A stretch of 64,000 nucleotides of DNA from Hyphococcus sp. (GTDB lineage: Bacteria > Pseudomonadota > Alphaproteobacteria > Caulobacterales > Parvularculaceae), in NCBI GenBank assembly GCA_021776415.1, contig JAJFFY010000078.1:1-64000 (forward strand), read 5' to 3'. The translations under genes and the position numbers were made by a program. The notes under the pieces are model-generated. The model ran no database searches, was not told the origin of the DNA, and saw only the letters and a list, made by a program, of their open reading frames with translations. Shown one piece after another: positions 1-64,000 of this stretch (its first letter is position 1; each line of letters begins with the position of its first letter).

Positions 1-144
1 TACGCCTATGAGGCGATTGCTGGACGGCCGTTGGGGGCGCGAGCACAAGCGGTCGGTTTTCGAGTGGGCATCGTCTTGCTGGCGTCGCTCATGATTTTTG
101 TTACGTGGAACGACATCAATAATCTGATCTCGTCTATCAGCTAG
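1..144 (+). CDS. rseP: RIP metalloprotease RseP, C-terminal end
   Basis: The window opens inside a gene whose last 47 codons read in frame from base 1 to a TAG at 142-144. The translation contains the RseP-type tail: GRPLGARAQ, then a hydrophobic helix (VGIVLLASLMIFV) and TWNDINNLI. This matches the final transmembrane segment of site-2 zinc metalloproteases of the RseP family, inner-membrane enzymes that cleave anti-sigma factors. The HExxH active site lies outside the window. It stops 9 bases before bamA, the usual rseP-bamA order in Proteobacteria. Confidence 0.85.
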   Translation, partial: YAYEAIAGRPLGARAQAVGFRVGIVLLASLMIFVTWNDINNLISSIS

Positions 145-153
145 GGCGTCGGC

Positions 154-2754
154 ATGAGTTTGAATGGGTCGGGCGGCGGCGCGGGTTGCGCTATATTTAC
201 TTTCGCAGTTTTTCTTGTTGGGCTTGCCAGCAGCTTTAGCGCTCAGGCGCAAGCGCCGGCGACGCAACAGCCAGGAGCGGCGCAACCGGCGCCAATCATT
301 CAGGGCGTCGCTGTGCGCGGCAATGAGCGTATTGAGGCGGGAACGGTTTCCTCCTACCTGCCTTTGCAGCCAGGCATGCCGGCGGACCCGGAGCTGTTGG
401 ACCTATCGCTTAAAACGCTTTTTAACACCGGCCTTTTTTCGGACGTTGCACTTGAGATGCTGGAAGATGGCAATCTGCTAATCGACGTCAAAGAAAACCC
501 GATCGTCAATCGTGTGATCTTTGAAGGCAATCGCCGGGTAAAAGATGACAAGATTACCGAAGAAATTCAGCTGGCGGCGCGGACCATCTATACGCGCTCT
601 AAAGTGCAGGCCGATGCGCAGAGGATTGTCGAGTTATATCGCGCCAAAGGCCGCTTTGCTGCGTCCGTCACGCCAAAGGTTACGCCTTTAGCGCAAAACC
701 GCATTGATGTGATTTTTGAAGTTGACGAAGGTCCAAAGACCGGCGTTGCAAAGGTCAATTTTGTTGGCAACAATATTTACACTGACAACGAACTACGCGG
801 CGAGATATTGACCAAGGAAAGTCGCTGGTGGCGGTTTTTCAGCAGTAATGACAATTATGACCCTGATCGGCTGGAATTTGAGCGTGAGCTTTTACGCAAG
901 CATTATGGTCGCAATGGATATGCGGATTTCTCTGTGGTTTCCGCTGTTGCAGAGCTGACGCCGGACCGCAAAGATTTCTTCATCACATTCACGATCGATG
1001 AGGGCCCGCAATATACTATTGGCGAAGTGCGCGTAAGAACAACGCTTGCCAAGCTTGATGAAGATGTTCTCGAGCGTTTTATCCCGATCAAGTCCGGCGC
1101 GACCTATGATTCCGAAAGGGTCGAAAATGCAATCGAATCAATTACTTTCGCCACTGGCTCGTCGGGATACGCCTTCGTTGACGTTAATCCTCGTTTGAGC
1201 CGGCATGCTGACAGCAAAACCATAGATATTATCTTCGAAGTAAATGAGGGCCCGCGGGTCTATGTCGAGCGCATTAATATCAAAGGCAATACGCGCACAC
1301 TCGATAAAGTAATTCGCCGCGAGATCAGGATTGCTGAAGGCGATCCATTCAATCGCGTGCTTGTTGATCGTTCGAAAGCGCGGGTTCGTTCACTGGGCTT
1401 CTTCAAAGAAATTGAGATCGAAGAAAAGCCGGGTTCTGCGCCTGACCGAACGGAGCTCGATGTTACCGTTCAGGAGCAGGCGACCGGATCGTTCAGTATC
1501 GGCGTCGGCGTTTCTTCTACCGAGAACTTTATTGTCGATCTGTCGGTTGAAGAGCGTAACCTTATGGGCCGCGGCCAGCTATTGCGCTTTCGTGCGCAGG
1601 CAAGCTCGCGCACTAGGCTGGTCGACATACAGTTTACTCAGCCATATTTTCTGGGGCGGAATTTAGCCGCGGGCGTTTCCGCTTTTAATCAGCGAACAAA
1701 CTTTCGTGAATCAGGATTTATTCGAAATCGCATTGGCTTTGGATTGAACAGTGGCTTCCAGATTTCTGAATATGGCCGTGGTGGCCTGAACTATCAGTTT
1801 ACCAACGATGATGTCCGTATTGACAGCCTAAGCCAGCAGAACATTCTTGGCGGCGTCGATCCATTGTCGATATTGGCTCCCGGGGCCACGCCGATTTCGG
1901 TGACGCCTGTAGTGGTGAACGGCCAGACAAACCAAGTTGTAGTCGCAACATTGTGTGACTTTATCGTCCAATCGCTTTCCCCGACCTGCCAATCTCGTGG
2001 ACAATTTGTAACGTCGTTGATCGGCGCTTCGGTTTCTTTCGATACAAGAAATGACCCTTTCAAGCCCACTCGCGGGTGGCGTGCGATTATATCGGCGCGG
2101 TTTGCCGGACTTGGCGGCGACGTTAATTATTATCAAACCGAGGCTTCCGGCGCCTATTATCGTCCGCTAATCGGCAAATTTGTTGGCGTGGTGAAGGGCC
2201 GGGCCGGGTATATTGATGGTTATGGCGGCGATGATGTGCGGCTGTCTGATCGTTTCTTTGAGGGTGCGTCATCGTTTCGCGGATTTGAAGTTGCCGGCGT
2301 CGGGCCGCGCTTCTTGACCCGTTTTGACACACGGGAAAACCGCCCGGACGGCCAATCCATTGGGGCCAAAGCTTACGCCATTGGCACTGTTGAGATATTG
2401 CTGCCTTTGCCTTTGCCGGAAGAATATGGCATTCGCGCCTCACTATTTACCGACTTTGGCACCGTCGGGCTGGTTGATGAGTCGACAAAATTCATCAATG
2501 GTGATTCATCGTTCTTCCTGGACGTGCCGTTGCTTGATGTAGACGGCGCTCCAATTTTGGATGATATGGGGCTTGCGACTATTATTACTCTTGCGCCGGT
2601 TCAAGATGCGCTGGCGCTAAGGGTGACGGCAGGGGTTTCGGTAAGTTGGGATTCACCATTTGGGCCCGTTCGGTTCGACTTTGCGGAGGTTTTACGCCAA
2701 GAAATATATGACCAGACCGAGGGCTTCCGATTTAGTGCTGGGACAAGCTTTTAG
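154..2754 (+). CDS. bamA: Outer membrane protein assembly factor BamA
   Basis: BamA is the central barrel of the BAM complex, which folds and inserts outer-membrane proteins. The 866-residue product starts with a hydrophobic signal peptide ending near AQAQA (about residues 1-33). About five POTRA repeats follow (first one at VRGNERIE; others at VNRVIFEGN, VAKVNFVGN, IGEVRVR, VERINIKGN), then a C-terminal 16-strand barrel. The conserved barrel loop 6 motif appears as SSFRGFEVAGVGPR, and the protein ends in Phe (AGTSF), the usual outer-membrane barrel signature. It is longer than the roughly 770-810 residues common in the family; the extra length seems to lie in barrel loops, for example the stretch around residues 575-625. 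It follows rseP and precedes ompH. Confidence 0.97.
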   Translation: MSLNGSGGGAGCAIFTFAVFLVGLASSFSAQAQAPATQQPGAAQPAPIIQGVAVRGNERIEAGTVSSYLPLQPGMPADPELLDLSLKTLFNTGLFSDVALEMLEDGNLLIDVKENPIVNRVIFEGNRRVKDDKITEEIQLAARTIYTRSKVQADAQRIVELYRAKGRFAASVTPKVTPLAQNRIDVIFEVDEGPKTGVAKVNFVGNNIYTDNELRGEILTKESRWWRFFSSNDNYDPDRLEFERELLRKHYGRNGYADFSVVSAVAELTPDRKDFFITFTIDEGPQYTIGEVRVRTTLAKLDEDVLERFIPIKSGATYDSERVENAIESITFATGSSGYAFVDVNPRLSRHADSKTIDIIFEVNEGPRVYVERINIKGNTRTLDKVIRREIRIAEGDPFNRVLVDRSKARVRSLGFFKEIEIEEKPGSAPDRTELDVTVQEQATGSFSIGVGVSSTENFIVDLSVEERNLMGRGQLLRFRAQASSRTRLVDIQFTQPYFLGRNLAAGVSAFNQRTNFRESGFIRNRIGFGLNSGFQISEYGRGGLNYQFTNDDVRIDSLSQQNILGGVDPLSILAPGATPISVTPVVVNGQTNQVVVATLCDFIVQSLSPTCQSRGQFVTSLIGASVSFDTRNDPFKPTRGWRAIISARFAGLGGDVNYYQTEASGAYYRPLIGKFVGVVKGRAGYIDGYGGDDVRLSDRFFEGASSFRGFEVAGVGPRFLTRFDTRENRPDGQSIGAKAYAIGTVEILLPLPLPEEYGIRASLFTDFGTVGLVDESTKFINGDSSFFLDVPLLDVDGAPILDDMGLATIITLAPVQDALALRVTAGVSVSWDSPFGPVRFDFAEVLRQEIYDQTEGFRFSAGTSF

Positions 2755-2771
2755 AAAGTATGAGGTGTAAC

Positions 2772-3416
2772 ATGAAAAAACAGTTTTTTGCGATTACAGG
2801 CGCTATTGCGCTTACGCTCGCCGGCGCCGCTGGCTTTGCTGCGGTCAACAGTGCAGAAGCACAAAGCGCACAACAAGCGCCGGTAATTTTGGTTATTAAC
2901 AGCGCGCAGATTGTAAACCAGTCAAAGGCGGGCAAAACCATTCCAGACCAAGCCAAAGCAGTCCAGGAAAGTGTCGTTAAAGAGCTTGAGGCCGAAGTCG
3001 CCAAGCTCAAGAAGGACATTGAGAACTATCAGAAGAATGCATCGTTAATGTCTGATGAAGTTCGTGCACAGACAGAGCAGGAGCTTCAGATACGTCAGCA
3101 ATATGCATTGCCGCAGCGAGAAAAAATTGTATCTCAAGTCTTTAACCAAGCACTCCAAAACGCACAAAGCAAAATTCTCATTGCGAGTCAGCCGATAATG
3201 AAAGACATTATCGAAAAACGTGGAGCTACTATTGTGCTTGATACATCACAAGTAATGTATGCTGCCGTTGAAACGGATATCACGCAGGAAGTGATCGCTG
3301 TGCTCGACAAGAAGATGAAAACAGTTGAGGTGCAGAAGATCTCTCTTGCAGAAATCGAAAAGCAGCTCCAGGAAGTAGCAAAAGCCCAGGCTGAGGCGGC
3401 GAATAGCAAGAAATAA
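2772..3416 (+). CDS. skp: OmpH/Skp family periplasmic chaperone
   Basis: This is an OmpH/Skp-type chaperone that holds unfolded outer-membrane proteins in the periplasm for BamA. The start chosen is ATG 2772 (MKKQFFAITGAIALTLAG), which has GAGGTG five bases upstream and gives a clean signal peptide ending near NSAEA. An in-frame ATG at 2760 would add four residues but lacks a ribosome site. The mature part is rich in Lys, Glu, Gln and Ala with long heptad-like stretches (about residues 60-140) fitting the paired alpha-helical tentacles of Skp. At about 214 residues it is somewhat longer than E. coli Skp (161). It lies 17 bases after bamA, as in many Proteobacteria. Confidence 0.9.
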   Translation: MKKQFFAITGAIALTLAGAAGFAAVNSAEAQSAQQAPVILVINSAQIVNQSKAGKTIPDQAKAVQESVVKELEAEVAKLKKDIENYQKNASLMSDEVRAQTEQELQIRQQYALPQREKIVSQVFNQALQNAQSKILIASQPIMKDIIEKRGATIVLDTSQVMYAAVETDITQEVIAVLDKKMKTVEVQKISLAEIEKQLQEVAKAQAEAANSKK

Positions 3417-3449
3417 GTAGCCCGAATACGCCTCGATATAGCAGTCCCC

Positions 3450-3472
3450 GGCCGGCGCGGCGTGCGCCGGCC
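3450..3472 (+). terminator. GC-rich hairpin between skp and lpxD
   Basis: A perfect 9-bp stem (GGCCGGCGC / GCGCCGGCC) with a 5-base loop is followed by a T-rich run (gtttctatttt). It looks like an intrinsic terminator or attenuator inside the bamA-lpx operon and could lower lpx expression relative to bamA-skp. The T run is interrupted, so termination is probably partial. Confidence 0.55.
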
Positions 3473-3508
3473 GTTTCTATTTTAGTGCAAACAGGATAGA
3501 AGACGGCC

Positions 3509-4522
3509 ATGCCAGACCCGCGATTTTTTATCCAGAGCGCACCGCTTACATATCTGGAAGCAGCAAGCTCCATTAGCGCTGGGCTATCGCAAGAGAGCGG
3601 AGGGCTGATCACGCATGTTGCAGCCTTGGATGAACACGATCTCCAATCCGCGATTGTTTACTGTGAGGATGAGGCGTCGCTTGCCAGTCTAACGGATCGG
3701 CGGTTTGGCGTTTGCGCAACCACGGCGGCGCTTGCTGAGAAATGCAAAGGCGAGGGTGTTTTGCTGACGGTTAAATCGCCTAAGCTTGCTTTCGCGACCC
3801 TGGCTGGATTGCTGCACCAATCCATTGAGGATGAAGCGCTGCCTGTCACTGTTGAGACGCTTGTTCATCCTGAATCGTATATCCATCAGAGTGTTTCGGT
3901 GGGCGCTGGCGTTGATATTGGCGCCGGCGTTCACATCGGCCCGCATTGCCATATCGGCTGCGGAGTGGTGATTGGCGCTGGCGCAAAAATCGCTGCCGGA
4001 TCAACCATTACCCACGCAATCATTGGTAAAAATGTGCATATTTTAGCTGGTGTACGGATCGGGCAGGCCGGCTTTGGTTTTGTCGAAGATCAGGGGCGTA
4101 TAGTGCGCGTACCCCAGCTTGGGCGCGTCGTCATTAAAGATGATGTTGAGATTGGCGCGAATACGACAATCGATCGCGGAGCGCTCACCGATACGGTGAT
4201 AGGCAAGGGTACAAAGATCGATAATTTGGTGCAAATCGGTCACAACACCCGTATCGGCGAATATTGCATTTTGGCGGCGCAAACGGGTATATCTGGCAGC
4301 TGTGTTATTGGCGATGGCGTTCTCATGGGAGGCCAGGTTGGATTGGCTGACCACCTCCATATTGGCGACGGCGTGCAGCTTGCGGCAAAAGCCGGTTTAA
4401 TGCGTGATGTGCCGGCTGGGGAGCGATGGGGCGGCGCGCCGGCGCGGCCGATCAAGGAATGGCTTCGTGAAACTGTCAGGCTGTCCAGGCTTGGAAAAGA
4501 AAAAAGTGGAAAAAATACATGA
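3509..4522 (+). CDS. lpxD: UDP-3-O-acylglucosamine N-acyltransferase LpxD
   Basis: LpxD adds the second (N-linked) hydroxyacyl chain to UDP-3-O-acylglucosamine, the third step of lipid A synthesis, in the cytoplasm. The 337-residue product has the N-terminal uridine-binding domain (about 1-105) and a long left-handed beta helix of hexapeptide repeats (about 110-300), seen as repeated [V/I]GxG units such as [20 protein letters not shown]. The expected active-site His lies in [14 protein letters not shown]. The gene overlaps fabZ by four bases (ATGA), showing translational coupling. Confidence 0.96.
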
Positions 4523-4983
4523 CGCAACTTGAGCCGGGCAAAACCGTTCTGGAGGTCGATGAGTTGATGCAGCTCCTGCCTCACCGGTTTCCTTTTTTGC
4601 TGATCGACCGCCTGGTTGATATTAAACCGGGCGATAGTGCGGTCGGCATCAAAAATGTCAGCTATAGCGATCAGATTTTTCAAGGGCATTTTCCGCAGAA
4701 GCCGGTTATGCCTGGTGTGTTAATTATTGAAGCGATGGCGCAGGCTGCTGCAGCATTTACATCCTATACAGAAAATCTTGATACAGATGGTAAAATAGTA
4801 CTATTTATGGGGGTAGACAAGGCGCGCTTTCGAAAGCCGGTCATTCCCGGTGATCAGTTGAGAATAAATGTGCGGACAGTTCATCGCCGGGCGCCGGTGT
4901 GGCGTTTTCAAAGCACGGCCTATGTTGACGATGCGCGCGTTGCGGACGCAACATATTCCGCGATGCTTGCTCAAGGGATCTGA
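4519..4983 (+). CDS. fabZ: 3-hydroxyacyl-ACP dehydratase FabZ
   Basis: FabZ removes water from 3-hydroxyacyl-ACP in fatty acid elongation and competes with LpxA/LpxD for hydroxyacyl-ACP. The 154-residue protein is a single hot-dog domain. It carries [12 protein letters not shown] with the catalytic His and the [22 protein letters not shown] helix with the catalytic Glu. The start codon overlaps the lpxD stop, and the lpxD-fabZ-lpxA order is the classical lipid A gene order. Confidence 0.97.
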
Positions 4984-4991
4984 TCATATCG

Positions 4992-5786
4992 ATGCGTGGC
5001 ATGAACATTCATCCGACTGCAATCATTGAGGACGGCGCCGAGCTTGGCGCTGATGTTGTGATCGGCCCGATGTGCCATGTTGGTCCATCAGTGCGTCTTC
5101 ATGATGGCGTTACGCTACAGAAGTGTGTTGTCATCGAAGGGGATACTGAGATTGGCGCACGCACAATAGTCCACCCGTTTACGGTGCTGGGCGGTCCGCC
5201 GCAGCATTTGAAGTATCGCGGCGAAGCCACAAAACTTATTGTTGGCGCCGATGTGATCGTGCGTGAAAATGTGACGATGAATACCGGCACTGTTGATGGT
5301 GGCGGTGTAACACGGGTCGGCGATCGTGGGTTTTTCATGATTGGTTCTCATGTTGCTCATGATTGCAACATTGGCAGCGATGTCATTTGCTCTATTAATG
5401 TTGCGGTTGGCGGCCATGTAACGGTTGGCGAGGGCGCATTCCTTGGCGGACAGTCCGCCATTCACCAGTTCTGCCGTATTGGCGATTATGCGTTTGTCGG
5501 CGGATGTGCAGCGGTGATCACCGACATTATTCCTTATGCCTCGGCGTTCGGTAATCATGCGCGACTGGCGGGGCTGAATATTATCGGCTTGAAACGGCGC
5601 GGTATGGAGCGAACGACAATACACGCCTTGCGCGCGGCCTACCGAATTCTGTTTGACGATCGCGATACGTTTAAGGAGCGTGTCGATCACGTTCGTGAAG
5701 AGTTCACCGACTGTGACGAAGTCCAACGTATCGTTAAATTTATCTATGTCGATACGTCACGGCCATTGATGACGCCCAGGCGCTAG
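4992..5786 (+). CDS. lpxA: UDP-GlcNAc O-acyltransferase LpxA
   Basis: LpxA catalyses the first step of lipid A synthesis, 3-O-acylation of UDP-GlcNAc from hydroxyacyl-ACP. The 264-residue protein has a hexapeptide-repeat beta helix from residue 5 to about 190 (IHPTAIIEDGAELGADVVIG) and a C-terminal helical domain. The catalytic His fits MIGSHVAHDCNIG, and the family motif QFCRIGDYAFVGG is present. Two in-frame ATGs (4992 and 5001) both suit; neither has a strong ribosome site, and the second gives MNIHPTAI, closer to the usual N-terminus. Confidence 0.96.
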   Translation: MRGMNIHPTAIIEDGAELGADVVIGPMCHVGPSVRLHDGVTLQKCVVIEGDTEIGARTIVHPFTVLGGPPQHLKYRGEATKLIVGADVIVRENVTMNTGTVDGGGVTRVGDRGFFMIGSHVAHDCNIGSDVICSINVAVGGHVTVGEGAFLGGQSAIHQFCRIGDYAFVGGCAAVITDIIPYASAFGNHARLAGLNIIGLKRRGMERTTIHALRAAYRILFDDRDTFKERVDHVREEFTDCDEVQRIVKFIYVDTSRPLMTPRR

Positions 5787-5791
5787 TCCCG

Positions 5792-6643
5792 ATGGTTCGC
5801 TGGCGAAAACTCGGGATACTCGCCGGTGGCGGCGCCTTGCCGGAATGTATTGCCTCGTCTTGCGCTGAGCGTGCTGAGGCGTTTCACATTATCAGAATCA
5901 TTGGCTCGGCCGGACCATCGCTTGAAGCCCTACCCGGAGATGATTGCGGCATCGGCGAGATTGGCAAGATATTACGTATATTGAAGGCCGAGAATTGCGA
6001 CGCTGTCGTTTTCGCTGGCACGGTCAAAAGGCCCAACTTCGCCGCCCTTAAAGCGGACTGGCGCGGAGCTGCGTTGATGCCTAAAATTATCTCCGCTGCG
6101 GCTAAAGGCGACGGCGCATTGTTGGGCGTGCTTGTCGATACCGTGGAGGCGGATGGCTTTTTAGTGGTCGGCGCAGATGAGGCGATGCAGGGACTGGAGG
6201 CGCCGCCCGGCGCGCTTGGTGCGCATCATCCCGATGAAAAAGATTTTCGCGATATGCGAAAAGCCGCAGCGCTCATAAACGCACTCGGACCGTTTGATGT
6301 CGGCCAGGCAGCTGTCGTTGCTGACGGTTTAGTCATTGCGATTGAAGCTGCAGAGGGTACGGACGGCATGCTGCGACGCTGCACGGAATTAGCTGACGCT
6401 AATGAACGCGGCGCACGGGTCGGGACATTAGTTAAACGCCCAAAGCCGGGCCAGGAATTGCGCGTTGATCTGCCGGTCATCGGCCCGGAGACCATTCGCC
6501 GCGCAGACAGAGCAGGCCTTCGCGGCGTTGCGGTTGAGGCGGGTTTTGCATTGATTATTGATCGCGAAGAAGTTGTCCACTGCGCGGATAAAGCCGGGTT
6601 ATTCGTATACGGTTTTTCTGATACTGATATGAGGGAGCCGTGA
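5792..6643 (+). CDS. lpxI: UDP-2,3-diacylglucosamine pyrophosphatase LpxI
   Basis: LpxI hydrolyses UDP-2,3-diacylglucosamine to lipid X and UMP. It is the form used by most Alphaproteobacteria in place of LpxH. The 283-residue product begins KLGILAGGGALP, the typical DUF1009 N-terminus, and has the conserved C-terminal half (VGTLVKRPKPGQELRVDLPVIGPETI, split in sequence by one Gly-Gln turn). It sits between lpxA and lpxB, starts 5 bases after lpxA and overlaps lpxB by four bases. No lpxH-like gene is seen in the window. Confidence 0.93.
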   Translation: MVRWRKLGILAGGGALPECIASSCAERAEAFHIIRIIGSAGPSLEALPGDDCGIGEIGKILRILKAENCDAVVFAGTVKRPNFAALKADWRGAALMPKIISAAAKGDGALLGVLVDTVEADGFLVVGADEAMQGLEAPPGALGAHHPDEKDFRDMRKAAALINALGPFDVGQAAVVADGLVIAIEAAEGTDGMLRRCTELADANERGARVGTLVKRPKPGQELRVDLPVIGPETIRRADRAGLRGVAVEAGFALIIDREEVVHCADKAGLFVYGFSDTDMREP

Positions 6644-7821
6644 ACGCGTCTGCAAACCGTTCTGGCGCGTCGCTAAAACTGATGTTGTGCGCAGTCGAGC
6701 CATCCGGTGATGCACTCGGCGCGGCGTTGATAAATGAGCTTCGTAAAAAATCTCCTGATGTCGAAATTTTTGGTTGCGGCGGCGCGCTGATGAAAGCGGC
6801 GGGGCTCGAGAGCCTCTTTCCGATCGATCCGTTTTCGGTCATTGGTCCCATCGACGCCATGAAGGCGCTGCCGGCGGCGCATAAAGCCGCAGACGCTCTG
6901 ACGTTGGAGGCGGAAGCAAAATCGGCGGACGCGGTAATTCTGATTGACGGATGGTCATTCGCCCGAATTGCAGCAAAGAAGATAAAACAACGCGCGCCAG
7001 AAGCGAAGCTTATCAAATATGTAGCACCGCAAGTGTGGGCGTCGCGTCCGCACCGGACAAAGACGGTCGCTGCGCTTTTTGACGGCATTCTGACGCTGTT
7101 TGATTTTGAGCCGGCTTGGTTTGAAAAAGAGGGTGTGCGGAGCAAGTTTGTAGGCCATTCCACGTTTCAAGCCGCCGCGCAGGCGCGTGATGATGACGCC
7201 GCGTTCCGCGAGCGACACGGCCTTGATGATAGCCCCCTGCTTGCGGTTCTGCCGGGCAGCCGCAATGGCGAGGTGCGTCGGTTGCTGGCGCCTTATCGGC
7301 AGACGGTGGAAATTCTGCGCAAGACTATTCCCGATTTGCAGACGGCGCTTGTGGCGGCGCCGGCCGTGAAGCCGGAGGTCGCTATGGCGGCGGCGAACTG
7401 GCCGGGCGGCGCGGCGTTGATTGGCGCTGCGGAGCGCTATCAGGCCTATCGTGCGGCGACAGCGGCGCTGGCCGCCTCAGGCACCGCGACAACCGAGCTG
7501 GCGATCTGCCGAACGCCGATGGTGGTCGGTTATTGCATCGACTGGGCATCAGCGCTCTGGGTTCGCAATGTCGCCACGGTTCGCTACCTCTCGATGATTA
7601 ATATCGCTGCGGGCCGAGAAATTATCCCGGAATTTCTGCAGGGAGACTGTAAACCTGAAGCGATGGCGGCGGCGCTTGCACCGCTTTTGACGGGCGCGGC
7701 GGAGCGGCGCGCCCAGCTGGAGGCGTTCCCCGAGCAGCTGCAAAAATTCGGCGTCGGCGGGCCGCCGGCAGCAGCGCTGGCTGCGGAGACAATTCTGGAA
7801 TGGGCGGCAAAATCCGGCTAA
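6640..7821 (+). CDS. lpxB: Lipid-A-disaccharide synthase LpxB
   Basis: LpxB joins lipid X to UDP-2,3-diacylglucosamine to make the disaccharide core of lipid A at the inner face of the inner membrane. The start is GTG 6640, overlapping the lpxI stop (GTGA), with GAGGGAG just upstream. The 393-residue GT-B protein shows the N-terminal pattern VEPSGDALGAALI, the ID-G-W-S-F segment, APQVWASRPHR, LPGSRNGEVRRL and SGTATTELAICRTPMVVGY near the C-terminus, all typical of family GT19. It is the last gene of the lpx operon; tRNA-Trp follows 67 bases later. Confidence 0.96.
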   Translation: MNASANRSGASLKLMLCAVEPSGDALGAALINELRKKSPDVEIFGCGGALMKAAGLESLFPIDPFSVIGPIDAMKALPAAHKAADALTLEAEAKSADAVILIDGWSFARIAAKKIKQRAPEAKLIKYVAPQVWASRPHRTKTVAALFDGILTLFDFEPAWFEKEGVRSKFVGHSTFQAAAQARDDDAAFRERHGLDDSPLLAVLPGSRNGEVRRLLAPYRQTVEILRKTIPDLQTALVAAPAVKPEVAMAAANWPGGAALIGAAERYQAYRAATAALAASGTATTELAICRTPMVVGYCIDWASALWVRNVATVRYLSMINIAAGREIIPEFLQGDCKPEAMAAALAPLLTGAAERRAQLEAFPEQLQKFGVGGPPAAALAAETILEWAAKSG

Positions 7822-7888
7822 AGCGGGCGCTGGCGCCATTTCGCTGTTGCAAGCCGGCCCCCGCCGTCCTAATGCATGAGATGGCCTT

Positions 7889-7964
7889 AGGGGTGTAGCT
7901 CAGTTGGTAGAGCATCGGTCTCCAAAACCGAGGGTCGTGGGTTCGAGTCCCTCCGCCCCTGCCA
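7889..7964 (+). tRNA. trnW: tRNA-Trp (anticodon CCA)
   Basis: A complete 76-base tRNA. The acceptor arms AGGGGTG and CGCCCCT pair with one G-U, the D-arm is TAGCTCAGTTGGTAGAGC, the anticodon stem TCGGT/ACCGA encloses the loop CTCCAAA giving anticodon CCA, the T-arm is GTGGGTTCGAGTCCCTC, and G plus encoded CCA end the gene. A short hairpin (GCCAG/CTGGC) follows. In many Alphaproteobacteria this tRNA precedes secE-nusG; here secE is 22 kb away. Confidence 0.97.
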
Positions 7965-8009
7965 GTCTCTGGCAAAGATAAAGCGCCGAACAGTTGGCTC
8001 CTGGATATC

Positions 8010-8597
8010 CTAAACCAGTGTCGCCAAAGTTTTCTCAGCCGCCATATCGGCGATGTCGTCGCGGCTGACGGCGCCGGATTGCTTGAACCAGTTATGGGTC
8101 CAGTTGAGCATGCCGAAGAATAACATGACATGAGCTCTTAGCCGGCCATGATCCGGTTGAACATCGGGTGCGGAGCGCTTCAGCAGGTCTTCGGCAAAGT
8201 CGATGATCTGGCGCTGTATGGCGATGATTTCTTTTTGCTGAGGTTTCGGCAGATTGTTCAATTCATATAGCAGAACCTTTTGGCTGTTTGCTGCGCCGGT
8301 ATATCGCCGCATCAACTCACGCGATAATTGTTTGAATAACTCCGCTGGCGGAGCATCTGCTGCCTCAAGGTCGTGTATGATTTCCAACAGCAATTTCATA
8401 TGAGCGTTCATGACGTCAAATAAAATTGCCTCCTTGGATGAATAATAGTGATAGATGAGCGATTTAGAGGTGTTGCAGGCGGCCGCAAGGTCAACGATCG
8501 AAGCGCCGTCAAATCCATCGCTGGCGAACAGCTTTGCGGCCTCTTTGGTAATGAGCTCGCGCTTTTGGTCGTAATCGGCTGCTTGTTGTCGGGCCAT
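8010..8597 (-). CDS. paaR: TetR family regulator, probable PaaR
   Basis: A 195-residue TetR/AcrR-type repressor. The N-terminal helix-turn-helix is at about residues 14-60 (KLFASDGFDGASIVDLAAA then SKSLIYHYYSSKEAILFDV), followed by a helical ligand domain. It is the last gene of the minus-strand paaG-paaZ-paaK-paaR operon (22 bases after paaK). TetR-type PaaR proteins replace PaaX in several proteobacterial groups and are known or predicted to be released by phenylacetyl-CoA. I infer that it controls the operator-like sites at 12866-12885 and 14153-14172, including its own operon. Confidence 0.82.
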   Translation of the reverse strand: MARQQAADYDQKRELITKEAAKLFASDGFDGASIVDLAAACNTSKSLIYHYYSSKEAILFDVMNAHMKLLLEIIHDLEAADAPPAELFKQLSRELMRRYTGAANSQKVLLYELNNLPKPQQKEIIAIQRQIIDFAEDLLKRSAPDVQPDHGRLRAHVMLFFGMLNWTHNWFKQSGAVSRDDIADMAAEKTLATLV

Positions 8598-8619
8598 ATG
8601 CCTTGCTCGCTATAGGGGG

Positions 8620-9930
8620 TTAGGGCTTGCGCTGATCGCGCAAGTCAATCACGCGCTTGGCCTTGCCGGCAGACCGTTCGATGCTGCTCGGGGCGACGGC
8701 ATCGACATGAACTGATACGCCGATATTAGTTTTAATGGCGTGGCTTAGGGCTTTTGCGGCGTCTTGTCGCCGCTCTTCTGTTCTGCCCTCGCGCGCCTCC
8801 ACTTTGACCGTCAGTAAATCCAGCCGCTCGGGGCGCGTTACTTCAAGAACGTAATGCGGCGCCAGGCCGGAGGTTTTTAAAATTTGTTCTTCGATCTGTG
8901 ATGGAAACACATTGACGCCGCGAATGATCAACATGTCGTCATTACGCCCAGTAATGCGATCAATGCGCCGCATCGCTCGCGCTGTTGCGGGGAGCAGCCG
9001 TGTTAAATCGCCGGTTCTGTAACGGATGATCGGCATCGCTTGTTTAGTAAGTGAGGTAAAAACTAATTCGCCAAAGCTGCCATCCGGTAATGCCGCACCG
9101 GTTTTCGGATCAATAATCTCCGGGTAGAAATGATCTTCCCAAATGGTGAGGCCGTCTTTGGTCTCGACGCATTCATTGGCGACGCCGGGGCCGATAACCT
9201 CTGACAAGCCATAGATATCAACCGCGTCAATGTCGAAGGCACCTTCGATCTCGCCGCGCATCTCGTTAGTCCACGGCTCAGCGCCGAATATGCCGATTTT
9301 GAGCGAGGATGCGCGTGGGTCGATTTTCTGCCGGCGGAACTCATCGAGGATCGCCAGCATATAGCTCGGCGTCACCATGATAATATCGGGCTCAAAATCA
9401 CAAATCAGCTGAACCTGCTTTTCGGTCTGGCCGCCGGACATGGGGATGACCGTGCAGCCCAGCGCTTCGGCGCCGTAATGCGCGCCGAGGCCGCCAGTAA
9501 ACAGACCATAGCCATAGGCGACATGGACTTTCATGCCGGGGCGCCCGCCAGCCGCGCGGATTGAGCGTGCGACGAGATCGGCCCAGGTTGCGATGTCTTT
9601 TTTGGTGTAGCCAACGACGGTTGGTTTGCCGGTAGTGCCGGAGGATGCGTGGATCCGCACAATGTCCTCACGAGGGCAGGCGAAAAATCCAAACGGATAG
9701 GCGGCGCGTAAATCACCTTTTGTGGTAAACGGAAATTTCGCCAAATCGCCTAATGTTTTTAGATCGCCGGGATGAATACCAGCCTCATCAAAAAGCTTCT
9801 TATACGCCTTATTATTTTCAAAGGCGTGCGTCAGCGTCCATTGCATACGCTCAAGCTGTAACGCTTCGAGCGCTATGCGACCAAGGCGTTCGCCATCATC
9901 GAGCAGCGGCTGGTAGCTGGCCTGTGGCAT
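8620..9930 (-). CDS. paaK: Phenylacetate-CoA ligase PaaK
   Basis: PaaK activates phenylacetate to phenylacetyl-CoA using ATP and CoA, the entry step of the pathway. The 436-residue protein carries the adenylate-forming P-loop motif HASSGTTGKPTVVGYT near residue 94, the substrate segment YGLSEVIGPGVANEC and the hinge YRTGDLTR, with the small C-terminal PaaK-type domain (IRGVNVFPSQIEEQIL). The length is normal for PaaK. It lies 14 bases downstream of paaZ and 22 upstream of paaR. Confidence 0.96.
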   Translation of the reverse strand: MPQASYQPLLDDGERLGRIALEALQLERMQWTLTHAFENNKAYKKLFDEAGIHPGDLKTLGDLAKFPFTTKGDLRAAYPFGFFACPREDIVRIHASSGTTGKPTVVGYTKKDIATWADLVARSIRAAGGRPGMKVHVAYGYGLFTGGLGAHYGAEALGCTVIPMSGGQTEKQVQLICDFEPDIIMVTPSYMLAILDEFRRQKIDPRASSLKIGIFGAEPWTNEMRGEIEGAFDIDAVDIYGLSEVIGPGVANECVETKDGLTIWEDHFYPEIIDPKTGAALPDGSFGELVFTSLTKQAMPIIRYRTGDLTRLLPATARAMRRIDRITGRNDDMLIIRGVNVFPSQIEEQILKTSGLAPHYVLEVTRPERLDLLTVKVEAREGRTEERRQDAAKALSHAIKTNIGVSVHVDAVAPSSIERSAGKAKRVIDLRDQRKP

Positions 9931-9944
9931 GGGCGTTCCGATAC

Positions 9945-11975
9945 CTAAATCGCGTTCATGGTCAGGAGATCATAGCTCGCCACTGCTTCGCCATCCTGAT
10001 TGGTGACCAGGACATCCCACCTGACCTCGCCATACTCGTCGTTGCGTTTTTTCTTTGATTTGGCGGTGAGGCGCACTTTGATCGTATCGCCCGCAGGAAC
10101 CGGGGTGAGGAAGCGCAGTTCATCAAGCCCGTAATTGGCGAGCACCGGTCCCGGCGCCGGATCGACAAACAGCCCCGCGGCGAAGGAAAGCAGCAGATAC
10201 CCATGGGCGACGCGACCCGGGAAGAACGGATTTGCTTTTGCGGCTTCGTCATCCATATGGGCGTAGAAATTATCGCCGGTAAATTCCGCAAAATGCTCGA
10301 TGTCTTCGAGACTGATGGTGCGCGCTTTGGTTTCAATGGTTTTACCGATTGCTAGCTCGCCAAATTTTAACCGGAAGGGGTGCGGCGCGCCGGCGTCGAT
10401 CTCCGCGCCCTTCATCCAGCTATGGGTGACGCCGGTGATGATGGCGGGCGATCCCTGGATGGCCGTGCGTTGCATATAATGTTTGACGCCGCGTACGCCA
10501 CCAAGTTCCTCGCCGCCGCCGGCGCGGCCGGGCCCGCCATGGACGAGGACGGGAAGGGGGGAGCCGTGTCCCGTGGATTCCTTGGCGCTGTCACGGTTGA
10601 TGATTGCGATGCGGCCATGATAGGCGCCGGCGCCAAGCGCGAAGTCGCGCGCGATCTCTTCGTCATGGGTAAACAGCGACATGACGAGGGAGCCTTCGCC
10701 GCGATTGCAAAGATTGATTGCGTCATCGAGGTTGTTATAGGGCATCAAAGTTGATACCGGCCCGAATGCTTCTACCTCATGCACCTTAACGGCGCTTTGA
10801 GGCGTCTCGCAGCGAAGCAGCACCGGTGAAATAAAGGCGCCATCGTTGATATCGCCGCCGATCACTTCGACTTTGTTTGGATCGCCGAACACAATCTCGG
10901 CTTCGCTCGCCAAAACGGCAATTTTCTCGCGGACATCGTCGCGCTGCGCCTGGCTGACCAGCGCACCCATGCGCACATCATCATTGGCCGGGTCGCCGAC
11001 GGTGATCTTTGCAAGGCGGGCTTTCAGCGCCTCTTCCGCGGCGCCAAGAAGGCTCATCGGCACAATTGCGCGGCGGATCGCGGTGCATTTCTGTCCGGCC
11101 TTAACCGTCATCTCACGGACGACTTCCTTGATGAAGAGATCAAACTCCGGCGTATCAGGCGTCGCGTCGGGACCCAGCACAGATGCGTTGAGGGAATCCT
11201 GTTCAGCCACGAAGCGTACGCTCTGGCTGGTGATGCGCGGATGGTTTTTCAGTTTGTTCGCTGTTTGCGCCGAGCCGGTGAAGGAAACGATATCCTGCCC
11301 GGTCAAATGATCGAACAGATCGCCGACCGATCCGACGATCAACTGAACCGCGCCTTCGGGAAGGCGCCCGGTTTCAACCATGATGCGCAGCGCCGCCTCG
11401 GCAAGATAGGCGGTGTTGGTGGCGGGCTTCACAATTGCCGGAACACCGGCGAGCAGGGTTGGCGCAAGTTTTTCGAGCATGCCCCAGACCGGAAAGTTGA
11501 ACGCATTGATATGGACAGCGGCGCCGTGGCGTGGTGTGTAAATATGCTGGCCCATAAAGGTGCCTTCACGCGATATTTGCTCCGCCGGGCCGTCCATCAA
11601 AATCCGGTCATCAGGTAAATTCTTTCGGCCGGTTGACGACATGGCAAACAGTGTCCCGGCGCCGCCTTCAATATCGATCCAGCCATCCTTGCGCGTCGCG
11701 CCGGACTGGAAGTTTAATTCATAAAGCTCTTCCTTGCGCTCCATGATCGCCTTGCCGAGGTCTTTTAAAATATAGGCGCGGTCATGAAAGGTAAGCTTGC
11801 GCAAAGCCGGGCCGCCGACATTGCGCGCATGGTCCAGCATCGCTTTGAAGTCGAGGCCGGATGAGCTGGTTTGCGCCACCGTTTCGCCGGTTACTGCTGA
11901 GGCAATCTTCACCAGTCCGCCATTGCCTTCGACCCATTTCCCTGCGGCAAAGTTCTTTAAGATTGGCGCTGACAT
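9945..11975 (-). CDS. paaZ: Bifunctional oxepin-CoA hydrolase / dehydrogenase PaaZ
   Basis: PaaZ opens the oxepin-CoA ring and oxidises the resulting aldehyde to 3-oxo-5,6-dehydrosuberyl-CoA. The start chosen is ATG 11975, with GGAG six bases upstream; a GTG lies just before it. The aldehyde dehydrogenase domain (about 1-520) has the Glu region [11 protein letters not shown] and the catalytic Cys in GQKCTAIRR. The C-terminal MaoC-type hydratase domain (about 540-676) shows [12 protein letters not shown] and [12 protein letters not shown]. Both domains look intact, unlike the dehydrogenase-dead relatives that divert the pathway. It sits between paaG and paaK in one operon. Confidence 0.95.
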
Positions 11976-11999
11976 CACTCTCTCCGATATGATTTAAAT

Positions 12000-12791
12000 T
12001 TATTGGCCTTTGAAGGCGGGTTTGCGTTTGTTCATGAATGCGTCGACGCCCTCACGGTAGTCTTGGGTTTTGCCGAGCTGACGCTGAAGGTCTCGTTCAA
12101 GATCGAGTTGTTGGTCGAGGGAGCGCGACCAGGTGGATCGAATTGCCTGTTTGGTTGCGGCAAGCCCGCGGGTTGGCGCTGCGGCAAATTTTTGAACCAG
12201 CGCGTCAGCTTCCTCAATGAGCTTATCGTCATCAACTGCTTTCCAGATCAGGCCCCATTCCTCGGCTTTCTCCGCGAGCAACGGGTCGCCAGTGAGGGCG
12301 AGGCCGAGCGCGCGCGCTTGCCCCACAAGGCGCGGTAGGCTCCAGGTGCCGCCGCTATCGGGAACCAGACCAATATTGGCAAAGGACTGAATGAATTTGG
12401 CGCTTTTTGCCGCGATAACAATGTCCGCGGCGAGGGCAATATTCGCTCCGGCGCCGGCGGCGACGCCGTTCACCGCGCAAATCACTGGCATCTCCAAACT
12501 GGTCAGCCGGCGGATTAACGGGTTGTAGCGATCCTCCAGCGATGCGCCGAGATCGACGCTATCTCCGCCCGGCGCGACAGCACGGTCGGACAAATCCTGG
12601 CCGGCGCAAAATCCGCGCCCCGATCCGGTGATCAGTAAAACCCGAACCGATTTGTCGGCTTCGACGCGATCAAGCGCGTCGCGCACTTCATCATGCATTT
12701 GGACGGTGAAGCTGTTGAGCCGGTCCGGGCGGTTCAAGGTGAGCCGCGCTGCAGCTTCTTCTATGGAAAACAGGATGGTCTCATACGCCAT
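12000..12791 (-). CDS. paaG: Epoxyphenylacetyl-CoA isomerase PaaG
   Basis: PaaG isomerises ring-1,2-epoxyphenylacetyl-CoA to oxepin-CoA and later shifts a double bond. The 263-residue crotonase-fold protein has GRGFCAGQDLSDR, ICAVNGVAAGAGANIALAAD (oxyanion hole) and the catalytic Asp region IGLVPDSGGTW. It has PaaG-specific features: NRPDRLNSF and a tail with DYREGVDAFMNKRKPAFKG. It is the first gene of the minus-strand operon, 24 bases before paaZ, and faces paaJ across a 145-bp control region. Confidence 0.93.
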   Translation of the reverse strand: MAYETILFSIEEAAARLTLNRPDRLNSFTVQMHDEVRDALDRVEADKSVRVLLITGSGRGFCAGQDLSDRAVAPGGDSVDLGASLEDRYNPLIRRLTSLEMPVICAVNGVAAGAGANIALAADIVIAAKSAKFIQSFANIGLVPDSGGTWSLPRLVGQARALGLALTGDPLLAEKAEEWGLIWKAVDDDKLIEEADALVQKFAAAPTRGLAATKQAIRSTWSRSLDQQLDLERDLQRQLGKTQDYREGVDAFMNKRKPAFKGQ

Positions 12792-12865
12792 GTATATTAT
12801 AGCCCGAAATGGGCCTCCCTGGCCGGTTTTGAATTAGCGTTGCATCACTTGCAGCGTTCATATAA

Positions 12866-12885
12866 TCGAATGTCCGGTCGGTCAA
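12866..12885. promoter_or_regulatory. Putative PaaR operator between paaG and paaJ
   Basis: On the minus strand the site reads TTGACCGACCGGACATTCGA. TTGACC can serve as a -35 element for the paaG operon, with weak -10 candidates (TATATG or TATGAA) 15-17 bases further on. A plus-strand TATAAT at 12861-12866 may serve paaJ. The plus-strand segment GGTCGGTCAATT (12876-12887) differs at one base from GGTCGGTTAATT in front of paaA, so both blocks probably share one regulator, most simply the TetR protein at the end of the paaG operon. Confidence 0.55.
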
Positions 12886-12936
12886 TTATTTGGACGCGCG
12901 CCTGATGGCCGTTTGTTAAAACAGAGGAATAGATAA

Positions 12937-14139
12937 ATGGCGGACGCCTATATCTGCGATGCTATCAGAACCCCGATTGGGCGATATGGCGGCGCTCTGG
13001 CTGCGTTGCGCGCCGACGATCTTGCGGCGGTTCCGCTGCGCGCGTTGAAAGAGCGCAATCGCGGCATTGAATGGACGGCGGTCGACGATTTAATTTTGGG
13101 CTGCGCCAATCAGGCCGGCGAGGACAATCGCAATGTCGCGCGGATGGCGGCGCTGCTGGCGGGGCTTGGCGAGGGCGTGCCCGGAACGACGGTCAACCGT
13201 TTGTGCGGGTCGGGCATGGATGCGGTGACCATTGCGGCGCGCTCGATCAAGGCCGGAGAGGCTAATTTGGTGATTGCCGGCGGTGCGGAATCCATGTCGC
13301 GCGCGCCGTTTGTGATGGGCAAGGCGGAGGCGGCGTTCTCGCGCAAGGCGGAGATTTTCGATACCACCCTTGGCTGGCGCTTTGTTAATCCGGTTCTGAA
13401 AGATCAGTACGGGATTGATTCCATGCCGGAGACTGCGGAAAATGTCGCCGAAGAGTTCTCGGTCACGCGCGAAGATCAGGATGCCTTCGCCCTGCGCAGT
13501 CAGCAACGCACGGCTAAAGCGCAAAGTTCGGGGAGATTTACTGCGGAAATATCGCCGGTTAAGATCCCTCAGCGAAAGGGCGACCCCAAAATTATCGACC
13601 GGGACGAGCATCCGCGAGAGACCAGCCTTGAGGCGCTTAGAAAATTAAGACCGTTTGTAAAAAAGGACGGCGTCATCACCGCCGGCAATGCGTCGGGAGT
13701 GAATGACGGCGCCGCGGCGCTGGTTGTTGCATCCGAGGACGCCGCAAAAAAATATGGCCTGACGCCGCGAGCGCGGTTTGTCGCCGGCGCGGTTGTCGGT
13801 TTGGCGCCGCGCATCATGGGCTTTGGTCCGGCGCCAGCGGCAAAGGCTGTGCTGGCGAAGGCGGGTCTGACTATCGGCGATATGGATGTGATCGAGCTCA
13901 ACGAGGCGTTCGCAGCGCAAGTGCTGGCGACCATGCGGGAGCTTGGCCTTGCCGATGACGCCGCGCATGTGAACTCCAATGGCGGCGCGATCGCCCTTGG
14001 CCACCCGCTCGGCATGTCTGGCGCCCGGCTGGTGTTAACCGCCACGGAGGAGCTGCAGCGCACGGGTGGGCGCTACGCGCTGTGCGCCATGTGCATCGGC
14101 GTTGGTCAGGGAATTGCCTGTATTATCGAGCTTGTGTAG
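12937..14139 (+). CDS. paaJ: 3-oxoadipyl-CoA thiolase PaaJ
   Basis: This thiolase cleaves 3-oxoadipyl-CoA to succinyl-CoA and acetyl-CoA and can also act on the 3-oxo-dehydrosuberyl-CoA intermediate. The 400-residue protein has the acyl-accepting Cys in VNRLCGSGMDAV (about 88-99), the His in NGGAIALGHPLGMSGAR and the second Cys in CAMCIGVGQG. It begins with YICDAIRTPIGRYGGAL, typical of the PcaF/PaaJ branch. It is read away from paaG and ends just before the paaA promoter. Confidence 0.92.
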   Translation: MADAYICDAIRTPIGRYGGALAALRADDLAAVPLRALKERNRGIEWTAVDDLILGCANQAGEDNRNVARMAALLAGLGEGVPGTTVNRLCGSGMDAVTIAARSIKAGEANLVIAGGAESMSRAPFVMGKAEAAFSRKAEIFDTTLGWRFVNPVLKDQYGIDSMPETAENVAEEFSVTREDQDAFALRSQQRTAKAQSSGRFTAEISPVKIPQRKGDPKIIDRDEHPRETSLEALRKLRPFVKKDGVITAGNASGVNDGAAALVVASEDAAKKYGLTPRARFVAGAVVGLAPRIMGFGPAPAAKAVLAKAGLTIGDMDVIELNEAFAAQVLATMRELGLADDAAHVNSNGGAIALGHPLGMSGARLVLTATEELQRTGGRYALCAMCIGVGQGIACIIELV

Positions 14140-14152
14140 CCCTGATAATTCG

Positions 14153-14181
14153 TTGACCGTATGGTCGGTTAATTCTATATA
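14153..14181 (+). promoter_or_regulatory. paaA promoter with overlapping operator
   Basis: TTGACC (14153-14158) and TATATA (14176-14181) are separated by 17 bases, a near-consensus housekeeping promoter. The -35 box and spacer are covered by the imperfect dyad TTGACCGTATGGTCGGTTAA (14153-14172; arms TTgACCG / CGGTtAA). This fits repression by a TetR-type regulator that blocks RNA polymerase. The paaA start lies about 75 bases downstream. Confidence 0.65.
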
Positions 14182-14255
14182 GTCGCTGTCGCCATTCTGC
14201 GCCGCAGCTTGGCTGTTCAAACATGCTCGCAATTGCCTGTTTTTAGGAGGCTTTT

Positions 14256-15248
14256 TTGTACGCACAGGAAGTAAAATCTACCGGCAAGGGCGTGCTGTCT
14301 CTCGAGGAGATGGATCCGGTTGAGCGCGCCTTTCAGGAAAAGGTCAATGCCGGCGTCAAGATCGAGCCCAAGGACTGGATGCCGGAGGGCTATCGCAAGA
14401 CGCTGATCCGCCAGATCTCGCAACATGCCCATTCGGAAATTGTCGGCCAGCTGCCGGAAGGCAACTGGATCACCCGGGCGCCGACGCTGGAGCGCAAGGC
14501 GATCCTGATCGCCAAGGTGCAGGACGAGGCCGGGCATGGACTTTATCTTTATTGCGCAGCGGAAACTCTTGGCGTATCGCGCGATCAGATGACGGAGCAA
14601 TTGCTGTCGGGGAAGGCAAAATATTCCTCGATCTTCAATTACCCGACGCTGACATGGGCTGATATCGGCGCCATCGGCTGGCTCGTCGACGGCGCCGCGA
14701 TCATGAACCAGGTGCCATTGCAGCGCTGTTCGTTTGGGCCTTATTCCCGCGCGATGATCCGCGTCTGCAAGGAAGAAAGTTTCCACCAGCGCCAGGGCTA
14801 CGACATCATGATGAAGCTCTGCGCCGGGACGCTGGATCAAAAAGCGATGGCGCAAGATGCGCTGGATCGCTGGTGGTGGCCGTCGCTGATGATGTTCGGC
14901 CCGTCCGATGCGCAATCGGTGCATTCGGCTCAGTCGCTGGCGTGGAAGATCAAACAAGATACCAATGACGAGTTGCGCCAGAAATTTGTCGACCAGACGG
15001 TTCCACAAGCGAAGTATCTTGGCCTTTCCGTCCCCGATCCTGACCTTAAATGGAATGAGGAGAAGGGCGGGCATGATTTTGGCGAGGTCGATTGGGAAGA
15101 ATTTTTCCAAGTGGTCTCAGGCAACGGCCCTTGCAACGCTGATCGCATGGCCGCGCGCCGCAAAGCCTGGAGTGACGGCGAGTGGTTCCGTGACGCGTTG
15201 ATGGCGCATGCTGAAAAACACTCCGCCGACAAAGTCGCGGCGGAATAG
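14256..15248 (+). CDS. paaA: Phenylacetyl-CoA epoxidase subunit PaaA
   Basis: PaaA is the catalytic diiron subunit of the multicomponent epoxidase that converts phenylacetyl-CoA to the 1,2-epoxide with O2 and reducing power from PaaE. The start is TTG 14256 with a strong AGGAGG five bases upstream; no suitable ATG is nearby, so this rare start is well supported and may tune expression. The ferritin-like protein (330 residues) shows likely iron ligands E61 (HAHSEIVGQ), E91 and H94 (QDEAGHGLY), D145 and E174/H177 ([11 protein letters not shown]). First gene of the paaABCDE-paaA/C-like-paaH-paaF operon. Confidence 0.95.
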
Positions 15249-15257
15249 GAGTACTAT

Positions 15258-15542
15258 ATGTCAAACGAATGGCCGCTTTGGGAAGTGTTTATCCGTGGGC
15301 AACACGGGATGTCCCATCGCCATGTGGGCAGTCTGCATGCGCCTGACTCTGAAATGGCGATCAACAATGCGCGTGATGTTTATACCAGGCGCAATGAAGG
15401 TGTTTCGATCTGGGTCGTCAAAGCCGGCGACATCACCGCATCGGCGCCGGGAGAGAAGGGACCTTTGTTTGAGCCTGCAAATTCCAAAGTCTACCGCCAC
15501 CCGACATTTTTTGATATTCCCGATGACGTTGGGCGCATGTGA
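15258..15542 (+). CDS. paaB: Phenylacetyl-CoA epoxidase subunit PaaB
   Basis: A small 94-residue subunit that links the PaaA/PaaC heterodimers in the epoxidase. The pattern WPLWEVFIRGQHGMSHRHVG followed by MAINNARDVYTRRNEG and a short VxxAGDITAS segment is typical of PaaB. It lies nine bases after paaA behind TAGGAG, and its stop codon overlaps the paaC start (TGATG). Confidence 0.95.
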   Translation: MSNEWPLWEVFIRGQHGMSHRHVGSLHAPDSEMAINNARDVYTRRNEGVSIWVVKAGDITASAPGEKGPLFEPANSKVYRHPTFFDIPDDVGRM

Positions 15543-16285
15543 TGGCGGACAATCCAACAGTCGAATTTGCGCTGCGCATGGGCGACAATTGTCTCGTCCT
15601 TGGACAGAATGTTTCGGCTTGGTGCGGCCATGCGCCGGTGCTCGAAGAAGATATCGCCCTTGCTAATGTCGCGCTGGACCTGATCGGCCAGACGCGGATG
15701 TGGCTCGGGCTTGCGGGAGAGCTTGAAGGCAAAGGCCGCAGCGCTGACGACCTCGCTTTTTTGCGCGACGTGCGTGAATTTCGCAATTGCCTGCTGGTGG
15801 AACAGCCAAACAGCGATTTCGGTCAGACCCTGATGCGTCAGTTCCTGTTCGACGCCTGGCATCATCCGATGTTGAAAATGCTGTCGGGCGCGGCGGATGC
15901 GCGTGTTGCCGAGATTGCGGAAAAATCGGTCAAGGAAGCGGCCTATCACCTGGATCGCTCAACCGATCTGATCATCCGCCTTGGCGACGGCAGCGATGAA
16001 AGTCATCACCGCATGCAAGGAGCGCTCGATCGATTATGGCGCTATAGCGGAGAGCTCATGGCGGCAGACGCGATCGACGAGGCGGTTGTCGGGCCGGGCC
16101 TCGGAGACATTGAAGCGCAGTACAAAGATTATACCAGCAAGGTGTTTGGCGAGGCGACGCTAACGATCCCTGAGGCTGCGTTTATGCAAAAGGGCGGCAA
16201 GGTCGGACTGCATACGGAAGCGCTTGGTCACATGTTGGCGGACATGCAATTTCTTCAGCGCAGCTATCCCGGGGCGCAGTGGTGA
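15542..16285 (+). CDS. paaC: Phenylacetyl-CoA epoxidase subunit PaaC
   Basis: PaaC is the structural ferritin-like partner of PaaA. The start is ATG 15542, overlapping the paaB stop; a GTG three bases earlier is a less likely alternative. The 247-residue protein shows RMGDNCLVLGQNVSAWCGHAP near the N-terminus (given here in parts of a conserved segment), LANVALDLIGQTR and KEAAYHLDRS, which resembles the degenerate metal site of PaaC. It is tightly coupled with paaB and paaD. Confidence 0.93.
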   Translation: MADNPTVEFALRMGDNCLVLGQNVSAWCGHAPVLEEDIALANVALDLIGQTRMWLGLAGELEGKGRSADDLAFLRDVREFRNCLLVEQPNSDFGQTLMRQFLFDAWHHPMLKMLSGAADARVAEIAEKSVKEAAYHLDRSTDLIIRLGDGSDESHHRMQGALDRLWRYSGELMAADAIDEAVVGPGLGDIEAQYKDYTSKVFGEATLTIPEAAFMQKGGKVGLHTEALGHMLADMQFLQRSYPGAQW

Positions 16286-16289
16286 TCCC

Positions 16290-16790
16290 ATGGCGGCGCT
16301 CGCGACACATCTTTCGATAAAAGAAATCTGGAGCTGGCTCGAAGATGTGCCGGATCCGGAGATCCCCGTCATCTCGGTGGTTGAGCTTGGCATCGTTCGC
16401 GACGTCAGCCTCGACGGCGCTGCTATCGTCGTGACGGTAACGCCGACTTATTCCGGCTGTCCGGCGACGGCGGTGATTGCGATGGATATCGAACAGGCGA
16501 TCCGCAAACACGGCATTGATGAGGTGCGCATCGAGACGCAATTGTCGCCCGCCTGGACGACTGACTGGATCACTGAATCGGCGCGCGAAAAACTTAATGC
16601 CTATGGCATCGCACCTCCGGAAAAAGGCGCCGCCTGCGCTGGTGCGTTGCGGACACGGACACGGATTAAATGTCCGCTATGCGGTTCAGCCAATACCGAA
16701 TGTATCAGCCAGTTCGGCTCAACCCCTTGCAAGGCGCATTATCGCTGTAAGGACTGTCTGGAACCATTTGACTATTTTAAAAGCTTTTAG
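16290..16790 (+). CDS. paaD: Phenylacetate degradation protein PaaD
   Basis: PaaD is a DUF59/MIP18-type protein needed for epoxidase function, probably in Fe-S or metal-centre maturation. The start is ATG 16290, four bases after the paaC stop; upstream in-frame codons would overlap paaC. The 166-residue product has the DUF59 core (VPDPEIPVISVVELGIVRDV and YSGCPATAVIAMDI) and a C-terminal Cys-rich tail (CPLCGS, then C at TPCKAHYRCKDC) like a zinc ribbon. Confidence 0.93.
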   Translation: MAALATHLSIKEIWSWLEDVPDPEIPVISVVELGIVRDVSLDGAAIVVTVTPTYSGCPATAVIAMDIEQAIRKHGIDEVRIETQLSPAWTTDWITESAREKLNAYGIAPPEKGAACAGALRTRTRIKCPLCGSANTECISQFGSTPCKAHYRCKDCLEPFDYFKSF

Positions 16791-16810
16791 AAGAAGCGGA
16801 ACAATAAAAT

Positions 16811-17884
16811 ATGGCGCAGTTCTATCCTCTTCGCGTGAGCGATATTCACCGGGAAACCCGAGACAGCGTGGTTGTCACGTTGGAGCCGCCAGCGGATGCG
16901 CGCGAGGCGTTTGACTTCACGCAGGGCCAGTATCTGACGTTTCGCCGCAAGTTTGACGGCGAAGAAATGCGACGGTCCTATTCAGTGTGTTCAGGCGTTG
17001 CGGATGGTACCTTGCGGGTTGGCATTAAAAAGGTGGATGGTGGCTGGTTTTCATCCTTCGCCAATGATGAGTTAAAAGTCGGCGACACACTCGACGCCAT
17101 GGCGCCCATGGGCAATTTCCATGCACCGCTGATGCCGGGCGCAGTCCGGCGCTATTTGGGGTTTGCAGGCGGCAGCGGCATTACGCCGTTGATTAGCATT
17201 ATCAAAACCGTTCTCAATGCAGAGCCGCAATCTACCTTCACGTTGGTTTATGGAAACCGGTCGGCGACGTCGATCATGTTTAAAGAAGAGCTCGAAGATA
17301 TCAAAAACCTTCATATGGGTCGCTTTAATGTGATCCATATTCTTGAAAGTGAAACCGACATTGAACTGTTCAGTGGTCTTTTGACTGCCGAGAAATGCGA
17401 TGCGCTTTTTGGTCGTTGGGTTAATGTCGAGGGTGCGAATTTTGCCTTTATCTGCGGGCCTGAACCGATGATGTTGACGGTAGCGGCCGCCCTTAAGGCG
17501 GCCGGCATGGATGCGGCGAAAATCAAATTTGAGCTGTTCGCATCAGCCCAGCCCGGAAAAGCAAAAGCCCGCGCGGCGCCGAAGCAAGGCGACGATACCG
17601 CGGCTGTCTGTAAGGCGACAATTATCATGGACGGCGTTCGTCGCGAGGTTGATATCGCCAAACACGGCCAATCGGTGCTGGAGGCCGCGCTTGGCGCAGA
17701 CCTCGACGCACCGTTTGCCTGCCGGGCCGGCGTCTGCTCGACTTGCCGGGCAAAAGTGATTGAAGGCGAAGCTGAGATGCTGGCCAATTACGCGCTTGAA
17801 GATTACGAGGTAGAGCGCGGCTATGTGCTAACCTGCCAATGCTATCCTTTAAGCGACAAGCTTGTTGTAGATTATGATCAATAG
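16811..17884 (+). CDS. paaE: Epoxidase reductase PaaE
   Basis: PaaE passes electrons from NADPH through FAD and a 2Fe-2S cluster to the PaaA diiron centre. The 357-residue protein has an N-terminal ferredoxin-reductase module (RRSYSVCSG for FAD binding; GGSGITPLISIIKTVL for NADPH) and a C-terminal plant-type ferredoxin domain with CRAGVCSTCRAKV and a fourth Cys in VLTCQCYP. It starts 20 bases after paaD. Confidence 0.95.
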   Translation: MAQFYPLRVSDIHRETRDSVVVTLEPPADAREAFDFTQGQYLTFRRKFDGEEMRRSYSVCSGVADGTLRVGIKKVDGGWFSSFANDELKVGDTLDAMAPMGNFHAPLMPGAVRRYLGFAGGSGITPLISIIKTVLNAEPQSTFTLVYGNRSATSIMFKEELEDIKNLHMGRFNVIHILESETDIELFSGLLTAEKCDALFGRWVNVEGANFAFICGPEPMMLTVAAALKAAGMDAAKIKFELFASAQPGKAKARAAPKQGDDTAAVCKATIIMDGVRREVDIAKHGQSVLEAALGADLDAPFACRAGVCSTCRAKVIEGEAEMLANYALEDYEVERGYVLTCQCYPLSDKLVVDYDQ

Positions 17885-17907
17885 CTGGGACCAATAGGCG
17901 GAGAAAA

Positions 17908-18660
17908 TTGTTGCCGGATGAAAATTCCATTCAGGACTATCTCGAAAAAGGCGGCAAACTCACCGCACCGGACAACACGCCGCCACGCTATCGCGCTGAG
18001 CTATTGCGGATTATGGCGAGTTTTGTAGATTCCGAGTTGGCGGGCGCGGCGGGCTTTGCAGACATTATCAATGACGGGCCGGGCATCACCGAGCGTATCG
18101 CCGCGTCGCGCATTGTGCTTGAAAAATTTGATCATGCCGAGCGTGTGCTCAAGATCATGGGCGAATTTGGCGCCAATATTGACCGCTATCAAAACATCCA
18201 CCCCTGGAACAGCCGCGTTGATCGGGATCAGGACCTTGGAGGGGATCGCCTGGACGGCGATATGCGGCTCAATGTGTTTCATCATCCAATTGAGGGCTGG
18301 AGCGACGCCGTTACAATGAACGTGCTCATGGGCTACGCCACAATTATTCAGCTTAAAGAACTATCGCAGTGCTCATACCAGCCGCTTGCGCAGACTTTTG
18401 CAGAAATCCTGTTGCGTGAGATGCGCCACACTGAGCTTGGAGAGGAAGGCTTGAAGAAACTGATGGCGGACGGCGCCAAAGCCGCGATTGCCAAATCCGT
18501 TGACTATTGGCGCCCGCGCGTGGCGGCGAGCTTTGGCGCCGCCGCATCGCCGCGATATGAGATGCTGCGGAAAATGGGCTTGCGCCATACGCCGAATGAC
18601 GCACTGTTGACACAGTGGGAAAGCGCCGCTGACATGGCGCTCGCCAATATCGTCAGTTAA
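17908..18660 (+). CDS. PaaA/PaaC-like ferritin-fold protein in paa operon
   Basis: A 250-residue protein of the phenylacetic acid catabolic (PaaA_PaaC-like) type lying between paaE and paaH, outside the five canonical epoxidase subunits. It begins with TTG at 17908 (a second TTG at 17911 is equally possible) behind GGAG. Possible metal ligands are E43 (DSELAGAAGF), E72 with H76 (EKFDHAERV), E151 (KELSQC) and E171xxH174 (REMRHTELG); the first pair has an E-x3-H spacing rather than E-x2-H. Its place in the operon suggests a job in phenylacetyl-CoA oxygenation or protection, but the exact function is unknown. It could be a second oxygenase subunit, a regulator of the epoxidase or a separate acyl-CoA hydroxylase. 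Confidence 0.75.
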   Translation: MLPDENSIQDYLEKGGKLTAPDNTPPRYRAELLRIMASFVDSELAGAAGFADIINDGPGITERIAASRIVLEKFDHAERVLKIMGEFGANIDRYQNIHPWNSRVDRDQDLGGDRLDGDMRLNVFHHPIEGWSDAVTMNVLMGYATIIQLKELSQCSYQPLAQTFAEILLREMRHTELGEEGLKKLMADGAKAAIAKSVDYWRPRVAASFGAAASPRYEMLRKMGLRHTPNDALLTQWESAADMALANIVS

Positions 18661-18678
18661 TATAACAAATGAGAACGG

Positions 18679-20163
18679 ATGTTTAGCACCAAAACCAAGA
18701 TTGGCGTGTGCGGCGCGGGCGCCATGGGCGCGGGCATTGCGCAAGTGGCGGCGCAGGCCGGTCACGATGTCGTTGTGCTTGACCGCGATGACAAGGCGCT
18801 GGCGCGCGGGCGCACGAGCGTTGAAAAAGGCGCCAGCGCACTGTTGAAACGCGGCAAGATTGACGCCGCTGAAGCGGAGGCGCTTGCCTCTCGCGTTTGC
18901 TGGACGCTGGAAATCAGCGCGTTGGCCGACGCTGATCTCGTGATTGAAGCGATTATAGAAGACGCTGCCATCAAGCATGCCCTATATACCCAGCTTGAGC
19001 GCGTGCTGGACAACCGAGCTGTGTTAGCGACCAATACGTCGTCTTTGTCGGTGAGCCGACTTGCCGAAGGGCTGGCGCGTCCGGCTCAGTTTCTCGGCTT
19101 ACATTTTTTCAACCCCGCGCCGATCATGAAACTTGTCGAGGTGGTCTCGGGCGCCGACACTGATCCGGCGATCGCGGCGTCGGCGCGTGCGCTGATGGAG
19201 GGTTGGGGCAAGGTCGCGGTCAATGCGAGGGATGTACCGGGGTTCATCGTCAACCGGGTTGCCCGTCCGTTCTATGGCGAGGGCTGGCGCGCGCTGGAAG
19301 AACAGGCGAGTGACGCGGCGACGCTTGATTTTCTGTATAAGGACTTTGCCGGATTTCGAATGGGGCCATTTGAGCTTGGCGACCTGATCGGACACGATAT
19401 CAACAATGCTGCCGCGCAATCGATTTTCGACGCCTATAATGGCCGCACCCGGTTCGTCCCGTCGCAGGCGCAGTTGCGCCTGGTCGCTGCCGGGCGGCTT
19501 GGCCGCAAATCCGGGCGGGGCGTTTATGACTATGACGAAGATGCGCAAATGCCCGCGCCGAGCTTTGTTGAATGTGACAACCAGGGCCCTCTAGGCGATA
19601 TCATCGTGGGGCCTGACACATCTGCCTTTCAGGCTCTGTTAACTGCGGCCGGCGTTATGTTTGAGATAAAACAAAATATCGCGCCTGGGTTTGCCGAGAT
19701 CGACAATGTCCTTGTCGGCTTTAACGATGGGCGTAGCGCCGGCGCACTTGCGGCGGAATTTCAAAAGCCGGCCGTGTGCTTCGACTGGATGAGTGATCCG
19801 GCGACGGCGACAGCGCTGGCATTTTCGGCTTCCGGCGATGAGGCGCGCGAGACTGCGCTGCGGCTTGCGGCGCGGTGTGGCAAGCGCGCGGTTGAACTTC
19901 GCGACCGGCCGGGGATGGTGGTCTTCCGCACGCTTTGCCAACTCGCCAATTGCGCCGCCGACGCGGTCCGCGATCAGGTTGCCGAGGCTGACGCGATTGA
20001 CCGCGCCATGATCACCGGCGTCAACTATCCCTTCGGGCCCATAGCGTGGGCGAAACAGCAGGGCTATGGACGCGTCGCGGCGGCGCTCGGCGCCATCGCC
20101 AAGGAGATCGGCGACAGCCGATACAGCCCGTGCGAAGTTTTAAGCGCCAGCGGCGAGGATTAA
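18679..20163 (+). CDS. paaH: 3-hydroxyadipyl-CoA dehydrogenase PaaH
   Basis: PaaH oxidises 3-hydroxyadipyl-CoA with NAD+. The 494-residue protein starts with the Rossmann motif GAGAMGAGIAQVAAQAGH (about 11-28), has the catalytic His in GLHFFNPAPIMKLVEVV and two C-terminal dehydrogenase domains (first at VPGFIVNRVARPFY; second at RPGMVVFRTLCQLANCAAD), the layout of PaaH rather than of shorter FadB2 enzymes. It lies 18 bases after the ferritin-like gene and 3 before paaF. Confidence 0.92.
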   Translation: MFSTKTKIGVCGAGAMGAGIAQVAAQAGHDVVVLDRDDKALARGRTSVEKGASALLKRGKIDAAEAEALASRVCWTLEISALADADLVIEAIIEDAAIKHALYTQLERVLDNRAVLATNTSSLSVSRLAEGLARPAQFLGLHFFNPAPIMKLVEVVSGADTDPAIAASARALMEGWGKVAVNARDVPGFIVNRVARPFYGEGWRALEEQASDAATLDFLYKDFAGFRMGPFELGDLIGHDINNAAAQSIFDAYNGRTRFVPSQAQLRLVAAGRLGRKSGRGVYDYDEDAQMPAPSFVECDNQGPLGDIIVGPDTSAFQALLTAAGVMFEIKQNIAPGFAEIDNVLVGFNDGRSAGALAAEFQKPAVCFDWMSDPATATALAFSASGDEARETALRLAARCGKRAVELRDRPGMVVFRTLCQLANCAADAVRDQVAEADAIDRAMITGVNYPFGPIAWAKQQGYGRVAAALGAIAKEIGDSRYSPCEVLSASGED

Positions 20164-20166
20164 AAA

Positions 20167-20952
20167 ATGAACCCATCTGATGAAGCGGTATTGATTGTTG
20201 AAGCGCCGGCCAGCGACGTCCGGCTGTTGCGGCTCAACCGTCCGGACAAACGCAATGCGATTTCGACGGCGCTGCTTCTGGCCATAGCTGAGGCGCTGGA
20301 GGAGGGCGATGCTACCGAGGCGATTGGGTGTCTGGTGATGACCGGCGGCGATAAAATCTTTGCAGCCGGCGCCGATATTGGCGAGATGGCGCCCAAGCTG
20401 GCGCCGGAGGGGTTGGCCGATATGCGGCCGGCATTGTGGCGGCGCATACGGGCGATCCGTAAGCCGATCATTGCCGCGGTTGAAGGCTGGTGCCTAGGCG
20501 CTGGCAATGAACTCATGATGTGTTGTGATATTGCGGTCGCCTCACGCGAGGCGAAATTTGGCCAGCCGGAAACCAATCTTGGCATCATTCCCGGCGCCGG
20601 TGGCGGTGCGACGCTGGCTCGGATTATCGGGCGGTCCCGGGCGATGGCGATGGTCTTGACCGGTAAGCCGATTACCGCCGAAGAGGCGCTGCAATTCGGT
20701 CTGGTGGCGGAGATATGCGATCCCGGTGCGGCGACTGGGCGCGCTGTTGAACTCGCGCAGGAGATTGCCGCGCGCGCGCCGCTGGCCATGCAGCAGGGCA
20801 AAGCCGTCGTCAAAGCGGTGTTCGATCAGCCCCACAACGCCCATCTCGATTTTGAGCGCCAGGCGTTCTCGCTTTTGTTTTCAACCGCAGACAAAAAAGA
20901 GGGCGTCGCGGCTTTTCAGGAAAAAAGAAAACCGCAATGGAAGGGGCGGTAG
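20167..20952 (+). CDS. paaF: 2,3-dehydroadipyl-CoA hydratase PaaF
   Basis: PaaF hydrates 2,3-dehydroadipyl-CoA. The 261-residue crotonase-fold protein shows NRPDKRNAIS, FAAGADIGEMA, the oxyanion loop AVEGWCLGAGNELMMCCD with a catalytic Glu and a second Glu in QPETNLGIIPGAGGGATL. Both acidic residues needed for hydration are present, unlike PaaG. It is the last gene of the paaA operon and converges on the aminotransferase gene with only four bases between them. Confidence 0.9.
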   Translation: MNPSDEAVLIVEAPASDVRLLRLNRPDKRNAISTALLLAIAEALEEGDATEAIGCLVMTGGDKIFAAGADIGEMAPKLAPEGLADMRPALWRRIRAIRKPIIAAVEGWCLGAGNELMMCCDIAVASREAKFGQPETNLGIIPGAGGGATLARIIGRSRAMAMVLTGKPITAEEALQFGLVAEICDPGAATGRAVELAQEIAARAPLAMQQGKAVVKAVFDQPHNAHLDFERQAFSLLFSTADKKEGVAAFQEKRKPQWKGR

Positions 20953-20956
20953 TCCC

Positions 20957-22150
20957 TCAACGATTGAGCACCTGGTTCAGGGACTGAACCAGATAGCCGA
21001 CATTGCCGCCATGGACACCGCATAGATTTATCCGCCCGGCGCCGACAATATAAATCGCAAATTCCTCGCGCATCACCGTGACATCCTCGATCGTCATTGG
21101 CAGCAATGAAAACATGCCGTTTTGCTCGGTGATATAGGAAAGCTGGTTTCCAAGCCCGCTTTCACGAGCGGCGTCGACTAGCAATTTGCGGCTATTGCGC
21201 ATCGCCTGATTCATGGTCGTCAATTCGTCTCGCCAGATTTGCGTCAGCTCAGGCGAGTGTAAGATCTCCGAGACAATCGCGCCGCCATGGGCGGGTGGCA
21301 TCGAATAAGACGCGCGGGCAATATTGATGATGTGTGATTGGACTGCAGCGGCTTGTTCCGGATTGCGCCCGGCAAAGATGATCGCGCCGGTGCGTTCGCG
21401 ATAGAGGCCGAAATTTTTTGAGCAGGAATAGGTGATCAACACTTCCGGCAGACGCCGGGTCATTTCCCGGACAATATAGGCGTCGGTCTCAAGGTCCGTC
21501 GCAAACCCGTGATAGGCGGTGTCGATCAACGGCAGAAAACCGCGCTCGGCTGCTATATCGATGACGGCGTCGATCTGCTCATGGGACAAATCGGCGCCAG
21601 TCGGATTATGGCAGGCGCCATGCAGCAACAAAACGTCCGTAGGCCCCAGTTTTTTGACGCTGGCGAGGAACCCGTCAAAGTCGATCATGGAGGTCTTCAC
21701 ATCGTAATAGGGGATCATGTGGACATCCAACCCAGCGGCGGCCAGCAGCGGTTTATGATTGGCCCATGTCGGCGCGCCGGCGGAAATGCCCGCGGCCTCA
21801 TTTCGAGCGAGCAGTTCGCCCGCCAGCCGCAACGCGCCGCAACCGCCAGGCGACTGGACCGCGATGGTTCGCCCCGAGGCGACCTGTTCGCTGTCGGGGC
21901 CAAAAACTAGCTTCAATATCGCCTCGCAAAATCCCGGCGCGCCCTCGGCGGGCGTATAGGCTTTGGTGGTCTGCTTCTTGATCACCGCGCGCTCGGCCAG
22001 ATCCACCGCGCCCATGACCGGCGTTGCGCCGTCTTCTGTCCGGTAGACGCCGACACCAAGGTCAATCTTCTCCTCACGCTTATCGGTCGCCGATAATTTT
22101 GTAAGGCCTAGTATTGCATCGGGCGCGAGCAGGTCGGTTTTTGCGAACAT
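20957..22150 (-). CDS. Aromatic/aspartate class I aminotransferase
   Basis: A PLP-dependent fold-type I enzyme (397 residues) of the AspC/TyrB family. It shows KIDLGVGVYRTEDG near residue 28, NPTGADLS, the PLP-lysine segment SCSKNFGLYRERTG, and a substrate Arg near the C-terminus (GRINLCG). TyrB-type enzymes transaminate phenylalanine and tyrosine to arylpyruvates. The neighbours (paa genes on one side; an AsnC regulator and a 2-oxoacid dehydrogenase on the other) favour phenylalanine as substrate here, but aspartate activity cannot be excluded. Reads in the same direction as the AsnC gene, 44 bases downstream of it, so the two may be co-transcribed. Confidence 0.9.
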   Translation of the reverse strand: MFAKTDLLAPDAILGLTKLSATDKREEKIDLGVGVYRTEDGATPVMGAVDLAERAVIKKQTTKAYTPAEGAPGFCEAILKLVFGPDSEQVASGRTIAVQSPGGCGALRLAGELLARNEAAGISAGAPTWANHKPLLAAAGLDVHMIPYYDVKTSMIDFDGFLASVKKLGPTDVLLLHGACHNPTGADLSHEQIDAVIDIAAERGFLPLIDTAYHGFATDLETDAYIVREMTRRLPEVLITYSCSKNFGLYRERTGAIIFAGRNPEQAAAVQSHIINIARASYSMPPAHGGAIVSEILHSPELTQIWRDELTTMNQAMRNSRKLLVDAARESGLGNQLSYITEQNGMFSLLPMTIEDVTVMREEFAIYIVGAGRINLCGVHGGNVGYLVQSLNQVLNR

Positions 22151-22194
22151 GGAAAGTCCCTCAACTTGAATGAAACGATACGCGAATTAAAATA

Positions 22195-22653
22195 TCAGAG
22201 CTGTAACTCGGTGGTAGACTTATGCTCGCGCAGTGCGATGTTTGACGAGGCGGAGGCAACGCTTGGATGAGACAGTATTTTGTCCATCAATAAAAGCTCA
22301 AAGGCCTTAATGTCGCGCACTCTTATCGTCAGGATGTAATCATTCGGCCCGGTGATCGAAAAACATTGCATGATTGCAGGCGTATCGTCGACGAGTTTTT
22401 CAAAAGCGTCGCGATGTTTGGAATTGTGGGAGATAATATTCACATAAACGAAGGCGCAGACCGTATGCCCGGTTTCTTCCGGGTTCAAAATGGTGACGCG
22501 GCCGCGAATGACGTTGTTGGCTTCCAGCTCCTTGAGCCGTCGCCAAAGCGTGGTGTGCGACACCCCGGTGGCGAGGGCCACCTGTTCTAGCGTCGCTGTG
22601 GCGTCACGCTGGATCACGCGCAGAATATCGATATGGGATTGGGTCAGCTTCAT
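22195..22653 (-). CDS. Lrp/AsnC family transcriptional regulator
   Basis: A 152-residue Lrp/AsnC regulator. The N-terminal winged helix-turn-helix is seen at residues 5-55 (DILRVIQRDATATLEQVALA, SHTTLWRRLKELEANNVI) and the C-terminal RAM ligand-binding domain from about 65 on, with the usual GPNDYILTIRVRD pattern. Such regulators respond to amino acids and often control their own catabolic genes. It is divergent from the fused E1 gene and upstream of the aminotransferase, so it probably senses an aromatic (or branched-chain) amino acid and controls both sides. Confidence 0.92.
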   Translation of the reverse strand: MKLTQSHIDILRVIQRDATATLEQVALATGVSHTTLWRRLKELEANNVIRGRVTILNPEETGHTVCAFVYVNIISHNSKHRDAFEKLVDDTPAIMQCFSITGPNDYILTIRVRDIKAFELLLMDKILSHPSVASASSNIALREHKSTTELQL

Positions 22654-22663
22654 GATGATGAGA

Positions 22664-22678
22664 CTATTTCAGAAATAG
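22664..22678. promoter_or_regulatory. Palindrome upstream of AsnC gene
   Basis: CTATTT-CAG-AAATAG, a perfect 6-bp dyad with a 3-base centre, lies 11 bases upstream of the regulator start in an AT-rich divergent promoter region (22654-22823). The 15-bp A/T-rich form suits an Lrp/AsnC binding site, which suggests autoregulation and possibly control of the E1-E2 genes. No binding data support this; it is read from the sequence alone. Confidence 0.5.
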
Positions 22679-22823
22679 CTATAAAATGGATAATTCATCT
22701 CAGTAACATTGGCAATATGGAGAAAAAAAGAAACAAAATCAATGGAATAAGGTGTAATTTATTCAGCCATAACGCCGAATAATCGGCCCAGCAGGCGCTA
22801 TTTTGCGCGGACAGGTGAGCGGT

Positions 22824-24932
22824 ATGTCGAGCAATCATGTGGGAATCGGGCAGGCCGTTATCGGTGATGCGGGACCGATCGCAAATCACATTGATCCGTC
22901 GATTGACTGGCAGCGAATTGCCTATCTGGTGCACCTGTCGCGCGGGCTCGATGCATTGGAAGAGACCCGGCTGGTTCCGGAGCGCAAGATTTTATATCAG
23001 TTCTCCGCGCGCGGCCACGACATGGCGCAAGTACTGCTTGGAACGCAACTGACCCACAAACATGACGCGATTTGCGGCTATTACCGCTCGCGGCCGATTC
23101 TGCTTTCGCTCGGCGTTGATCTTGTGGAGGCGCTGGGCTCATCGATGGCGCGGGCCGGCGGTTATTCCGACGGGCGAGATATCGGCGTTGTGTTTAACTA
23201 TCCCAACCCCAACGGCGCCTGCGCCTTGCCAATGTGCGGCGGCGTCGGCGCGCAATACACGCCGACTGCCGGTTGGGCGCAGGCGGTTAAATTTCGCGCC
23301 GAGACGCTCGGCGATGAAGCATACAAAGGCGCCATCGGCGTTGTTCTCGGCGGCGAGGCGTCTGTCGCAACCAACGGGTTTTGGTCGGCGCTCACCATTG
23401 CGACGACGCAAAAATTACCGATGCTGTTTTATGTCGAAGACAATGGTTACGGCATTTCGGTTCCTTCGACCATGCAAACCCCGGGCGCTGATATTGCCGC
23501 CAATCTTGCAAGTTTTAAAAACCTGAAAATCCTCTCTGGCGACGGAACCGACCCGGGCGGGGCGGGGAGCCTCATTAAACAAGCTGTCGAGCATGTTCGC
23601 GGCGGGCAGGGGCCTTGCCTTTTGCGGTTGATCGTGCCGCGTCTGCAGGGCCATAGTTTTCAGGATACGCAAACCTATAAGACCGATGATTTCGTGAAAT
23701 CGGAATGGGCGCGCGATCCATTGCCGAAACTGAAATCTTACCTGGTTCCATCGCAAATGAGCGAGAGCCAATGGGATGCGATTGCCGAGCAGGCTGGAGA
23801 TAAAACCGAGAAAGCCCGCGAGGCCGCCGAGGCGATTAGCCCGGCCGATCCGGCGAGCGTGATGCACTATGTGTTTTCTGAAGATCAGCCGCAACAGATG
23901 GGCGGCCTGCGCGGAGCGGTGGACCTGCCGCCCGGTGATGCGGCGCCGACGCCGGAAGGCCCGCGCATCAATATGGTGACGGCGTTGCGCCGGACATTGG
24001 ATTATGAGCTTTCGATCAATCCGAAGATGGTGCTGTTCGGCGAAGATGTCGGGCCGAAGGGCGGGGTTCATGCGGTGACTTTGGGTTTGCAGGAAAAACA
24101 CGGGCGCTCACGGGTATTCGATACCAGCCTATCTGAGGAGGGCATCATCGGCCGCGCTGTGGGCATGGCGGTAAACGGATTGCTTCCAGTGCCTGAGATC
24201 CAGTTTCGAAAATATGCTGAGCCAGCGATGGAACAACTGACCGATTGCGGCACCATGCGCTGGCGCACCCATAACCGGTTTGCCGCGCCCATGGTGGTGC
24301 GGATGCCGGTGGGATTTTTTAAATGCGGCGACCCGTGGCATAGCCAGACCAATGAGGTTCAGTTTGTCCATTCGCCTGGTTGGCGCGTTGCGGTTCCGTC
24401 CAATGCCGAAGATGCGACCGGGTTGTTGCGTGCGTCGCTGCGTGGCGATGATCCGGTGATGTTTTTTGAACATCGCGCCATGCTTGACGATCCCTGGGCG
24501 CGCCGCGCCTATCCGGGTGACGATTATGTGCTGCCATTTGGCAAGGCGAAGCTGACCCGTGAGGGCAGCGACATTACCATCGTCACATGGGGCGCAATGG
24601 TGAAACGTTGCGAGGAAGCAGCGGACGCATCTGGGCGGGGTGCTGACGTCATTGATCTGCGCACGCTGGTCCCGTGGGACAAGCAAGCCGTGCTTACCTC
24701 GGTTGCAAAAACCGCACGCTGTCTGATCGTCCATGAGGATCTGCGCACCGGCGGTTTTGGCGGAGAGATTGCCGCTGTGGTCGCCGATGAGGCGTTTCTC
24801 GCGCTCGACGCGCCGGTGTCGCGGTTGACGATGCCGGATATTCCAAGTCCCCACAATCCGGTTCTGCTCGATAGCGTTGTGCCGGATGTCCATATGATCC
24901 GTAATAAGATCGAACAGCTTTGCGCATTTTAG
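22824..24932 (+). CDS. Fused E1 (alpha-beta) 2-oxoacid dehydrogenase
   Basis: A 702-residue ThDP-dependent E1 component in which the alpha and beta subunits form one chain. The start is ATG 22824 with AGGTGAG upstream. The alpha half (about 1-330) carries GYYRSRPILLSLG and the ThDP region GGEASVATNG...EDNGYGISVP; the usual GDG is replaced by GGE. The beta half begins near residue 360 (INMVTALRRTLDYEL) with LFGEDVGPKGGV, DTSLSEEGIIGRAVGMA and PEIQFRKYAEPAMEQL. Fused E1s of this kind usually act on branched-chain 2-oxoacids. Next to an aromatic aminotransferase and the phenylacetyl-CoA pathway, I infer phenylpyruvate may be the substrate. Confidence 0.85.
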   Translation: MSSNHVGIGQAVIGDAGPIANHIDPSIDWQRIAYLVHLSRGLDALEETRLVPERKILYQFSARGHDMAQVLLGTQLTHKHDAICGYYRSRPILLSLGVDLVEALGSSMARAGGYSDGRDIGVVFNYPNPNGACALPMCGGVGAQYTPTAGWAQAVKFRAETLGDEAYKGAIGVVLGGEASVATNGFWSALTIATTQKLPMLFYVEDNGYGISVPSTMQTPGADIAANLASFKNLKILSGDGTDPGGAGSLIKQAVEHVRGGQGPCLLRLIVPRLQGHSFQDTQTYKTDDFVKSEWARDPLPKLKSYLVPSQMSESQWDAIAEQAGDKTEKAREAAEAISPADPASVMHYVFSEDQPQQMGGLRGAVDLPPGDAAPTPEGPRINMVTALRRTLDYELSINPKMVLFGEDVGPKGGVHAVTLGLQEKHGRSRVFDTSLSEEGIIGRAVGMAVNGLLPVPEIQFRKYAEPAMEQLTDCGTMRWRTHNRFAAPMVVRMPVGFFKCGDPWHSQTNEVQFVHSPGWRVAVPSNAEDATGLLRASLRGDDPVMFFEHRAMLDDPWARRAYPGDDYVLPFGKAKLTREGSDITIVTWGAMVKRCEEAADASGRGADVIDLRTLVPWDKQAVLTSVAKTARCLIVHEDLRTGGFGGEIAAVVADEAFLALDAPVSRLTMPDIPSPHNPVLLDSVVPDVHMIRNKIEQLCAF

Positions 24933-24942
24933 GGACATCGCC

Positions 24943-26172
24943 ATGAATGAGATTGTTGATGTTGTTGCGCCTGTAGAACAGGAGGGCACCAAGGCTGTCG
25001 TCAAAAGCTGGTACAAATCAGTTGGTGAGGCGATCGCCGAGGGTGAGCCGCTGGTCGAGCTGGAGACAGACAAAGTCGCCGTCGAAGTGCCGTCGCCGTT
25101 CACGGGGGTCGTTGCGGAGATTTTGATCGATGCTGACGGCGAGGCTGAGCCCGGCGGCGTGCTCGGGCGTTTGCATCTCGTGCGATTGCGCGAAGGCGCG
25201 GGCGCAGATGTGGCGCCGGTAAAAACTTCCCCGGCGGCAGTGCGGGCGCCGCAAACAGCGAGCGCCGCCATTGTATCGCACGAGCACCACCTGTCCCCCT
25301 CGGTCCGGCGCCTGGTGCGCGAGCATGATCTTCAGCCCTCGCTTATCAACGGCACCGGCAAGGGTGGCCGGCTGACGCGCGGTGATGTTCAGGCGTTTAT
25401 TGCAAGCGGCGCCGCACCGCGCGCCGCAAAATCTCACGAGCAACCAATGGTTCCGACGAGCGCTGGCCCGGCTCGTCAAATCCCTCATGATTCAATGCGC
25501 CGGCGCATTGCCGAGCATATGTCGCATTCGGTGCAGACCGCTCCGCATGTAACTGCAGTGTTTGAAGCTGATTTCTCGGCCATCATCGCGCATCGTAATG
25601 CGCATAAGGACGAATATATAGGCCGCGGCGCCAAGCTCACTTTTACGGCGTATTTTATCGCCGCCTGCGTTGAGGCGATGAAGGTAACGCCGACTGTTAA
25701 CAGCCGGTGGTGCGACGATCATCTTGACGTGTTTGAAGATATAAATATCGGCATCGGCGTCGCGCTTGGTGACAAGGGCTTGATCGTGCCGGTGATCGGG
25801 CGCGCGCAAACCCGGTCGCATTTTGAGATTGCCAAGGAGCTGCAAACCCTGACCGAGAAAGCGCGCAACAACGCGCTGGCGCCCGCAGACGTTCGCGGCG
25901 GCACTTTTTCGATCTCAAATCACGGAACCTCAGGCTCGATTGTCGCCACGCCGATTATTATCAATCAGCCGCAATCGGCGATTCTGGGCGTCGGTAAGCT
26001 CGAAAAGCGCGTTGTCGTACGCACAATCGACGGCGCCGATGCGATTTTGATACGTCCCATGGCGTTCGTATCACTGACCATCGATCACCGCGTCCTCGAT
26101 GGCGCGCAGACCAACGCATGGCTGACAAGGTTTGTCGAAGTCATCGAAAACTGGCCGCTGCACGCATCTTAA
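24943..26172 (+). CDS. 2-oxoacid dehydrogenase E2 acyltransferase
   Basis: A 409-residue dihydrolipoyl acyltransferase that passes the acyl group from E1 to CoA. Domains in order: lipoyl domain (1-80) with the modified Lys in ETDKVAVEV (about K44); a peripheral subunit-binding domain at about 110-145 (SPSVRRLVREHDL, KGGRLTRGDVQAF); and a catalytic domain from about 180 with the active-site DHRVLDGAQ near residue 382. It follows E1 by 10 bases. No E3 gene is adjacent; the dihydrolipoyl dehydrogenase at 41806 may supply E3. Acyl specificity cannot be told from the sequence alone. Confidence 0.9.
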   Translation: MNEIVDVVAPVEQEGTKAVVKSWYKSVGEAIAEGEPLVELETDKVAVEVPSPFTGVVAEILIDADGEAEPGGVLGRLHLVRLREGAGADVAPVKTSPAAVRAPQTASAAIVSHEHHLSPSVRRLVREHDLQPSLINGTGKGGRLTRGDVQAFIASGAAPRAAKSHEQPMVPTSAGPARQIPHDSMRRRIAEHMSHSVQTAPHVTAVFEADFSAIIAHRNAHKDEYIGRGAKLTFTAYFIAACVEAMKVTPTVNSRWCDDHLDVFEDINIGIGVALGDKGLIVPVIGRAQTRSHFEIAKELQTLTEKARNNALAPADVRGGTFSISNHGTSGSIVATPIIINQPQSAILGVGKLEKRVVVRTIDGADAILIRPMAFVSLTIDHRVLDGAQTNAWLTRFVEVIENWPLHAS

Positions 26173-26181
26173 GCACGTAAA

Positions 26182-26212
26182 AAAAGAGGCGACGCAAAGC
26201 GCCGCCTCTTTT
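26182..26212. terminator. Bidirectional terminator after E2
   Basis: AAAAGAGGCG and CGCCTCTTTT form a perfect 10-bp stem around an 11-base loop, giving a U run on both strands. It lies between the convergent E2 gene (stop at 26172) and the TonB receptor gene (stop at 26236) and should end both transcripts. Confidence 0.85.
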
Positions 26213-26235
26213 GCATTTTGTTGTGTGACGCCCGC

Positions 26236-29200
26236 CTAGAATTCGTAGCGAACGCCCAGCTGAAGCCGCCACAGTGTGTCGTTTGTATCGACGACGACCG
26301 ATGGCGGGGTGAATGTGTTGTAGACGAACTGATTGCCTACGATCGATGCATCCACGACCGGTACGGTTTCAAGCGTGCCGCTGGTATTGATAAAGCGGTT
26401 AACCCCGAAATCGTCGCTAAGAAAGTTCAAGAAGTTTTCAAAATCAACGAAGAACTTGAATCTGTCTTGTCCAAAAAAGCCCGGAAAGTCCTGCTGGAAG
26501 CGCAGATCGAGATCAAATGCATCATCCTGGTCGAGCGCACTTTTGCCGACGATTTGCCCGGCATATTTGTCGAGCCCGTTTTCATCAACAAAATTAAAAA
26601 ATGCAGTCTGATCAAATCCTGGCGCAAAGCTGACCAACGGATCGCTTGGTCCGTCCGGAATGTAAAGCAAGCTACGCGCTCTAGTGCTGGGGTCGCCAAA
26701 CTGCGGCTGCGAGAAGGTTGGGCTTAGCGGCGTTCCGCTTCGATAGCGGAAGAACGCTGTCAGCGTGGTTGGGTAATCGTCCATAAACTCATGGGCGAGC
26801 GTCGTCGACAACACAAAGTTGTTGGTCACGTTCCGCGGCGACTCGCCGAGGGGAACATTGTTGAAGTCGGAAGTTGGAACTTCACGGAAGTTTTCATCCG
26901 CCGTAAAGAGGGAGCCAGCGTTTCCGATCACGGATTCGTTATAGGCGTAGCCGAGATTCAAGCTAAGCGACGTGCGATTAGAAAGTTCAAAGTCTTTCGC
27001 CGCTTGGGCGGAGACGCTGAATGTGTGGCCGCCGCCATTTAGTGTATTGGTGAGCAAGATAGCTTGTGGGCTTCCGCCACAATTTGTGGTGTCACCTGAA
27101 AACCCTTGACGTATCCCATTGAATGTCGCGATGCACCCAGCGGCCAGAGGGTCTACTGTGCCAAATAGCGGCCTGCCATCGGGCGCTGTACCAATTTCGT
27201 TTATCCGCAGATCGACGAAATCGACAGCATCGATGAGGTCAGAATAGATCACATCAAACTGTAGATCCCAGTTGCTGAAGAACGCTGAACTGAAATCGGT
27301 CCGGTGGGAAATGTTGCCGCTATAACGATGGATCGTCGGAATTTCGAAATCTGGATCGGTTGCTGCAACGTCGCCGTTAAAGTTGAGCGCCTGGGCCTGG
27401 CCGGCATCGATAACACATTGTGGAATGCCTGCAAAAGATCCGCTGCTAAGGACCATTAGGTCTGCTGGCGAACAGCCCGCGCCAGCATCGCCGACACCCA
27501 GGGCGCCGCCAAAATTCTGGAACGAGTTCGCGAACCAAACACTTGGGTCGCCGCCAGAGAAAGCGGCAAAGCCGGCGGAGAGCCGCGTGTCTCCGAACCG
27601 GTCTGGCATGGTGTATTTCAGGCCAATCCGTGGCTGTAGTGCGTCGAGGCCATCAAACGCCTGAGTATTAGAAAAGCCGTAACGCGCTATAAAGTTCGGA
27701 TTTTCTAATGGCGCTGAACCGGATTTGTAAAAATCGTAACGAAGGCCAAGAACGAATTCGAGGTTATTCGTGATTGACCACTCATCTTGCAAATACACGG
27801 TATGGACAGTCCGCTTATATTGCGCAGCGGCGTCGTTAGGATCTTGGGTGAATGATACGCCAGCGCGGATGTTTGAGGCGTCGCCAGCTGCCAGAGATGC
27901 AATATCGTCGAAGAATACGGTGCCGGTGGCGTTGATGATGAAGAGGTTGAAGACGTCAACGCGTTCCAGTTCATAGCCAGCCGTGAACAAATGATCTCCG
28001 GCGACATAATCAGCCTTGAATTTTAGCTGGTCAGTTGTGTAGTTCAGCTGGTTTGCCGAACGGAATGTGCCTGGGCCAGATACGAAATCCTGTCCGAAAA
28101 ATTCCCCGGCGACGCCAGGCCCGCCAAAGCCAATCGCAATACGCGGCTTGTTGTCCAATTGTGCTTCGCCACCGCCAAACGGGTCCTGGAGGTCATCGAC
28201 GTCTTGTCGCGATACTCTGATTTCCGTGGATAATTTATCCGTCCAGTTCGAGAAAATCCGTAAGCCATAGGTTTGGGACATTGAACCACGGCGATGGAAG
28301 TTATCGGAGAAAGTGAACCCTCCGCGGCCGCTGTTGATGTCATCGCCGATAATCGTTTCTTCGTTGAGGCGTGCGTAAGTCGCCTCAAGGCGGTGATCTT
28401 CGTTGATGTTCCAATCGACACGGCCGAAAATGCGGCGCGAAGTTTGCGGCAGATTACGAATGAGGTCGCCGGGATCGCGGCCAAAGGAGTTGATCAGAAT
28501 GTCGCGGATTTGATCGGTTTCGGCGCTTGTGAGCGTTGTTTCAATTGGAAAACCGCTCCCCGCCGGGCCGACGTTGCTGACTGCTGCGGTGTCGGTTTCT
28601 TCATATGATCCGTAGAAGAACAGTTTGTCCTTGATGACTGGGCCGCCAAACTCGCCGCCCCAGTTATATCGGTCGAAACTTCCCTGATCGAACTCCACGC
28701 CTTCAACGGAATCGCCGGTTAGGCTGTCGTTATTGTACAAGAAGAAAGCCGAGCCATGAAATTCGTTGGTGCCGGATTTGGTGACAACGTTGATGTTACA
28801 ACCGCTGAACTGTCCGTACTCAACGTCGACCGGTGAAAATTCAACGGCCGCCGCCGCGAGCGTATCGAACGGTATTGGAAATGTATTCCGGGCCAGGTTG
28901 CCGGATGTATTTAGGCCAAACCCGTCATTGGCGCGCACGCCGTCAATGGTGAAGGAGTTGGTGCGGTTTGACGAGCCAAGGCAGCTTATGCCCGTGCCGC
29001 GGCCAGCGGACGGATCTTGTTGAGAGCGACCGATGGTCACGCGCGGGTCAACCCGGATAATGTCGCGGATCTGCCGCGAAGATGACGGCAGGTTGGTGAG
29101 GTCCTGAAGGTCGAAGCTGGAGCTTGGTCCAAGCGCAACATTCGACAGGCGCAGCGCAGTCGCGGTGACGATGATTTCGTCGCTTGTTGCGGCGGCAGTA

Positions 29201-29538
29201 GTCATAACCACTGGAACGGAAACGTCACTGGAAAGATCCGCGCGAATATCTGTAATCCGCTGGTCTCTATAGGATGGCGCAGAAATGCGCAGTGTGTAGG
29301 GGCCGCCAACGACGAGGCTGGAAAAGCTGAACACACCCTGAGAATTTGTAGATGATGTCTGCACCCTTCCTGTGCGCGTATCGGTAATTGAAACTGTTGC
29401 GTTGGTAACCGCTGCCCCGTCGCTCGACGTGACCCTGCCGCCGACAGTTGCAGTGGTTTGCTGAGCAAGAACAATCGGCGCGGCCATCATCGTCGCCAGC
29501 GCCACCGACGTCATTAATCCGAATCTATTAGAAAACAT
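26236..29538 (-). CDS. Oar-like TonB-dependent outer membrane receptor
   Basis: An outer-membrane TonB-dependent receptor of 1100 residues. A signal peptide (MFSNRFGLMTSVALATMMA, cleavage near VLAQQ) is followed by a carboxypeptidase-regulatory/CnaB-like beta domain at about 30-110 (GGRVTSSDGAAVTNATVSI). A plug domain comes next (about 125-240, with TIDGVRANDGFGLN), then a long barrel ending in Phe (LGVRYEF). The N-terminal domain and size match the Oar family rather than siderophore receptors. The substrate is unknown. Its start is preceded by GAGGGG and, further upstream, by a 10-bp dyad. Confidence 0.92.
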   Translation of the reverse strand: MFSNRFGLMTSVALATMMAAPIVLAQQTTATVGGRVTSSDGAAVTNATVSITDTRTGRVQTSSTNSQGVFSFSSLVVGGPYTLRISAPSYRDQRITDIRADLSSDVSVPVVMTTAAATSDEIIVTATALRLSNVALGPSSSFDLQDLTNLPSSSRQIRDIIRVDPRVTIGRSQQDPSAGRGTGISCLGSSNRTNSFTIDGVRANDGFGLNTSGNLARNTFPIPFDTLAAAAVEFSPVDVEYGQFSGCNINVVTKSGTNEFHGSAFFLYNNDSLTGDSVEGVEFDQGSFDRYNWGGEFGGPVIKDKLFFYGSYEETDTAAVSNVGPAGSGFPIETTLTSAETDQIRDILINSFGRDPGDLIRNLPQTSRRIFGRVDWNINEDHRLEATYARLNEETIIGDDINSGRGGFTFSDNFHRRGSMSQTYGLRIFSNWTDKLSTEIRVSRQDVDDLQDPFGGGEAQLDNKPRIAIGFGGPGVAGEFFGQDFVSGPGTFRSANQLNYTTDQLKFKADYVAGDHLFTAGYELERVDVFNLFIINATGTVFFDDIASLAAGDASNIRAGVSFTQDPNDAAAQYKRTVHTVYLQDEWSITNNLEFVLGLRYDFYKSGSAPLENPNFIARYGFSNTQAFDGLDALQPRIGLKYTMPDRFGDTRLSAGFAAFSGGDPSVWFANSFQNFGGALGVGDAGAGCSPADLMVLSSGSFAGIPQCVIDAGQAQALNFNGDVAATDPDFEIPTIHRYSGNISHRTDFSSAFFSNWDLQFDVIYSDLIDAVDFVDLRINEIGTAPDGRPLFGTVDPLAAGCIATFNGIRQGFSGDTTNCGGSPQAILLTNTLNGGGHTFSVSAQAAKDFELSNRTSLSLNLGYAYNESVIGNAGSLFTADENFREVPTSDFNNVPLGESPRNVTNNFVLSTTLAHEFMDDYPTTLTAFFRYRSGTPLSPTFSQPQFGDPSTRARSLLYIPDGPSDPLVSFAPGFDQTAFFNFVDENGLDKYAGQIVGKSALDQDDAFDLDLRFQQDFPGFFGQDRFKFFVDFENFLNFLSDDFGVNRFINTSGTLETVPVVDASIVGNQFVYNTFTPPSVVVDTNDTLWRLQLGVRYEF

Positions 29539-29581
29539 AATACCCCTCAGCTGTTGTTAAACATGAAAATGAGATCACACG

Positions 29582-29634
29582 AAACGACTCATATCGTCGC
29601 TTCCCCAACGCAACTGAGTCGTTTTGATAACATT
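29582..29634. promoter_or_regulatory. Dyad upstream of the TonB receptor gene
   Basis: AAACGACTCA (29582-29591) and TGAGTCGTTT (29625-29634) are perfect 10-bp inverted repeats 33 bases apart, 44-96 bases upstream of the receptor start. The spacing of about four helical turns between arm centres would suit cooperative binding of a regulator or a transcribed leader stem. The regulator is unknown. Confidence 0.5.
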
Positions 29635-30266
29635 TTTTACGTGATTTTCAAAGGTGCATGCGCAACGAAAAAACAAAACCGCAAATTGCATGGCGCCGAC
29701 GTGGCTTACGAATTCGGAGTTTGTCGGCGCCGTTCACATGAGTATTTTTGGATTTCTTACATGCGTTTAGGCGCATGAAAGCACTCTAATCAGGCGCCAA
29801 TGTATGAGTGCTGAACCTTGTGGGGAAGCTTCGCAAAGGTTGAACTTATCCAATTGGTTATGGCCGTTTCAGTTGCTGCGTCCGGTCCGGGTGATAGGCG
29901 GCAAAAAATGTTGGGTGCGGACGCCATGGTCACCCAGTCAGCTGCCTGCCAATGGCGCCGCCTCTATTTTCCCGGCTGAAGTGCAATTGAATTGATATTC
30001 TATATGTTGCATTAAAAACAATGTGTTAGATAGGAATCTCGAGGCGCTCGCGAATCTCGTGCATCGATTGTGAGTTCTCGGCTTTGCGTTGCAGCTCGCG
30101 ATCTTTCCGCGGGTCCTTGACGACGCGCGGAAATGGTTTACCTAAGCCACATCTTCTGAAAGCTTCTGGAGACTGTTAGCGTTAATATGGCGCACGAGCC
30201 CTGGTATCTGCAAGTCTGGCGATACACGGGGCAGGCGGTCTCAAGCGGCGAAAAGCGTGGCAGGAC
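29635..30266. other. Intergenic region with possible gene remnant
   Basis: This 632-bp gap between the TonB receptor and secE has no convincing full gene. A minus-strand reading frame at 30026-30175 lacks a start codon but reads like a protein tail: CGLGKPFPRVVKDPRKD, then LQRKAENSQSMHEIRERLE, ending in TAA. It may be the remnant of a degraded gene. The secE promoter must lie here, but no clear -35/-10 pair is visible. A small CATGCG/CGCATG dyad lies near 29760. The rest holds nothing I recognise. Confidence 0.4.
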
Positions 30267-30548
30267 ATGGCGAAGAAAAAAAACCCCGGTAGCGGAGCGC
30301 CTGTGATTGAAGGCAAGGCTGCCGAGACGAAAAAAAAGAAAAAGACCAATCCTTTCGAATTTATTCAACAAGTTCGCAATGAAGCTTCGAAAGTCACATG
30401 GACATCGCGCAACGAAACCATGGTCTCAACGATCATGGTGTTGATCATGGTTGTGATCATGGCGGTGTTTTTCTTCCTGGTGGATCAGGGCTTGCGTTTT
30501 GGCGTTTGCAATCTTCTGCCCATCGAATGCGTTTCTCTGGACAATTAA
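30267..30548 (+). CDS. secE: Preprotein translocase subunit SecE
   Basis: SecE stabilises SecY in the inner-membrane translocon. The 93-residue product has a Lys-rich cytoplasmic N-terminus (AKKKNPG, ETKKKKKTNP), the conserved amphipathic helix FIQQVRNEASKVTWTSRNE and one transmembrane helix (VSTIMVLIMVVIMAVFFFLVD) with the LVDQGLR exit. It lies 21 bases ahead of nusG, the standard pair, but without tRNA-Trp upstream. Confidence 0.95.
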   Translation: MAKKKNPGSGAPVIEGKAAETKKKKKTNPFEFIQQVRNEASKVTWTSRNETMVSTIMVLIMVVIMAVFFFLVDQGLRFGVCNLLPIECVSLDN

Positions 30549-30569
30549 TAGGCAATAACGGGCTGCGAC

Positions 30570-31103
30570 ATGACTGCGAAATGGTACATCGTTCACGCAT
30601 ATTCGAACTTCGAAAAGAAGGTCGGCGATGCGATCATGCTTTCCGCGAAGGAAAAAGGGCTCGATAGCCTGATTGAAGAAATCTATGTGCCGACCGAAGA
30701 GATCACCGAGATGCGCCGTGGGCGCAAAGTGAACACTGAGCGGCGGTTTTTCCCCGGCTATGTTTTGGTCAACATGGTGATGACGGACGAAACCTATCAC
30801 CTGATTAAAGACACGCCCAAAGTCACCGGCTTTTTAGGTTCCGGCAACAAACCGATGCCGGTGCCGCAAAAGGAAGTGGACCGCATTCGAGGCGTAGTAG
30901 AAGACGGCGAGGCCGCGCCGCGCCTGACGATTACCTTTGAGATTGGCGAGACTGTCCATGTTACGGACGGGCCGTTTGCATCCTTCTCGGGCATCGTTGA
31001 AGATGTTGATGAAGAAACCACGCGGCTTAAAGTGGCGGTTTCGATTTTCGGCCGTGCGACGCCGGTCGAGCTGGAATTCACCCAAGTCGAGAAGTCAAAC
31101 TAA
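30570..31103 (+). CDS. nusG: Transcription termination/antitermination factor NusG
   Basis: NusG binds RNA polymerase and Rho and couples transcription to translation. The 177-residue protein has the N-terminal NGN domain (KWYIVHAYSNFEKKVGDAI, RRFFPGYVLVNMVM, GFLGSGNKPMPVP) and the C-terminal KOW domain (GETVHVTDGPFASFSGIVEDV). Full length for the family. Unusually, rplK does not follow; instead a glycosyltransferase gene converges and overlaps the stop by four bases. Confidence 0.97.
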   Translation: MTAKWYIVHAYSNFEKKVGDAIMLSAKEKGLDSLIEEIYVPTEEITEMRRGRKVNTERRFFPGYVLVNMVMTDETYHLIKDTPKVTGFLGSGNKPMPVPQKEVDRIRGVVEDGEAAPRLTITFEIGETVHVTDGPFASFSGIVEDVDEETTRLKVAVSIFGRATPVELEFTQVEKSN

Positions 31104-31975
31104 ACGCGCTTTAATCCACCCAGATTGCGACGGCGCACGCGCTTGAGCATCACCCGATCATACCAGAAATTGACCGGGTCTAGGCGCGGGTGGAGCGGGC
31201 CAATATTCTCGCTTGAATAAATCTCATAAATATTATCTGGCATCGCTGCGATGCCGTTTTGTTTTAAAAGACGATAGAGAATAATTTTTTGAAGATGGCG
31301 CTCGGAATATCGCAGCAGGCGGCGATGGAAGATTTTTATATCGCGCCAGTTGAACTTCAGCGAGTCGTACTCAAATGTCGCCTCCTCAGCGATCACGACG
31401 CGGTCGCGATGGCTGTCGTCCATGCCGCCGGTTAGATTCGTAAGCAGCAGATAAGAGATCAGACCGTCTTCGCCTTTCGCGCCAAACGGCAGGCGGATAT
31501 CGCGCGCGCGGATTTCCGCTAGGGCTTTCCCGCTCAATGCATACAGATTGCCGCTGAGGTAGTGGTTTGTGATTAATCGCGCGGCCCATGCGCGACGACT
31601 GCGGCCGGTTGCCGGCAAGGCGGCGGCGCCATAGGCGTGCGGCGTGCGCTGCAATGCGTTTGATAACGCGCAAACGGCGCCGGCGCTGGGCTGGATATCA
31701 CCATCGATAAAAATATGCGTATTTGTCTCCGGAGCGATGTGGTAGACATAATCATTCCACGCATTGGCCTTGTCAGCGACGGGCAGGAAATGCGCTGTGA
31801 TCCGGCGATCCGCGGCGGCGAACGCTTTTGCCACGCTATAGGTCTCGTCGGTAGAGCCATTGACCAATATATGCGCGCAATAGTCTTCGCCTGCCGCAGC
31901 GGCATCCAGCGCGCCAATGCACCGATGCAGCAGCCACTGCTCGTTATGCGCGAATATGCAAATCGATAAAGTCAT
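31100..31975 (-). CDS. GT2-type glycosyltransferase
   Basis: A 291-residue GT-A fold family 2 glycosyltransferase. The N-terminus SICIFAHNEQWLLHRCI and LVNGSTDETYSVA are the nucleotide-sugar binding region, and FIDGDIQPSAGAV holds the metal-binding DxD motif (DGD). The acceptor side carries GEDGLISYLLL. ATG 31975 is chosen; a TTG 18 bases upstream is possible but has no better ribosome site. No other sugar genes are near, so donor and acceptor are unknown. The stop overlaps the nusG stop region on the opposite strand. Confidence 0.75.
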   Translation of the reverse strand: MTLSICIFAHNEQWLLHRCIGALDAAAAGEDYCAHILVNGSTDETYSVAKAFAAADRRITAHFLPVADKANAWNDYVYHIAPETNTHIFIDGDIQPSAGAVCALSNALQRTPHAYGAAALPATGRSRRAWAARLITNHYLSGNLYALSGKALAEIRARDIRLPFGAKGEDGLISYLLLTNLTGGMDDSHRDRVVIAEEATFEYDSLKFNWRDIKIFHRRLLRYSERHLQKIILYRLLKQNGIAAMPDNIYEIYSSENIGPLHPRLDPVNFWYDRVMLKRVRRRNLGGLKRV

Positions 31976-32123
31976 GTGGTTAGCGAAGAGCAATATTCAT
32001 GCAACGCTCACAAAATAAGGCGGTTTATCGTTAACGCATCAGCCGTGCGCACCTGACTGTGACGGTTGAGCCGGAGGCGGGCACAGGTATAGACTGGCAA
32101 AAAATAACGAGAGCGAGGCCCCA

Positions 32124-32726
32124 ATGCCGGATCATGGAGATATCAACCCGCAACGCGCGAAATTTCGCGCCATGAGCGAGGGCACGCAGGAAGACTGGAT
32201 GCAGATCGCTGCACAATTTGGGCCGTTTGCGGCTACGGGTGGCAAACGCGTGCTCGACCATTTGCGATTGCTTGACGGCGATTATGGGGGATTTCCCATC
32301 GATCGCTTGCAGCATTCGCTGCAAACCGCGACCCGGGCCCATAAAGACGGGCGCGACGAGGAATATGTTGTCTGCGCGCTGCTTCACGATATCGGCGACA
32401 CGCTCGGCGCCTACAACCATCCCGATATTGCAGCAGCGATATTAAAGCCTTTCGTGTCGGAGAAAAACCTCTGGATGGTTGAAAAGCATGGCATTTTCCA
32501 AGGCTACTACTTCTTCCATTATCTCGGTCTGGATCGCGACATGCGCGATGCTTATCGCGAGCACCCATATTTTCAATATACGGCCGAGTTTTGTGAAAAG
32601 TATGATCAGGTTGCCTTTGACCCAGATTATCAATCAATGCCGCTTGAAGCGTTCGAGCCAATGGTGATGAAGCTGTTTGAGGCGCCGAAAAACTCAGTCT
32701 ACGGTCCGGCGCTGGGGCAGGAATAG
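32124..32726 (+). CDS. HD-domain protein, diiron-oxygenase type
   Basis: A 200-residue HD-domain protein. The core reads LQHSLQTATRAHKDG, then CALLHDIGD, NHPDIAAAILKPFVS and EKHGIFQGYYFFHYLG. This order of His/Asp residues resembles the PhnZ/TmpB group of mixed-valence diiron oxygenases that cleave organophosphonates, rather than the nucleotide phosphohydrolases. The position after HDIG that is His in PhnZ is Asp here. No phosphonate genes are adjacent, so the substrate is unknown. It is a single gene with its own promoter region. Confidence 0.65.
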   Translation: MPDHGDINPQRAKFRAMSEGTQEDWMQIAAQFGPFAATGGKRVLDHLRLLDGDYGGFPIDRLQHSLQTATRAHKDGRDEEYVVCALLHDIGDTLGAYNHPDIAAAILKPFVSEKNLWMVEKHGIFQGYYFFHYLGLDRDMRDAYREHPYFQYTAEFCEKYDQVAFDPDYQSMPLEAFEPMVMKLFEAPKNSVYGPALGQE

Positions 32727-32761
32727 AGGTTCATTGTTGATTTGCAGGCGGCCTCGGGTTT

Positions 32762-33493
32762 TTAAGCTGTCAGCCGATTCCTGTAAAAAAACTCATAATT
32801 CGGCCGGCAGGCATTCGCGATGGCTTCGAGATCAAGCGGCAGGACGATGTCTGGTTGGCGATGGGGACGGAACCCAGTTGATGCTTCTACGGCATCGTAC
32901 CAGTGGGGCGCCCAAACGCCGTCGGAAGTGCGGCGCCCCGCAGGCCATGCGAGCATCTCATCAGTAAACGGTATATCCAGCGCATTGCAGAGCGCATGTA
33001 GCACAGCCTCCGGCTGCAAGAGCATATCGCTGGCGTCGACAATCGGACACGGTTTGCCGCGCGCCAAGCAATCGTCATAAATGCGCCGCTGAATGTTGAA
33101 GCTGTCCGTGATTGGCGCGACATCGTCATATTTGTTTTTATAAGACGCAACCATGGCGCGGGGATCGCGGATCAGAATGAAAAGACGCGCGTCTTTAGTC
33201 CACTCTAGCGGGGCGTCTCCCATAAAGTGAAAGGCGATATGTTTCTGAAAAGAAATGCTTGCGCCTACAGGCAGGGGCGCTTTAATTTGTTCAATCACTG
33301 CCGTCCATTCGGTTGGTTGCGCGGCCAGTATCGCGTTGCGCATCGGGTGGGGCGCGCCGCTCCGGTTTAAATAACAGGCGTAAAACGGCTCATCGAGAAC
33401 CACCGTATCTGGACGTTTCTCAAAGCTGCGCATGAGCGTAGTTGAAATATTCCGGGGGCCGGAAAACATTGCGATGCGCACAGCGTCCGGCAT
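32762..33493 (-). CDS. Sulfotransferase family protein
   Basis: A 243-residue P-loop protein of the sulfotransferase superfamily. The N-terminal FSGPRNISTTLMRSF matches the PAPS 5'-phosphate loop, and LFILIRDPRAMVASYKNK matches the 3'-phosphate-binding Arg/Ser region. It is encoded on the same strand as, and downstream of, a single-pass membrane protein and a class IV aminotransferase (about 8 and 480 bases upstream). Genes of this type often sit beside branched-chain aminotransferase-like genes. The acceptor is unknown, and it may not use PAPS. Confidence 0.7.
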   Translation of the reverse strand: MPDAVRIAMFSGPRNISTTLMRSFEKRPDTVVLDEPFYACYLNRSGAPHPMRNAILAAQPTEWTAVIEQIKAPLPVGASISFQKHIAFHFMGDAPLEWTKDARLFILIRDPRAMVASYKNKYDDVAPITDSFNIQRRIYDDCLARGKPCPIVDASDMLLQPEAVLHALCNALDIPFTDEMLAWPAGRRTSDGVWAPHWYDAVEASTGFRPHRQPDIVLPLDLEAIANACRPNYEFFYRNRLTA

Positions 33494-33501
33494 GGAAAAC
33501 C

Positions 33502-33933
33502 TTATCGCAAGGACGGCGTTTTTTTGCCACTCTCGACTTCTATGACCGGAGCTGCGTCATCCTCCGTCAATTCTATTACGGGTATCTCGCCGCCGATATC
33601 TTCGATCATGCTGACAATATGTCGTGAGGAAGCGATGATTTCTCTGCCACCCTGGGATTTACGCTTGGTGAGTTGCGCCTGATCTTCCAGCGCATCAACG
33701 GCGCGATAGGTTTGTTCAACCGCCGTGTTGAGATTGCGCAGGAGAGTTTTAAGATCCGGATCGTCGCCAGAGAGTTTGTCCTGCGCCATCTTATGCATGC
33801 GGACAATTTCGCCACCAATTTCTTCAACACGCGCGCGCATCCGTCTTCCGGAAAAAAAAGACCCAAGCAACGCCCCAATCAGAAGCCCGCCCAAAGCGGC
33901 GCCTCCGCCAATTACCATTAACTCATTCACCAT
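33502..33933 (-). CDS. Single-pass membrane protein, unknown
   Basis: A 143-residue product starting at ATG 33933 (MVNELMVIGGGAALGG). One N-terminal transmembrane helix (ALGGLLIGALLGSFFSG) is followed by a basic stretch and a helical, probably coiled-coil region rich in charged residues (about 30-110), then an acidic tail. A longer upstream reading would overlap the aminotransferase gene and is rejected. It lies between the aminotransferase and the sulfotransferase-like gene on one strand, so it may be part of their operon. I do not recognise the family. Confidence 0.6.
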   Translation of the reverse strand: MVNELMVIGGGAALGGLLIGALLGSFFSGRRMRARVEEIGGEIVRMHKMAQDKLSGDDPDLKTLLRNLNTAVEQTYRAVDALEDQAQLTKRKSQGGREIIASSRHIVSMIEDIGGEIPVIELTEDDAAPVIEVESGKKTPSLR

Positions 33934-33971
33934 CCACCCCACTATCAATCCACAAGGGAGATTTTGGCGAA

Positions 33972-34901
33972 TTAGCGCCCATTTGCAACCTCTTCGGCGA
34001 TCCGCGCGTGATATAAGGCCTGCACGCGGTTCATGAGTGGCTTTCCATCGCCTGAAATCATGCGGCCATCGACGGATGCAACTGGCGAAACCCCGGCAAA
34101 CGTGCCGGTCATAAAGGCTTCGTCGGCGCCATATACATCGTGTAGGGAAAAGTTTTTTTCGCGCACCGGAATGCCATTGGCGCGGGCGAGGTCGAGGATG
34201 ACGCCTCGAGTGACGCCGCCAAGGCAGTAATCGCCAGTTGATGTCCACAGCGCCCCGTCGCGAACAATGAAAAAATGGGTCGAATTGCAGGTCGCTACAA
34301 ACCCATGTGGATCCAGCATCAGCGCCTCGTCGGCGCCGGCCTTGGTGGCTTGTATGCAGGCCATAATGCAGTTGAGTTTTGAATGGGAGTTCAGTTTCTG
34401 GTCCTGCCCGTCCGGATAGCCGCGCCGGACATGAACGGTGAACAGGCTTGCGCCCGTTGTGTTGTCCGAAAGCGGGTTTTTAAATTCTGGGATGATAACG
34501 ATTGTCGGTGGCGTAATCGTTGCGCGCGGATCCTGATACGGCGTCGCCTTGACGCCGCGCGAAACCATTAGCCGGATGTGAACGCCGTCATCAGCATTAT
34601 TTGCATCGAGACAATCATAGAGCCGCTGAGTAAGCACATCCTTTGACAGCGGCATCTCGAAATCGAGCGTTTTGACGCCGTCGTAAAGCCGCCGCAAGTG
34701 ACGATCCAGAAACACGATGACGCCTTTTCCGTCCGTGCCGGCATGAACGCGCAAGCCTTCCCAGACGCCGTCGCCAAGGACAAAACCCGAATCAAAAACG
34801 GAGACTTTCGCTTCATCGCGCGCGAACAGCTCGCCATTGACGTCAATCAGGATGGATTGATTGCGCGGGTCGGGTTCATAGGCGTGCGTCGAGTGGGTCA
34901 T
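33972..34901 (-). CDS. Class IV (branched-chain type) aminotransferase
   Basis: A 309-residue fold-type IV PLP enzyme related to IlvE and D-amino acid transaminase. It shows VFDSGFVLGDGVWEGLRVH near residue 35 and RHLRRLYDGVKTL. The PLP lysine is in HSKLNCIMA, and the Glu/phosphate-binding part is GADEALMLDPHGFVATCNST, with LGGVTRGVILDLA after it. The substrate is not fixed by sequence; branched-chain amino acids, D-amino acids or methylthio-2-oxobutyrate are possible. The gene starts 58 bases downstream of ggt on the same strand. Confidence 0.88.
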   Translation of the reverse strand: MTHSTHAYEPDPRNQSILIDVNGELFARDEAKVSVFDSGFVLGDGVWEGLRVHAGTDGKGVIVFLDRHLRRLYDGVKTLDFEMPLSKDVLTQRLYDCLDANNADDGVHIRLMVSRGVKATPYQDPRATITPPTIVIIPEFKNPLSDNTTGASLFTVHVRRGYPDGQDQKLNSHSKLNCIMACIQATKAGADEALMLDPHGFVATCNSTHFFIVRDGALWTSTGDYCLGGVTRGVILDLARANGIPVREKNFSLHDVYGADEAFMTGTFAGVSPVASVDGRMISGDGKPLMNRVQALYHARIAEEVANGR

Positions 34902-34959
34902 ATCGATGACAATGCCAGAGTTTTACCGCCGCGTCATCCTTGCTCGTGCGGGAGCGCGA

Positions 34960-36693
34960 TCAGCAGCCGCCATCAGGCGAGCAGGCGCCGCCGCCGGGCA
35001 TGCGGGTATCAGTGTAGCCATAAGACCAGCCATCCTTGTAGAGAGCGGTTTGTGGTCGCGCATACCAATCTATCGGTTCAAGCGTGTGGCCCTTAGTTTC
35101 AAGAAGCGCCTTGGCATCATCGCTGAGGCCGGGCTCATAGAGAATATGGTCCGGCAGCCATTGGTGGTGAATGCGCGGATGCTCCATGGCGTCGCCGATA
35201 TTCATGCCCCGATCGATGACATTGATGATGACCTGCAGGACGGAGGTGATAATGCGGGAGCCGCCAGCGCCGCCAATCGCCATATACGGCGTTCCGTCTT
35301 TAAAGATCAATGTCGGCGTCATGGAACTCAACGGCCGCTTTCCGGCGGCGATAGCGTTTTTGTCATTGCCCACAAGGCCGTAATAATTTGGAACGCCGGG
35401 CGCGGCGGAAAAATCATCCATCTGGTTATTTAACAAGATGCCGGTACCGCGCACGACAACACCGGAGCCAAAACTCAAATTCAGCGTGTAAGTGTTGGAG
35501 ACCATATTGCCGTCTTTATCGATAACGGAAAAATGCGTCGTATCGGGACCTTCATAAGCAGCAGGATCACCGGCGCCGACCTCAGCGGAGTTGCCTGCCT
35601 TGCTGAGATTGATTGTCGCGGCGAGCGCCTTTGCATAGTTCTTGCTGGTTAAGCCTTCGAGCGGAACGTCGATGAAATCCGGATCGCCGAGATGTTCCGC
35701 GCGATCAGCAAAGGCGAGACGCATGGTCTCGGTGAGATAATGCAACGCTTCGGCGCTATCGCCATGGGACTGGTTGGGCGCGCGCGTTTCTAAAATGTTG
35801 AGCATCTGGATGAGGTGGATGCCACCCGAACTGGGCGGCGGCATCGAGTGTATTTTATATCCACGATAGGATCCGATCACCGCTTCGCGTTCGACGACTT
35901 GGTAATTGGCCAGATCATCGCGGGTGATAAACCCGTCATTGGCCGACATATCGTCAGCAATCGCATCCGCAACCCAGCCGCTGTAAAATCCATCGCGGCC
36001 GTATTTTGAAATCGCCTTCAGCGTCCTGGCGAGATCCTTGCGTCGCATAGTATCACCAGGGAGATATCCTGAGCCGTCGGGTTTGAAAAATTCAGCGCGC
36101 GCGGCGGCGTTCCCCATCAGCGCGTCTCTTTCCGCCTCGAACATCGCAGCGCTGAAATAAGATAGGGCGTACCCCTTTTCAGCAAGACGGATCGCCGGCG
36201 CCATGACTATCTTGCGGGAAAGGCGCCCGTATTTTTCATGTGCATAGAGAAGACCGGCGACCGTCCCCGGAACGCCGGCTGATTTATGCGAATGGCGAAT
36301 GGCGTCAACATCGACTTTGCCTTCATCATCGAGATACATATCGTGCGTCGCGACGGCGGGCGCCATTTCGCGATAGTCGATGGCGATGGTTTTCCCTTCG
36401 TCTTGCATGTGCACCAGCATAAAACCGCCGCCGCCAATATTGCCGGCGCGGGGGTAGGTGACGGCAAGGGCGAAAGCGGTCGCGACCGCGGCATCGACCG
36501 CATTGCCGCCTTGCGCCAACATGTCGGCGCCGATTTTTGCGGCGGTTTTCTCGCCCGCAACAACCATGCCCTCGCGGCCGCCATTGGGATGGTGCGCCAC
36601 ATCGGCCAGCGGTGGTGTTGATGCTGGCGCCTGCGCGAGTACAGGAGCAATTGCGAGTGACAGGGCGAGAAGCAGGGCGGCGGTGCGGCGCAT
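34960..36693 (-). CDS. ggt: Gamma-glutamyltransferase
   Basis: GGT cleaves the gamma-glutamyl bond of glutathione and related peptides in the periplasm. The 577-residue precursor has a signal peptide (MRRTAALLLALSLAIAPVLA). It self-processes before the catalytic Thr (about T385) in DTTHFSVIDKDGNMVSNTYT, and has the substrate motif PLSSMTPTLIFKDG and GGAGGSRIITSVLQV. Length and motifs are normal. It is divergent from the amino-acid permease, which suggests recovery of amino acids from glutathione-like peptides. Confidence 0.95.
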   Translation of the reverse strand: MRRTAALLLALSLAIAPVLAQAPASTPPLADVAHHPNGGREGMVVAGEKTAAKIGADMLAQGGNAVDAAVATAFALAVTYPRAGNIGGGGFMLVHMQDEGKTIAIDYREMAPAVATHDMYLDDEGKVDVDAIRHSHKSAGVPGTVAGLLYAHEKYGRLSRKIVMAPAIRLAEKGYALSYFSAAMFEAERDALMGNAAARAEFFKPDGSGYLPGDTMRRKDLARTLKAISKYGRDGFYSGWVADAIADDMSANDGFITRDDLANYQVVEREAVIGSYRGYKIHSMPPPSSGGIHLIQMLNILETRAPNQSHGDSAEALHYLTETMRLAFADRAEHLGDPDFIDVPLEGLTSKNYAKALAATINLSKAGNSAEVGAGDPAAYEGPDTTHFSVIDKDGNMVSNTYTLNLSFGSGVVVRGTGILLNNQMDDFSAAPGVPNYYGLVGNDKNAIAAGKRPLSSMTPTLIFKDGTPYMAIGGAGGSRIITSVLQVIINVIDRGMNIGDAMEHPRIHHQWLPDHILYEPGLSDDAKALLETKGHTLEPIDWYARPQTALYKDGWSYGYTDTRMPGGGACSPDGGC

Positions 36694-36902
36694 ATTGTCA
36701 TCCTTGAAATGCTGTGATGCACATACATACCAAAATACCAGACAGTTTTCGAGGGCGACGCCTGACAGCTTTATCGAGTGTTGTTTTATTTGCAGTGAGG
36801 GGCAATCCTTATGCCGCTTACCCCGGCGAAAGCGGTTGCTGGCGAGGGCGCGACACCGGGGGATGTGTTATTTGCGCCACGGCCGGGTTAGGGTGGCAGC
36901 GC

Positions 36903-38132
36903 ATGAGCCATGAAAAACCATCCGAAAATGCGACGCTTCATCGCACGATCTCATGGCCGATGCTGGTGCTGTATGGCCTTGGCACTATGCTCGGCGCCGG
37001 CATTTATGCACTGATCGGCGAAGTCGCGGGCGCGGCGGGCGCTTATGCGCCGATGGCGTTCTTGCTTGCCGCGTTCATTGCCGGGCTGACCGGGGCGAGC
37101 TTTGCGGAATTTGCCTCGCGTTATCCCATCTCGGCCGGTGAGGCGGTCTATGTCTCCGCCGGATTTTCGAGTGATCGTCTCGCGATGATCGTGGGTGTCC
37201 TGATCGTTTCGTCGGGCGTTGTTTCTTCCGGTGTGATGTTTCGGGGCTTTGTCGGTTATTCGCAGGAGTTTTTTCACACCGCGCCGTGGGTCGGTTTTGC
37301 AGCGCTCGCCATTGCGATCGGCGGGTTTGCCTGTTGGGGAATTGCTCAATCGGTGCTCGCGATTGCGATCATCACGATTGCCGAGACCGCCGCGCTTGTG
37401 CTCATCATCGGGTTGGGACTGGGCGCGGATAGCATAACGCAGACGCCGATGGCGCCGCCCGGTGAATGGAACGGCGCCGTCGCAGGCGTTATTGCCGGAG
37501 CGGTGCTGGCGTTTTACGCCTTTATCGGCTTTGAGGATATGGTCAATCTCGCCGAAGAGGTGAAGCGCCCGCGCCGTACCGTGCCGATCGCAATATTCTC
37601 TGCGCTGGCTGTGACCACGGTGATCTATGTTCTGGTGGCGTGGACCGCGGTGAGAACTACGCCGCTTGACGCGCTTGCGCAAAGTCATGCGCCGATGACG
37701 TTTATCTATTCAAACCTCACCCACTGGCCTAAGGGCTGGGTCAGTGCGATCGCGATGATTGCGGTGCTGAACGGCGCGCTGGTGCAGGTGGTGATGGCGT
37801 CGCGGGTGCTCTATGGGCTGGCGAACCGGAAGTGGCTGCCGAGCTGGTTCGGCGAGGTGTATGTTTATACCCGCACCCCGGTAAAGGCGACGCTGTTCGT
37901 GACGGCGCTGGTGTTTACTGCGGCGCTGTTCATGCCGCTTGCTGCGCTGGCGCAGGCGACGAGTTTCTTTTTGCTGATCGTCTTTACACTGGTTAATCTC
38001 GCGCTGATCCGGGTCAAGGCTGCCGAACCCGAACATGGTGAGATATTCACAGTTCCGATTATCATCCCGTGGCTCGGGGCGACGAGCGCGGCCGGCTTCG
38101 CGACGCTCAGCCTGGTTGAGTTCTTTCGGTGA
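36903..38132 (+). CDS. APC family amino acid permease
   Basis: A 409-residue inner-membrane transporter of the amino acid-polyamine-organocation family. ATG 36903 is chosen because the following sequence (SHEKPSENATLHRTISW) is a normal short cytoplasmic N-terminus; a longer upstream reading is rejected. The helix 1 motif GLGTMLGAGIYALIGEVAG, EFASRYPISAGEAVYVS and GFEDMVNLAEEVKRP are typical of the family. About 11-12 transmembrane segments are visible. It is divergent from ggt across 209 bp. Substrate unknown. Confidence 0.88.
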   Translation: MSHEKPSENATLHRTISWPMLVLYGLGTMLGAGIYALIGEVAGAAGAYAPMAFLLAAFIAGLTGASFAEFASRYPISAGEAVYVSAGFSSDRLAMIVGVLIVSSGVVSSGVMFRGFVGYSQEFFHTAPWVGFAALAIAIGGFACWGIAQSVLAIAIITIAETAALVLIIGLGLGADSITQTPMAPPGEWNGAVAGVIAGAVLAFYAFIGFEDMVNLAEEVKRPRRTVPIAIFSALAVTTVIYVLVAWTAVRTTPLDALAQSHAPMTFIYSNLTHWPKGWVSAIAMIAVLNGALVQVVMASRVLYGLANRKWLPSWFGEVYVYTRTPVKATLFVTALVFTAALFMPLAALAQATSFFLLIVFTLVNLALIRVKAAEPEHGEIFTVPIIIPWLGATSAAGFATLSLVEFFR

Positions 38133-38138
38133 GGGGTG

Positions 38139-38339
38139 CTAGATACTGAATATCTCTAGCGCTGCCTTGGCAATTGGCTCGCCCCACTCCTGCCGAAAGT
38201 CGTGGCAATATTGAATGATAGCCAAATAATCCCAGCGCGATTGACCGGCAGATTTTACACTTTCCAGGAATAGTGTTGCGTATTCGGCAGAATAAACCGA
38301 GAAAAGCAGGCCATATGCCCGCAGGAATAGGCCGGGGAT
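38139..38339 (-). pseudogene. Fragment with dehalogenase-like C-terminus
   Basis: On the minus strand an open frame without a good start codon ends in RQEWGEPIAKAALEIFSI. The final part (38139 to about 38201) is about 80% identical in DNA to the last 60 bases of the haloalkane dehalogenase gene at 39015-39956, whose protein ends VQEWGEPIAKAALEKFGIA. The upstream part of the frame (SRWDYLAIIQYC and before) does not match that enzyme. It is best read as the remnant of a diverged paralogue or a small partial duplication. A short functional ORF cannot be fully excluded. Confidence 0.6.
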
Positions 38340-38448
38340 TTAACAGAATTGGTAATAGTGTTAAATCGATGGGCATCTTTATTCCGCGATTATAGTAGTT
38401 TAGCCTCCGTCCGGGGCAAGATGAAAGGCGGGAGCAGGGAGAGGTGTT

Positions 38449-38679
38449 TTGCTAAATAAATTGTTTGATGACAGAGATGACGGGGATAGAGGAAAACCGC
38501 TTAGACCCGGAGGAAACCCTGGTGAACATGGGCGGGGGGATGATGATTGGCGCGAGAGGCAAGGAATGAAGCGTCTAGGAGGGACAAGAGTCGATACACC
38601 AAAATGGGTATGGTTTATTCTACTTTTCCCTCTGCTTGCAATCTTGTTTTTTGTTATTGCCGTGGCTCTTGGGTTTTAG
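38449..38679 (+). CDS. Small tail-anchored membrane protein
   Basis: A 76-residue product starting at TTG 38449 with GAGG just upstream. The N-terminal half is hydrophilic, rich in Asp, Gly and Arg (DDRDDGDRG, GRGDDDWRERQ). The C-terminal 25 residues form one hydrophobic helix (VWFILLFPLLAILFFVIAVAL), as in tail-anchored membrane proteins. No known family is recognised. It may be co-transcribed with the small membrane protein gene 63 bases downstream. Confidence 0.5.
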   Translation: MLNKLFDDRDDGDRGKPLRPGGNPGEHGRGDDDWRERQGMKRLGGTRVDTPKWVWFILLFPLLAILFFVIAVALGF

Positions 38680-38742
38680 TGTTTTTCTCTCTGGAAACAG
38701 CCTGCCGTTCCTACCGATTTAAAGTAAGGGTGGATTCACAGA

Positions 38743-38940
38743 ATGGAAATTAAACTCAGCCTGATCATGATGGTCCTTGGGCTTGCTTTAACCGCTTTTG
38801 TTTCTGTAGGCTTGTTTACAAAATACGGGCCTCAGCCTATTTCGAAAAGTCTTGCATTTTTGCTGTGGATAACCTGTGTTGCAATTTTTGTTTTCAGCGC
38901 GGATGCTTATTTTAGTATATCAGAACTTATGGGGTGGTAA
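38743..38940 (+). CDS. Small two-helix membrane protein
   Basis: A 65-residue product from ATG 38743 with two hydrophobic helices (LSLIMMVLGLALTAFVSVGLF and SLAFLLWITCVAIFVFSADA in part) joined by a short loop (TKYGPQPISK). The ribosome site is weak. Family unknown; it follows another small membrane protein gene. Confidence 0.5.
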   Translation: MEIKLSLIMMVLGLALTAFVSVGLFTKYGPQPISKSLAFLLWITCVAIFVFSADAYFSISELMGW

Positions 38941-39014
38941 TAAAAGCGATAGCTTGGACTAGCAATTTGCGACAATCTTAATTGTCGGCGCAAATGCACC
39001 ACGCACAACCGCCG

Positions 39015-39956
39015 TCACGCGATCCCAAACTTCTCCAGCGCCGCTTTGGCGATTGGCTCGCCCCATTCCTGGACGAAGTGGCCGGCGTCGGCGACTTCCA
39101 TTGGCTCCGGGCAATTTTTGATCATCTGTTTCAGGCGTTGCATCGCCGGCGGACCGAGCGCCGGGTCCTGCATGCCGATCGCCATGAACGCATCGCCGGA
39201 CCAGTCTTTGGACCAGAATTTGCGCGCTTTTAGCGACGTCTCAACGCCTTCGCTGGAGGCCGGCGTCAGCTCTTCGCCTTCCGAGCTTTTGAGCATAACC
39301 AGTTCGGGAAAGCGCCGGACGCCTCCCTTGTAGGACTGGTCCGGGAATGGCGCATCATAAGCGGCGACTTCCGCATCCGAGAGGATCGGCGTTGCCTGCT
39401 TCATCAGCTTGCCAACTTTAAGGTCTGGATTGGCGTGGTTGAACGCCCGCCAAGCGGCGAAACCCTCGCCGGCGGTCTCGCCTGCGGGGAGGCCGGTGTT
39501 CATCACGATCAGCCGCGTATAACGGTCCGGCGCTTCCATGGGCAGCGTTAAGCCAAGCAGCCCGCCCCAGTCCTGCACCACGAGGCAGACATTTTTGAGA
39601 CCCAGCCGCTCGACAAAAGCGAGCAGGGCGTTCCGGTGAAAATGATAGGTATAGACATCATCATCGACCGGCTTGTCCGAGCGCCCGAAGCCGAACATAT
39701 CAACCGCGACGAAGCGATGGCCGGCATTGGTAAAAACCGGCGCCATCTTGCGGAAGAGATATGCCCATGACGGCTCGCCATGGATGCACAGGAAGGTGAC
39801 GGCGTCTTTCGCGTCCCCGCTACTCGGGCCCTCATCCACATAATGCATGCGTAAGCCTTCATAGCCGGGAAGGTCGTCAACATAGTGCGGCGCGTAATTC
39901 CAGCCTGAAAGATTTTCAAACCGGTCCTCTGGCGTGCGCAGGGCTTTAATGGTCAT
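39015..39956 (-). CDS. Haloalkane dehalogenase (DhlA-like)
   Basis: A 313-residue alpha/beta hydrolase of haloalkane dehalogenase subfamily I, which hydrolyses carbon-halogen bonds to an alcohol and halide in the cytoplasm. Catalytic residues can be read: nucleophile D129 (VVQDWGGLLG), acid D264 (IGMQDPALG) and base H293 (DAGHFVQEWG). The halide/oxyanion motif is LCIHGEPSW (E61, W64). A DxxG-FGRSDKP segment is also typical. Sequence alone cannot separate true dehalogenases from close epoxide hydrolases, but the HGEP plus Asp nucleophile pattern favours dehalogenase. Confidence 0.88.
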   Translation of the reverse strand: MTIKALRTPEDRFENLSGWNYAPHYVDDLPGYEGLRMHYVDEGPSSGDAKDAVTFLCIHGEPSWAYLFRKMAPVFTNAGHRFVAVDMFGFGRSDKPVDDDVYTYHFHRNALLAFVERLGLKNVCLVVQDWGGLLGLTLPMEAPDRYTRLIVMNTGLPAGETAGEGFAAWRAFNHANPDLKVGKLMKQATPILSDAEVAAYDAPFPDQSYKGGVRRFPELVMLKSSEGEELTPASSEGVETSLKARKFWSKDWSGDAFMAIGMQDPALGPPAMQRLKQMIKNCPEPMEVADAGHFVQEWGEPIAKAALEKFGIA

Positions 39957-40043
39957 GGGCGTTGTCCTTGGTGATCAAGGGTAAAGCATGTCGCGCTTTA
40001 CCGCGACATGCAAAGACCTTTCGCACATTCATACATCAACCAA

Positions 40044-41600
40044 TCAAAAGCTCCGGGCGGTCGTGCCGCGCGTCTGCACATGAGCCGTGTCAGCCGGATA
40101 ACCGACTTCAACGGACGGATCAAAGAGCGGGGCGGCGCCATCGCTGTCGTCACCGCTCTCGCCAAGGCCGTCTATCATCTCCGTCGCGCGGGCGAGGGCG
40201 CGGATCAGGCGCTCATGGGTGGCGGCGATCCAGTCGAGGCGATCGCCTGTATCGCCGGTTATGGTTCTTGCGCCCTCGCCGTAATGGTCAAGGTCCATGG
40301 CTCTATCGAAATCCGCATCAGAAATCGGCCGCACGGCCTCATCATAATGGCTTCTGACGCTTTCTGCGCGATCGCGCGCGCCGCTGAAGTCAAACGTCCG
40401 TTGCGCGAGAACCAGCGGGCTGGCGTCGGTGCGAAGCGCCGAGTTTTCAAGTGCGGCGTAGCGTTTCAGCTTGCCCGTCTCGGTGCGCTTGCCGATGCGA
40501 TCGGTGACCCAGGTGAAACCCTGGTCGACGTAGCGCTGAGTGAGGAACGCGCCGCCCGCCGGGTTCGGCGCGCCATATTCGACGCTGGCGAAAGCATAGG
40601 CGGCAAGTTTTGGAAATTTTTTCAAGCGATAAGGCTCGACATCGTCGCGATAGCTGGCCCGGATATAGGCGCCGTCGGGGAGCATCATTTCGACGACCCG
40701 ACCCAGTTCATCGCGCGCAACGGAGACCTTTTCACCAACCATAATCTGGATGCGGGTTTCTCGGTAGCTGTCGGAAAAATAACGGATGTGATATCCGTCC
40801 GGGTGCCATGACCAGCGCCCACCCGGCACGCTATCGTCGGCGCTGCGCGGCGGGTCGCCACCGAGCACGGCGATCTGTTCAAGGTCTTCATAGGTGGTTC
40901 CGGGGCGTCGCGCAGCGCTGCGAAGACGATCGCGCGCGTTAAGCGCTCGCTGTGCTGAACGCGGCATTTTGCGCAGCGCCCGTGAGGACAGTTCCGGGGG
41001 AACCCAACTCGCCGCGCCGCCATCGAGCGCGAGATATTGCTCCGGCGACAACAGCGCGCGCGCGGCGGTTTGCGACTTCTGCACTACATGTTTCAGTTCA
41101 AGACCACTCAACACACCCCATAGCAAAACCTGAATATCGCGCTGTTCAATGTCGGGATGCGCATAGCTGTTCTGCAGGATCGACGTAACATAAGGCGCGT
41201 ATTTGCCGGTGAGGGCGCCGGTGAGATATCCGCGCCCGCCAGTGCGCTCATGAGTGCCCATTTTCAGGCAATAGCTTTGCGCGTTGAACTCCCACAGGCC
41301 GGGCTCCAGTTTGAAACCGCCCGCAGCGGTGCGCGCCAATGACGCCATGTCGCCGCTGGCGCCAAAATCCCAGGCGTCGAGATGGGGTGATTGCTGGCGA
41401 AACTCGGCGTTTTCCATCTCCAGCGGAAACAAGGTCTTGGCGACGGCGGTCTCCGCGGCGTCTTTGACTTCCTGCTCGGCGCGCTTCTTGGCCTTGTTGA
41501 GGGCGCCGCCGAGTTGCGCGGCGGCGGGCGGCGCGGCGATGATGGCTGTCGCGGCCACAAGCATGGCGGCCGCGCGGATGAAGTCTCTCGCAAATGTCAT
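40044..41600 (-). CDS. Secreted protein of unknown function
   Basis: A 518-residue protein with a signal peptide (RAAAMLVAATAIIAAPPAAA, cleavage near AAAQL) and a helical Lys/Glu-rich segment just after it (LNKAKKRAEQEVKDAAETAV). The middle contains Trp/Tyr-rich beta-like sequence and a segment RYFSDSYRETRIQIMVGEKV. I recognise no domain or catalytic motif. It is likely periplasmic. It reads in the same direction as the dehalogenase gene, whose start lies 88 bases beyond its stop. The minus strand is preferred over the short plus-strand alternative because of the signal peptide. Confidence 0.6.
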   Translation of the reverse strand: MTFARDFIRAAAMLVAATAIIAAPPAAAQLGGALNKAKKRAEQEVKDAAETAVAKTLFPLEMENAEFRQQSPHLDAWDFGASGDMASLARTAAGGFKLEPGLWEFNAQSYCLKMGTHERTGGRGYLTGALTGKYAPYVTSILQNSYAHPDIEQRDIQVLLWGVLSGLELKHVVQKSQTAARALLSPEQYLALDGGAASWVPPELSSRALRKMPRSAQRALNARDRLRSAARRPGTTYEDLEQIAVLGGDPPRSADDSVPGGRWSWHPDGYHIRYFSDSYRETRIQIMVGEKVSVARDELGRVVEMMLPDGAYIRASYRDDVEPYRLKKFPKLAAYAFASVEYGAPNPAGGAFLTQRYVDQGFTWVTDRIGKRTETGKLKRYAALENSALRTDASPLVLAQRTFDFSGARDRAESVRSHYDEAVRPISDADFDRAMDLDHYGEGARTITGDTGDRLDWIAATHERLIRALARATEMIDGLGESGDDSDGAAPLFDPSVEVGYPADTAHVQTRGTTARSF

Positions 41601-41805
41601 CTAAATTCTCCCCGTTAGCCGGCGGCAAAAAGGCCCCGCCGATTCAGTCTGACCGGGACAAGCTAGCCGCATCCGCAAGTATTTCCAATCATCATGAAAT
41701 TTCTCTTCGGCAATGTTTTCATCTGCGGGCTGGCCGCTATAGTCTACGGCAGATCCCTCGCGCCAGTCCTTTAGCGCAAGTTCAATATTCATTCTGGAGA
41801 CATTC

Positions 41806-43221
41806 ATGGCGGAGCATTCTTGCGATCTTGTGATTATCGGCTCGGGGCCGGGGGGCTATGTGGCGGCGATCCGGGCGAGCCAGCTGGGCATGAAGACCGT
41901 CATCATCGAGCGCGACGCCCTGGGCGGCGTCTGCCTCAACTGGGGCTGCATCCCGACCAAGGCGCTGCTGCGCACCGCGGAAATCTACACCAATATGAAA
42001 AACGCATCGGAGTTCGGCCTCAAGGCGGACAATATCGGCTTTGACATCGACGCGGTGATCAAGCGCTCGCGGGGCGTCGCGAACAAGCTCTCCGGCGGCA
42101 TTGGCTATCTGATGAAGAAGCACAAGGTGCAGGTGATTGCGGGAGAAGCGCGGCTTGAAAAAGGCGCTGCAGCGCCACTGGTCAAAGTCAAAACCAAGAC
42201 CGGCGAGGACACGGTCAAAGCCAAGCACGTCATCCTCGCCACTGGCGCGCGGGCGCGGACCATCCCCCAGGCCGGGCTCGAGCCCGACGGCAAGTTCGTC
42301 TGGACAGCGAAAGAAGCGATGGTCCCCGACGTGATGCCGAAATCGCTTCTGGTGATCGGCTCCGGCGCCATCGGCATTGAGTTTGCAAGTTTTTATAACG
42401 CCCTCGGCGCCAAGGTGACGGTGGTCGAAATGCTTGATCGTGTGTTGCCGGTGGAAGACGAGGAGATTTCCAAACTCGCCGCCAAGCAGTTCAAAAAACA
42501 CGGCATGGAAATCCTCACCGGAGCGCAGGTGCAATCCCTCGACAAGTCGGGCAAGCTGGCCAAAGCGACGGTGAAGCTGAAAGACGGCAAGACGAAAGTG
42601 ATTGAGGCCGAGCGTGTTGTCCTTGCAGTCGGGATTGTCGGCAATGTCGAAAACCTCGGGCTCGAGGCCGTTGGCGCGAAGATCGACCGCAGCCATGTCA
42701 GCGTCAATCAATGGCTCGAGACCGGCGTTAAGGGGCTTTACGCGATTGGTGATCTGGTTGGTCCGCCGTGGCTGGCGCATAAGGCGTCCCATGAAGGGGT
42801 AATCTGTGTAGAGAAGATTGCTGGCCAAGCGGACGTCCACCCGCTTGACGTTACAAAAATTCCCGGCTGCACCTATTGCCACCCGCAAATCGCCTCCATC
42901 GGCATGACCGAAGCGGCGGCGAAAGCGGCGGGCCATAAGGTGAAGGTCGGGCGCTTCCCGTTCAACGGCAACGGCAAGGCTATCGCGCTCGGTGAGCCAG
43001 AAGGCCTGGTTAAAACAATCTTCGACGCGACCACCGGAGAATTGCTCGGCGCCCACATGATCGGCGCGGAAGTCACAGAACTGATCCAGGGCTTCGCCAT
43101 CGCCAGGCAAATGGAAGCAGTCGAGGAAGACCTCATGCACACCATCTTCCCGCACCCGACGCTAAGCGAGATGATGCATGAAAGCGTGCTTGATGCGTAT
43201 GGGCGGGTGATGCATATTTGA
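41806..43221 (+). CDS. lpdA: Dihydrolipoyl dehydrogenase (E3)
   Basis: E3 re-oxidises dihydrolipoamide in 2-oxoacid dehydrogenase complexes with FAD and NAD+. The 471-residue protein starts with the FAD motif IGSGPGGYVAAIRASQLG, has the redox-active disulfide in GGVCLNWGCIPTKALL (C43, C48), the NAD-binding VIGSGAIGIEFASFY, and the C-terminal HPTLSEMMHES with the catalytic His. No E1/E2 genes are next to it, so it probably serves several complexes, including the fused E1-E2 pair at 22824-26172. Confidence 0.95.
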   Translation: MAEHSCDLVIIGSGPGGYVAAIRASQLGMKTVIIERDALGGVCLNWGCIPTKALLRTAEIYTNMKNASEFGLKADNIGFDIDAVIKRSRGVANKLSGGIGYLMKKHKVQVIAGEARLEKGAAAPLVKVKTKTGEDTVKAKHVILATGARARTIPQAGLEPDGKFVWTAKEAMVPDVMPKSLLVIGSGAIGIEFASFYNALGAKVTVVEMLDRVLPVEDEEISKLAAKQFKKHGMEILTGAQVQSLDKSGKLAKATVKLKDGKTKVIEAERVVLAVGIVGNVENLGLEAVGAKIDRSHVSVNQWLETGVKGLYAIGDLVGPPWLAHKASHEGVICVEKIAGQADVHPLDVTKIPGCTYCHPQIASIGMTEAAAKAAGHKVKVGRFPFNGNGKAIALGEPEGLVKTIFDATTGELLGAHMIGAEVTELIQGFAIARQMEAVEEDLMHTIFPHPTLSEMMHESVLDAYGRVMHI

Positions 43222-43249
43222 TATTTTGGGCGGCGATACGGAGGGAGCG

Positions 43250-43663
43250 ATGAAAGTATTTGGTTTTGGTAGAAGTAAGGATCAGACAATAGTTGCTGAT
43301 GAATTGGAGCATGGAATAACAGAGCTTGCAAAAAACCCCAGAGATGTTGGCGGACAGAAAGATCCAGGGCCTGCCAACGGTCAGTGGAAATTTCGTATGG
43401 AAAAAGTTTTGTACGATACCGGCGCGGGCGGTTACTCCGTAGCCCATGGGGAAAGCTTTTGTGATAGTACGAACGCGTGTGGAAGGATGCTCGCGATGCG
43501 TTGGAATGGTGCAGGCCTAAACGACAAAGACATCGGTTTTCCCAAGAATGGCGCTGCCGCCCACTGGTTCCCAATTCCACGGGAGTTTACGGCGGTAGTA
43601 GTCAATAAAATTAGAGAAACTCAAGAAATAGAGGAATGTCTAAAGAATTGGCCGCCCGCATAG
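43250..43663 (+). CDS. Hypothetical protein
   Basis: A 137-residue product from ATG 43250 with a strong GGAGGGAG upstream, starting 28 bases after lpdA. It contains MKVFGFGRSKDQ, a middle GQWKFRMEKVLYDTG and CDSTNACGRMLAMRWNGAG. No signal peptide, transmembrane helix or known motif is visible. It looks AT-richer than lpdA, which may point to recent gain. Possibly co-transcribed with lpdA, but function unknown. Confidence 0.5.
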   Translation: MKVFGFGRSKDQTIVADELEHGITELAKNPRDVGGQKDPGPANGQWKFRMEKVLYDTGAGGYSVAHGESFCDSTNACGRMLAMRWNGAGLNDKDIGFPKNGAAAHWFPIPREFTAVVVNKIRETQEIEECLKNWPPA

Positions 43664-43772
43664 TCGGGAAGCGGGTATGGCGCACTAAACCGTGCTTGTA
43701 GTTTATTGTCTTGATAGCCCAGCGGGTTCGCGCTCTGAATTCATCGTGAGCTACAGCGGCGGCTTCGCCGTT

Positions 43773-43792
43773 GGGCGGGCTTTAGCCCGCCC
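43773..43792. repeat. GC-rich palindrome
   Basis: GGGCGGGC-TTTA-GCCCGCCC is a perfect 8-bp dyad within a stretch (43751-43800) that also has cggcggcttcgccg. Similar pieces (agcggcttcgccgtggcccgcc) recur near 44587. It is a REP-like intergenic repeat. The rest of 43664-43917 has no gene. Confidence 0.6.
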
Positions 43793-43917
43793 TACGGCGT
43801 TAGCACTTGCTCCTTAGGTCGCGCAAAGCACAGATAGGCGGCTGCCGAGATCACTCAAGCAATTGACGCCTCCAGGCTTCCCGTGGATAATTGCGCTGGA
43901 AATATCGGGAGGTGGAG

Positions 43918-44583
43918 GTGATCAAGCGCACAGTAGGATTTTTGGGCCTGCTCGCCAGCATCATGGCGCTGTCATCGCTCATCTACGGAGCGTTTCACGA
44001 GCCGCTTTATCCTTACATGCAGGGCTTAGTGGGCGGCATTTTGGATGCCTATCGCACCATGCGGGACATTATTTTCACTGGGCTTGGCTGGGCATTCTCT
44101 GGGCTGATTAATTGGGTAGCTCAATTTCTGAATTGGTTACCGCCTGCACCATGGCTCACCGTAACGGGCATTTTGAAAGACGCCATTACTTTATACTTTA
44201 TTTTACAATCCGCAATGTCGGCTTTATTGTTCGGAATTTTGTCCTCTGGAGGGCAAGGCGCACCTTTGGTGTTTCGCTATGAAGACCGGATATATGTGAA
44301 TTGGGCATTCATCTTTTCTTTGGCTGGATTGTTATTTTGGCCAGCATATTTTCTAATCTATTTTTTCTTGCCTGCTAAGAATATGCGCGATCTACGGATA
44401 CTCCGTGATAAGATTATCCATGACAATGGATCCGGATTCATGACGCCAGATATGCCGTGGACTGTGGGTGCGTGGGGTGTCCTGGAGAGTCTTATTCGAT
44501 GGCGAAACCGGATCATTTCCATAGGCGGCGGCACACTGGGTTTCTTTCTTCTCGTCTACGCCGAAAATCAAATTGGGCTATAG
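43918..44583 (+). CDS. Polytopic membrane protein, unknown
   Basis: A 221-residue product. GTG 43918 is chosen because GGGAGG lies five bases upstream; a TTG nine codons earlier is less likely. Four hydrophobic segments are visible: GFLGLLASIMALSSLIYGAF, an amphipathic part near IFTGLGWAFSGLINWV, ITLYFILQSAMSALLFGIL and AFIFSLAGLLFWPAYFLIYF, plus a C-terminal GGGTLGFFLLVYA. No family is recognised. Base use is less GC-rich than the catabolic genes. Confidence 0.55.
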   Translation: MIKRTVGFLGLLASIMALSSLIYGAFHEPLYPYMQGLVGGILDAYRTMRDIIFTGLGWAFSGLINWVAQFLNWLPPAPWLTVTGILKDAITLYFILQSAMSALLFGILSSGGQGAPLVFRYEDRIYVNWAFIFSLAGLLFWPAYFLIYFFLPAKNMRDLRILRDKIIHDNGSGFMTPDMPWTVGAWGVLESLIRWRNRIISIGGGTLGFFLLVYAENQIGL

Positions 44584-44668
44584 AAGCAGCGGCTTCGCCG
44601 TGGCCCGCCACTAACCGGTCGGTCTGGCGGCGGCTGCCATTTGGGCTTTTTTTATACACCGAGGGTAA

Positions 44669-44788
44669 CCCCCTCCGTCCCTTCGGGACACCTCCCCCGT
44701 AAACGGGGGAGGAATAGATTGAGTTTGCGGCGCGCTCCTTCTTCCCCCGTTTACGGGGGAAGTGGCCGCGTAGCGGTCGAAGGGGGCC
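44669..44788. repeat. Mosaic palindromic repeat, copy 1
   Basis: Two large palindromes, CCTCCCCCGT-AA-ACGGGGGAGG style (44691-44712) and CTTCCCCCGT-TT-ACGGGGGAAG style (44741-44762), are flanked by CCCCCTCCGTCCCTTCGGGA on the left and GGCCGCGTAGCGGTCGAAGG on the right. The same parts recur at 46828-46967. The gap 44584-44940 contains only this repeat and short GC-rich palindromes; no gene is supported. Confidence 0.75.
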
Positions 44789-44940
44789 CTTGTCTATGCT
44801 CGCTGCGCCATGCCTGCAACGCGTTTGATGCAATGTGAAAAACCCTCCGCGGCGTTCCTTCGTGTGGTGATTAACCATGCTTGCGGCTTGTTGCGCGGGC
44901 TCATGCGTGCAAGCATGTCTGCGGCTGGGGGGCCGGGGTT

Positions 44941-45798
44941 GTGGGCGTATTTACAAGAGGCGTTGCTTCGCACGGGGTAGTGCTCGCATGGATCTTGATG
45001 TTGCCGGCCCCGGTGATGGCCGGGGGCTGGACTGATGCGCTGATGGGCGATGCATTCGCCGTCACGGCCGGGTTGGGCGTTGAAACCGTTAGCGTTTATC
45101 GCGGCGTTAAAAGCACCAAGCTTAATCCATCCGTCTACGGATTTATAGAAATTGAGCGCGGCGATGCTTATGGCGGCGTAATATCGACGCCATCGTCCAT
45201 CGCCGGCGAGATCCGGCCCTTTGTGCTCGGCTATGGCGGCTATGCGCCAAGCGTTGGCGCGTTCGATCTCAATATTGGCGCGCGCTATTATGCGTTCCCG
45301 GCATCCAGCCCGTTTGACTTTGACCTTGATGGAAACGGCGTTGTCGACCATTCGGGCCGCAAGGGATTTTATGAAGGCTTTGCCGGGGTAACGCGCGAGT
45401 TTGGCAGACTGGAGGTGAGGGCGCGCGCCTTTTACGCGCCAAACGTCTTTGCCGAGACCGGCGGCGCAACCTACGCCAACGCCAGAGTGCGCGCGCCAAT
45501 CGCTCACGGCTTTGAGCTGCGCGCCGACTTTGGCGTCAGCGCCTTCGAGCGCAGCCAGTTTAACGACGACTATGTGGATTATGGCGTCGGTGTTTTCAAA
45601 ACCCTCTTCGGCCTGGATATGTTTGTGCGCTATAGCGATACCTCTGGTCTTGCCGGCTCTGACGACCGCGTCGTGGTTTTCGGGATTGAAAAAGCCTGGT
45701 CCCTGGCTGATGACGCGGCGAAACATAGCTATCTGCACCGCAAAATTCGCAACCGACACTGGACTACCGATAAATCGGTGTTCAGCATCAATCGCTGA
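44941..45798 (+). CDS. TorF-like outer membrane porin
   Basis: A 285-residue putative outer-membrane protein. GTG 44941 gives a signal peptide (VVLAWILMLPAPVMA, cleavage before GGW); an in-frame TTG 60 bases upstream is an alternative. The mature part has alternating beta strands starting VTAGLGVETVSVYRGVKST, as in the TorF (TIGR02001) porin family, with strands such as GGVISTPSS, FELRADFGVSAFE and YGVGVFKTLFGLDMFVRY. It lacks a C-terminal Phe, which is odd for a barrel; the last 30 residues (HSYLHRKIRNRHW) may be an added tail. Confidence 0.6.
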   Translation: MGVFTRGVASHGVVLAWILMLPAPVMAGGWTDALMGDAFAVTAGLGVETVSVYRGVKSTKLNPSVYGFIEIERGDAYGGVISTPSSIAGEIRPFVLGYGGYAPSVGAFDLNIGARYYAFPASSPFDFDLDGNGVVDHSGRKGFYEGFAGVTREFGRLEVRARAFYAPNVFAETGGATYANARVRAPIAHGFELRADFGVSAFERSQFNDDYVDYGVGVFKTLFGLDMFVRYSDTSGLAGSDDRVVVFGIEKAWSLADDAAKHSYLHRKIRNRHWTTDKSVFSINR

Positions 45799-46196
45799 GC
45801 GTGTGCTGATGACGGGCGTGTTTCATCCATAGCTTTGCCGCGCCGACAGGTTTGAGATGGGGCCTTCGCGCCTTTTGCAAGCCCTGTAACCACGCGGCCT
45901 GCAGCGGAATGTGGTCCAACATTTTCACCCGCCATCGCCGTCTTCATTGATGGCGCTGTCGGCGCGTGGCGCCGGAATGTCTTTGTTCGCTGCATCAGAG
46001 TGCGCGGCATCTGGTTTGCTCCTTTGCTCGCAATTGCCGGCCATAGAAAAATCGCCACGACAGCACATCTCCCTATCCGGATCGCGCAGAAGTATAAGGC
46101 CGCTGGAATCGGTGAGGACGAAATTTAATATATTAAATTTCATCCTCACGGGTCGGAATGGTCTTATAATGAGCGGTGGGCGCAGTGAAGCTTCCC

Positions 46197-46330
46197 CGTC
46201 ATCCCGGATGCGATGCAGCATGTAATGCTGCTTCGCTGGTCCGGGATCTCGCTCGTTGGGTTGAGCTTACCGCAACAGATCCCGTGCTAGCAGTGCATCA
46301 CTTCGTGCTGCACAGCACACGGGATGACGG
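46197..46330. repeat. CGTCATCCCGG-type inverted repeats, left of GIY-YIG gene
   Basis: A repeat beginning CGTCATCCCGGATGCGATGC and ending GGTCCGGGATCTCGC (46197-46255) is followed by AGATCCCGTGCTAG...CACACGGGATGACGG (46276-46330) in the other orientation. The reverse complement of the first recurs at 46740-46797. The gap 45799-46333 contains these repeats, an AT-rich dyad (aaatttaatatattaaattt, 46125-46143) and no gene. Confidence 0.75.
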
Positions 46331-46333
46331 CGC

Positions 46334-46621
46334 TCAATGATTTAGCGTCTCGAACAGATCATCCCAATTTGGATTTGTGGTCTCGATCAGGTTGATCTTC
46401 CAGCCGCGTCGCCATTTCTTGATCCGCTTCTCACGATCAATCGCATCTTCAATACGCTCATGGTCCTCGCAATAAACCAGCCGGGTCAGACCATAGCGTT
46501 TGCAGAAAATTGATCCAGCGCCGGTCTTGTGCTCGTAGACGCGGCCGCCAAGATCAGAGGTAACGCCGGTATAGAGCGGGTCATTCTTCTTGTTGCTCAT
46601 AATGTAAACGTAGCCGGGCAT
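46334..46621 (-). CDS. GIY-YIG nuclease-domain protein
   Basis: A 95-residue single-domain protein of the GIY-YIG superfamily (UPF0213-like). The core reads YVYIMSNKKNDPLYTGVTSD (VYI and YTG in place of GIY and YIG), with the conserved Arg in GGRVYEHK, Tyr in RLVYCEDH and catalytic Glu in AIDREKRIKKW. ATG 46621 is chosen; the longer upstream reading runs through repeat DNA and is rejected. The gene is wrapped on both sides by the same inverted-repeat family. A DNA-cleaving role is likely from the fold, but the biological target is unknown. Confidence 0.85.
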   Translation of the reverse strand: MPGYVYIMSNKKNDPLYTGVTSDLGGRVYEHKTGAGSIFCKRYGLTRLVYCEDHERIEDAIDREKRIKKWRRGWKINLIETTNPNWDDLFETLNH

Positions 46622-46648
46622 ATGACATATATACCCAACCCAACCTTC

Positions 46649-46797
46649 TCCGTCATCCCGTGCGCAATGCAGCATGCAATGCTGCTTTGCAGGCCTCGAC
46701 GATAGTCGGGGCGGATCGCTCTCGTTAGAGTAGGCGGCAAAAGATCCCGGCCCAGCGAAGCAACACTGCGTGTTGCATCGCATCCGGGATGACGAGG
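46649..46797. repeat. CGTCATCCCG-type inverted repeats, right of GIY-YIG gene
   Basis: Two copies: 46649-46724 (CCGTCATCCCGTGCGCAATG ... GGCGGATCGCTCTCG) and 46740-46797 (AAGATCCCGGCCCAGCGAAG ... GCATCCGGGATGACGAG). The second is close to the reverse complement of the copy at 46197-46255, so the GIY-YIG gene lies between inverted copies. The gap 46622-47082 otherwise contains only the next repeat element. Confidence 0.75.
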
Positions 46798-46827
46798 GTG
46801 GGGATGTTGGGGTGACGGCAGAGAAGA

Positions 46828-46967
46828 GTCCCCTTCGACCGCTACGCGGCCACTTCCCCCGCAAGCGGGGGAAGAAGAACCTCACCTCAAGCTCAACTTA
46901 AATTCCTCCCCCGTTTACGGGGGGTCAAAAGTATACTTTTGACGGCGCCGAAGGCGTCGGAGGGGGC
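46828..46967. repeat. Mosaic palindromic repeat, copy 2
   Basis: The segment begins CCCCTTCGACCGCTACGCGG and has the palindromes CTTCCCCCGC-AA-GCGGGGGAAG and CCTCCCCCGT..ACGGGGGG. It shares its parts, in the reverse orientation, with 44669-44788. It contains a perfect 20-bp palindrome GTCAAAAGTATACTTTTGAC at 46924-46943 that the first copy lacks. Confidence 0.75.
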
Positions 46968-47082
46968 CGCATGAATCAAAGTGATGGAAACAGCGATTGC
47001 ATTTTAGCGCAGCAGATGGCTCGACATGGTAGCACTTTTGCTACGATTTGGCGGGCGAAGATTCAACTTACACTTGTTTTTG

Positions 47083-48093
47083 TTACTCCAACCAAGAGCG
47101 CAATTCGGCTAATGGGACTTTGCGCGGGTCCTTGATTTTGAGTTGCCCGGCAATGTCAGTTAGATCGACGAGATCGCCATCAGTAATTTCGAACCATTGC
47201 CCATAAATGTCGCTATTCGAGTAATATCGGTTGCCGACCCTACATGTATCTTTGGTGAATGGGTATTCGATGAAGCGATACGACTCATCGTCGTCGTAAA
47301 CCGAATCGTTTTCTTCAATATTTGTTTTGTTTGTCCTGAGATCACTGATTTCTAATGTTGGATTACGACAGGATCTCACCGTTATCATAGAAGGGGAATA
47401 TTGCAGCTTAATGAAGTTCCTTAGGTAGATCGCATATCCAAAGTCTCTGTCCGGATCGACAATCAAATTGCGCACGGCGATTAACCAAATGTCGTGGGGA
47501 GCATCAATTTGCTCAGCTGAAATGAAAGCGCCGTTTTTGTCGCGAAAAACAAGGTAAGTCGTACCGATATCAAACCAGACATAATCATCGCAATCGCCGG
47601 GGCTAATCGTATTGCCTATTGTAGTGAACCCATTTTCCCAAAAATTGGAATTGCGGTGCTGGATTTCCGCATTGTAGGAAGTAAAACTGTCAAAATTTGA
47701 TGGGCCGATTACAACATCATTATTTTGATAAAACGGTATCGCCTGCTGGTCCCGTTTTCCAAATTGTGATGTATATTCGTACTCGTTGTCAGAATTTCCT
47801 TTTAATTTTTCTGAAACAGTGAAGAAGTATCGCGATTTATATACATCGTCGCCATCATACTTGCCGCGTGTTTCATTCCAAGGTTCTGGCTGATCTGTTT
47901 TTCGCTGTGAGGTCGCAACCGCTAAGTCGATAGTCGCGGCCATGCGAACAATGTTTGCAAATTTGGGTTCACGCAGACTCGCGATGTAATCTTCGTAGGG
48001 GATGGGCTTTCCAAGTACAGTACACGCGTCGCTATTGGTGACGCTTATGACGCCCAATACTGTAGCTAATAAAATTTCTTTGAAAAACTTCAC
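47083..48093 (-). CDS. Secreted hypothetical protein
   Basis: A 336-residue product. GTG 48093 with AAAGGG about six bases upstream gives a signal peptide (MKFFKEILLATVLGVISVTNSDA); a TTG at 48117 that overlaps the uvrA stop is an alternative. The mature part has several Cys residues (DACTVLG, GDCDDY, RSCRNP, DTCRVG) that may form disulfides, and Asp/Asn/Tyr-rich sequence. No domain is recognised. Base use is clearly AT-richer than uvrA next to it, suggesting horizontal gain. Confidence 0.6.
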   Translation of the reverse strand: MKFFKEILLATVLGVISVTNSDACTVLGKPIPYEDYIASLREPKFANIVRMAATIDLAVATSQRKTDQPEPWNETRGKYDGDDVYKSRYFFTVSEKLKGNSDNEYEYTSQFGKRDQQAIPFYQNNDVVIGPSNFDSFTSYNAEIQHRNSNFWENGFTTIGNTISPGDCDDYVWFDIGTTYLVFRDKNGAFISAEQIDAPHDIWLIAVRNLIVDPDRDFGYAIYLRNFIKLQYSPSMITVRSCRNPTLEISDLRTNKTNIEENDSVYDDDESYRFIEYPFTKDTCRVGNRYYSNSDIYGQWFEITDGDLVDLTDIAGQLKIKDPRKVPLAELRSWLE

Positions 48094-48113
48094 TTTAACC
48101 CTTTCAATCAATC

Positions 48114-51071
48114 TCAAGCAGCCTTCCGCTTCCGCTTAACAACCTTCTTCTTTCCCGCCGCCTTCTTAGCCGCCGCAGGCTTAGCACCCGCCTTCACCAC
48201 CCCCGGCAACATCTCCTTCAAATACCGCCCCGTATAACTCCGCGCCACCCCCGCCACGTCCTCCGGCGTTCCCGCCGCGACGATCTCGCCGCCGCCGTCG
48301 CCGCCTTCGGGGCCTAGGTCCAAAATCCAGTCGGCCTGTTTGATGACGTCGAGATTATGCTCAATAACGACGACGGTGTTGCCGCCGTCGGTTAGCTCCT
48401 GGATGACTTGCATCAGCTTGCGGACATCTTCGAAGTGGAGGCCCGTGGTTGGCTCGTCGAGGATGTATAATGTGCGGCCCGTGGCGCGTTTGGAGAGTTC
48501 TTTGGACAGCTTCACGCGCTGGGCCTCGCCGCCGGACAGTGTTGTCGCCTGCTGGCCGATTTTTATATAGGACAGCCCGACGCGGTTGAGCGTTTTCATC
48601 TTGTCGCGGATCGACGGCACGGCTTTGAAAAATTCCGCGCCTTCCTCCACCGTCATGTCGAGCACATCGGCGATCGACTTGCCCTTGAATTTCACTTCCA
48701 GAGTTTCGCGGTTGTAACGCGCGCCCTTGCAGATATCGCAGGTGACATAAACATCGGGCAGGAAATGCATCTCGATCTTGATGACGCCGTCGCCCTGACA
48801 CGCCTCGCAGCGCCCGCCCTTGACGTTGAACGAGAACCGCCCCGGCTTGTAGCCGCGCACTTTGGATTCCGGCAGGCCCGAAAACCAGTCGCGGATCGGC
48901 GTGAAGGCGCCGGTATAGGTCGCGGGGTTGGAGCGCGGCGTGCGCCCGATCGGCGACTGGTCGATGTCGATGACCTTGTCGAAATGTTCCAGCCCGGTGA
49001 TTTTCTTGTGCGCGGCCGGCGCGGCTTTGGAATTATAGAGCCGGCGCGCGGCGGCCTTGTATAATGTCTCGATAATCAGCGTCGACTTGCCGCCGCCGGA
49101 TACGCCGGATACGCAAGTGAGAAGGCCGATGGGGATTTCCGCCGTCACGTTTTGCAGATTGTTCTCCGCCGCGCCGGTAATGCGGACGATTTTCTTCTTG
49201 TTGAACGGACGGCGCTCGGTCGGGACGGGGACTTCGCGCCGCCCGGCCAGGTAATCTCCGGTCAGCGAGCGCTTTGAGGCGATGATGTTGCGCACGGTTC
49301 CTTGCGCTACGATCTCGCCGCCATGGATGCCGGCGCCGGGCCCGATATCGACAATATGATCGGCGGCGCGGATCGCCTCCTCGTCATGTTCAACGACGAT
49401 CACCGAATTGCCGAGATCGCGCAGCCGCTTCAGCGTCTCCAGCAAGCGCTCATTGTCGCGCTGATGCAGACCGATCGACGGCTCGTCGAGCACATATAAT
49501 ACGCCGGTCAGGCCAGAGCCGATTTGCGAGGCGAGACGGATGCGCTGGCTTTCGCCGCCGGACAACGTGCCCGATGCGCGCGACAGGGTGAGATAGTCGA
49601 GCCCGACATTGTTGAGGAACTGCACCCGCTCGCGAATTTCCTTCAAAATACGCGCGGCGATTTCCATTTGCTTCTTGGTGAGCTTTTTCTCCAGCCCGCC
49701 AAACCATTGCCCCGCGGCTTTGATCGAAAACGCGGTCGCTTCGGAAATGTTCAGCCCGCCGAGCTTCACCGCCAGCGCCTGCGGCTTTAACCGCTGACCG
49801 TCGCAAACCTCGCAATCGGTGATCGATTGGAACCGGCTCATCTCCTCGCGCACCCAACTGGAATCGGTCTCGCGCCAGCGCCGCTCAAGATTGGGGATCA
49901 CACCCTCGAACGGTTTGACCACCTCATAGCGGCGCGCGCCGTCGGCATAGATGAATTTCACATCCTCATCGCCGGTGCCGTAGAGCACGACATCTTGTGC
50001 GTCCTCATCCAACTCGTCCCAGGGCGCGGTCATTTTGAACTTATATTTGCGCGCCAACGCCTCAAGCGTCTGAGCGTAATAAGGCGAGGTGCCTTTCGAC
50101 CATGGCGCGATCGCGCCTTTCTTTAGGCTGAGCGCGTGGTCGGGAACCACCAGATCCTCGTCAAACACCATTTGCGTGCCGAGACCGTCGCAAGTCGGGC
50201 AGGCGCCGGCCGGCGCGTTGAATGAGAACAGCCGCGGCTCAATCTCGTCGATAGTAAAGCCGGAAATCGGGCAGGCGAACTTTGCCGAGAAGATGATACG
50301 TTCTGGTTCTCCCTCATTCTGAGGAGCCGTGCTTGCGCGGCGTCTCGAAGGATCGGCGCTTTCGGCGATCGCGATCCCGTCGGCAAGCTCAAGCGCGGTT
50401 TCAAACGAGTCCGCCAGGCGCTGCTCGATGCCTTCTTTAATAACGATACGGTCAACCACTACGGCGATATCGTGTTTGATCTTCTTGTTGAGCGCCGGAA
50501 CATCGGCGATTTCGTAAAATTCCCCATCAACTTTGACGCGCCCGAAGCCTTTTTTCTGCAACTCGGCGAATTCCTTGCGGTATTCGCCTTTTCGCGCCCG
50601 CACAATCGGCGCCAGAAGGTAGAACCGCGCGCCGTTCTCTTCTTTCATCAACCGGTCGACCATTTCGGTGATGGTTTGCGATGTGATCGGTAAACCCGTC
50701 GCCGGTGAATACGGAATGCCAACGCGCGCCCATAACAGACGCATATAGTCGTAAATCTCCGTAACAGTGCCGACAGTCGAGCGCGGATTGCGCGATGTTG
50801 TCTTCTGTTCGATGGAAATGGCCGGAGAAAGCCCCTCAATCTGGTCGAGATCGGGTTTTTGCATCAATTCGAGGAACTGACGCGCATAAGCCGACAGCGA
50901 TTCAACATATCGACGCTGACCTTCGGCGTAGATCGTATCGAAGGCGAGGGAGGATTTGCCCGAACCGGATAGCCCCGTCATCACCACCAGCTTGTCGCGG
51001 GGAATGTCGAGCGTGAGATTTTTCAAATTGTGCTCACGCGCACCGGTGATGCGGATCGATTTTAAACTCAT
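48114..51071 (-). CDS. uvrA: Excinuclease ABC subunit UvrA
   Basis: UvrA is the damage-sensing ATPase of nucleotide excision repair. The 985-residue protein has two ABC ATPase modules: Walker [10 protein letters not shown] at residues 33-41 and GVSGGGKST in the second half; signatures [12 protein letters not shown] and [15 protein letters not shown]. Zinc-finger Cys pairs are CPISGF/CPTC and CEACQG/CDIC. The C-terminus ends in a basic Lys/Ala tail of about 35 residues ([20 protein letters not shown]) beyond the usual end. Divergent from ssb across a control region with a LexA box. Confidence 0.97.
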
Positions 51072-51125
51072 GACGACTGTGGTCTCTTTCCCTTAAGCGA
51101 ACGACGCTGTGGCGCGCCGAAACTC

Positions 51126-51153
51126 TTTATATCCGCGTTGACACGAAGAACAA
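51126..51153 (-). promoter_or_regulatory. uvrA promoter
   Basis: On the minus strand TTGTTC (51153-51148) and TATAAA (51131-51126) are separated by 16 bases, a fair housekeeping promoter 55 bases upstream of uvrA. The -35 box is inside the LexA box, so LexA binding would block polymerase. On the plus strand TTGACA (51138-51143) may be the -35 of ssb, with a weak -10. Confidence 0.6.
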
Positions 51154-51162
51154 GGTGTGAAC
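51148..51162. promoter_or_regulatory. LexA (SOS) box
   Basis: GAACAAGGTGTGAAC on the plus strand reads GTTC-ACACCTT-GTTC on the minus strand. This is an exact match to the alphaproteobacterial LexA direct-repeat site GTTC-N7-GTTC. It overlaps the uvrA -35 box and lies 101 bases before ssb, so uvrA and possibly ssb are SOS genes. Confidence 0.85.
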
Positions 51163-51263
51163 ATTTGGCGCGCACCCGGTTTTTCAATGGGGATAACGAA
51201 TGATTGAGCTAGGCGCGAATCCAAGCGATTAGCTCACTAACGTGGTAATTCAGGAGATGTTTC

Positions 51264-51725
51264 ATGGCAGGCAGTGTCAACAAAGTCATTTTGGTCGGAA
51301 ATTTAGGCGCCGACCCGGAAGTTCGCAAATTTCAGAACGGCGGATCGGTTTGCAACCTGCGCATTGCGACTTCTGAAAACTGGAAAGACAAAAACACCGG
51401 CGAACGTCGCGAAAAAACAGAATGGCACTCTGTTGCGATCTTTTCAGAAGGTTTGACGCGCATTGCAGAGCAATATTTGCGCAAAGGATCAAAAGTTTAC
51501 CTCGAAGGCCAGCTTGAAACGCGAAAATGGCAGGATAAAAACGGCAATGACCGTTACTCGACCGAAGTTGTGCTTCGAAACTTCAATTCATCGATGGTGA
51601 TGCTTGATGGAAGAAGCGGCGGCGGCGGTGGTGGCGGTAATGATCGTGCAGCAGGCGGAATGTCCGAACAAAGCAGTTCTTCAGGCGGACAAAGTTACGA
51701 AATGGACGACGACATTCCGTTTTAA
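51264..51725 (+). CDS. ssb: Single-stranded DNA-binding protein SSB
   Basis: SSB coats single-stranded DNA in replication and repair. The 153-residue protein has the OB fold ([60 protein letters not shown]), a Gly/Ser-rich linker (about 115-145) and the acidic tip DDDIPF that binds partner proteins. Divergent from uvrA, the classic uvrA-ssb arrangement. Confidence 0.97.
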
Positions 51726-51872
51726 AAACGTATTTGCGTTCTAAAAACGCGAAAACGAATCAAAAAATGCAAAAAAAAACGCATGCGCACGTTTTACGTT
51801 GCGTATATACAATACTTTTTTAGTAAATTACCGTACAGTTCTAAATTCGAATCACGACTCGGAGGTAGACCA

Positions 51873-52280
51873 ATGGCGGTCAAAAGAAAAACGACTCGAA
51901 AAAAAGCGGCGAAAAGAAAAACCGCGAAACGTAAAACGACTAAGCGTAAAACAGCCAAGAAGAAGGCTGTGAAGCGGAAAACCAAACGGAAAACCGCTAA
52001 GAAAACGACCAAACGCAAGGCCACAAAGCGCAAGGCTACGAAGAAAAAAGCCACTAAGCGCAAAGCGACCAAGAAAAAGGCCAAGCGTAAGACTACGAAG
52101 AAAAAAGCCACTAAGCGCAAAGCGACCAAGAAAAAGGCCACTAAGCGCAAGGCTACAAAGAAAAAAGCTACCAAGCGTAAGGCTACGAAGAAAAAAGCCA
52201 CAAAACGTAAGGCAACCAAGCGTAAGGCTACGAAACGCAAGGCGACCAAGCGTAAAAAAGCAAAAAGCAAACGTAGATAG
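51873..52280 (+). CDS. Lysine-rich histone H1-like protein
   Basis: A 135-residue low-complexity basic protein made almost wholly of Lys, Arg, Thr and Ala. It starts at ATG 51873 with GGAGG seven bases upstream; a longer reading from 51783 lacks support. The protein consists of tandem units of the kind ATKKKATKRK (10 residues) with shorter KRKT units at the N-terminus. The DNA repeats in step with a 30-base period, so unit number may change by slippage. It resembles the tail of eukaryotic histone H1 and of bacterial Hc2/AlgP-like proteins, which bind DNA without sequence preference. It follows ssb in the same direction, with its own AT-rich leader and terminator. Confidence 0.8.
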   Translation: MAVKRKTTRKKAAKRKTAKRKTTKRKTAKKKAVKRKTKRKTAKKTTKRKATKRKATKKKATKRKATKKKAKRKTTKKKATKRKATKKKATKRKATKKKATKRKATKKKATKRKATKRKATKRKATKRKKAKSKRR

Positions 52281-52285
52281 ATCGT

Positions 52286-52312
52286 TTTATCAGGCCGTGA
52301 CGGCCTGATAAA
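52286..52312 (+). terminator. Terminator of histone-like gene
   Basis: TTTATCAGGCCG-TGA-CGGCCTGATAAA is a perfect 12-bp stem with a 3-base loop, starting six bases after the stop. The bases after it (cgttatttt) are T-rich. It should end the histone-like transcript and can act in both directions. Confidence 0.8.
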
Positions 52313-52378
52313 CGTTATTTTCGTTTGTGCGCCTCGCGTATGGTGTTTTGAAGCATCAAATGCGCAAATGAGGGGCTG

Positions 52379-52517
52379 GATATCGGCGCTGAACTAAGTT
52401 TAAGGCCGATATCGCACGGGGGTGCTGCTCCGTCACAAGACTTCCGGACTTTTGTTCGGCACTAAGTGAGTTCAAAATACGAATTCAATCAAAGCCCCGG
52501 CGCAATGCCGGGGCTTT
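52379..52517 (+). ncRNA. Candidate structured small RNA
   Basis: No ORF is supported between 52313 and 52810, but this stretch can fold into several helices: GATATCGGC/GCCGATATC (52379-52387 with 52405-52413), ACGG/CCGT (52416-52433) and CCGGAC-TTTT-GTTCGG (52444-52459), the last extended by ACTT/AAGT. It ends in a strong intrinsic terminator, AAAGCCCCGGC with GCCGGGGCTTT (52491-52517). This is what a small regulatory RNA would look like. No promoter was found with confidence and no Rfam family is recognised; it could instead be a long untranslated leader or trailer. Confidence 0.4.
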
Positions 52518-52566
52518 ATTGGTTTTAAAGGCGTGTTTTGGTGAGAATGTTTCGTTTGCGGTTCAA

Positions 52567-52608
52567 TATAGCGAAATCAATGAATATTGATTTCGCTATA
52601 GTTTTTTT
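52567..52608 (+). terminator. Strong intrinsic terminator
   Basis: TATAGCGAAATCAAT and ATTGATTTCGCTATA form a perfect 15-bp stem with a 4-base loop, followed by G and seven T. Only about 50 bases separate it from the previous terminator, so it may be a back-up stop or belong to a very short transcript. The rest of 52609-52810 is GC-rich with no gene. Confidence 0.85.
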
Positions 52609-52810
52609 CGCTCGCGGCTAATCCTTGCTCCGCAAGGGCCTGCGCGTGCGCGGCGCACAAGCGCCGGGGCACAGTCGCGCCCTTTTTTAGAATCAACATT
52701 CACATCAATCGGCTATATCTTACCGATAAAGCCGCCGCCGCCTTTATTTCGGCGCCGCGTGTGTTTTTAATAGGCGTCACCAGGCGAGAAACACGCAATG
52801 CGAGGCAAAG

Positions 52811-53098
52811 ATGAGTGTGCGCACAAACTTAAAGACGAAACCGGCGACGAAATTTTTTCGCACTGCAACATTTGCAGCGTTGCTTATCGCAGCATCGGCT
52901 TGCGCAACAACCGATCATAACGGCGCCGATGAATTTGCCGCGTATGGCTATTTAACGCCGGGACCGACCAGCGAGCCGGAACTAATCGGGCTTTATGCGT
53001 CGATGAAAGAGTGCAAAGCCGCCGGCAAAGCCTGGATGAGCCAGCAGGTTGTCGGCAATCCGATTTTTTCCGAATGCATGACGGTCGACAAAAACTAG
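52811..53098 (+). CDS. Small lipoprotein
   Basis: A 95-residue protein with a basic N-terminus (RTNLKTKPATKFF), a hydrophobic core (TATFAALLIAAS) and a lipobox ASAC for signal peptidase II cleavage. The short mature part has two more Cys (KECKAAG and SECMTVDKN) that may form a disulfide. Function unknown; a small envelope lipoprotein is likely. Confidence 0.7.
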   Translation: MSVRTNLKTKPATKFFRTATFAALLIAASACATTDHNGADEFAAYGYLTPGPTSEPELIGLYASMKECKAAGKAWMSQQVVGNPIFSECMTVDKN

Positions 53099-53118
53099 GT
53101 AGTTTGAATATTTGATGG

Positions 53119-53230
53119 TCGATCCTTCGCGACGCCGTTCTTCGAACGGCTCCTCAGGATGAGGGGGGCTAGTTTTTATTTGATATCCTCATCCTGAGGA
53201 GCGAACCGAAGGTTCGCGTCGCGAAGGACA
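53119..53230. repeat. Long inverted repeat (CCTTCGCGACG family)
   Basis: Two arms of about 42 bases, starting CCTTCGCGACGCCGTTCTTC on the left and ending GAAGGTTCGCGTCGCGAAGG on the right, meet around CTCCTCAGGATGAGG/CCTCATCCTGAGGAG. The arms are near-perfect reverse complements separated by 22 bases. It is a large hairpin-forming intergenic repeat; it may also act as a terminator between the lipoprotein and the convergent nitroreductase gene. Confidence 0.8.
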
Positions 53231-53277
53231 AGTGGGGCGTATATGTTGTATGAGAGTCCGGTTAAACGGATTTTGCT

Positions 53278-54423
53278 CTAACCCTCTATCAGTTTTGCGG
53301 TCAGCGGCTCGCGCGGCGCTGGCGGGATTGCGCCTGCATATCCCAACCTGACCAGCATTTGTACGGTTTCACCATTGTCCGCGCCAAGCAATTTGTGAAT
53401 GCTCTCATAGTGTTCGCGCATTTCCGCAAACTCCTGCAACGCCTGGCTCAGCGGATGAAACGCAACATTGCGCGCGGTCGCTGCAAGCTGCATGCGCACC
53501 CAAGAGCGCCCGGTCTCAAGCTGGTCGCGCCGCGAATTGGCGGCGGTTTTTATCCATGCATAGGCCGTCGCCGTCTCGCAGGCCTTTTCGTAAAACGACA
53601 GGCTCTGCTGATAGGCGGTTGCGCCGGCTTGATCCAATTTTTCCGGCGTGAGCAGGCCAACGGCTTTCAACGCATCGATTGGCGCGCCTGCAAGCGACAA
53701 TCCATATGGGTTTTCGTTGTTTTCGCGTTTGCCTATCCGCATCACGTCGATGCTTTCGCGGCGGGTGTGCGGCAGCGCCCATTCAACCCGCCATGCGTTT
53801 AGGGTGAGATTGCGCAAATCCTCAACCAACACGCCGTTCGACGATGTGTCTGCAAGAGCTGAAGACAATGCAGCATCGGTGATCGCCGTCAAATCATCGG
53901 CGGATGGGGTTTGCGCGGTGTCAAAGGCAAGGCGATTTGTGCGCCGCGACAAAACTTCTGAAAATAGCGGCTCGCGCGCCGGCGCATCTTCGACAAGTTT
54001 GACATGAGCGATCGGGCGCTGATCCAGAAGCGGGAAAGGCTCGCCCTCCGGAAAATATTCAATTTCAGCGCGATACCCTTTTTCCGCCGCCGCCTGCCGG
54101 ACAAGTTCCAAAAAACAACCGAAACCGATAGTGATCTGACGGTTCGGCGGGTCGGTATGCGGCAGTGTCCGGGTGAGATCGCAAAACACCGTGAAGCGAT
54201 CATCGCCATCAAGACGAATACGCCAGGGCTGCATGTTGTGTGGATTGGGCGCGAGAATAGCGTAGGCCAGAACATCTAGCCGCGGATCGCCAAAGCCTTG
54301 GCTGGCTTGTCGCCATGGCGCGCGCGCCTGTTTCGGATCGCGCGTCAGTCCCCAACCGCCGCCAAGTATAACAACTGCGCCGGCGCCGGTGAGCAATATC
54401 CGTCTTCTGGTAGTGTGTGGCAT
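53278..54423 (-). CDS. Tat-exported nitroreductase-like (Acg-type) protein
   Basis: A 381-residue protein of the nitroreductase superfamily, similar in layout to the Acg family. The N-terminus TTRRRILLTGAGAVVILGGG is a twin-arginine signal, so the protein is probably folded with FMN before export. The segment LAYAILAPNPHNMQPWRI matches the FMN-binding N-terminal part of nitroreductases, and VLSRRTNRLAFD is also typical. Substrate unknown; flavin storage or redox roles are possible. Stands alone between repeats. Confidence 0.75.
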   Translation of the reverse strand: MPHTTRRRILLTGAGAVVILGGGWGLTRDPKQARAPWRQASQGFGDPRLDVLAYAILAPNPHNMQPWRIRLDGDDRFTVFCDLTRTLPHTDPPNRQITIGFGCFLELVRQAAAEKGYRAEIEYFPEGEPFPLLDQRPIAHVKLVEDAPAREPLFSEVLSRRTNRLAFDTAQTPSADDLTAITDAALSSALADTSSNGVLVEDLRNLTLNAWRVEWALPHTRRESIDVMRIGKRENNENPYGLSLAGAPIDALKAVGLLTPEKLDQAGATAYQQSLSFYEKACETATAYAWIKTAANSRRDQLETGRSWVRMQLAATARNVAFHPLSQALQEFAEMREHYESIHKLLGADNGETVQMLVRLGYAGAIPPAPREPLTAKLIEG

Positions 54424-54450
54424 TGTTCGCTCTCCCCTTAATGCTTTAGC

Positions 54451-54541
54451 CTAGATCATCAGGTGTTTCCTATTAAACGCTCGATGATCTAGATTCTTTG
54501 CTGCGCGCCTTTGGGCGCGAAAAACCGGTTCCCACTTTTTC
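54451..54541. repeat. Palindromic repeat (CTAGATCATC family)
   Basis: CTAGATCATC (54451-54460) and GATGATCTAG (54483-54492) are inverted, followed by GCGCGCC-TTT-GGGCGCG and AAAACCGGTTCCCACTTTTT. The last part resembles the segment AAAACCGGTAACCACTTTTC in the repeat at 60159-60260, so both belong to one family common between alphaproteobacterial genes. Confidence 0.7.
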
Positions 54542-54549
54542 GCCCGGCG

Positions 54550-55800
54550 CTAAAATGGCTTGTCGATAGACGGCGACAGCGCGCTGAACAGCTGCGGGCC
54601 ATCTTCGTTCATGTAAAGGCAATCTTCGAGGCGAATGCCAAACTCGTCGAAGATATAAATCCCCGGCTCGTTTGAAAAACACATCCCCGGTGCAATTTTT
54701 GTTTTCTCGCCCTCAACAAAATTCACCGGCTCGTGCCCATCCATGCCGATGCCATGGCCGAGACGATGCGATAGCCCCGGGGTTTGGTAACGCGGGCCGT
54801 AGCCTTCGCTTTCATAAAAACTACGCACCACATCATCAACTTCGCCGGCGGCAACGCCGATTTGCATGGTCTCCAAAGCCAGCTCCTGACCGCGCTTGAC
54901 CGTGTTCCAGACCGCGCGTTGTTTTTCATTCGGCTCGCCAAACACCCAACTGCGCGAAATATCAGACACGTAGTCCTGAACCGAACAGCCACAGTCCATT
55001 AAAATGACCGAGCCCTCCGTGACCGTCTGCGGTTGGCGCGTCCCATGCGGGTAAGCGCTGGCTTCGCCGAGCAGCGCCATGGAAAATTGCACTTCGCCGC
55101 CAAGCTCGCGAGTGGCGGCGCTCATCATCTCGGATAATTCGCCTGCGCTCATGCCGGCTTTGATTTTCGGGTGGATATATTTGTAAGCGGCGATGGTGAT
55201 ATCGCTTGCGGTCTGCATCAGCGCGATTTCGGCGGCGGATTTATACATCCGGCAGCCCCGCGTGATCGCGGCGCCGGAAACAATTTCAACGCCCCGCGCG
55301 GCTTTTTGCACGCCATCGACAATGAAATGCCGCACGGTTTCTTCAATCGCCAGTTTGCCGCTCGCCGCACCGCGATCTTTTAAGACGCCAGCGACAAGTG
55401 CGAACGGGCTCTCATTTTCATGCCAGGTGCGAATATCATCGCCTACGGCCATGGTTTCACGGATAGAAGGCTCTTCAAAGTAAGGCGTTACAACAGCTAT
55501 ATCGCCAGTCGCCGGAATAATTGCGCCGGTAAAGCGTTCAGAGCGCCACCATCTGACGCCGGTGAAATAGACCAGCGCCGATCCAGCCTCGAGAACAAGC
55601 GCGCCGATCCCGGCCTCGCGCATCAAATGTTGCGCCTTGGCGATGCGGCGCTTGCGTTCATCAACGGAAATCGACTGCGCATCTTTGGCGATGTTTGACA
55701 ATTTCTTCGCCGCTGCATTACCCGTAAAGGCGGCGGCGCCGGCAAGCGCTGCGCCGCTAATGCCGGCGGTTTTAAGGAAAGTGCGTTTTGACATCGCCAT
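54550..55800 (-). CDS. Tat-exported M24 family metallopeptidase
   Basis: A 416-residue peptidase of family M24 (Xaa-Pro aminopeptidase type). The N-terminus MAMSKRTFLKTAGISGAALA is a twin-arginine-like signal (KR pair). After a creatinase-like N-terminal domain (about 45-185), the pita-bread domain shows metal ligands in LMDCGCSVQDYVSDISRSW (two Asp), GHGIGMDGHEP (His), SNEPGIYI (Glu) and RLEDCLY (Glu). All five expected ligands are present, so it is likely active on proline peptides in the periplasm. It has no linked operon partner. Confidence 0.88.
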   Translation of the reverse strand: MAMSKRTFLKTAGISGAALAGAAAFTGNAAAKKLSNIAKDAQSISVDERKRRIAKAQHLMREAGIGALVLEAGSALVYFTGVRWWRSERFTGAIIPATGDIAVVTPYFEEPSIRETMAVGDDIRTWHENESPFALVAGVLKDRGAASGKLAIEETVRHFIVDGVQKAARGVEIVSGAAITRGCRMYKSAAEIALMQTASDITIAAYKYIHPKIKAGMSAGELSEMMSAATRELGGEVQFSMALLGEASAYPHGTRQPQTVTEGSVILMDCGCSVQDYVSDISRSWVFGEPNEKQRAVWNTVKRGQELALETMQIGVAAGEVDDVVRSFYESEGYGPRYQTPGLSHRLGHGIGMDGHEPVNFVEGEKTKIAPGMCFSNEPGIYIFDEFGIRLEDCLYMNEDGPQLFSALSPSIDKPF

Positions 55801-55886
55801 AGGGGTGTTCCTCCGGGAAAATTCTGGATCGGTGTGTTGTTGTCCTCAGCCTAGCACATATGACGCTATGCATTACCATTCATCAG

Positions 55887-55981
55887 TGTCATTGCCGGAC
55901 TTGTTCCGGCAATCCAGAATGGCAAGTCTTTGATTTTCTATTCATTTGTTCTGGATCACCGGAATAAATCCGGTGATGACA
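55887..55981. repeat. Inverted repeat (TGTCATTGCCGG family)
   Basis: TGTCATTGCCGGACTTGTTC on the left and GAATAAATCCGGTGATGACA on the right form an imperfect inverted repeat with inner CCAGAA/TTCTGG arms. It lies in the 250-bp gap between the P450 and peptidase genes, which contains no ORF of note. Confidence 0.7.
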
Positions 55982-56050
55982 CCGGGTTGGAATAACGGGT
56001 TATACGACAGTGAAAAGCAGTAGCTTTTTCTAAACCGGATAGCAGTGACC

Positions 56051-57292
56051 CTAAGGGATAATCCGCACCGGCAGGCCGGCATATCCGTGTACAAAGTTCG
56101 ACTTAATCGGCGTCGGCGCGCCGGCAATCTCGATCCGGGTCCAGCGTTTCATGATTTCCTCGAGCAAAATCCGCAATTGCAGCTCCGCCAGGCGCTTGCC
56201 CATGCAGCGATGAATGCCGAAGCCGAAGGACAGATTGCGCCGGGCGTTGTCGCGTTCAATATCAAACGCCTCGCCACTGCTGAAAACCTTTTCGTCGCGA
56301 TTGCCTGATGCATACCACATCACGACTTTGTCGCCTTTTTTGATACGCTTGCCGCCAAGCTCCACATCGACGAGTGCGGTGCGGCGCATATGCGCAATCG
56401 GCGTCTGCCAGCGGATGAGTTCAGAAATTGCATTATCCATCAGCGTCGGATTGGCTTTGAGCTTTTGCAATTCTTCAGGATATTGATCGAAGGCGACGAT
56501 CGCGCCGGACATTGAGTTGCGCGTCGTATCATTGCCGCCAATGATCAGGACCAGAATATTGCCGAGAAAATTCATCGGGTTCATATCTGCGGTCGCCGGG
56601 CTTTGCGCCAACATCGAGACGAGATCGAAGCCGTCTTGTTTATCTTTTCGGGCGCGCCACAGCTTGGTGAAATGAAACAGGCAGGACTTTAGTTCTTTGA
56701 TGCGCTCGGCATCGGTTGCGACAACGCCAAGCCCTGGCTCCATCGTCGCCACGTCCGACCAGCGGGTGAGTTTTGCGCGATCTTCAAACGGAAAATCCAA
56801 CAGCGTCGCCAGCATTTGTGTTGTCAGGTCAATTGAAACCGTCGGGACCCAGTCGAACACTTCGCCGACCGGCAGGCTGTCTAAAAGAACGCTAGTGCGT
56901 TCGCGAATGATGGTTTCAAAATGCGCAAGATTAGGGCGGGCGACAATACCGGAGACGGCGCCGCGTTGCGCTGAATGTCGCGGCGGGTCCATGGCGATAA
57001 AGCCTTCAAGCGCATAGCCGCTAAGCTCGAAAGCGAGATCGTCATGGATGATGATGCCGCCCAGTCGGCTGTCCGACGAGAAAACCTCGTGATTGGTCTC
57101 AACCGCAAGAATGTCTTGATGGGAAGTGACCGACCAATAGGGCCCGTAGGCGCTGTCAGCGCAATAATGCACCGGATCCTCGCGGCGCATGCGCTCGAAA
57201 ATCGGCCAGTATTTGCGGCAATCCCAAAGCGCGGGATCGGCGACATTGATATCCGCCAGAGGCGCTTTGCTGATTTGTTCGGCCGACGACAT
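56051..57292 (-). CDS. CYP153-like cytochrome P450 (alkane hydroxylase)
   Basis: A 413-residue soluble P450 from ATG 57292; the longer upstream reading crosses a terminator and is rejected. It shows the CYP153-like N-terminal segment KYWPIFERMRREDPVHYC, then GPYWSVTSHQDI, the I-helix GGNDTTRNSMSG, the ExxR helix SELIRWQTPIAHMRR and the heme-binding FGFGIHRCMGKRLA (Cys about 363). CYP153 enzymes hydroxylate the end carbon of medium-chain alkanes, using ferredoxin and ferredoxin reductase. No redox partner genes are beside it, so they must be encoded elsewhere. Confidence 0.87.
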   Translation of the reverse strand: MSSAEQISKAPLADINVADPALWDCRKYWPIFERMRREDPVHYCADSAYGPYWSVTSHQDILAVETNHEVFSSDSRLGGIIIHDDLAFELSGYALEGFIAMDPPRHSAQRGAVSGIVARPNLAHFETIIRERTSVLLDSLPVGEVFDWVPTVSIDLTTQMLATLLDFPFEDRAKLTRWSDVATMEPGLGVVATDAERIKELKSCLFHFTKLWRARKDKQDGFDLVSMLAQSPATADMNPMNFLGNILVLIIGGNDTTRNSMSGAIVAFDQYPEELQKLKANPTLMDNAISELIRWQTPIAHMRRTALVDVELGGKRIKKGDKVVMWYASGNRDEKVFSSGEAFDIERDNARRNLSFGFGIHRCMGKRLAELQLRILLEEIMKRWTRIEIAGAPTPIKSNFVHGYAGLPVRIIP

Positions 57293-57358
57293 AAAGTCGG
57301 TTCTATCGTTTTCCGGGACAGGGCCGCAAGCGTTCTGCTTGCGGCAATTGCGCAAACA

Positions 57359-57389
57359 AAAAGGGCCCGGCGGTTTGCAGGGCCCTTTT
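57359..57389 (-). terminator. Terminator after response regulator gene
   Basis: AAAAGGGCCC and GGGCCCTTTT form a 10-bp stem around an 11-base loop, 29 bases past the response regulator stop on the minus strand. A second perfect hairpin (GCCGCAAGC-GTTCT-GCTTGCGGC, 57323-57345) lies between it and the P450 start and may be a further stop or part of the P450 leader. Confidence 0.8.
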
Positions 57390-57417
57390 GAAATGTTGCT
57401 CGTCAATCGCTAGCTGC

Positions 57418-58893
57418 CTACCCTGCGCGGCGGACTTCCAGATCGTGTTCGCGCAGTTTGCGGTATAGGGTTGAGCGGCCCATGCCGAGGCGGCGGGCGA
57501 CTTCCGACATTTTGCCCTCATAGGTCTCAATTGCCAGGGCGATCAGGTCTTTTTCGATTTCCTGTAATGAGCGCAGATGCCCTTCGCGGTCGAACACGGC
57601 AACGGCGTCAGTAGCGCCAGCCGCTTGATGTTTGGCGCCAGCGGGAAGCTCGGCATGCGGCAATTCTTCGTCGCCGACCATCGGCGGGCCAGAATGGACG
57701 CCGGCATTTTGAAATTCATCTGTAAGGAGAGGAAAGTCTTCTGCAGACAGGTGGGAATCTTCACTGAGCACGACGGCGCGGAAAATTGTGTTTTCAAGCT
57801 GGCGCACATTGCCTGGCCATGGCTGGGTAGTGAGAACTTCAAGAACTTCATGGCGCACGCCGCGCACATCGCGTCGTTCTTCGGCGTTATAACGACCAAT
57901 GAAATGCTCGATCAGCGCCGGAATATCTTCCGCCCGGTCGCGCAGCGGCGGGACTTCTACAGGGAACACATTGAGGCGATAAAACAGATCTTCGCGAAAT
58001 TCTCCATCCTTCACCGCCTTGGAGAGATCGCGGTTGGTAGCGGAAATCACGCGAATATCGACCTTCGTTGTGCGCTTGGCGCCAATCGGGTCAACTTCGC
58101 CTTCCTGCAGCACACGGAGCAGTTTGACCTGCATGTCCTGCGGCAACTCGCCGACCTCATCGAGGAAAATCGTGCCGCCATTGGCCTCTTGAAACTTGCC
58201 CACATGCTTGGCGTTGGCGCCGGTGAAGGAGCCTTTCTCATGGCCGAAAAGAATGCTTTCCACCAGATTTTCAGGGATAGCGCCGCAATTGACGGTAATG
58301 AACGGGCGGCCGGCGCGCTCGGAAGAGCCTTGAATAGCGCGGGCGACCATTTCCTTGCCGGTGCCAGATTCGCCGGTAATCAAAATCGGAATATTGGACG
58401 CCGCGGCGCGCTCGCCAAGCTTCATCACATGGCGCAACGCTGTGCTCTCGCCGATGAGGTCGCCGAATTGCAACGATCCCTCGCGTTTGCGTTTCAGGCG
58501 CGAGACTTCGCCCTGCAGGGAGGTCAGGTTCAGTGCGTTGTTGATCGAGACGACAACGCGCTCGGGCGAGGCGGGTTTTACAAAAAAGTCGGTGGCGCCG
58601 CATTGCATGGCTTCAACAACCGTATCGATGCCGCCCTGAGCGGTCAGTACGATCGCCGGTAATTCTTCACGGAATGATTTCATCCGCTTCAACGTCTCCA
58701 TGCCGCCAAGACCGGGCATGCGCAGATCAAGCATGACAACGCCGACATCGCTGCCTTGCTGGCTATGCAACAAATCAAGCGCATTCTCGCCGCTATCGGC
58801 CTGCAAAACCGGATAGCCGGCTTTTTCACATACGGCGCGCATGAGCCGGCGCTGAGTGGGGTCGTCATCAACGATTAATACGGTCTTCACCAT
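57418..58893 (-). CDS. NtrC-type sigma-54 response regulator
   Basis: A 491-residue response regulator. The receiver domain (1-120) has the acidic pocket VDDDPTQR and phosphoacceptor D56 (VMLDLRMPG). The AAA+ domain (about 145-380) carries GESGTGKEMVARAI, the sigma-54 contact loop as GSFTGA (usual GAFTGA, one change), GGTIFLDEVGELP and the Arg finger region NRDLSKAV. A Fis-type helix-turn-helix ends the protein (EVARRLGMGRSTLYRKL). No partner kinase is adjacent, so it is an orphan; its target genes are unknown. Confidence 0.93.
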   Translation of the reverse strand: MVKTVLIVDDDPTQRRLMRAVCEKAGYPVLQADSGENALDLLHSQQGSDVGVVMLDLRMPGLGGMETLKRMKSFREELPAIVLTAQGGIDTVVEAMQCGATDFFVKPASPERVVVSINNALNLTSLQGEVSRLKRKREGSLQFGDLIGESTALRHVMKLGERAAASNIPILITGESGTGKEMVARAIQGSSERAGRPFITVNCGAIPENLVESILFGHEKGSFTGANAKHVGKFQEANGGTIFLDEVGELPQDMQVKLLRVLQEGEVDPIGAKRTTKVDIRVISATNRDLSKAVKDGEFREDLFYRLNVFPVEVPPLRDRAEDIPALIEHFIGRYNAEERRDVRGVRHEVLEVLTTQPWPGNVRQLENTIFRAVVLSEDSHLSAEDFPLLTDEFQNAGVHSGPPMVGDEELPHAELPAGAKHQAAGATDAVAVFDREGHLRSLQEIEKDLIALAIETYEGKMSEVARRLGMGRSTLYRKLREHDLEVRRAG

Positions 58894-59021
58894 GGCGAAC
58901 AGGTTCCTGCAGTTATCTGACTTGGCGGAAGCTTCTGCTATCGGGGTAAAGATCGGTTTAAAACCGTGTCATATCGGTACGTTTCGGGCTTGCTGCCGCG
59001 CGATAACCATTCGTCTACGAA

Positions 59022-59036
59022 TTAACGCCTTGTTAA
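59022..59036. promoter_or_regulatory. CtrA-type box
   Basis: TTAACGCCTTGTTAA fits TTAA-N7-TTAA, the full binding motif of the alphaproteobacterial cell-cycle regulator CtrA. It lies 129 bases before the response regulator start (minus strand) and 88 before the hydrolase start (plus strand), inside a wider AATTAAC/GTTAATT dyad (59020-59038). Either gene could be its target. Confidence 0.55.
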
Positions 59037-59123
59037 TTGCCTAAGCAGCGACAAAAAAAGGATATTTGCGGCGGCGTCCGGCTGCGCTATCAAGGCGGCA
59101 GGTCACCTGGAAAGCACGAAGAT

Positions 59124-60113
59124 ATGGCATCGAACGAGAAAAATCGAAAAAGGGGCGATTTGATCCGGCCTTTGGCGGATCTGGCCGGCGCCAAGCCGCC
59201 GGCGCCGGAATGGTTTGAACAGGCGATCAACACGCCCTCGGAGGAGGGAAGCGTTAAAGTTTCCGGTGCGAAGATCCGCTATTCCGCCTGGGGCGAAAGG
59301 GGAAAGCGGGGGCTGTTATTCGTTCATGGCGGTCGCGCCCATCGCAACTGGTGGCGGCCATTTGCGCCGTTTTTCGCACAAAACCGCCGGGTGGCGGCGC
59401 TGGATCTGTCGGGCATGGGCGATTCGGACTGGCGCGATCAATATTCCCTCGATTGTCTGGTCGATGAGCTGTTTGCGGTGATCGACAAGGCCGGACTGGC
59501 CGAAGGCGGTCGTCCGACCATTGTCGGCCACAGTTTCGGCGGCTGGGTGACGCTTGCGGCGGTGGAGCGCGAAGGCGACCGGCTCGGCGGTGCGGTGGTG
59601 ATCGACAGCCCGTTAGGCGTGCCCGATCCCGATGAGGGTTATTCGGTCGTGCGCGCCGACCGGGATAAGCCTGCCGCCACTGCGACCACGATGCGGGTCT
59701 ATAAGACCATTGAGGAGCCGATCGCGCGGTTCCGGCTGTTGCCTAACCAGCCGGCGGAGCATCTTTTCCTGCTCGACTATATCGCCAGACAGGGGTTGCG
59801 CCGCGCGCCCATGGAAGACGGCGGCGAGGGCTGGACATGGAAATTTGATCCCGACAAGGGCAAGAATTTCGATATTCAGTTTGAGCGCGACCTGTTGCGC
59901 GCCGCCCGCTGCCCGCTCGCTTTTATATATGGGGAAAAATCAATGTTCGCCCAGGGTGATTCGCTCAGCCATCTGCGCGACCAGGCGAGGGGGCGTTCTC
60001 CGTTCATTATGATGCCTGAGGCCCATCACCATTTGATGATGGATCAGCCGATGGCGTTCATATCCGCCCTGCGCACGTTGTTCAGCTGTTGGCCGGTTCG
60101 GGTCGGCGGCTAA
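59124..60113 (+). CDS. Alpha/beta fold hydrolase
   Basis: A 329-residue alpha/beta hydrolase. ATG 59124 (MASNEKNRKRGDL) is preferred over a TTG 87 bases upstream. The protein has LLFVHGGRAHRNWW (oxyanion), DLSGMGDSDWRD and the nucleophile elbow VGHSFGGW (S137). The acid is probably in IYGEKSMFAQGD, and the base His is in MPEAHHHLMMDQP. No special substrate motif is seen; esterase, lipase or epoxide hydrolase roles are open. Confidence 0.82.
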   Translation: MASNEKNRKRGDLIRPLADLAGAKPPAPEWFEQAINTPSEEGSVKVSGAKIRYSAWGERGKRGLLFVHGGRAHRNWWRPFAPFFAQNRRVAALDLSGMGDSDWRDQYSLDCLVDELFAVIDKAGLAEGGRPTIVGHSFGGWVTLAAVEREGDRLGGAVVIDSPLGVPDPDEGYSVVRADRDKPAATATTMRVYKTIEEPIARFRLLPNQPAEHLFLLDYIARQGLRRAPMEDGGEGWTWKFDPDKGKNFDIQFERDLLRAARCPLAFIYGEKSMFAQGDSLSHLRDQARGRSPFIMMPEAHHHLMMDQPMAFISALRTLFSCWPVRVGG

Positions 60114-60158
60114 CGGGCTTGCCCAAAGCGTTGAAATCCGTCAAAAACAACTAAATTC

Positions 60159-60260
60159 AGAGCAGGATCACAGATGATTGAATCAGATCCTGCTCTAGTT
60201 TCTTAGTGGTCGCGTGATCAAACCGTAAAACCGGTAACCACTTTTCCTGATCACGCTCTA
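60159..60260. repeat. Palindromic repeat (AGAGCAGGATC family)
   Basis: AGAGCAGGATC (60159-60169) and GATCCTGCTCT (60186-60196) are perfectly inverted. GTGATCAAACCGTAAAACCG and CCACTTTTCCTGATCACGCT then form a second imperfect hairpin. It is related to the repeat at 54451-54541 and sits between the hydrolase and coxIV-like genes. Confidence 0.75.
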
Positions 60261-60272
60261 ACGGGGTGAATT

Positions 60273-60497
60273 ATGTCTGACGAAGCTATCCAGCGACTAA
60301 AAGATGCAGAAGAACATCAACGGTCCTATGACGGCATTATGACCGCCTCGACCGAGATCGGCGTTCCCTTCGCGATGGCGCTAACGGTGTTTTTTACAAG
60401 CCTGGTGATGGCCAACGGGATTTGGCTGTCCCTGTTCGCCAGCGTCGCCACCTATGTTTTCGCCCATCTCGTGGTGAAAAATTTCTTTTCCCATTAG
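60273..60497 (+). CDS. aa3-type cytochrome c oxidase subunit IV-like
   Basis: A 74-residue protein of the bacterial aa3 oxidase subunit IV type. It has a short cytoplasmic N-terminus with RSYDGIMTAS, followed by two hydrophobic segments (VPFAMALTVFFTSLVMANG and LSLFASVATYVFAHLVV). Such proteins associate with aa3 oxidase and are often encoded just ahead of the transhydrogenase genes in Alphaproteobacteria, as here (36 bases before pntAA). Confidence 0.78.
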   Translation: MSDEAIQRLKDAEEHQRSYDGIMTASTEIGVPFAMALTVFFTSLVMANGIWLSLFASVATYVFAHLVVKNFFSH

Positions 60498-60533
60498 CCC
60501 TTATGTGACGCTGCGCGTGATGCCGGAGGCCCG

Positions 60534-61751
60534 ATGAAAATTGCCGTCCTGAAAGAAACGCGAGCCGATGAGACACGCGTTGCCGCCTCGCCTGAGACCG
60601 TCAAAAAATTCGTCGGGCTCGGCGCTGAAGTCGCGGTTCAAGCCGGCGCCGGAGACGGCGCAAGGTTTTCCGACGCTGAATATCGCGAGGCCGGCGCGGA
60701 AGTCAGGCCGAGCGCCGCCGATACGGCGCAGTCAGCCGATCTGGTCATCAAAGTGCAACGCCCATCCACTGAGGAGCTGCGGGTGTTTGGACGCGGCGCC
60801 AGACTGGCGGCAATCCTCTCCCCGTTTGACGAGCCGGACAGCGTGGAAGCTTATGCGCGCCTTGGCGTTGATGCGCTGGCGCTTGATCTGATGCCGCGCA
60901 TTACCCGCGCGCAGTCGATGGATGTGCTTTCATCGCAATCAAATCTTGCAGGCTACAAAGCGGTGATAGATGCGGCGGCGTATTTCGGCAAAGCGTTGCC
61001 GATGATGATGACGGCGGCCGGCACGATTGCGCCGGCGAAAGTCTTCGTCATGGGCGCCGGCGTTGCCGGGTTGCAGGCGATCGCCACCGCGCGGCGGCTC
61101 GGCGCCGTGGTCTCGGCCACCGATGTGCGCCTTGCCGCAAAAGAACAAGTCGAAAGCCTTGGCGCGACGTTCGTCACCGTTGACGAAGAAGCAATGAAAG
61201 ACGCCGAGACCGCGGCCGGTTACGCCAAGGAAATGTCGGAAGATTTCCAGAAGCGCCAGGCTGAGTTTGTCGCCGAACATATCAAGAAGCAGGACATCGT
61301 GATCACCACCGCGCTGATCCCCGGTCGGCCGGCGCCCAAACTGATTAGCGAGGAGATGGTGCGCGCGATGCGGCCGGGATCGGTGATTGTCGATCTGGCG
61401 GCGGTGCAGGGCGGCAATGTCGCGCTGACGCGTCCGGGCGATGCGATAGAGATCGACGGCGTCACCATTCTTGGTTTCAACAATGTGCCGGGCCGGCTGG
61501 CTGCGGATGCATCGAGCCTTCTGGCGCGCAACATTTTTAATTTCATTTCCGCGTTCTGGGATGCCGACAAACACGAATTCGTCGTCGATTGGGATGACGA
61601 TATATTCAAGGGCGTGGCGCTGACCCGCGACGGCGCGGTGATCCATCCGGGCTTTATCAGCGAAGATGCGGCGCCCGCGCCAGCGGCTTCGACGGAAGAT
61701 GCCGCCGAAGATGAAGCCTCTGCCTCTGAAGGAGCTGACGATGCAGGATAA
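60534..61751 (+). CDS. pntAA: NAD(P) transhydrogenase alpha subunit, part 1
   Basis: The soluble NAD(H)-binding domain I of proton-translocating transhydrogenase, which makes NADPH from NADH using the proton gradient. The 405-residue protein starts [20 protein letters not shown] and has the NAD fold [24 protein letters not shown] and [18 protein letters not shown]. The tail is Ala/Glu/Asp-rich (about 380-405) and is a likely linker. It overlaps pntAB by 11 bases. Confidence 0.95.
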
Positions 61752-62214
61752 ACGCGAACAGATCGAGGAAGCGGCAAAGGCTACGGAAGAGCTTGCGCAA
61801 GTGGCTGAAGCGGCGGCGGCCAACGCCACCGGCGATGCGGATGTGGCGACCGCCGCCGCCGAACAGGCGCGCACTATCGCCGACCAACTGGCGACGCTGG
61901 CGGCCGCGAGCCCGATTTCAGACTTTGTGTTCCTGCTGACGATTTTCATCCTGACGATTTTCGTCGGCTATTACGTGGTCTGGTCAGTAACGCCGGCGCT
62001 GCATACGCCGTTGATGTCGGTCACCAATGCAATCTCCTCGGTGGTTATCGTCGGCGCGCTGATCGCGCTCGGCGCCGACCTTGCCGGATCGGCCGCTGGC
62101 GGCTGGTCGAAGGCGCTAGGGTTTGGGGGCGTTGCGCTGGCGAGCGTGAATATCGTCGGCGGCTTTCTGGTGACCCAGCGAATGCTCGAAATGTATAAGA
62201 AGAAGGAGCGATAG
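61741..62214 (+). CDS. pntAB: NAD(P) transhydrogenase alpha subunit, part 2
   Basis: The small membrane part of the split alpha subunit (157 residues). ATG 61741 lies inside the end of pntAA; the longer reading from 61666 is rejected. After an Ala/Glu-rich N-terminal segment (1-55) come three to four transmembrane helices ([55 protein letters not shown]), typical of PntAB. The split into three genes is usual for Alphaproteobacteria. Confidence 0.93.
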
Positions 62215-62222
62215 AGCCGCTT

Positions 62223-63623
62223 ATGGCCGATAACCTCCCAGCGTTACTCTATGTCGTCGCGGGCATTCTTTTTATTCTCGCCTTGCGCGGATTGTCGTCA
62301 CCGGAAACCGCGCGTCAGGGCAATCGCTTTGGCATGTTCGGCATGGCGATTGCCGTCGTAACGACGCTTTTCGTTTTACAAAACAAAGGCTTTGGCACCT
62401 GGTTTTTAATTCTCATTGCGATCGCCGCTGGCGCGGTTCCGGGCGCTTATATCGCCCGCCGGATCCCGATGACGGCGATGCCGCAACTGGTGGCGGCGTT
62501 CCACTCGCTGGTCGGGCTGGCGGCGGTGTTTATCGCCTGGGCGGCGTTCCTTGCGCCCGAAGCTTTCGGGATTGGCGAGCAGAACAATATTCACATGCAA
62601 TCGATCGTCGAGATGTCGCTCGGCGTTGCGATTGGCGCGATTACGTTTTCCGGTTCGATCATCGCGTTCGCGAAACTCAACGGCAATATGTCGGGCAAGC
62701 CGATCATGTTGCCGGCGCGCCATTCGATTAATCTCGGGCTCGGGGTTTTGATCCTGTTGTGCATTGGCCTGTTGATGACCTTCGAGCAAAACACCGCGAC
62801 GTTTATGATGCTGACGCTGGCGGCGTTTGTTCTCGGGTTTTTGATCATTATCCCGATTGGCGGCGCGGACATGCCGGTGGTTGTCTCGATGCTCAACTCC
62901 TATTCAGGATGGGCGGCGGCGGGTATCGGCTTCACACTAGAGAACATGGCGCTGATCATTACAGGCGCACTGGTCGGCTCTTCAGGCGCCATTCTTTCCT
63001 ACATCATGTGCAAGGCGATGAACCGGTCATTTATCTCGGTCATTCTCGGCGGCTTTGGCGGCGAGGATGCGGCCGCCGGCGCTGGCGAGGAGGAGACGCG
63101 CCCGGTCAAACGCGGCTCGGCGGACGATGCCGCGTTCATTATGAAAAACGCCAGCAAAGTCATCATCGTGCCCGGCTATGGCATGGCGGTGGCGCAGGCG
63201 CAGCACGCGTTGAAGGAAATGTGCGACAAGCTCAAAGCCGAAGGCGTTGAGGTTAAATATGCAATCCACCCGGTCGCCGGACGCATGCCAGGCCATATGA
63301 ATGTCCTGCTCGCCGAAGCGCAGGTGCCTTATGACGAGGTGTTTGAGCTGGAAGACATCAACGCCGAATTCCGCACCGCTGATGTCGCCTTTGTCATCGG
63401 CGCCAACGACGTTACTAACCCGGCGGCGAAAACCGACAAGGCCTCGCCGATCTACGGCATGCCGATCCTTGATGTTGAAAACGCCGGCACGGTATTGTTC
63501 ATCAAGCGCTCCATGGCGGCGGGCTATGCCGGCGTTCAGAACGAGCTGTTCTTCCGCGACAACACGATGATGTTATTCGGCGACGCCAAAAAAATGTGCG
63601 AACAAGTCGTCAAGGCGCTTTGA
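62223..63623 (+). CDS. pntB: NAD(P) transhydrogenase beta subunit
   Basis: The 466-residue beta subunit with eight or nine N-terminal transmembrane helices (about 1-265) that form the proton channel. The NADP(H)-binding domain III follows (about 290-466), seen in VIIVPGYGMAVAQAQHAL, KYAIHPVAGRMPGHMNVLLA and VIGANDVTNPAAKTDKASP. Length is normal. It lies eight bases after pntAB. Confidence 0.96.
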   Translation: MADNLPALLYVVAGILFILALRGLSSPETARQGNRFGMFGMAIAVVTTLFVLQNKGFGTWFLILIAIAAGAVPGAYIARRIPMTAMPQLVAAFHSLVGLAAVFIAWAAFLAPEAFGIGEQNNIHMQSIVEMSLGVAIGAITFSGSIIAFAKLNGNMSGKPIMLPARHSINLGLGVLILLCIGLLMTFEQNTATFMMLTLAAFVLGFLIIIPIGGADMPVVVSMLNSYSGWAAAGIGFTLENMALIITGALVGSSGAILSYIMCKAMNRSFISVILGGFGGEDAAAGAGEEETRPVKRGSADDAAFIMKNASKVIIVPGYGMAVAQAQHALKEMCDKLKAEGVEVKYAIHPVAGRMPGHMNVLLAEAQVPYDEVFELEDINAEFRTADVAFVIGANDVTNPAAKTDKASPIYGMPILDVENAGTVLFIKRSMAAGYAGVQNELFFRDNTMMLFGDAKKMCEQVVKAL

Positions 63624-63668
63624 TCTGCGTTTAGGTTGGGCGCCTCCATTTTAACGAGGGGTACTCAT

Positions 63669-64000
63669 ATGACCAAGTTTTTGCTGATCAGCGCCGCTGC
63701 GCTTGCCGTGGCGGGTTGCGCGTCATTACCCTTAGTCGGGAGCAATGACGCAGCGGCAACGAACGAAGCCCGCCTCGAAGCGGCGCTCGTCGCACAGTCG
63801 GACGCCGACAAGGCGCGCTACCAGTATCGCCACCCTAAACAAACGCTTGAGTTTTTTGGCGTTGAACCGGGCATGACGGTGGTTGATTCCCTGTCTGGAA
63901 AAATTTGGTATTCGGGCATTCTCGCGGCCTATCTCGGGCCAGACGGCAAGGTGATCGCTGCTGATTATTCCCTGCCCATGTGGAGACGGTTTGGCGGGTT
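63669..64000 (+). CDS. Lipoprotein-type SAM methyltransferase (start only)
   Basis: The first 110 codons of a gene cut by the window end. ATG 63669 follows GAGGGG. A lipoprotein signal (KFLLISAAALAVAGCAS, lipobox VAGC) is followed by RYQYRHPKQTLEFFGVEPGM, VVDSLSGKIWYSGILAAYLG and GKVIAADYS. The last parts match the SAM-binding start of the predicted methyltransferases of the COG4798 type, which are often exported. The Gly-rich loop that usually follows TVVDL is SLSGKIWYSG here. Confidence 0.75.
   Translation, partial: MTKFLLISAAALAVAGCASLPLVGSNDAAATNEARLEAALVAQSDADKARYQYRHPKQTLEFFGVEPGMTVVDSLSGKIWYSGILAAYLGPDGKVIAADYSLPMWRRFGG

Follow-up and report, generated by a model that had tools for sequence, protein, structure and literature searches.

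A predicted phenylpyruvate dehydrogenase complex beside the phenylacetyl-CoA catabolic genes of Hyphococcus sp.

The window, a stretch of 64,000 nucleotides from Hyphococcus sp., carries a 2-oxoacid dehydrogenase E1-E2 pair next to a phenylacetyl-CoA catabolic (paa) cluster. We read this pair as a phenylpyruvate dehydrogenase complex, with phenylpyruvate as its main substrate or one of its main substrates, at a probability of roughly 0.86; worded in this manner, the figure overlaps with the alternative of a broad substrate range that is weighed below. The complex would very probably make phenylacetyl-CoA directly from phenylpyruvate. The initial annotation had proposed such a module, and the predicted substrate is supported by the co-occurrence of E1 with PaaA and by the counts of its linkage to paa genes. 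Gene content, co-occurrence, linkage and exclusivity among relatives are observations, from which we infer the substrate and the product.

The E1-E2 locus and the paa cluster

The genes for the aminotransferase, the Lrp/AsnC regulator, E1 and E2 are all intact in the window, which also encodes a candidate E3:

20957..22150, minus strand: aminotransferase, 397 aa, aromatic amino acid transaminase family NF006719 (474 bits against a cut-off of 377)
22195..22653, minus strand: Lrp/AsnC-family regulator, 152 aa, divergent from E1
22654..22823, no strand: region between Lrp and E1, containing the palindrome CTATTTCAGAAATAG, a speculative candidate operator
22824..24932, plus strand: 2-oxoacid dehydrogenase E1 with alpha and beta fused, a proposed phenylpyruvate dehydrogenase
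24943..26172, plus strand: E2 dihydrolipoyl acyltransferase, 409 aa, with a proposed phenylacetyl transfer to CoA
41806..43221, plus strand: dihydrolipoyl dehydrogenase, candidate E3 (TIGR01350 over cut-off)

E1 has 702 aa from the ATG or 709 aa from a TTG at 22803, and the E2 ORF begins 10 bases 3' of the E1 ORF. The Pfam domains E1_dh, Transket_pyr and Transketolase_C are found in a single E1 chain, and E2 has lipoyl, E3-binding and catalytic (acyltransferase) domains; the make-up of both proteins is that of a ThDP 2-oxoacid dehydrogenase complex with an alpha/beta-type E1. The locus had been described as a fused E1-E2, and both genes are real, but the fusion is between E1-alpha and E1-beta, with E2 placed by the domain scan in a separate ORF. 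In E1, we take the stretch from residue 175 to be that of ThDP/metal binding, and His 277 and His 506 presumably stand at the places of the active-site histidines. E2 contains ETDKVAVEV at position 41, presumably the lipoyl motif, and DHRVLDG at 381. A second dihydrolipoyl dehydrogenase copy of the genome belongs to the gene set C67 discussed below, and an E3-related gene stands directly 3' of E2 in L110, L121, L136, L144 and L150, among the best 80 loci of the named-genome scan.

The aromatic-type aminotransferase and the Lrp/AsnC regulator of the initial annotation are present, and the aminotransferase gene ends, as had been noted, 4 bases from the end of the convergent paaF. The closest solved structures of the aminotransferase are aspartate aminotransferases, with aromatic ones next, so its substrate is not settled by sequence. 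The paa cluster reported beside E1-E2 was recovered with paaK, Z, G, J, A, B, C, D, E, H and F, all of which but paaK represent the phenylacetyl-CoA pathway proper, and PaaH and PaaF fall below their equivalog cut-offs:

8620..9930, minus strand: paaK, phenylacetate-CoA ligase (TIGR02155 over cut-off)
9945..11978, minus strand: paaZ (TIGR02278 over cut-off)
12000..12791, minus strand: paaG (TIGR02280 over cut-off)
12937..14139, plus strand: paaJ, 3-oxoadipyl-CoA thiolase (over cut-off)
14256..15248, plus strand: paaA (TIGR02156 over cut-off)
15258..15542, plus strand: paaB
15539..16285, plus strand: paaC (TIGR02158 over cut-off)
16224..16790, plus strand: paaD (TIGR02159 over cut-off; start uncertain)
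16811..17884, plus strand: paaE (TIGR02160 just over cut-off)
18679..20163, plus strand: paaH (TIGR02279 is the best match but falls short of its equivalog cut-off; NF006124 exceeds its own)
20167..20952, plus strand: paaF (the top-scoring NCBIfam family, though under the equivalog cut-off)

Co-occurrence of E1 with PaaA

Every E1-bearing genome that was examined for PaaA proved positive. Among 60 relatives of the window organism, its own genome included, E1 orthologs were found in 16 and PaaA in all 16 of these; the E1 of G010 and that of G024 are truncated by a contig end. In 96 genomes of another family, E1 is present in 15, and PaaA in 15 of these 15 compared with 17 of the 96 overall (Fisher 1e-15, a value that, like the one given below, overstates independence because the genomes are related and some are incomplete); one of the 17, G429, has a PaaA fragment under the curated cut-off. 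The Alphaproteobacteria class sample gave PaaA in 4/4 E1 genomes against a background of 39/289, with the window's own genome in both counts. PaaA was also found in 50/50 named genomes picked for carrying E1, of which at least two (L120 and L138) coincide with genomes of the other samples by their PaaA coordinates. These 50, examined for PaaA and the oxidoreductase, come from the best 80 loci after removal of close kin of the window, of every acidobacterial record and of further MAGs or short contigs.

Linkage and neighbourhood

With regard to the 16 relatives with E1, it is linked to paa genes in seven and unlinked in four (G003, G004, G009 and G026), while five stop at contig breaks. In G004, E1 and PaaA lie about 540 kb apart in the same genome. 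A tblastn scan of named genomes (E ≤1e-3) returned at least 575 stretches encoding an E1 relative, which is not an ortholog count, and the best 80 of these are the named loci used here. Markers of paa lie nearby in 37 of these best 80, and in 30 of the 54 that have full flanks of at least 9 kb on each side (26 with short flanks fall outside), leaving 24 of the 54 without a nearby marker. The survey bears out the conserved linkage of E1 with paa in related genomes that the initial annotation had made a check of its proposal, and the counts of co-occurrence and linkage set the neighbourhood beyond chance.

On a quick E1 tree, the paa-linkage label needs a minimum of 9 changes, 7 of them forced by starred branches; an NRPS-associated paralog and L085 are long branches of unsure placement. 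The 37 paa-linked loci show 12 different nearest-gene arrangements. A PaaX-type gene cluster (one member scanned) occurs in 11 loci. Across the same best 80, aminotransferase family NF006719 is found in 28 loci and an Lrp gene in 59; in 48 loci the Lrp gene points away from E1 and lies no more than about 700 bases upstream of it. Palindromes loosely like that of the window were seen by eye in L093, L095, L100 and L101; in the 48 Lrp-E1 regions, no conserved operator was found beyond the window's close kin, and most have no palindrome arm of at least 6.

Unlinked copies away from paa occur in Pseudomonas and rhizobia among the best 80 loci. Nine scanned neighbours of unlinked copies from G004 and G003 revealed no leucine/valine catabolic neighbourhood: they comprise a FadJ/FadB-type gene, two thymidine phosphorylases, HemN, a MacA/MacB/NodT-type efflux set and two without a match. 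One neighbour scanned from G007 had no match either. An E1 relative is carried by 92 plasmid records; of the 25 plasmid matches listed, 4 are named, as 'transketolase C-terminal domain-containing protein', and the other 21 are nameless.

Relation to the ferredoxin oxidoreductase

The fused indolepyruvate ferredoxin oxidoreductase has about 1180 aa, is ferredoxin-linked and lacks a lipoyl E2. We take its NF009588 members and Ior1 of Phaeobacter to be a single family. Its proposed reaction, from phenylpyruvate to phenylacetyl-CoA (PMC5577590 for Ior1; PMC9765128 for IorAB), is the one proposed for the window complex, but its architecture differs, and E1 excludes it in the window's relatives. Among the 25 relatives with PaaA, the oxidoreductase is found in 0/16 with E1 and in 8/9 without it (p 8e-6), and the exclusivity holds also in the four E1 genomes of the class sample. 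The window's own genome (85% complete) gave no match to NF009588 at E 1e-100. Furthermore, the 22 PaaA-positive relatives without phenylalanine hydroxylase (PhhA) each carry one and only one of the two, E1 in 15 and the oxidoreductase in 7. The contrast that the initial annotation drew with the ferredoxin oxidoreductase thus stands among PaaA-bearing relatives, but a universal exclusivity is rejected, as 24 of the 50 named E1 genomes carry both.

Proposed route

The aminotransferase would convert Phe to phenylpyruvate. In this enzyme family, E1 decarboxylates its substrate on ThDP and reductively acylates the lipoyl arm; the fused E1 would do so with phenylpyruvate and the arm of its E2, which would pass the phenylacetyl group to CoA, while E3 would reoxidise the lipoamide with NAD+. 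Phenylacetyl-CoA would go straight into PaaABCDE, and the complex would fill the role of the ferredoxin oxidoreductase by different chemistry. The Lrp regulator adjoining E1 is probably a sensor of an amino acid or of the product. The suggestion that such a route skips PaaK fits the entry from Phe, but the cluster retains paaK, which would give the pathway two inlets.

A precedent for this reaction is the alpha/beta complex chemistry of PglB/PglC, pyruvate-dehydrogenase-like proteins described in pristinamycin (L-phenylglycine) biosynthesis in Streptomyces pristinaespiralis as converting phenylpyruvate to phenylacetyl-CoA (PMC7089894). Compared by description, PglB/PglC are encoded by distinct alpha and beta genes within an actinomycete biosynthetic operon, whereas the window enzyme has an alpha-beta fusion, its own E2 and catabolic neighbours. 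The window E1 shows a genetic tie to phenylacetyl-CoA-using enzymes, and this bears on the working likeness, not on membership. In the one open library of papers searched, we found no description of a catabolic ThDP complex of this kind.

Alternative readings

An ordinary branched-chain 2-oxoacid dehydrogenase adjoining paa by chance would share the superfamily, E1 alpha/beta domains and a lipoyl E2 with the window complex, whose beta half is closest to solved pyruvate, 2-oxoacid and 2-oxoisovalerate dehydrogenases; the solved relatives among the matches listed take their names from pyruvate, branched-chain or general 2-oxoacids, none from aromatic ones. We hold this to be very unlikely, since it leaves the tie between E1 and PaaA unexplained and since the genome has a separate alpha-beta-E2-Lpd set, C67, whose scores against solved 2-oxoisovalerate dehydrogenase are 537 and 570 bits, compared with about 52 for the alpha and 247 for the beta part of the window E1. 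C67 is close to these structures in both subunits and the window E1 is not, which argues against a branched-chain main function. The solved enzymes (1qs0/2bp7) have separate alpha and beta chains, and conserved beta loops of the window E1 differ from theirs (FRKYAEP for FADYFYP, GDPWH for GGQTH). A pyruvate dehydrogenase as the main function was rejected as well, the NCBIfam E1 models remaining below cut-off (e.g. 215 of 321 and 131 of 411 bits).

A broad aryl-pyruvate dehydrogenase, for which indolepyruvate or 4-hydroxyphenylpyruvate would weigh at least as much as phenylpyruvate, appears unlikely, and it overlaps with our reading insofar as phenylpyruvate would be among several main substrates. 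E1 looks like a counterpart to an oxidoreductase that takes its name from indolepyruvate, and copies away from paa exist, yet E1 is tied to PaaA, part of the PaaABCE enzyme described as acting on phenylacetyl-CoA (PMC7497051), and shows an inverse pattern with phenylalanine hydroxylase. That E1-E2 and paa merely travel together in mobile catabolic islands, with no common pathway, is hardly credible: the plasmid records and the patchy distribution of E1 would suit it, but genomes with an unlinked E1 also have PaaA, and E1 and the oxidoreductase exclude each other among relatives.

Implications

Beyond the window, it seems fairly probable that the E1 alpha-beta fusion represents an undescribed family, a lipoyl-dependent, CoA-acylating phenylpyruvate dehydrogenase that would be a standard aerobic entry of Phe into paa across many proteobacteria and some acidobacteria, could replace the ferredoxin oxidoreductase, and would at least once have been drawn, along with PaaABCDE, into the NRPS operon of a natural product. 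The NRPS-associated paralog lies in an apparent NRPS-CmlA-E1-E2-PaaABCDE-NRPS operon in G002, for which phenylacetyl-CoA would presumably be the starting material of an epoxide-, oxepin- or tropone-type unit. If true, the proposed complex would close a gap in the aerobic breakdown of Phe. Of the 22 relatives that have paa but no phenylalanine hydroxylase, 15 also lack the oxidoreductase, and for these the E1 complex is the candidate entry among the oxidoreductase and E1 routes compared. Such a complex, probably NAD-linked, could in addition provide phenylacetyl-CoA as a precursor for tropone or phenylglycine products, and an as yet uncharacterised natural product is suggested by the NRPS operon.

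Organisation of the locus

The assembly that holds the window is alphaproteobacterial (3.3 Mb, 100 contigs, 85% complete). The genes of phenylacetyl-CoA catabolism (paa) and those of a 2-oxoacid dehydrogenase complex are arranged in it as follows:

Left block: TetR-family gene, then paaK, paaZ and paaG (these three on the minus strand)
Middle block, plus strand: paaJ, paaA, paaB, paaC, paaD, paaE, a PaaC-like gene, paaH, paaF
Right block, minus strand: aminotransferase and Lrp gene
Right block, 22824-24932, plus strand: fused E1-alpha/E1-beta dehydrogenase (E1)
Right block, 24943-26172, plus strand: acyltransferase (E2)

The initial annotation read the aminotransferase, the regulator and a "fused E1-E2" as a possible module converting phenylpyruvate to phenylacetyl-CoA. 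The aminotransferase does end 4 bases off paaF, as had been stated; the fusion has to be corrected, since the domain scan shows E1-alpha joined to E1-beta and not to E2, which starts 10 bases after E1. The Lrp gene is divergent from E1, with 170 bases between them, and this intergenic region (22654-22823) contains the palindrome CTATTTCAGAAATAG, loosely similar palindromes being found in close kin. The PaaC-like gene between paaE and paaH (17908-18660) is of the PaaA_PaaC family (PF05138), and its relatives form one cluster in 10 of the best 80 of at least 575 loci, including rhizobia. An 1100-aa outer-membrane beta-barrel protein, TonB-receptor-like, is encoded at 26236-29538 and remains next to E2 in G006, G009, G019 and G026, four relatives of the window's genome.

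Family placement of E1

E1 stays under the curated cut-offs of every NCBIfam pyruvate dehydrogenase model it matched. The closest solved structures to its beta half are pyruvate, 2-oxoacid and 2-oxoisovalerate dehydrogenases (about 247-261 bits), and its alpha half is distant from all of these (at most 92 bits, to 1um9; 52 bits to 1qs0). Two beta loops are invariant across an 11-member alignment yet unlike the solved enzymes, namely FRKYA (461-465), in place of the FADY of 1qs0 and 1um9, and GDPWHSQ (502-508), which surrounds the histidine; both may shape the substrate pocket. Elsewhere in the genome, the gene set C67 scores 537 and 570 bits against the solved 2-oxoisovalerate dehydrogenase, possesses its own E2 and dihydrolipoyl dehydrogenase, and is likely a BCKDH. 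Because of this likely BCKDH and the scores of E1, the window complex is probably an extra 2-oxoacid dehydrogenase with a different substrate. The same genome encodes a second long E1-like ORF of 748 aa (G000:C75, L038:4683-6929), for which an NCBIfam search at 1e-60 gave no match.

Physical linkage to the paa genes

A scan of named genomes yielded at least 575 stretches encoding an E1 relative at E 1e-3, of which the best 80 (69-91% identity) were kept. According to titles and tree labels, these come mostly from Alphaproteobacteria, with some Gammaproteobacteria and Acidobacteria, and the nearest named relatives of the window E1 among them are Marinicaulis MAGs (Parvularculaceae). The expected linkage was not refuted: within these best 80 of at least 575, 37 loci contain at least one strong paa marker, as do 30 of the 54 with at least 9 kb on both flanks, the other 24, including all six full-flank Pseudomonas loci, having none nearby. 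E2 is found in 74 of the 80, an Lrp gene in 59 (divergent from and close to E1 in 48), the aminotransferase in 28 and a gene cluster with a PaaX-type repressor (one member scanned) in 11. In the 37 linked loci, the nearest paa-related gene occurs in 12 combinations of gene, side and strand, and the linked/unlinked label changes at least nine times on the E1 tree (61 labelled rows), seven changes being forced by starred branches. In Sphingorhabdus soli, a PaaE-like ORF is followed 19 bases on by the E1 ORF.

Within the window's family, 7 of the 16 E1 genomes are linked to paa (G000, the window's own, G002, G006, G007, G011, G019 and G031), 4 are unlinked (G003, G004, at a distance of about 540 kb, G009 and G026) and 5 stop at contig breaks. 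In five rhizobial loci (L143, L151, L156, L164 and L167), no paa marker is close to the E1-E2 pair, and genes clustering with MinC-like and MinD/ParA-like proteins are found in its vicinity. The E1 of a record titled Mycobacterium sp. KBS0706 (L116) nests among Inquilinus on the tree, and the name looks doubtful.

Co-occurrence with PaaA and the ferredoxin oxidoreductase

At a threshold of E < 1e-150, which splits orthologs from paralogs, 16 of the 60 relatives, with the window's own genome counted in, have E1 (two copies in G002, a partial one in G010), and 25 have PaaA, among them all 16 E1 carriers. These p-values of association are inflated by the kinship of the genomes: within the window's family, PaaA accompanies E1 in 16/16 genomes vs 9/20 without E1 (Fisher 6e-4), within the genus in 15/15 vs 7/13 (p 0.005), and of the 96 genomes sampled from a second family 15 have E1, 17 have PaaA (16 above the curated cut-off; G429 a fragment) and 15 have both (p 1e-15), on one contig and at most about 10 kb apart in 9 of the 15. 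Among 289 evenly drawn Alphaproteobacteria, all 4 E1 genomes, the window's own included, are among the 39 with PaaA. PaaA was also present in all 50 named genomes picked for carrying E1 (from the best 80 of at least 575 loci), at least two of which (L120 and L138) match genomes in other samples by PaaA coordinates. No genome with E1 and without PaaA appeared among all those searched for both.

Passages of a Phaeobacter review (PMC5577590) and of an Aromatoleum paper (PMC9765128) assign the direct step from phenylpyruvate to phenylacetyl-CoA to ferredoxin oxidoreductases, in Phaeobacter to Ior1. With regard to DISPLACEMENT of the known enzyme, the fused oxidoreductase is found, among the 25 PaaA relatives, in 0/16 with E1 vs 8/9 without (p 8e-6), and the 13 that are at least 95% complete divide into 8 with E1 and 5 with the oxidoreductase, with no exception. 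In G015, G018 and G023 its match shares a contig with that of PaaA, 2.8-3.5 kb away. The sole PaaA relative with neither enzyme, G005, carries phenylalanine hydroxylase; 22 of the 25, several of them incomplete, lack this hydroxylase, and they comprise 15 with E1 and 7 with the oxidoreductase, none having both or neither. The class sample agrees (0/4 E1 genomes vs 31/35 other PaaA genomes). The contrast between a ThDP complex and the oxidoreductase holds among the PaaA relatives and in the class sample, but not in 24 of the 50 named E1 genomes (from the best 80 of at least 575 loci), where both are present; this is rarer than 31/35 (p 2e-4), the two samples being of different make-up.

A paralogous locus in G002

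A contig of the relative G002 (L086, G002:C22:1-11153; 11,153 bases, both ends cut) carries, on one strand and almost gapless, an NRPS fragment, a CmlA-type diiron hydroxylase, E1, E2, PaaA, B, C, D and E and another NRPS fragment, apparently as one operon judging by the spacing. Phenylacetyl-CoA is the evident link between this E1-E2 and the downstream epoxidase. Its E1 has 55% identity to that of the window and a long branch on the tree, so its orthology is less sure. The locus is apparently a natural-product cluster, so far uncharacterised, that would encode both a source of phenylacetyl-CoA and an epoxidase.

Predicted substrate

In principle the reaction is already known: PglB/PglC of pristinamycin biosynthesis are described (PMC7089894) as a complex that resembles pyruvate dehydrogenase and turns phenylpyruvate into phenylacetyl-CoA. 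The portion of a tropone review that mentions direct conversion names no dehydrogenase complex (PMC7497051). In the open literature searched, we found no description of a catabolic ThDP complex for this step, nor of a catabolic E1-E2 family that is widespread and associated with paa. Phenylpyruvate is predicted, with a probability of roughly 0.86, to be the main physiological substrate of the window complex, or one of the main ones.
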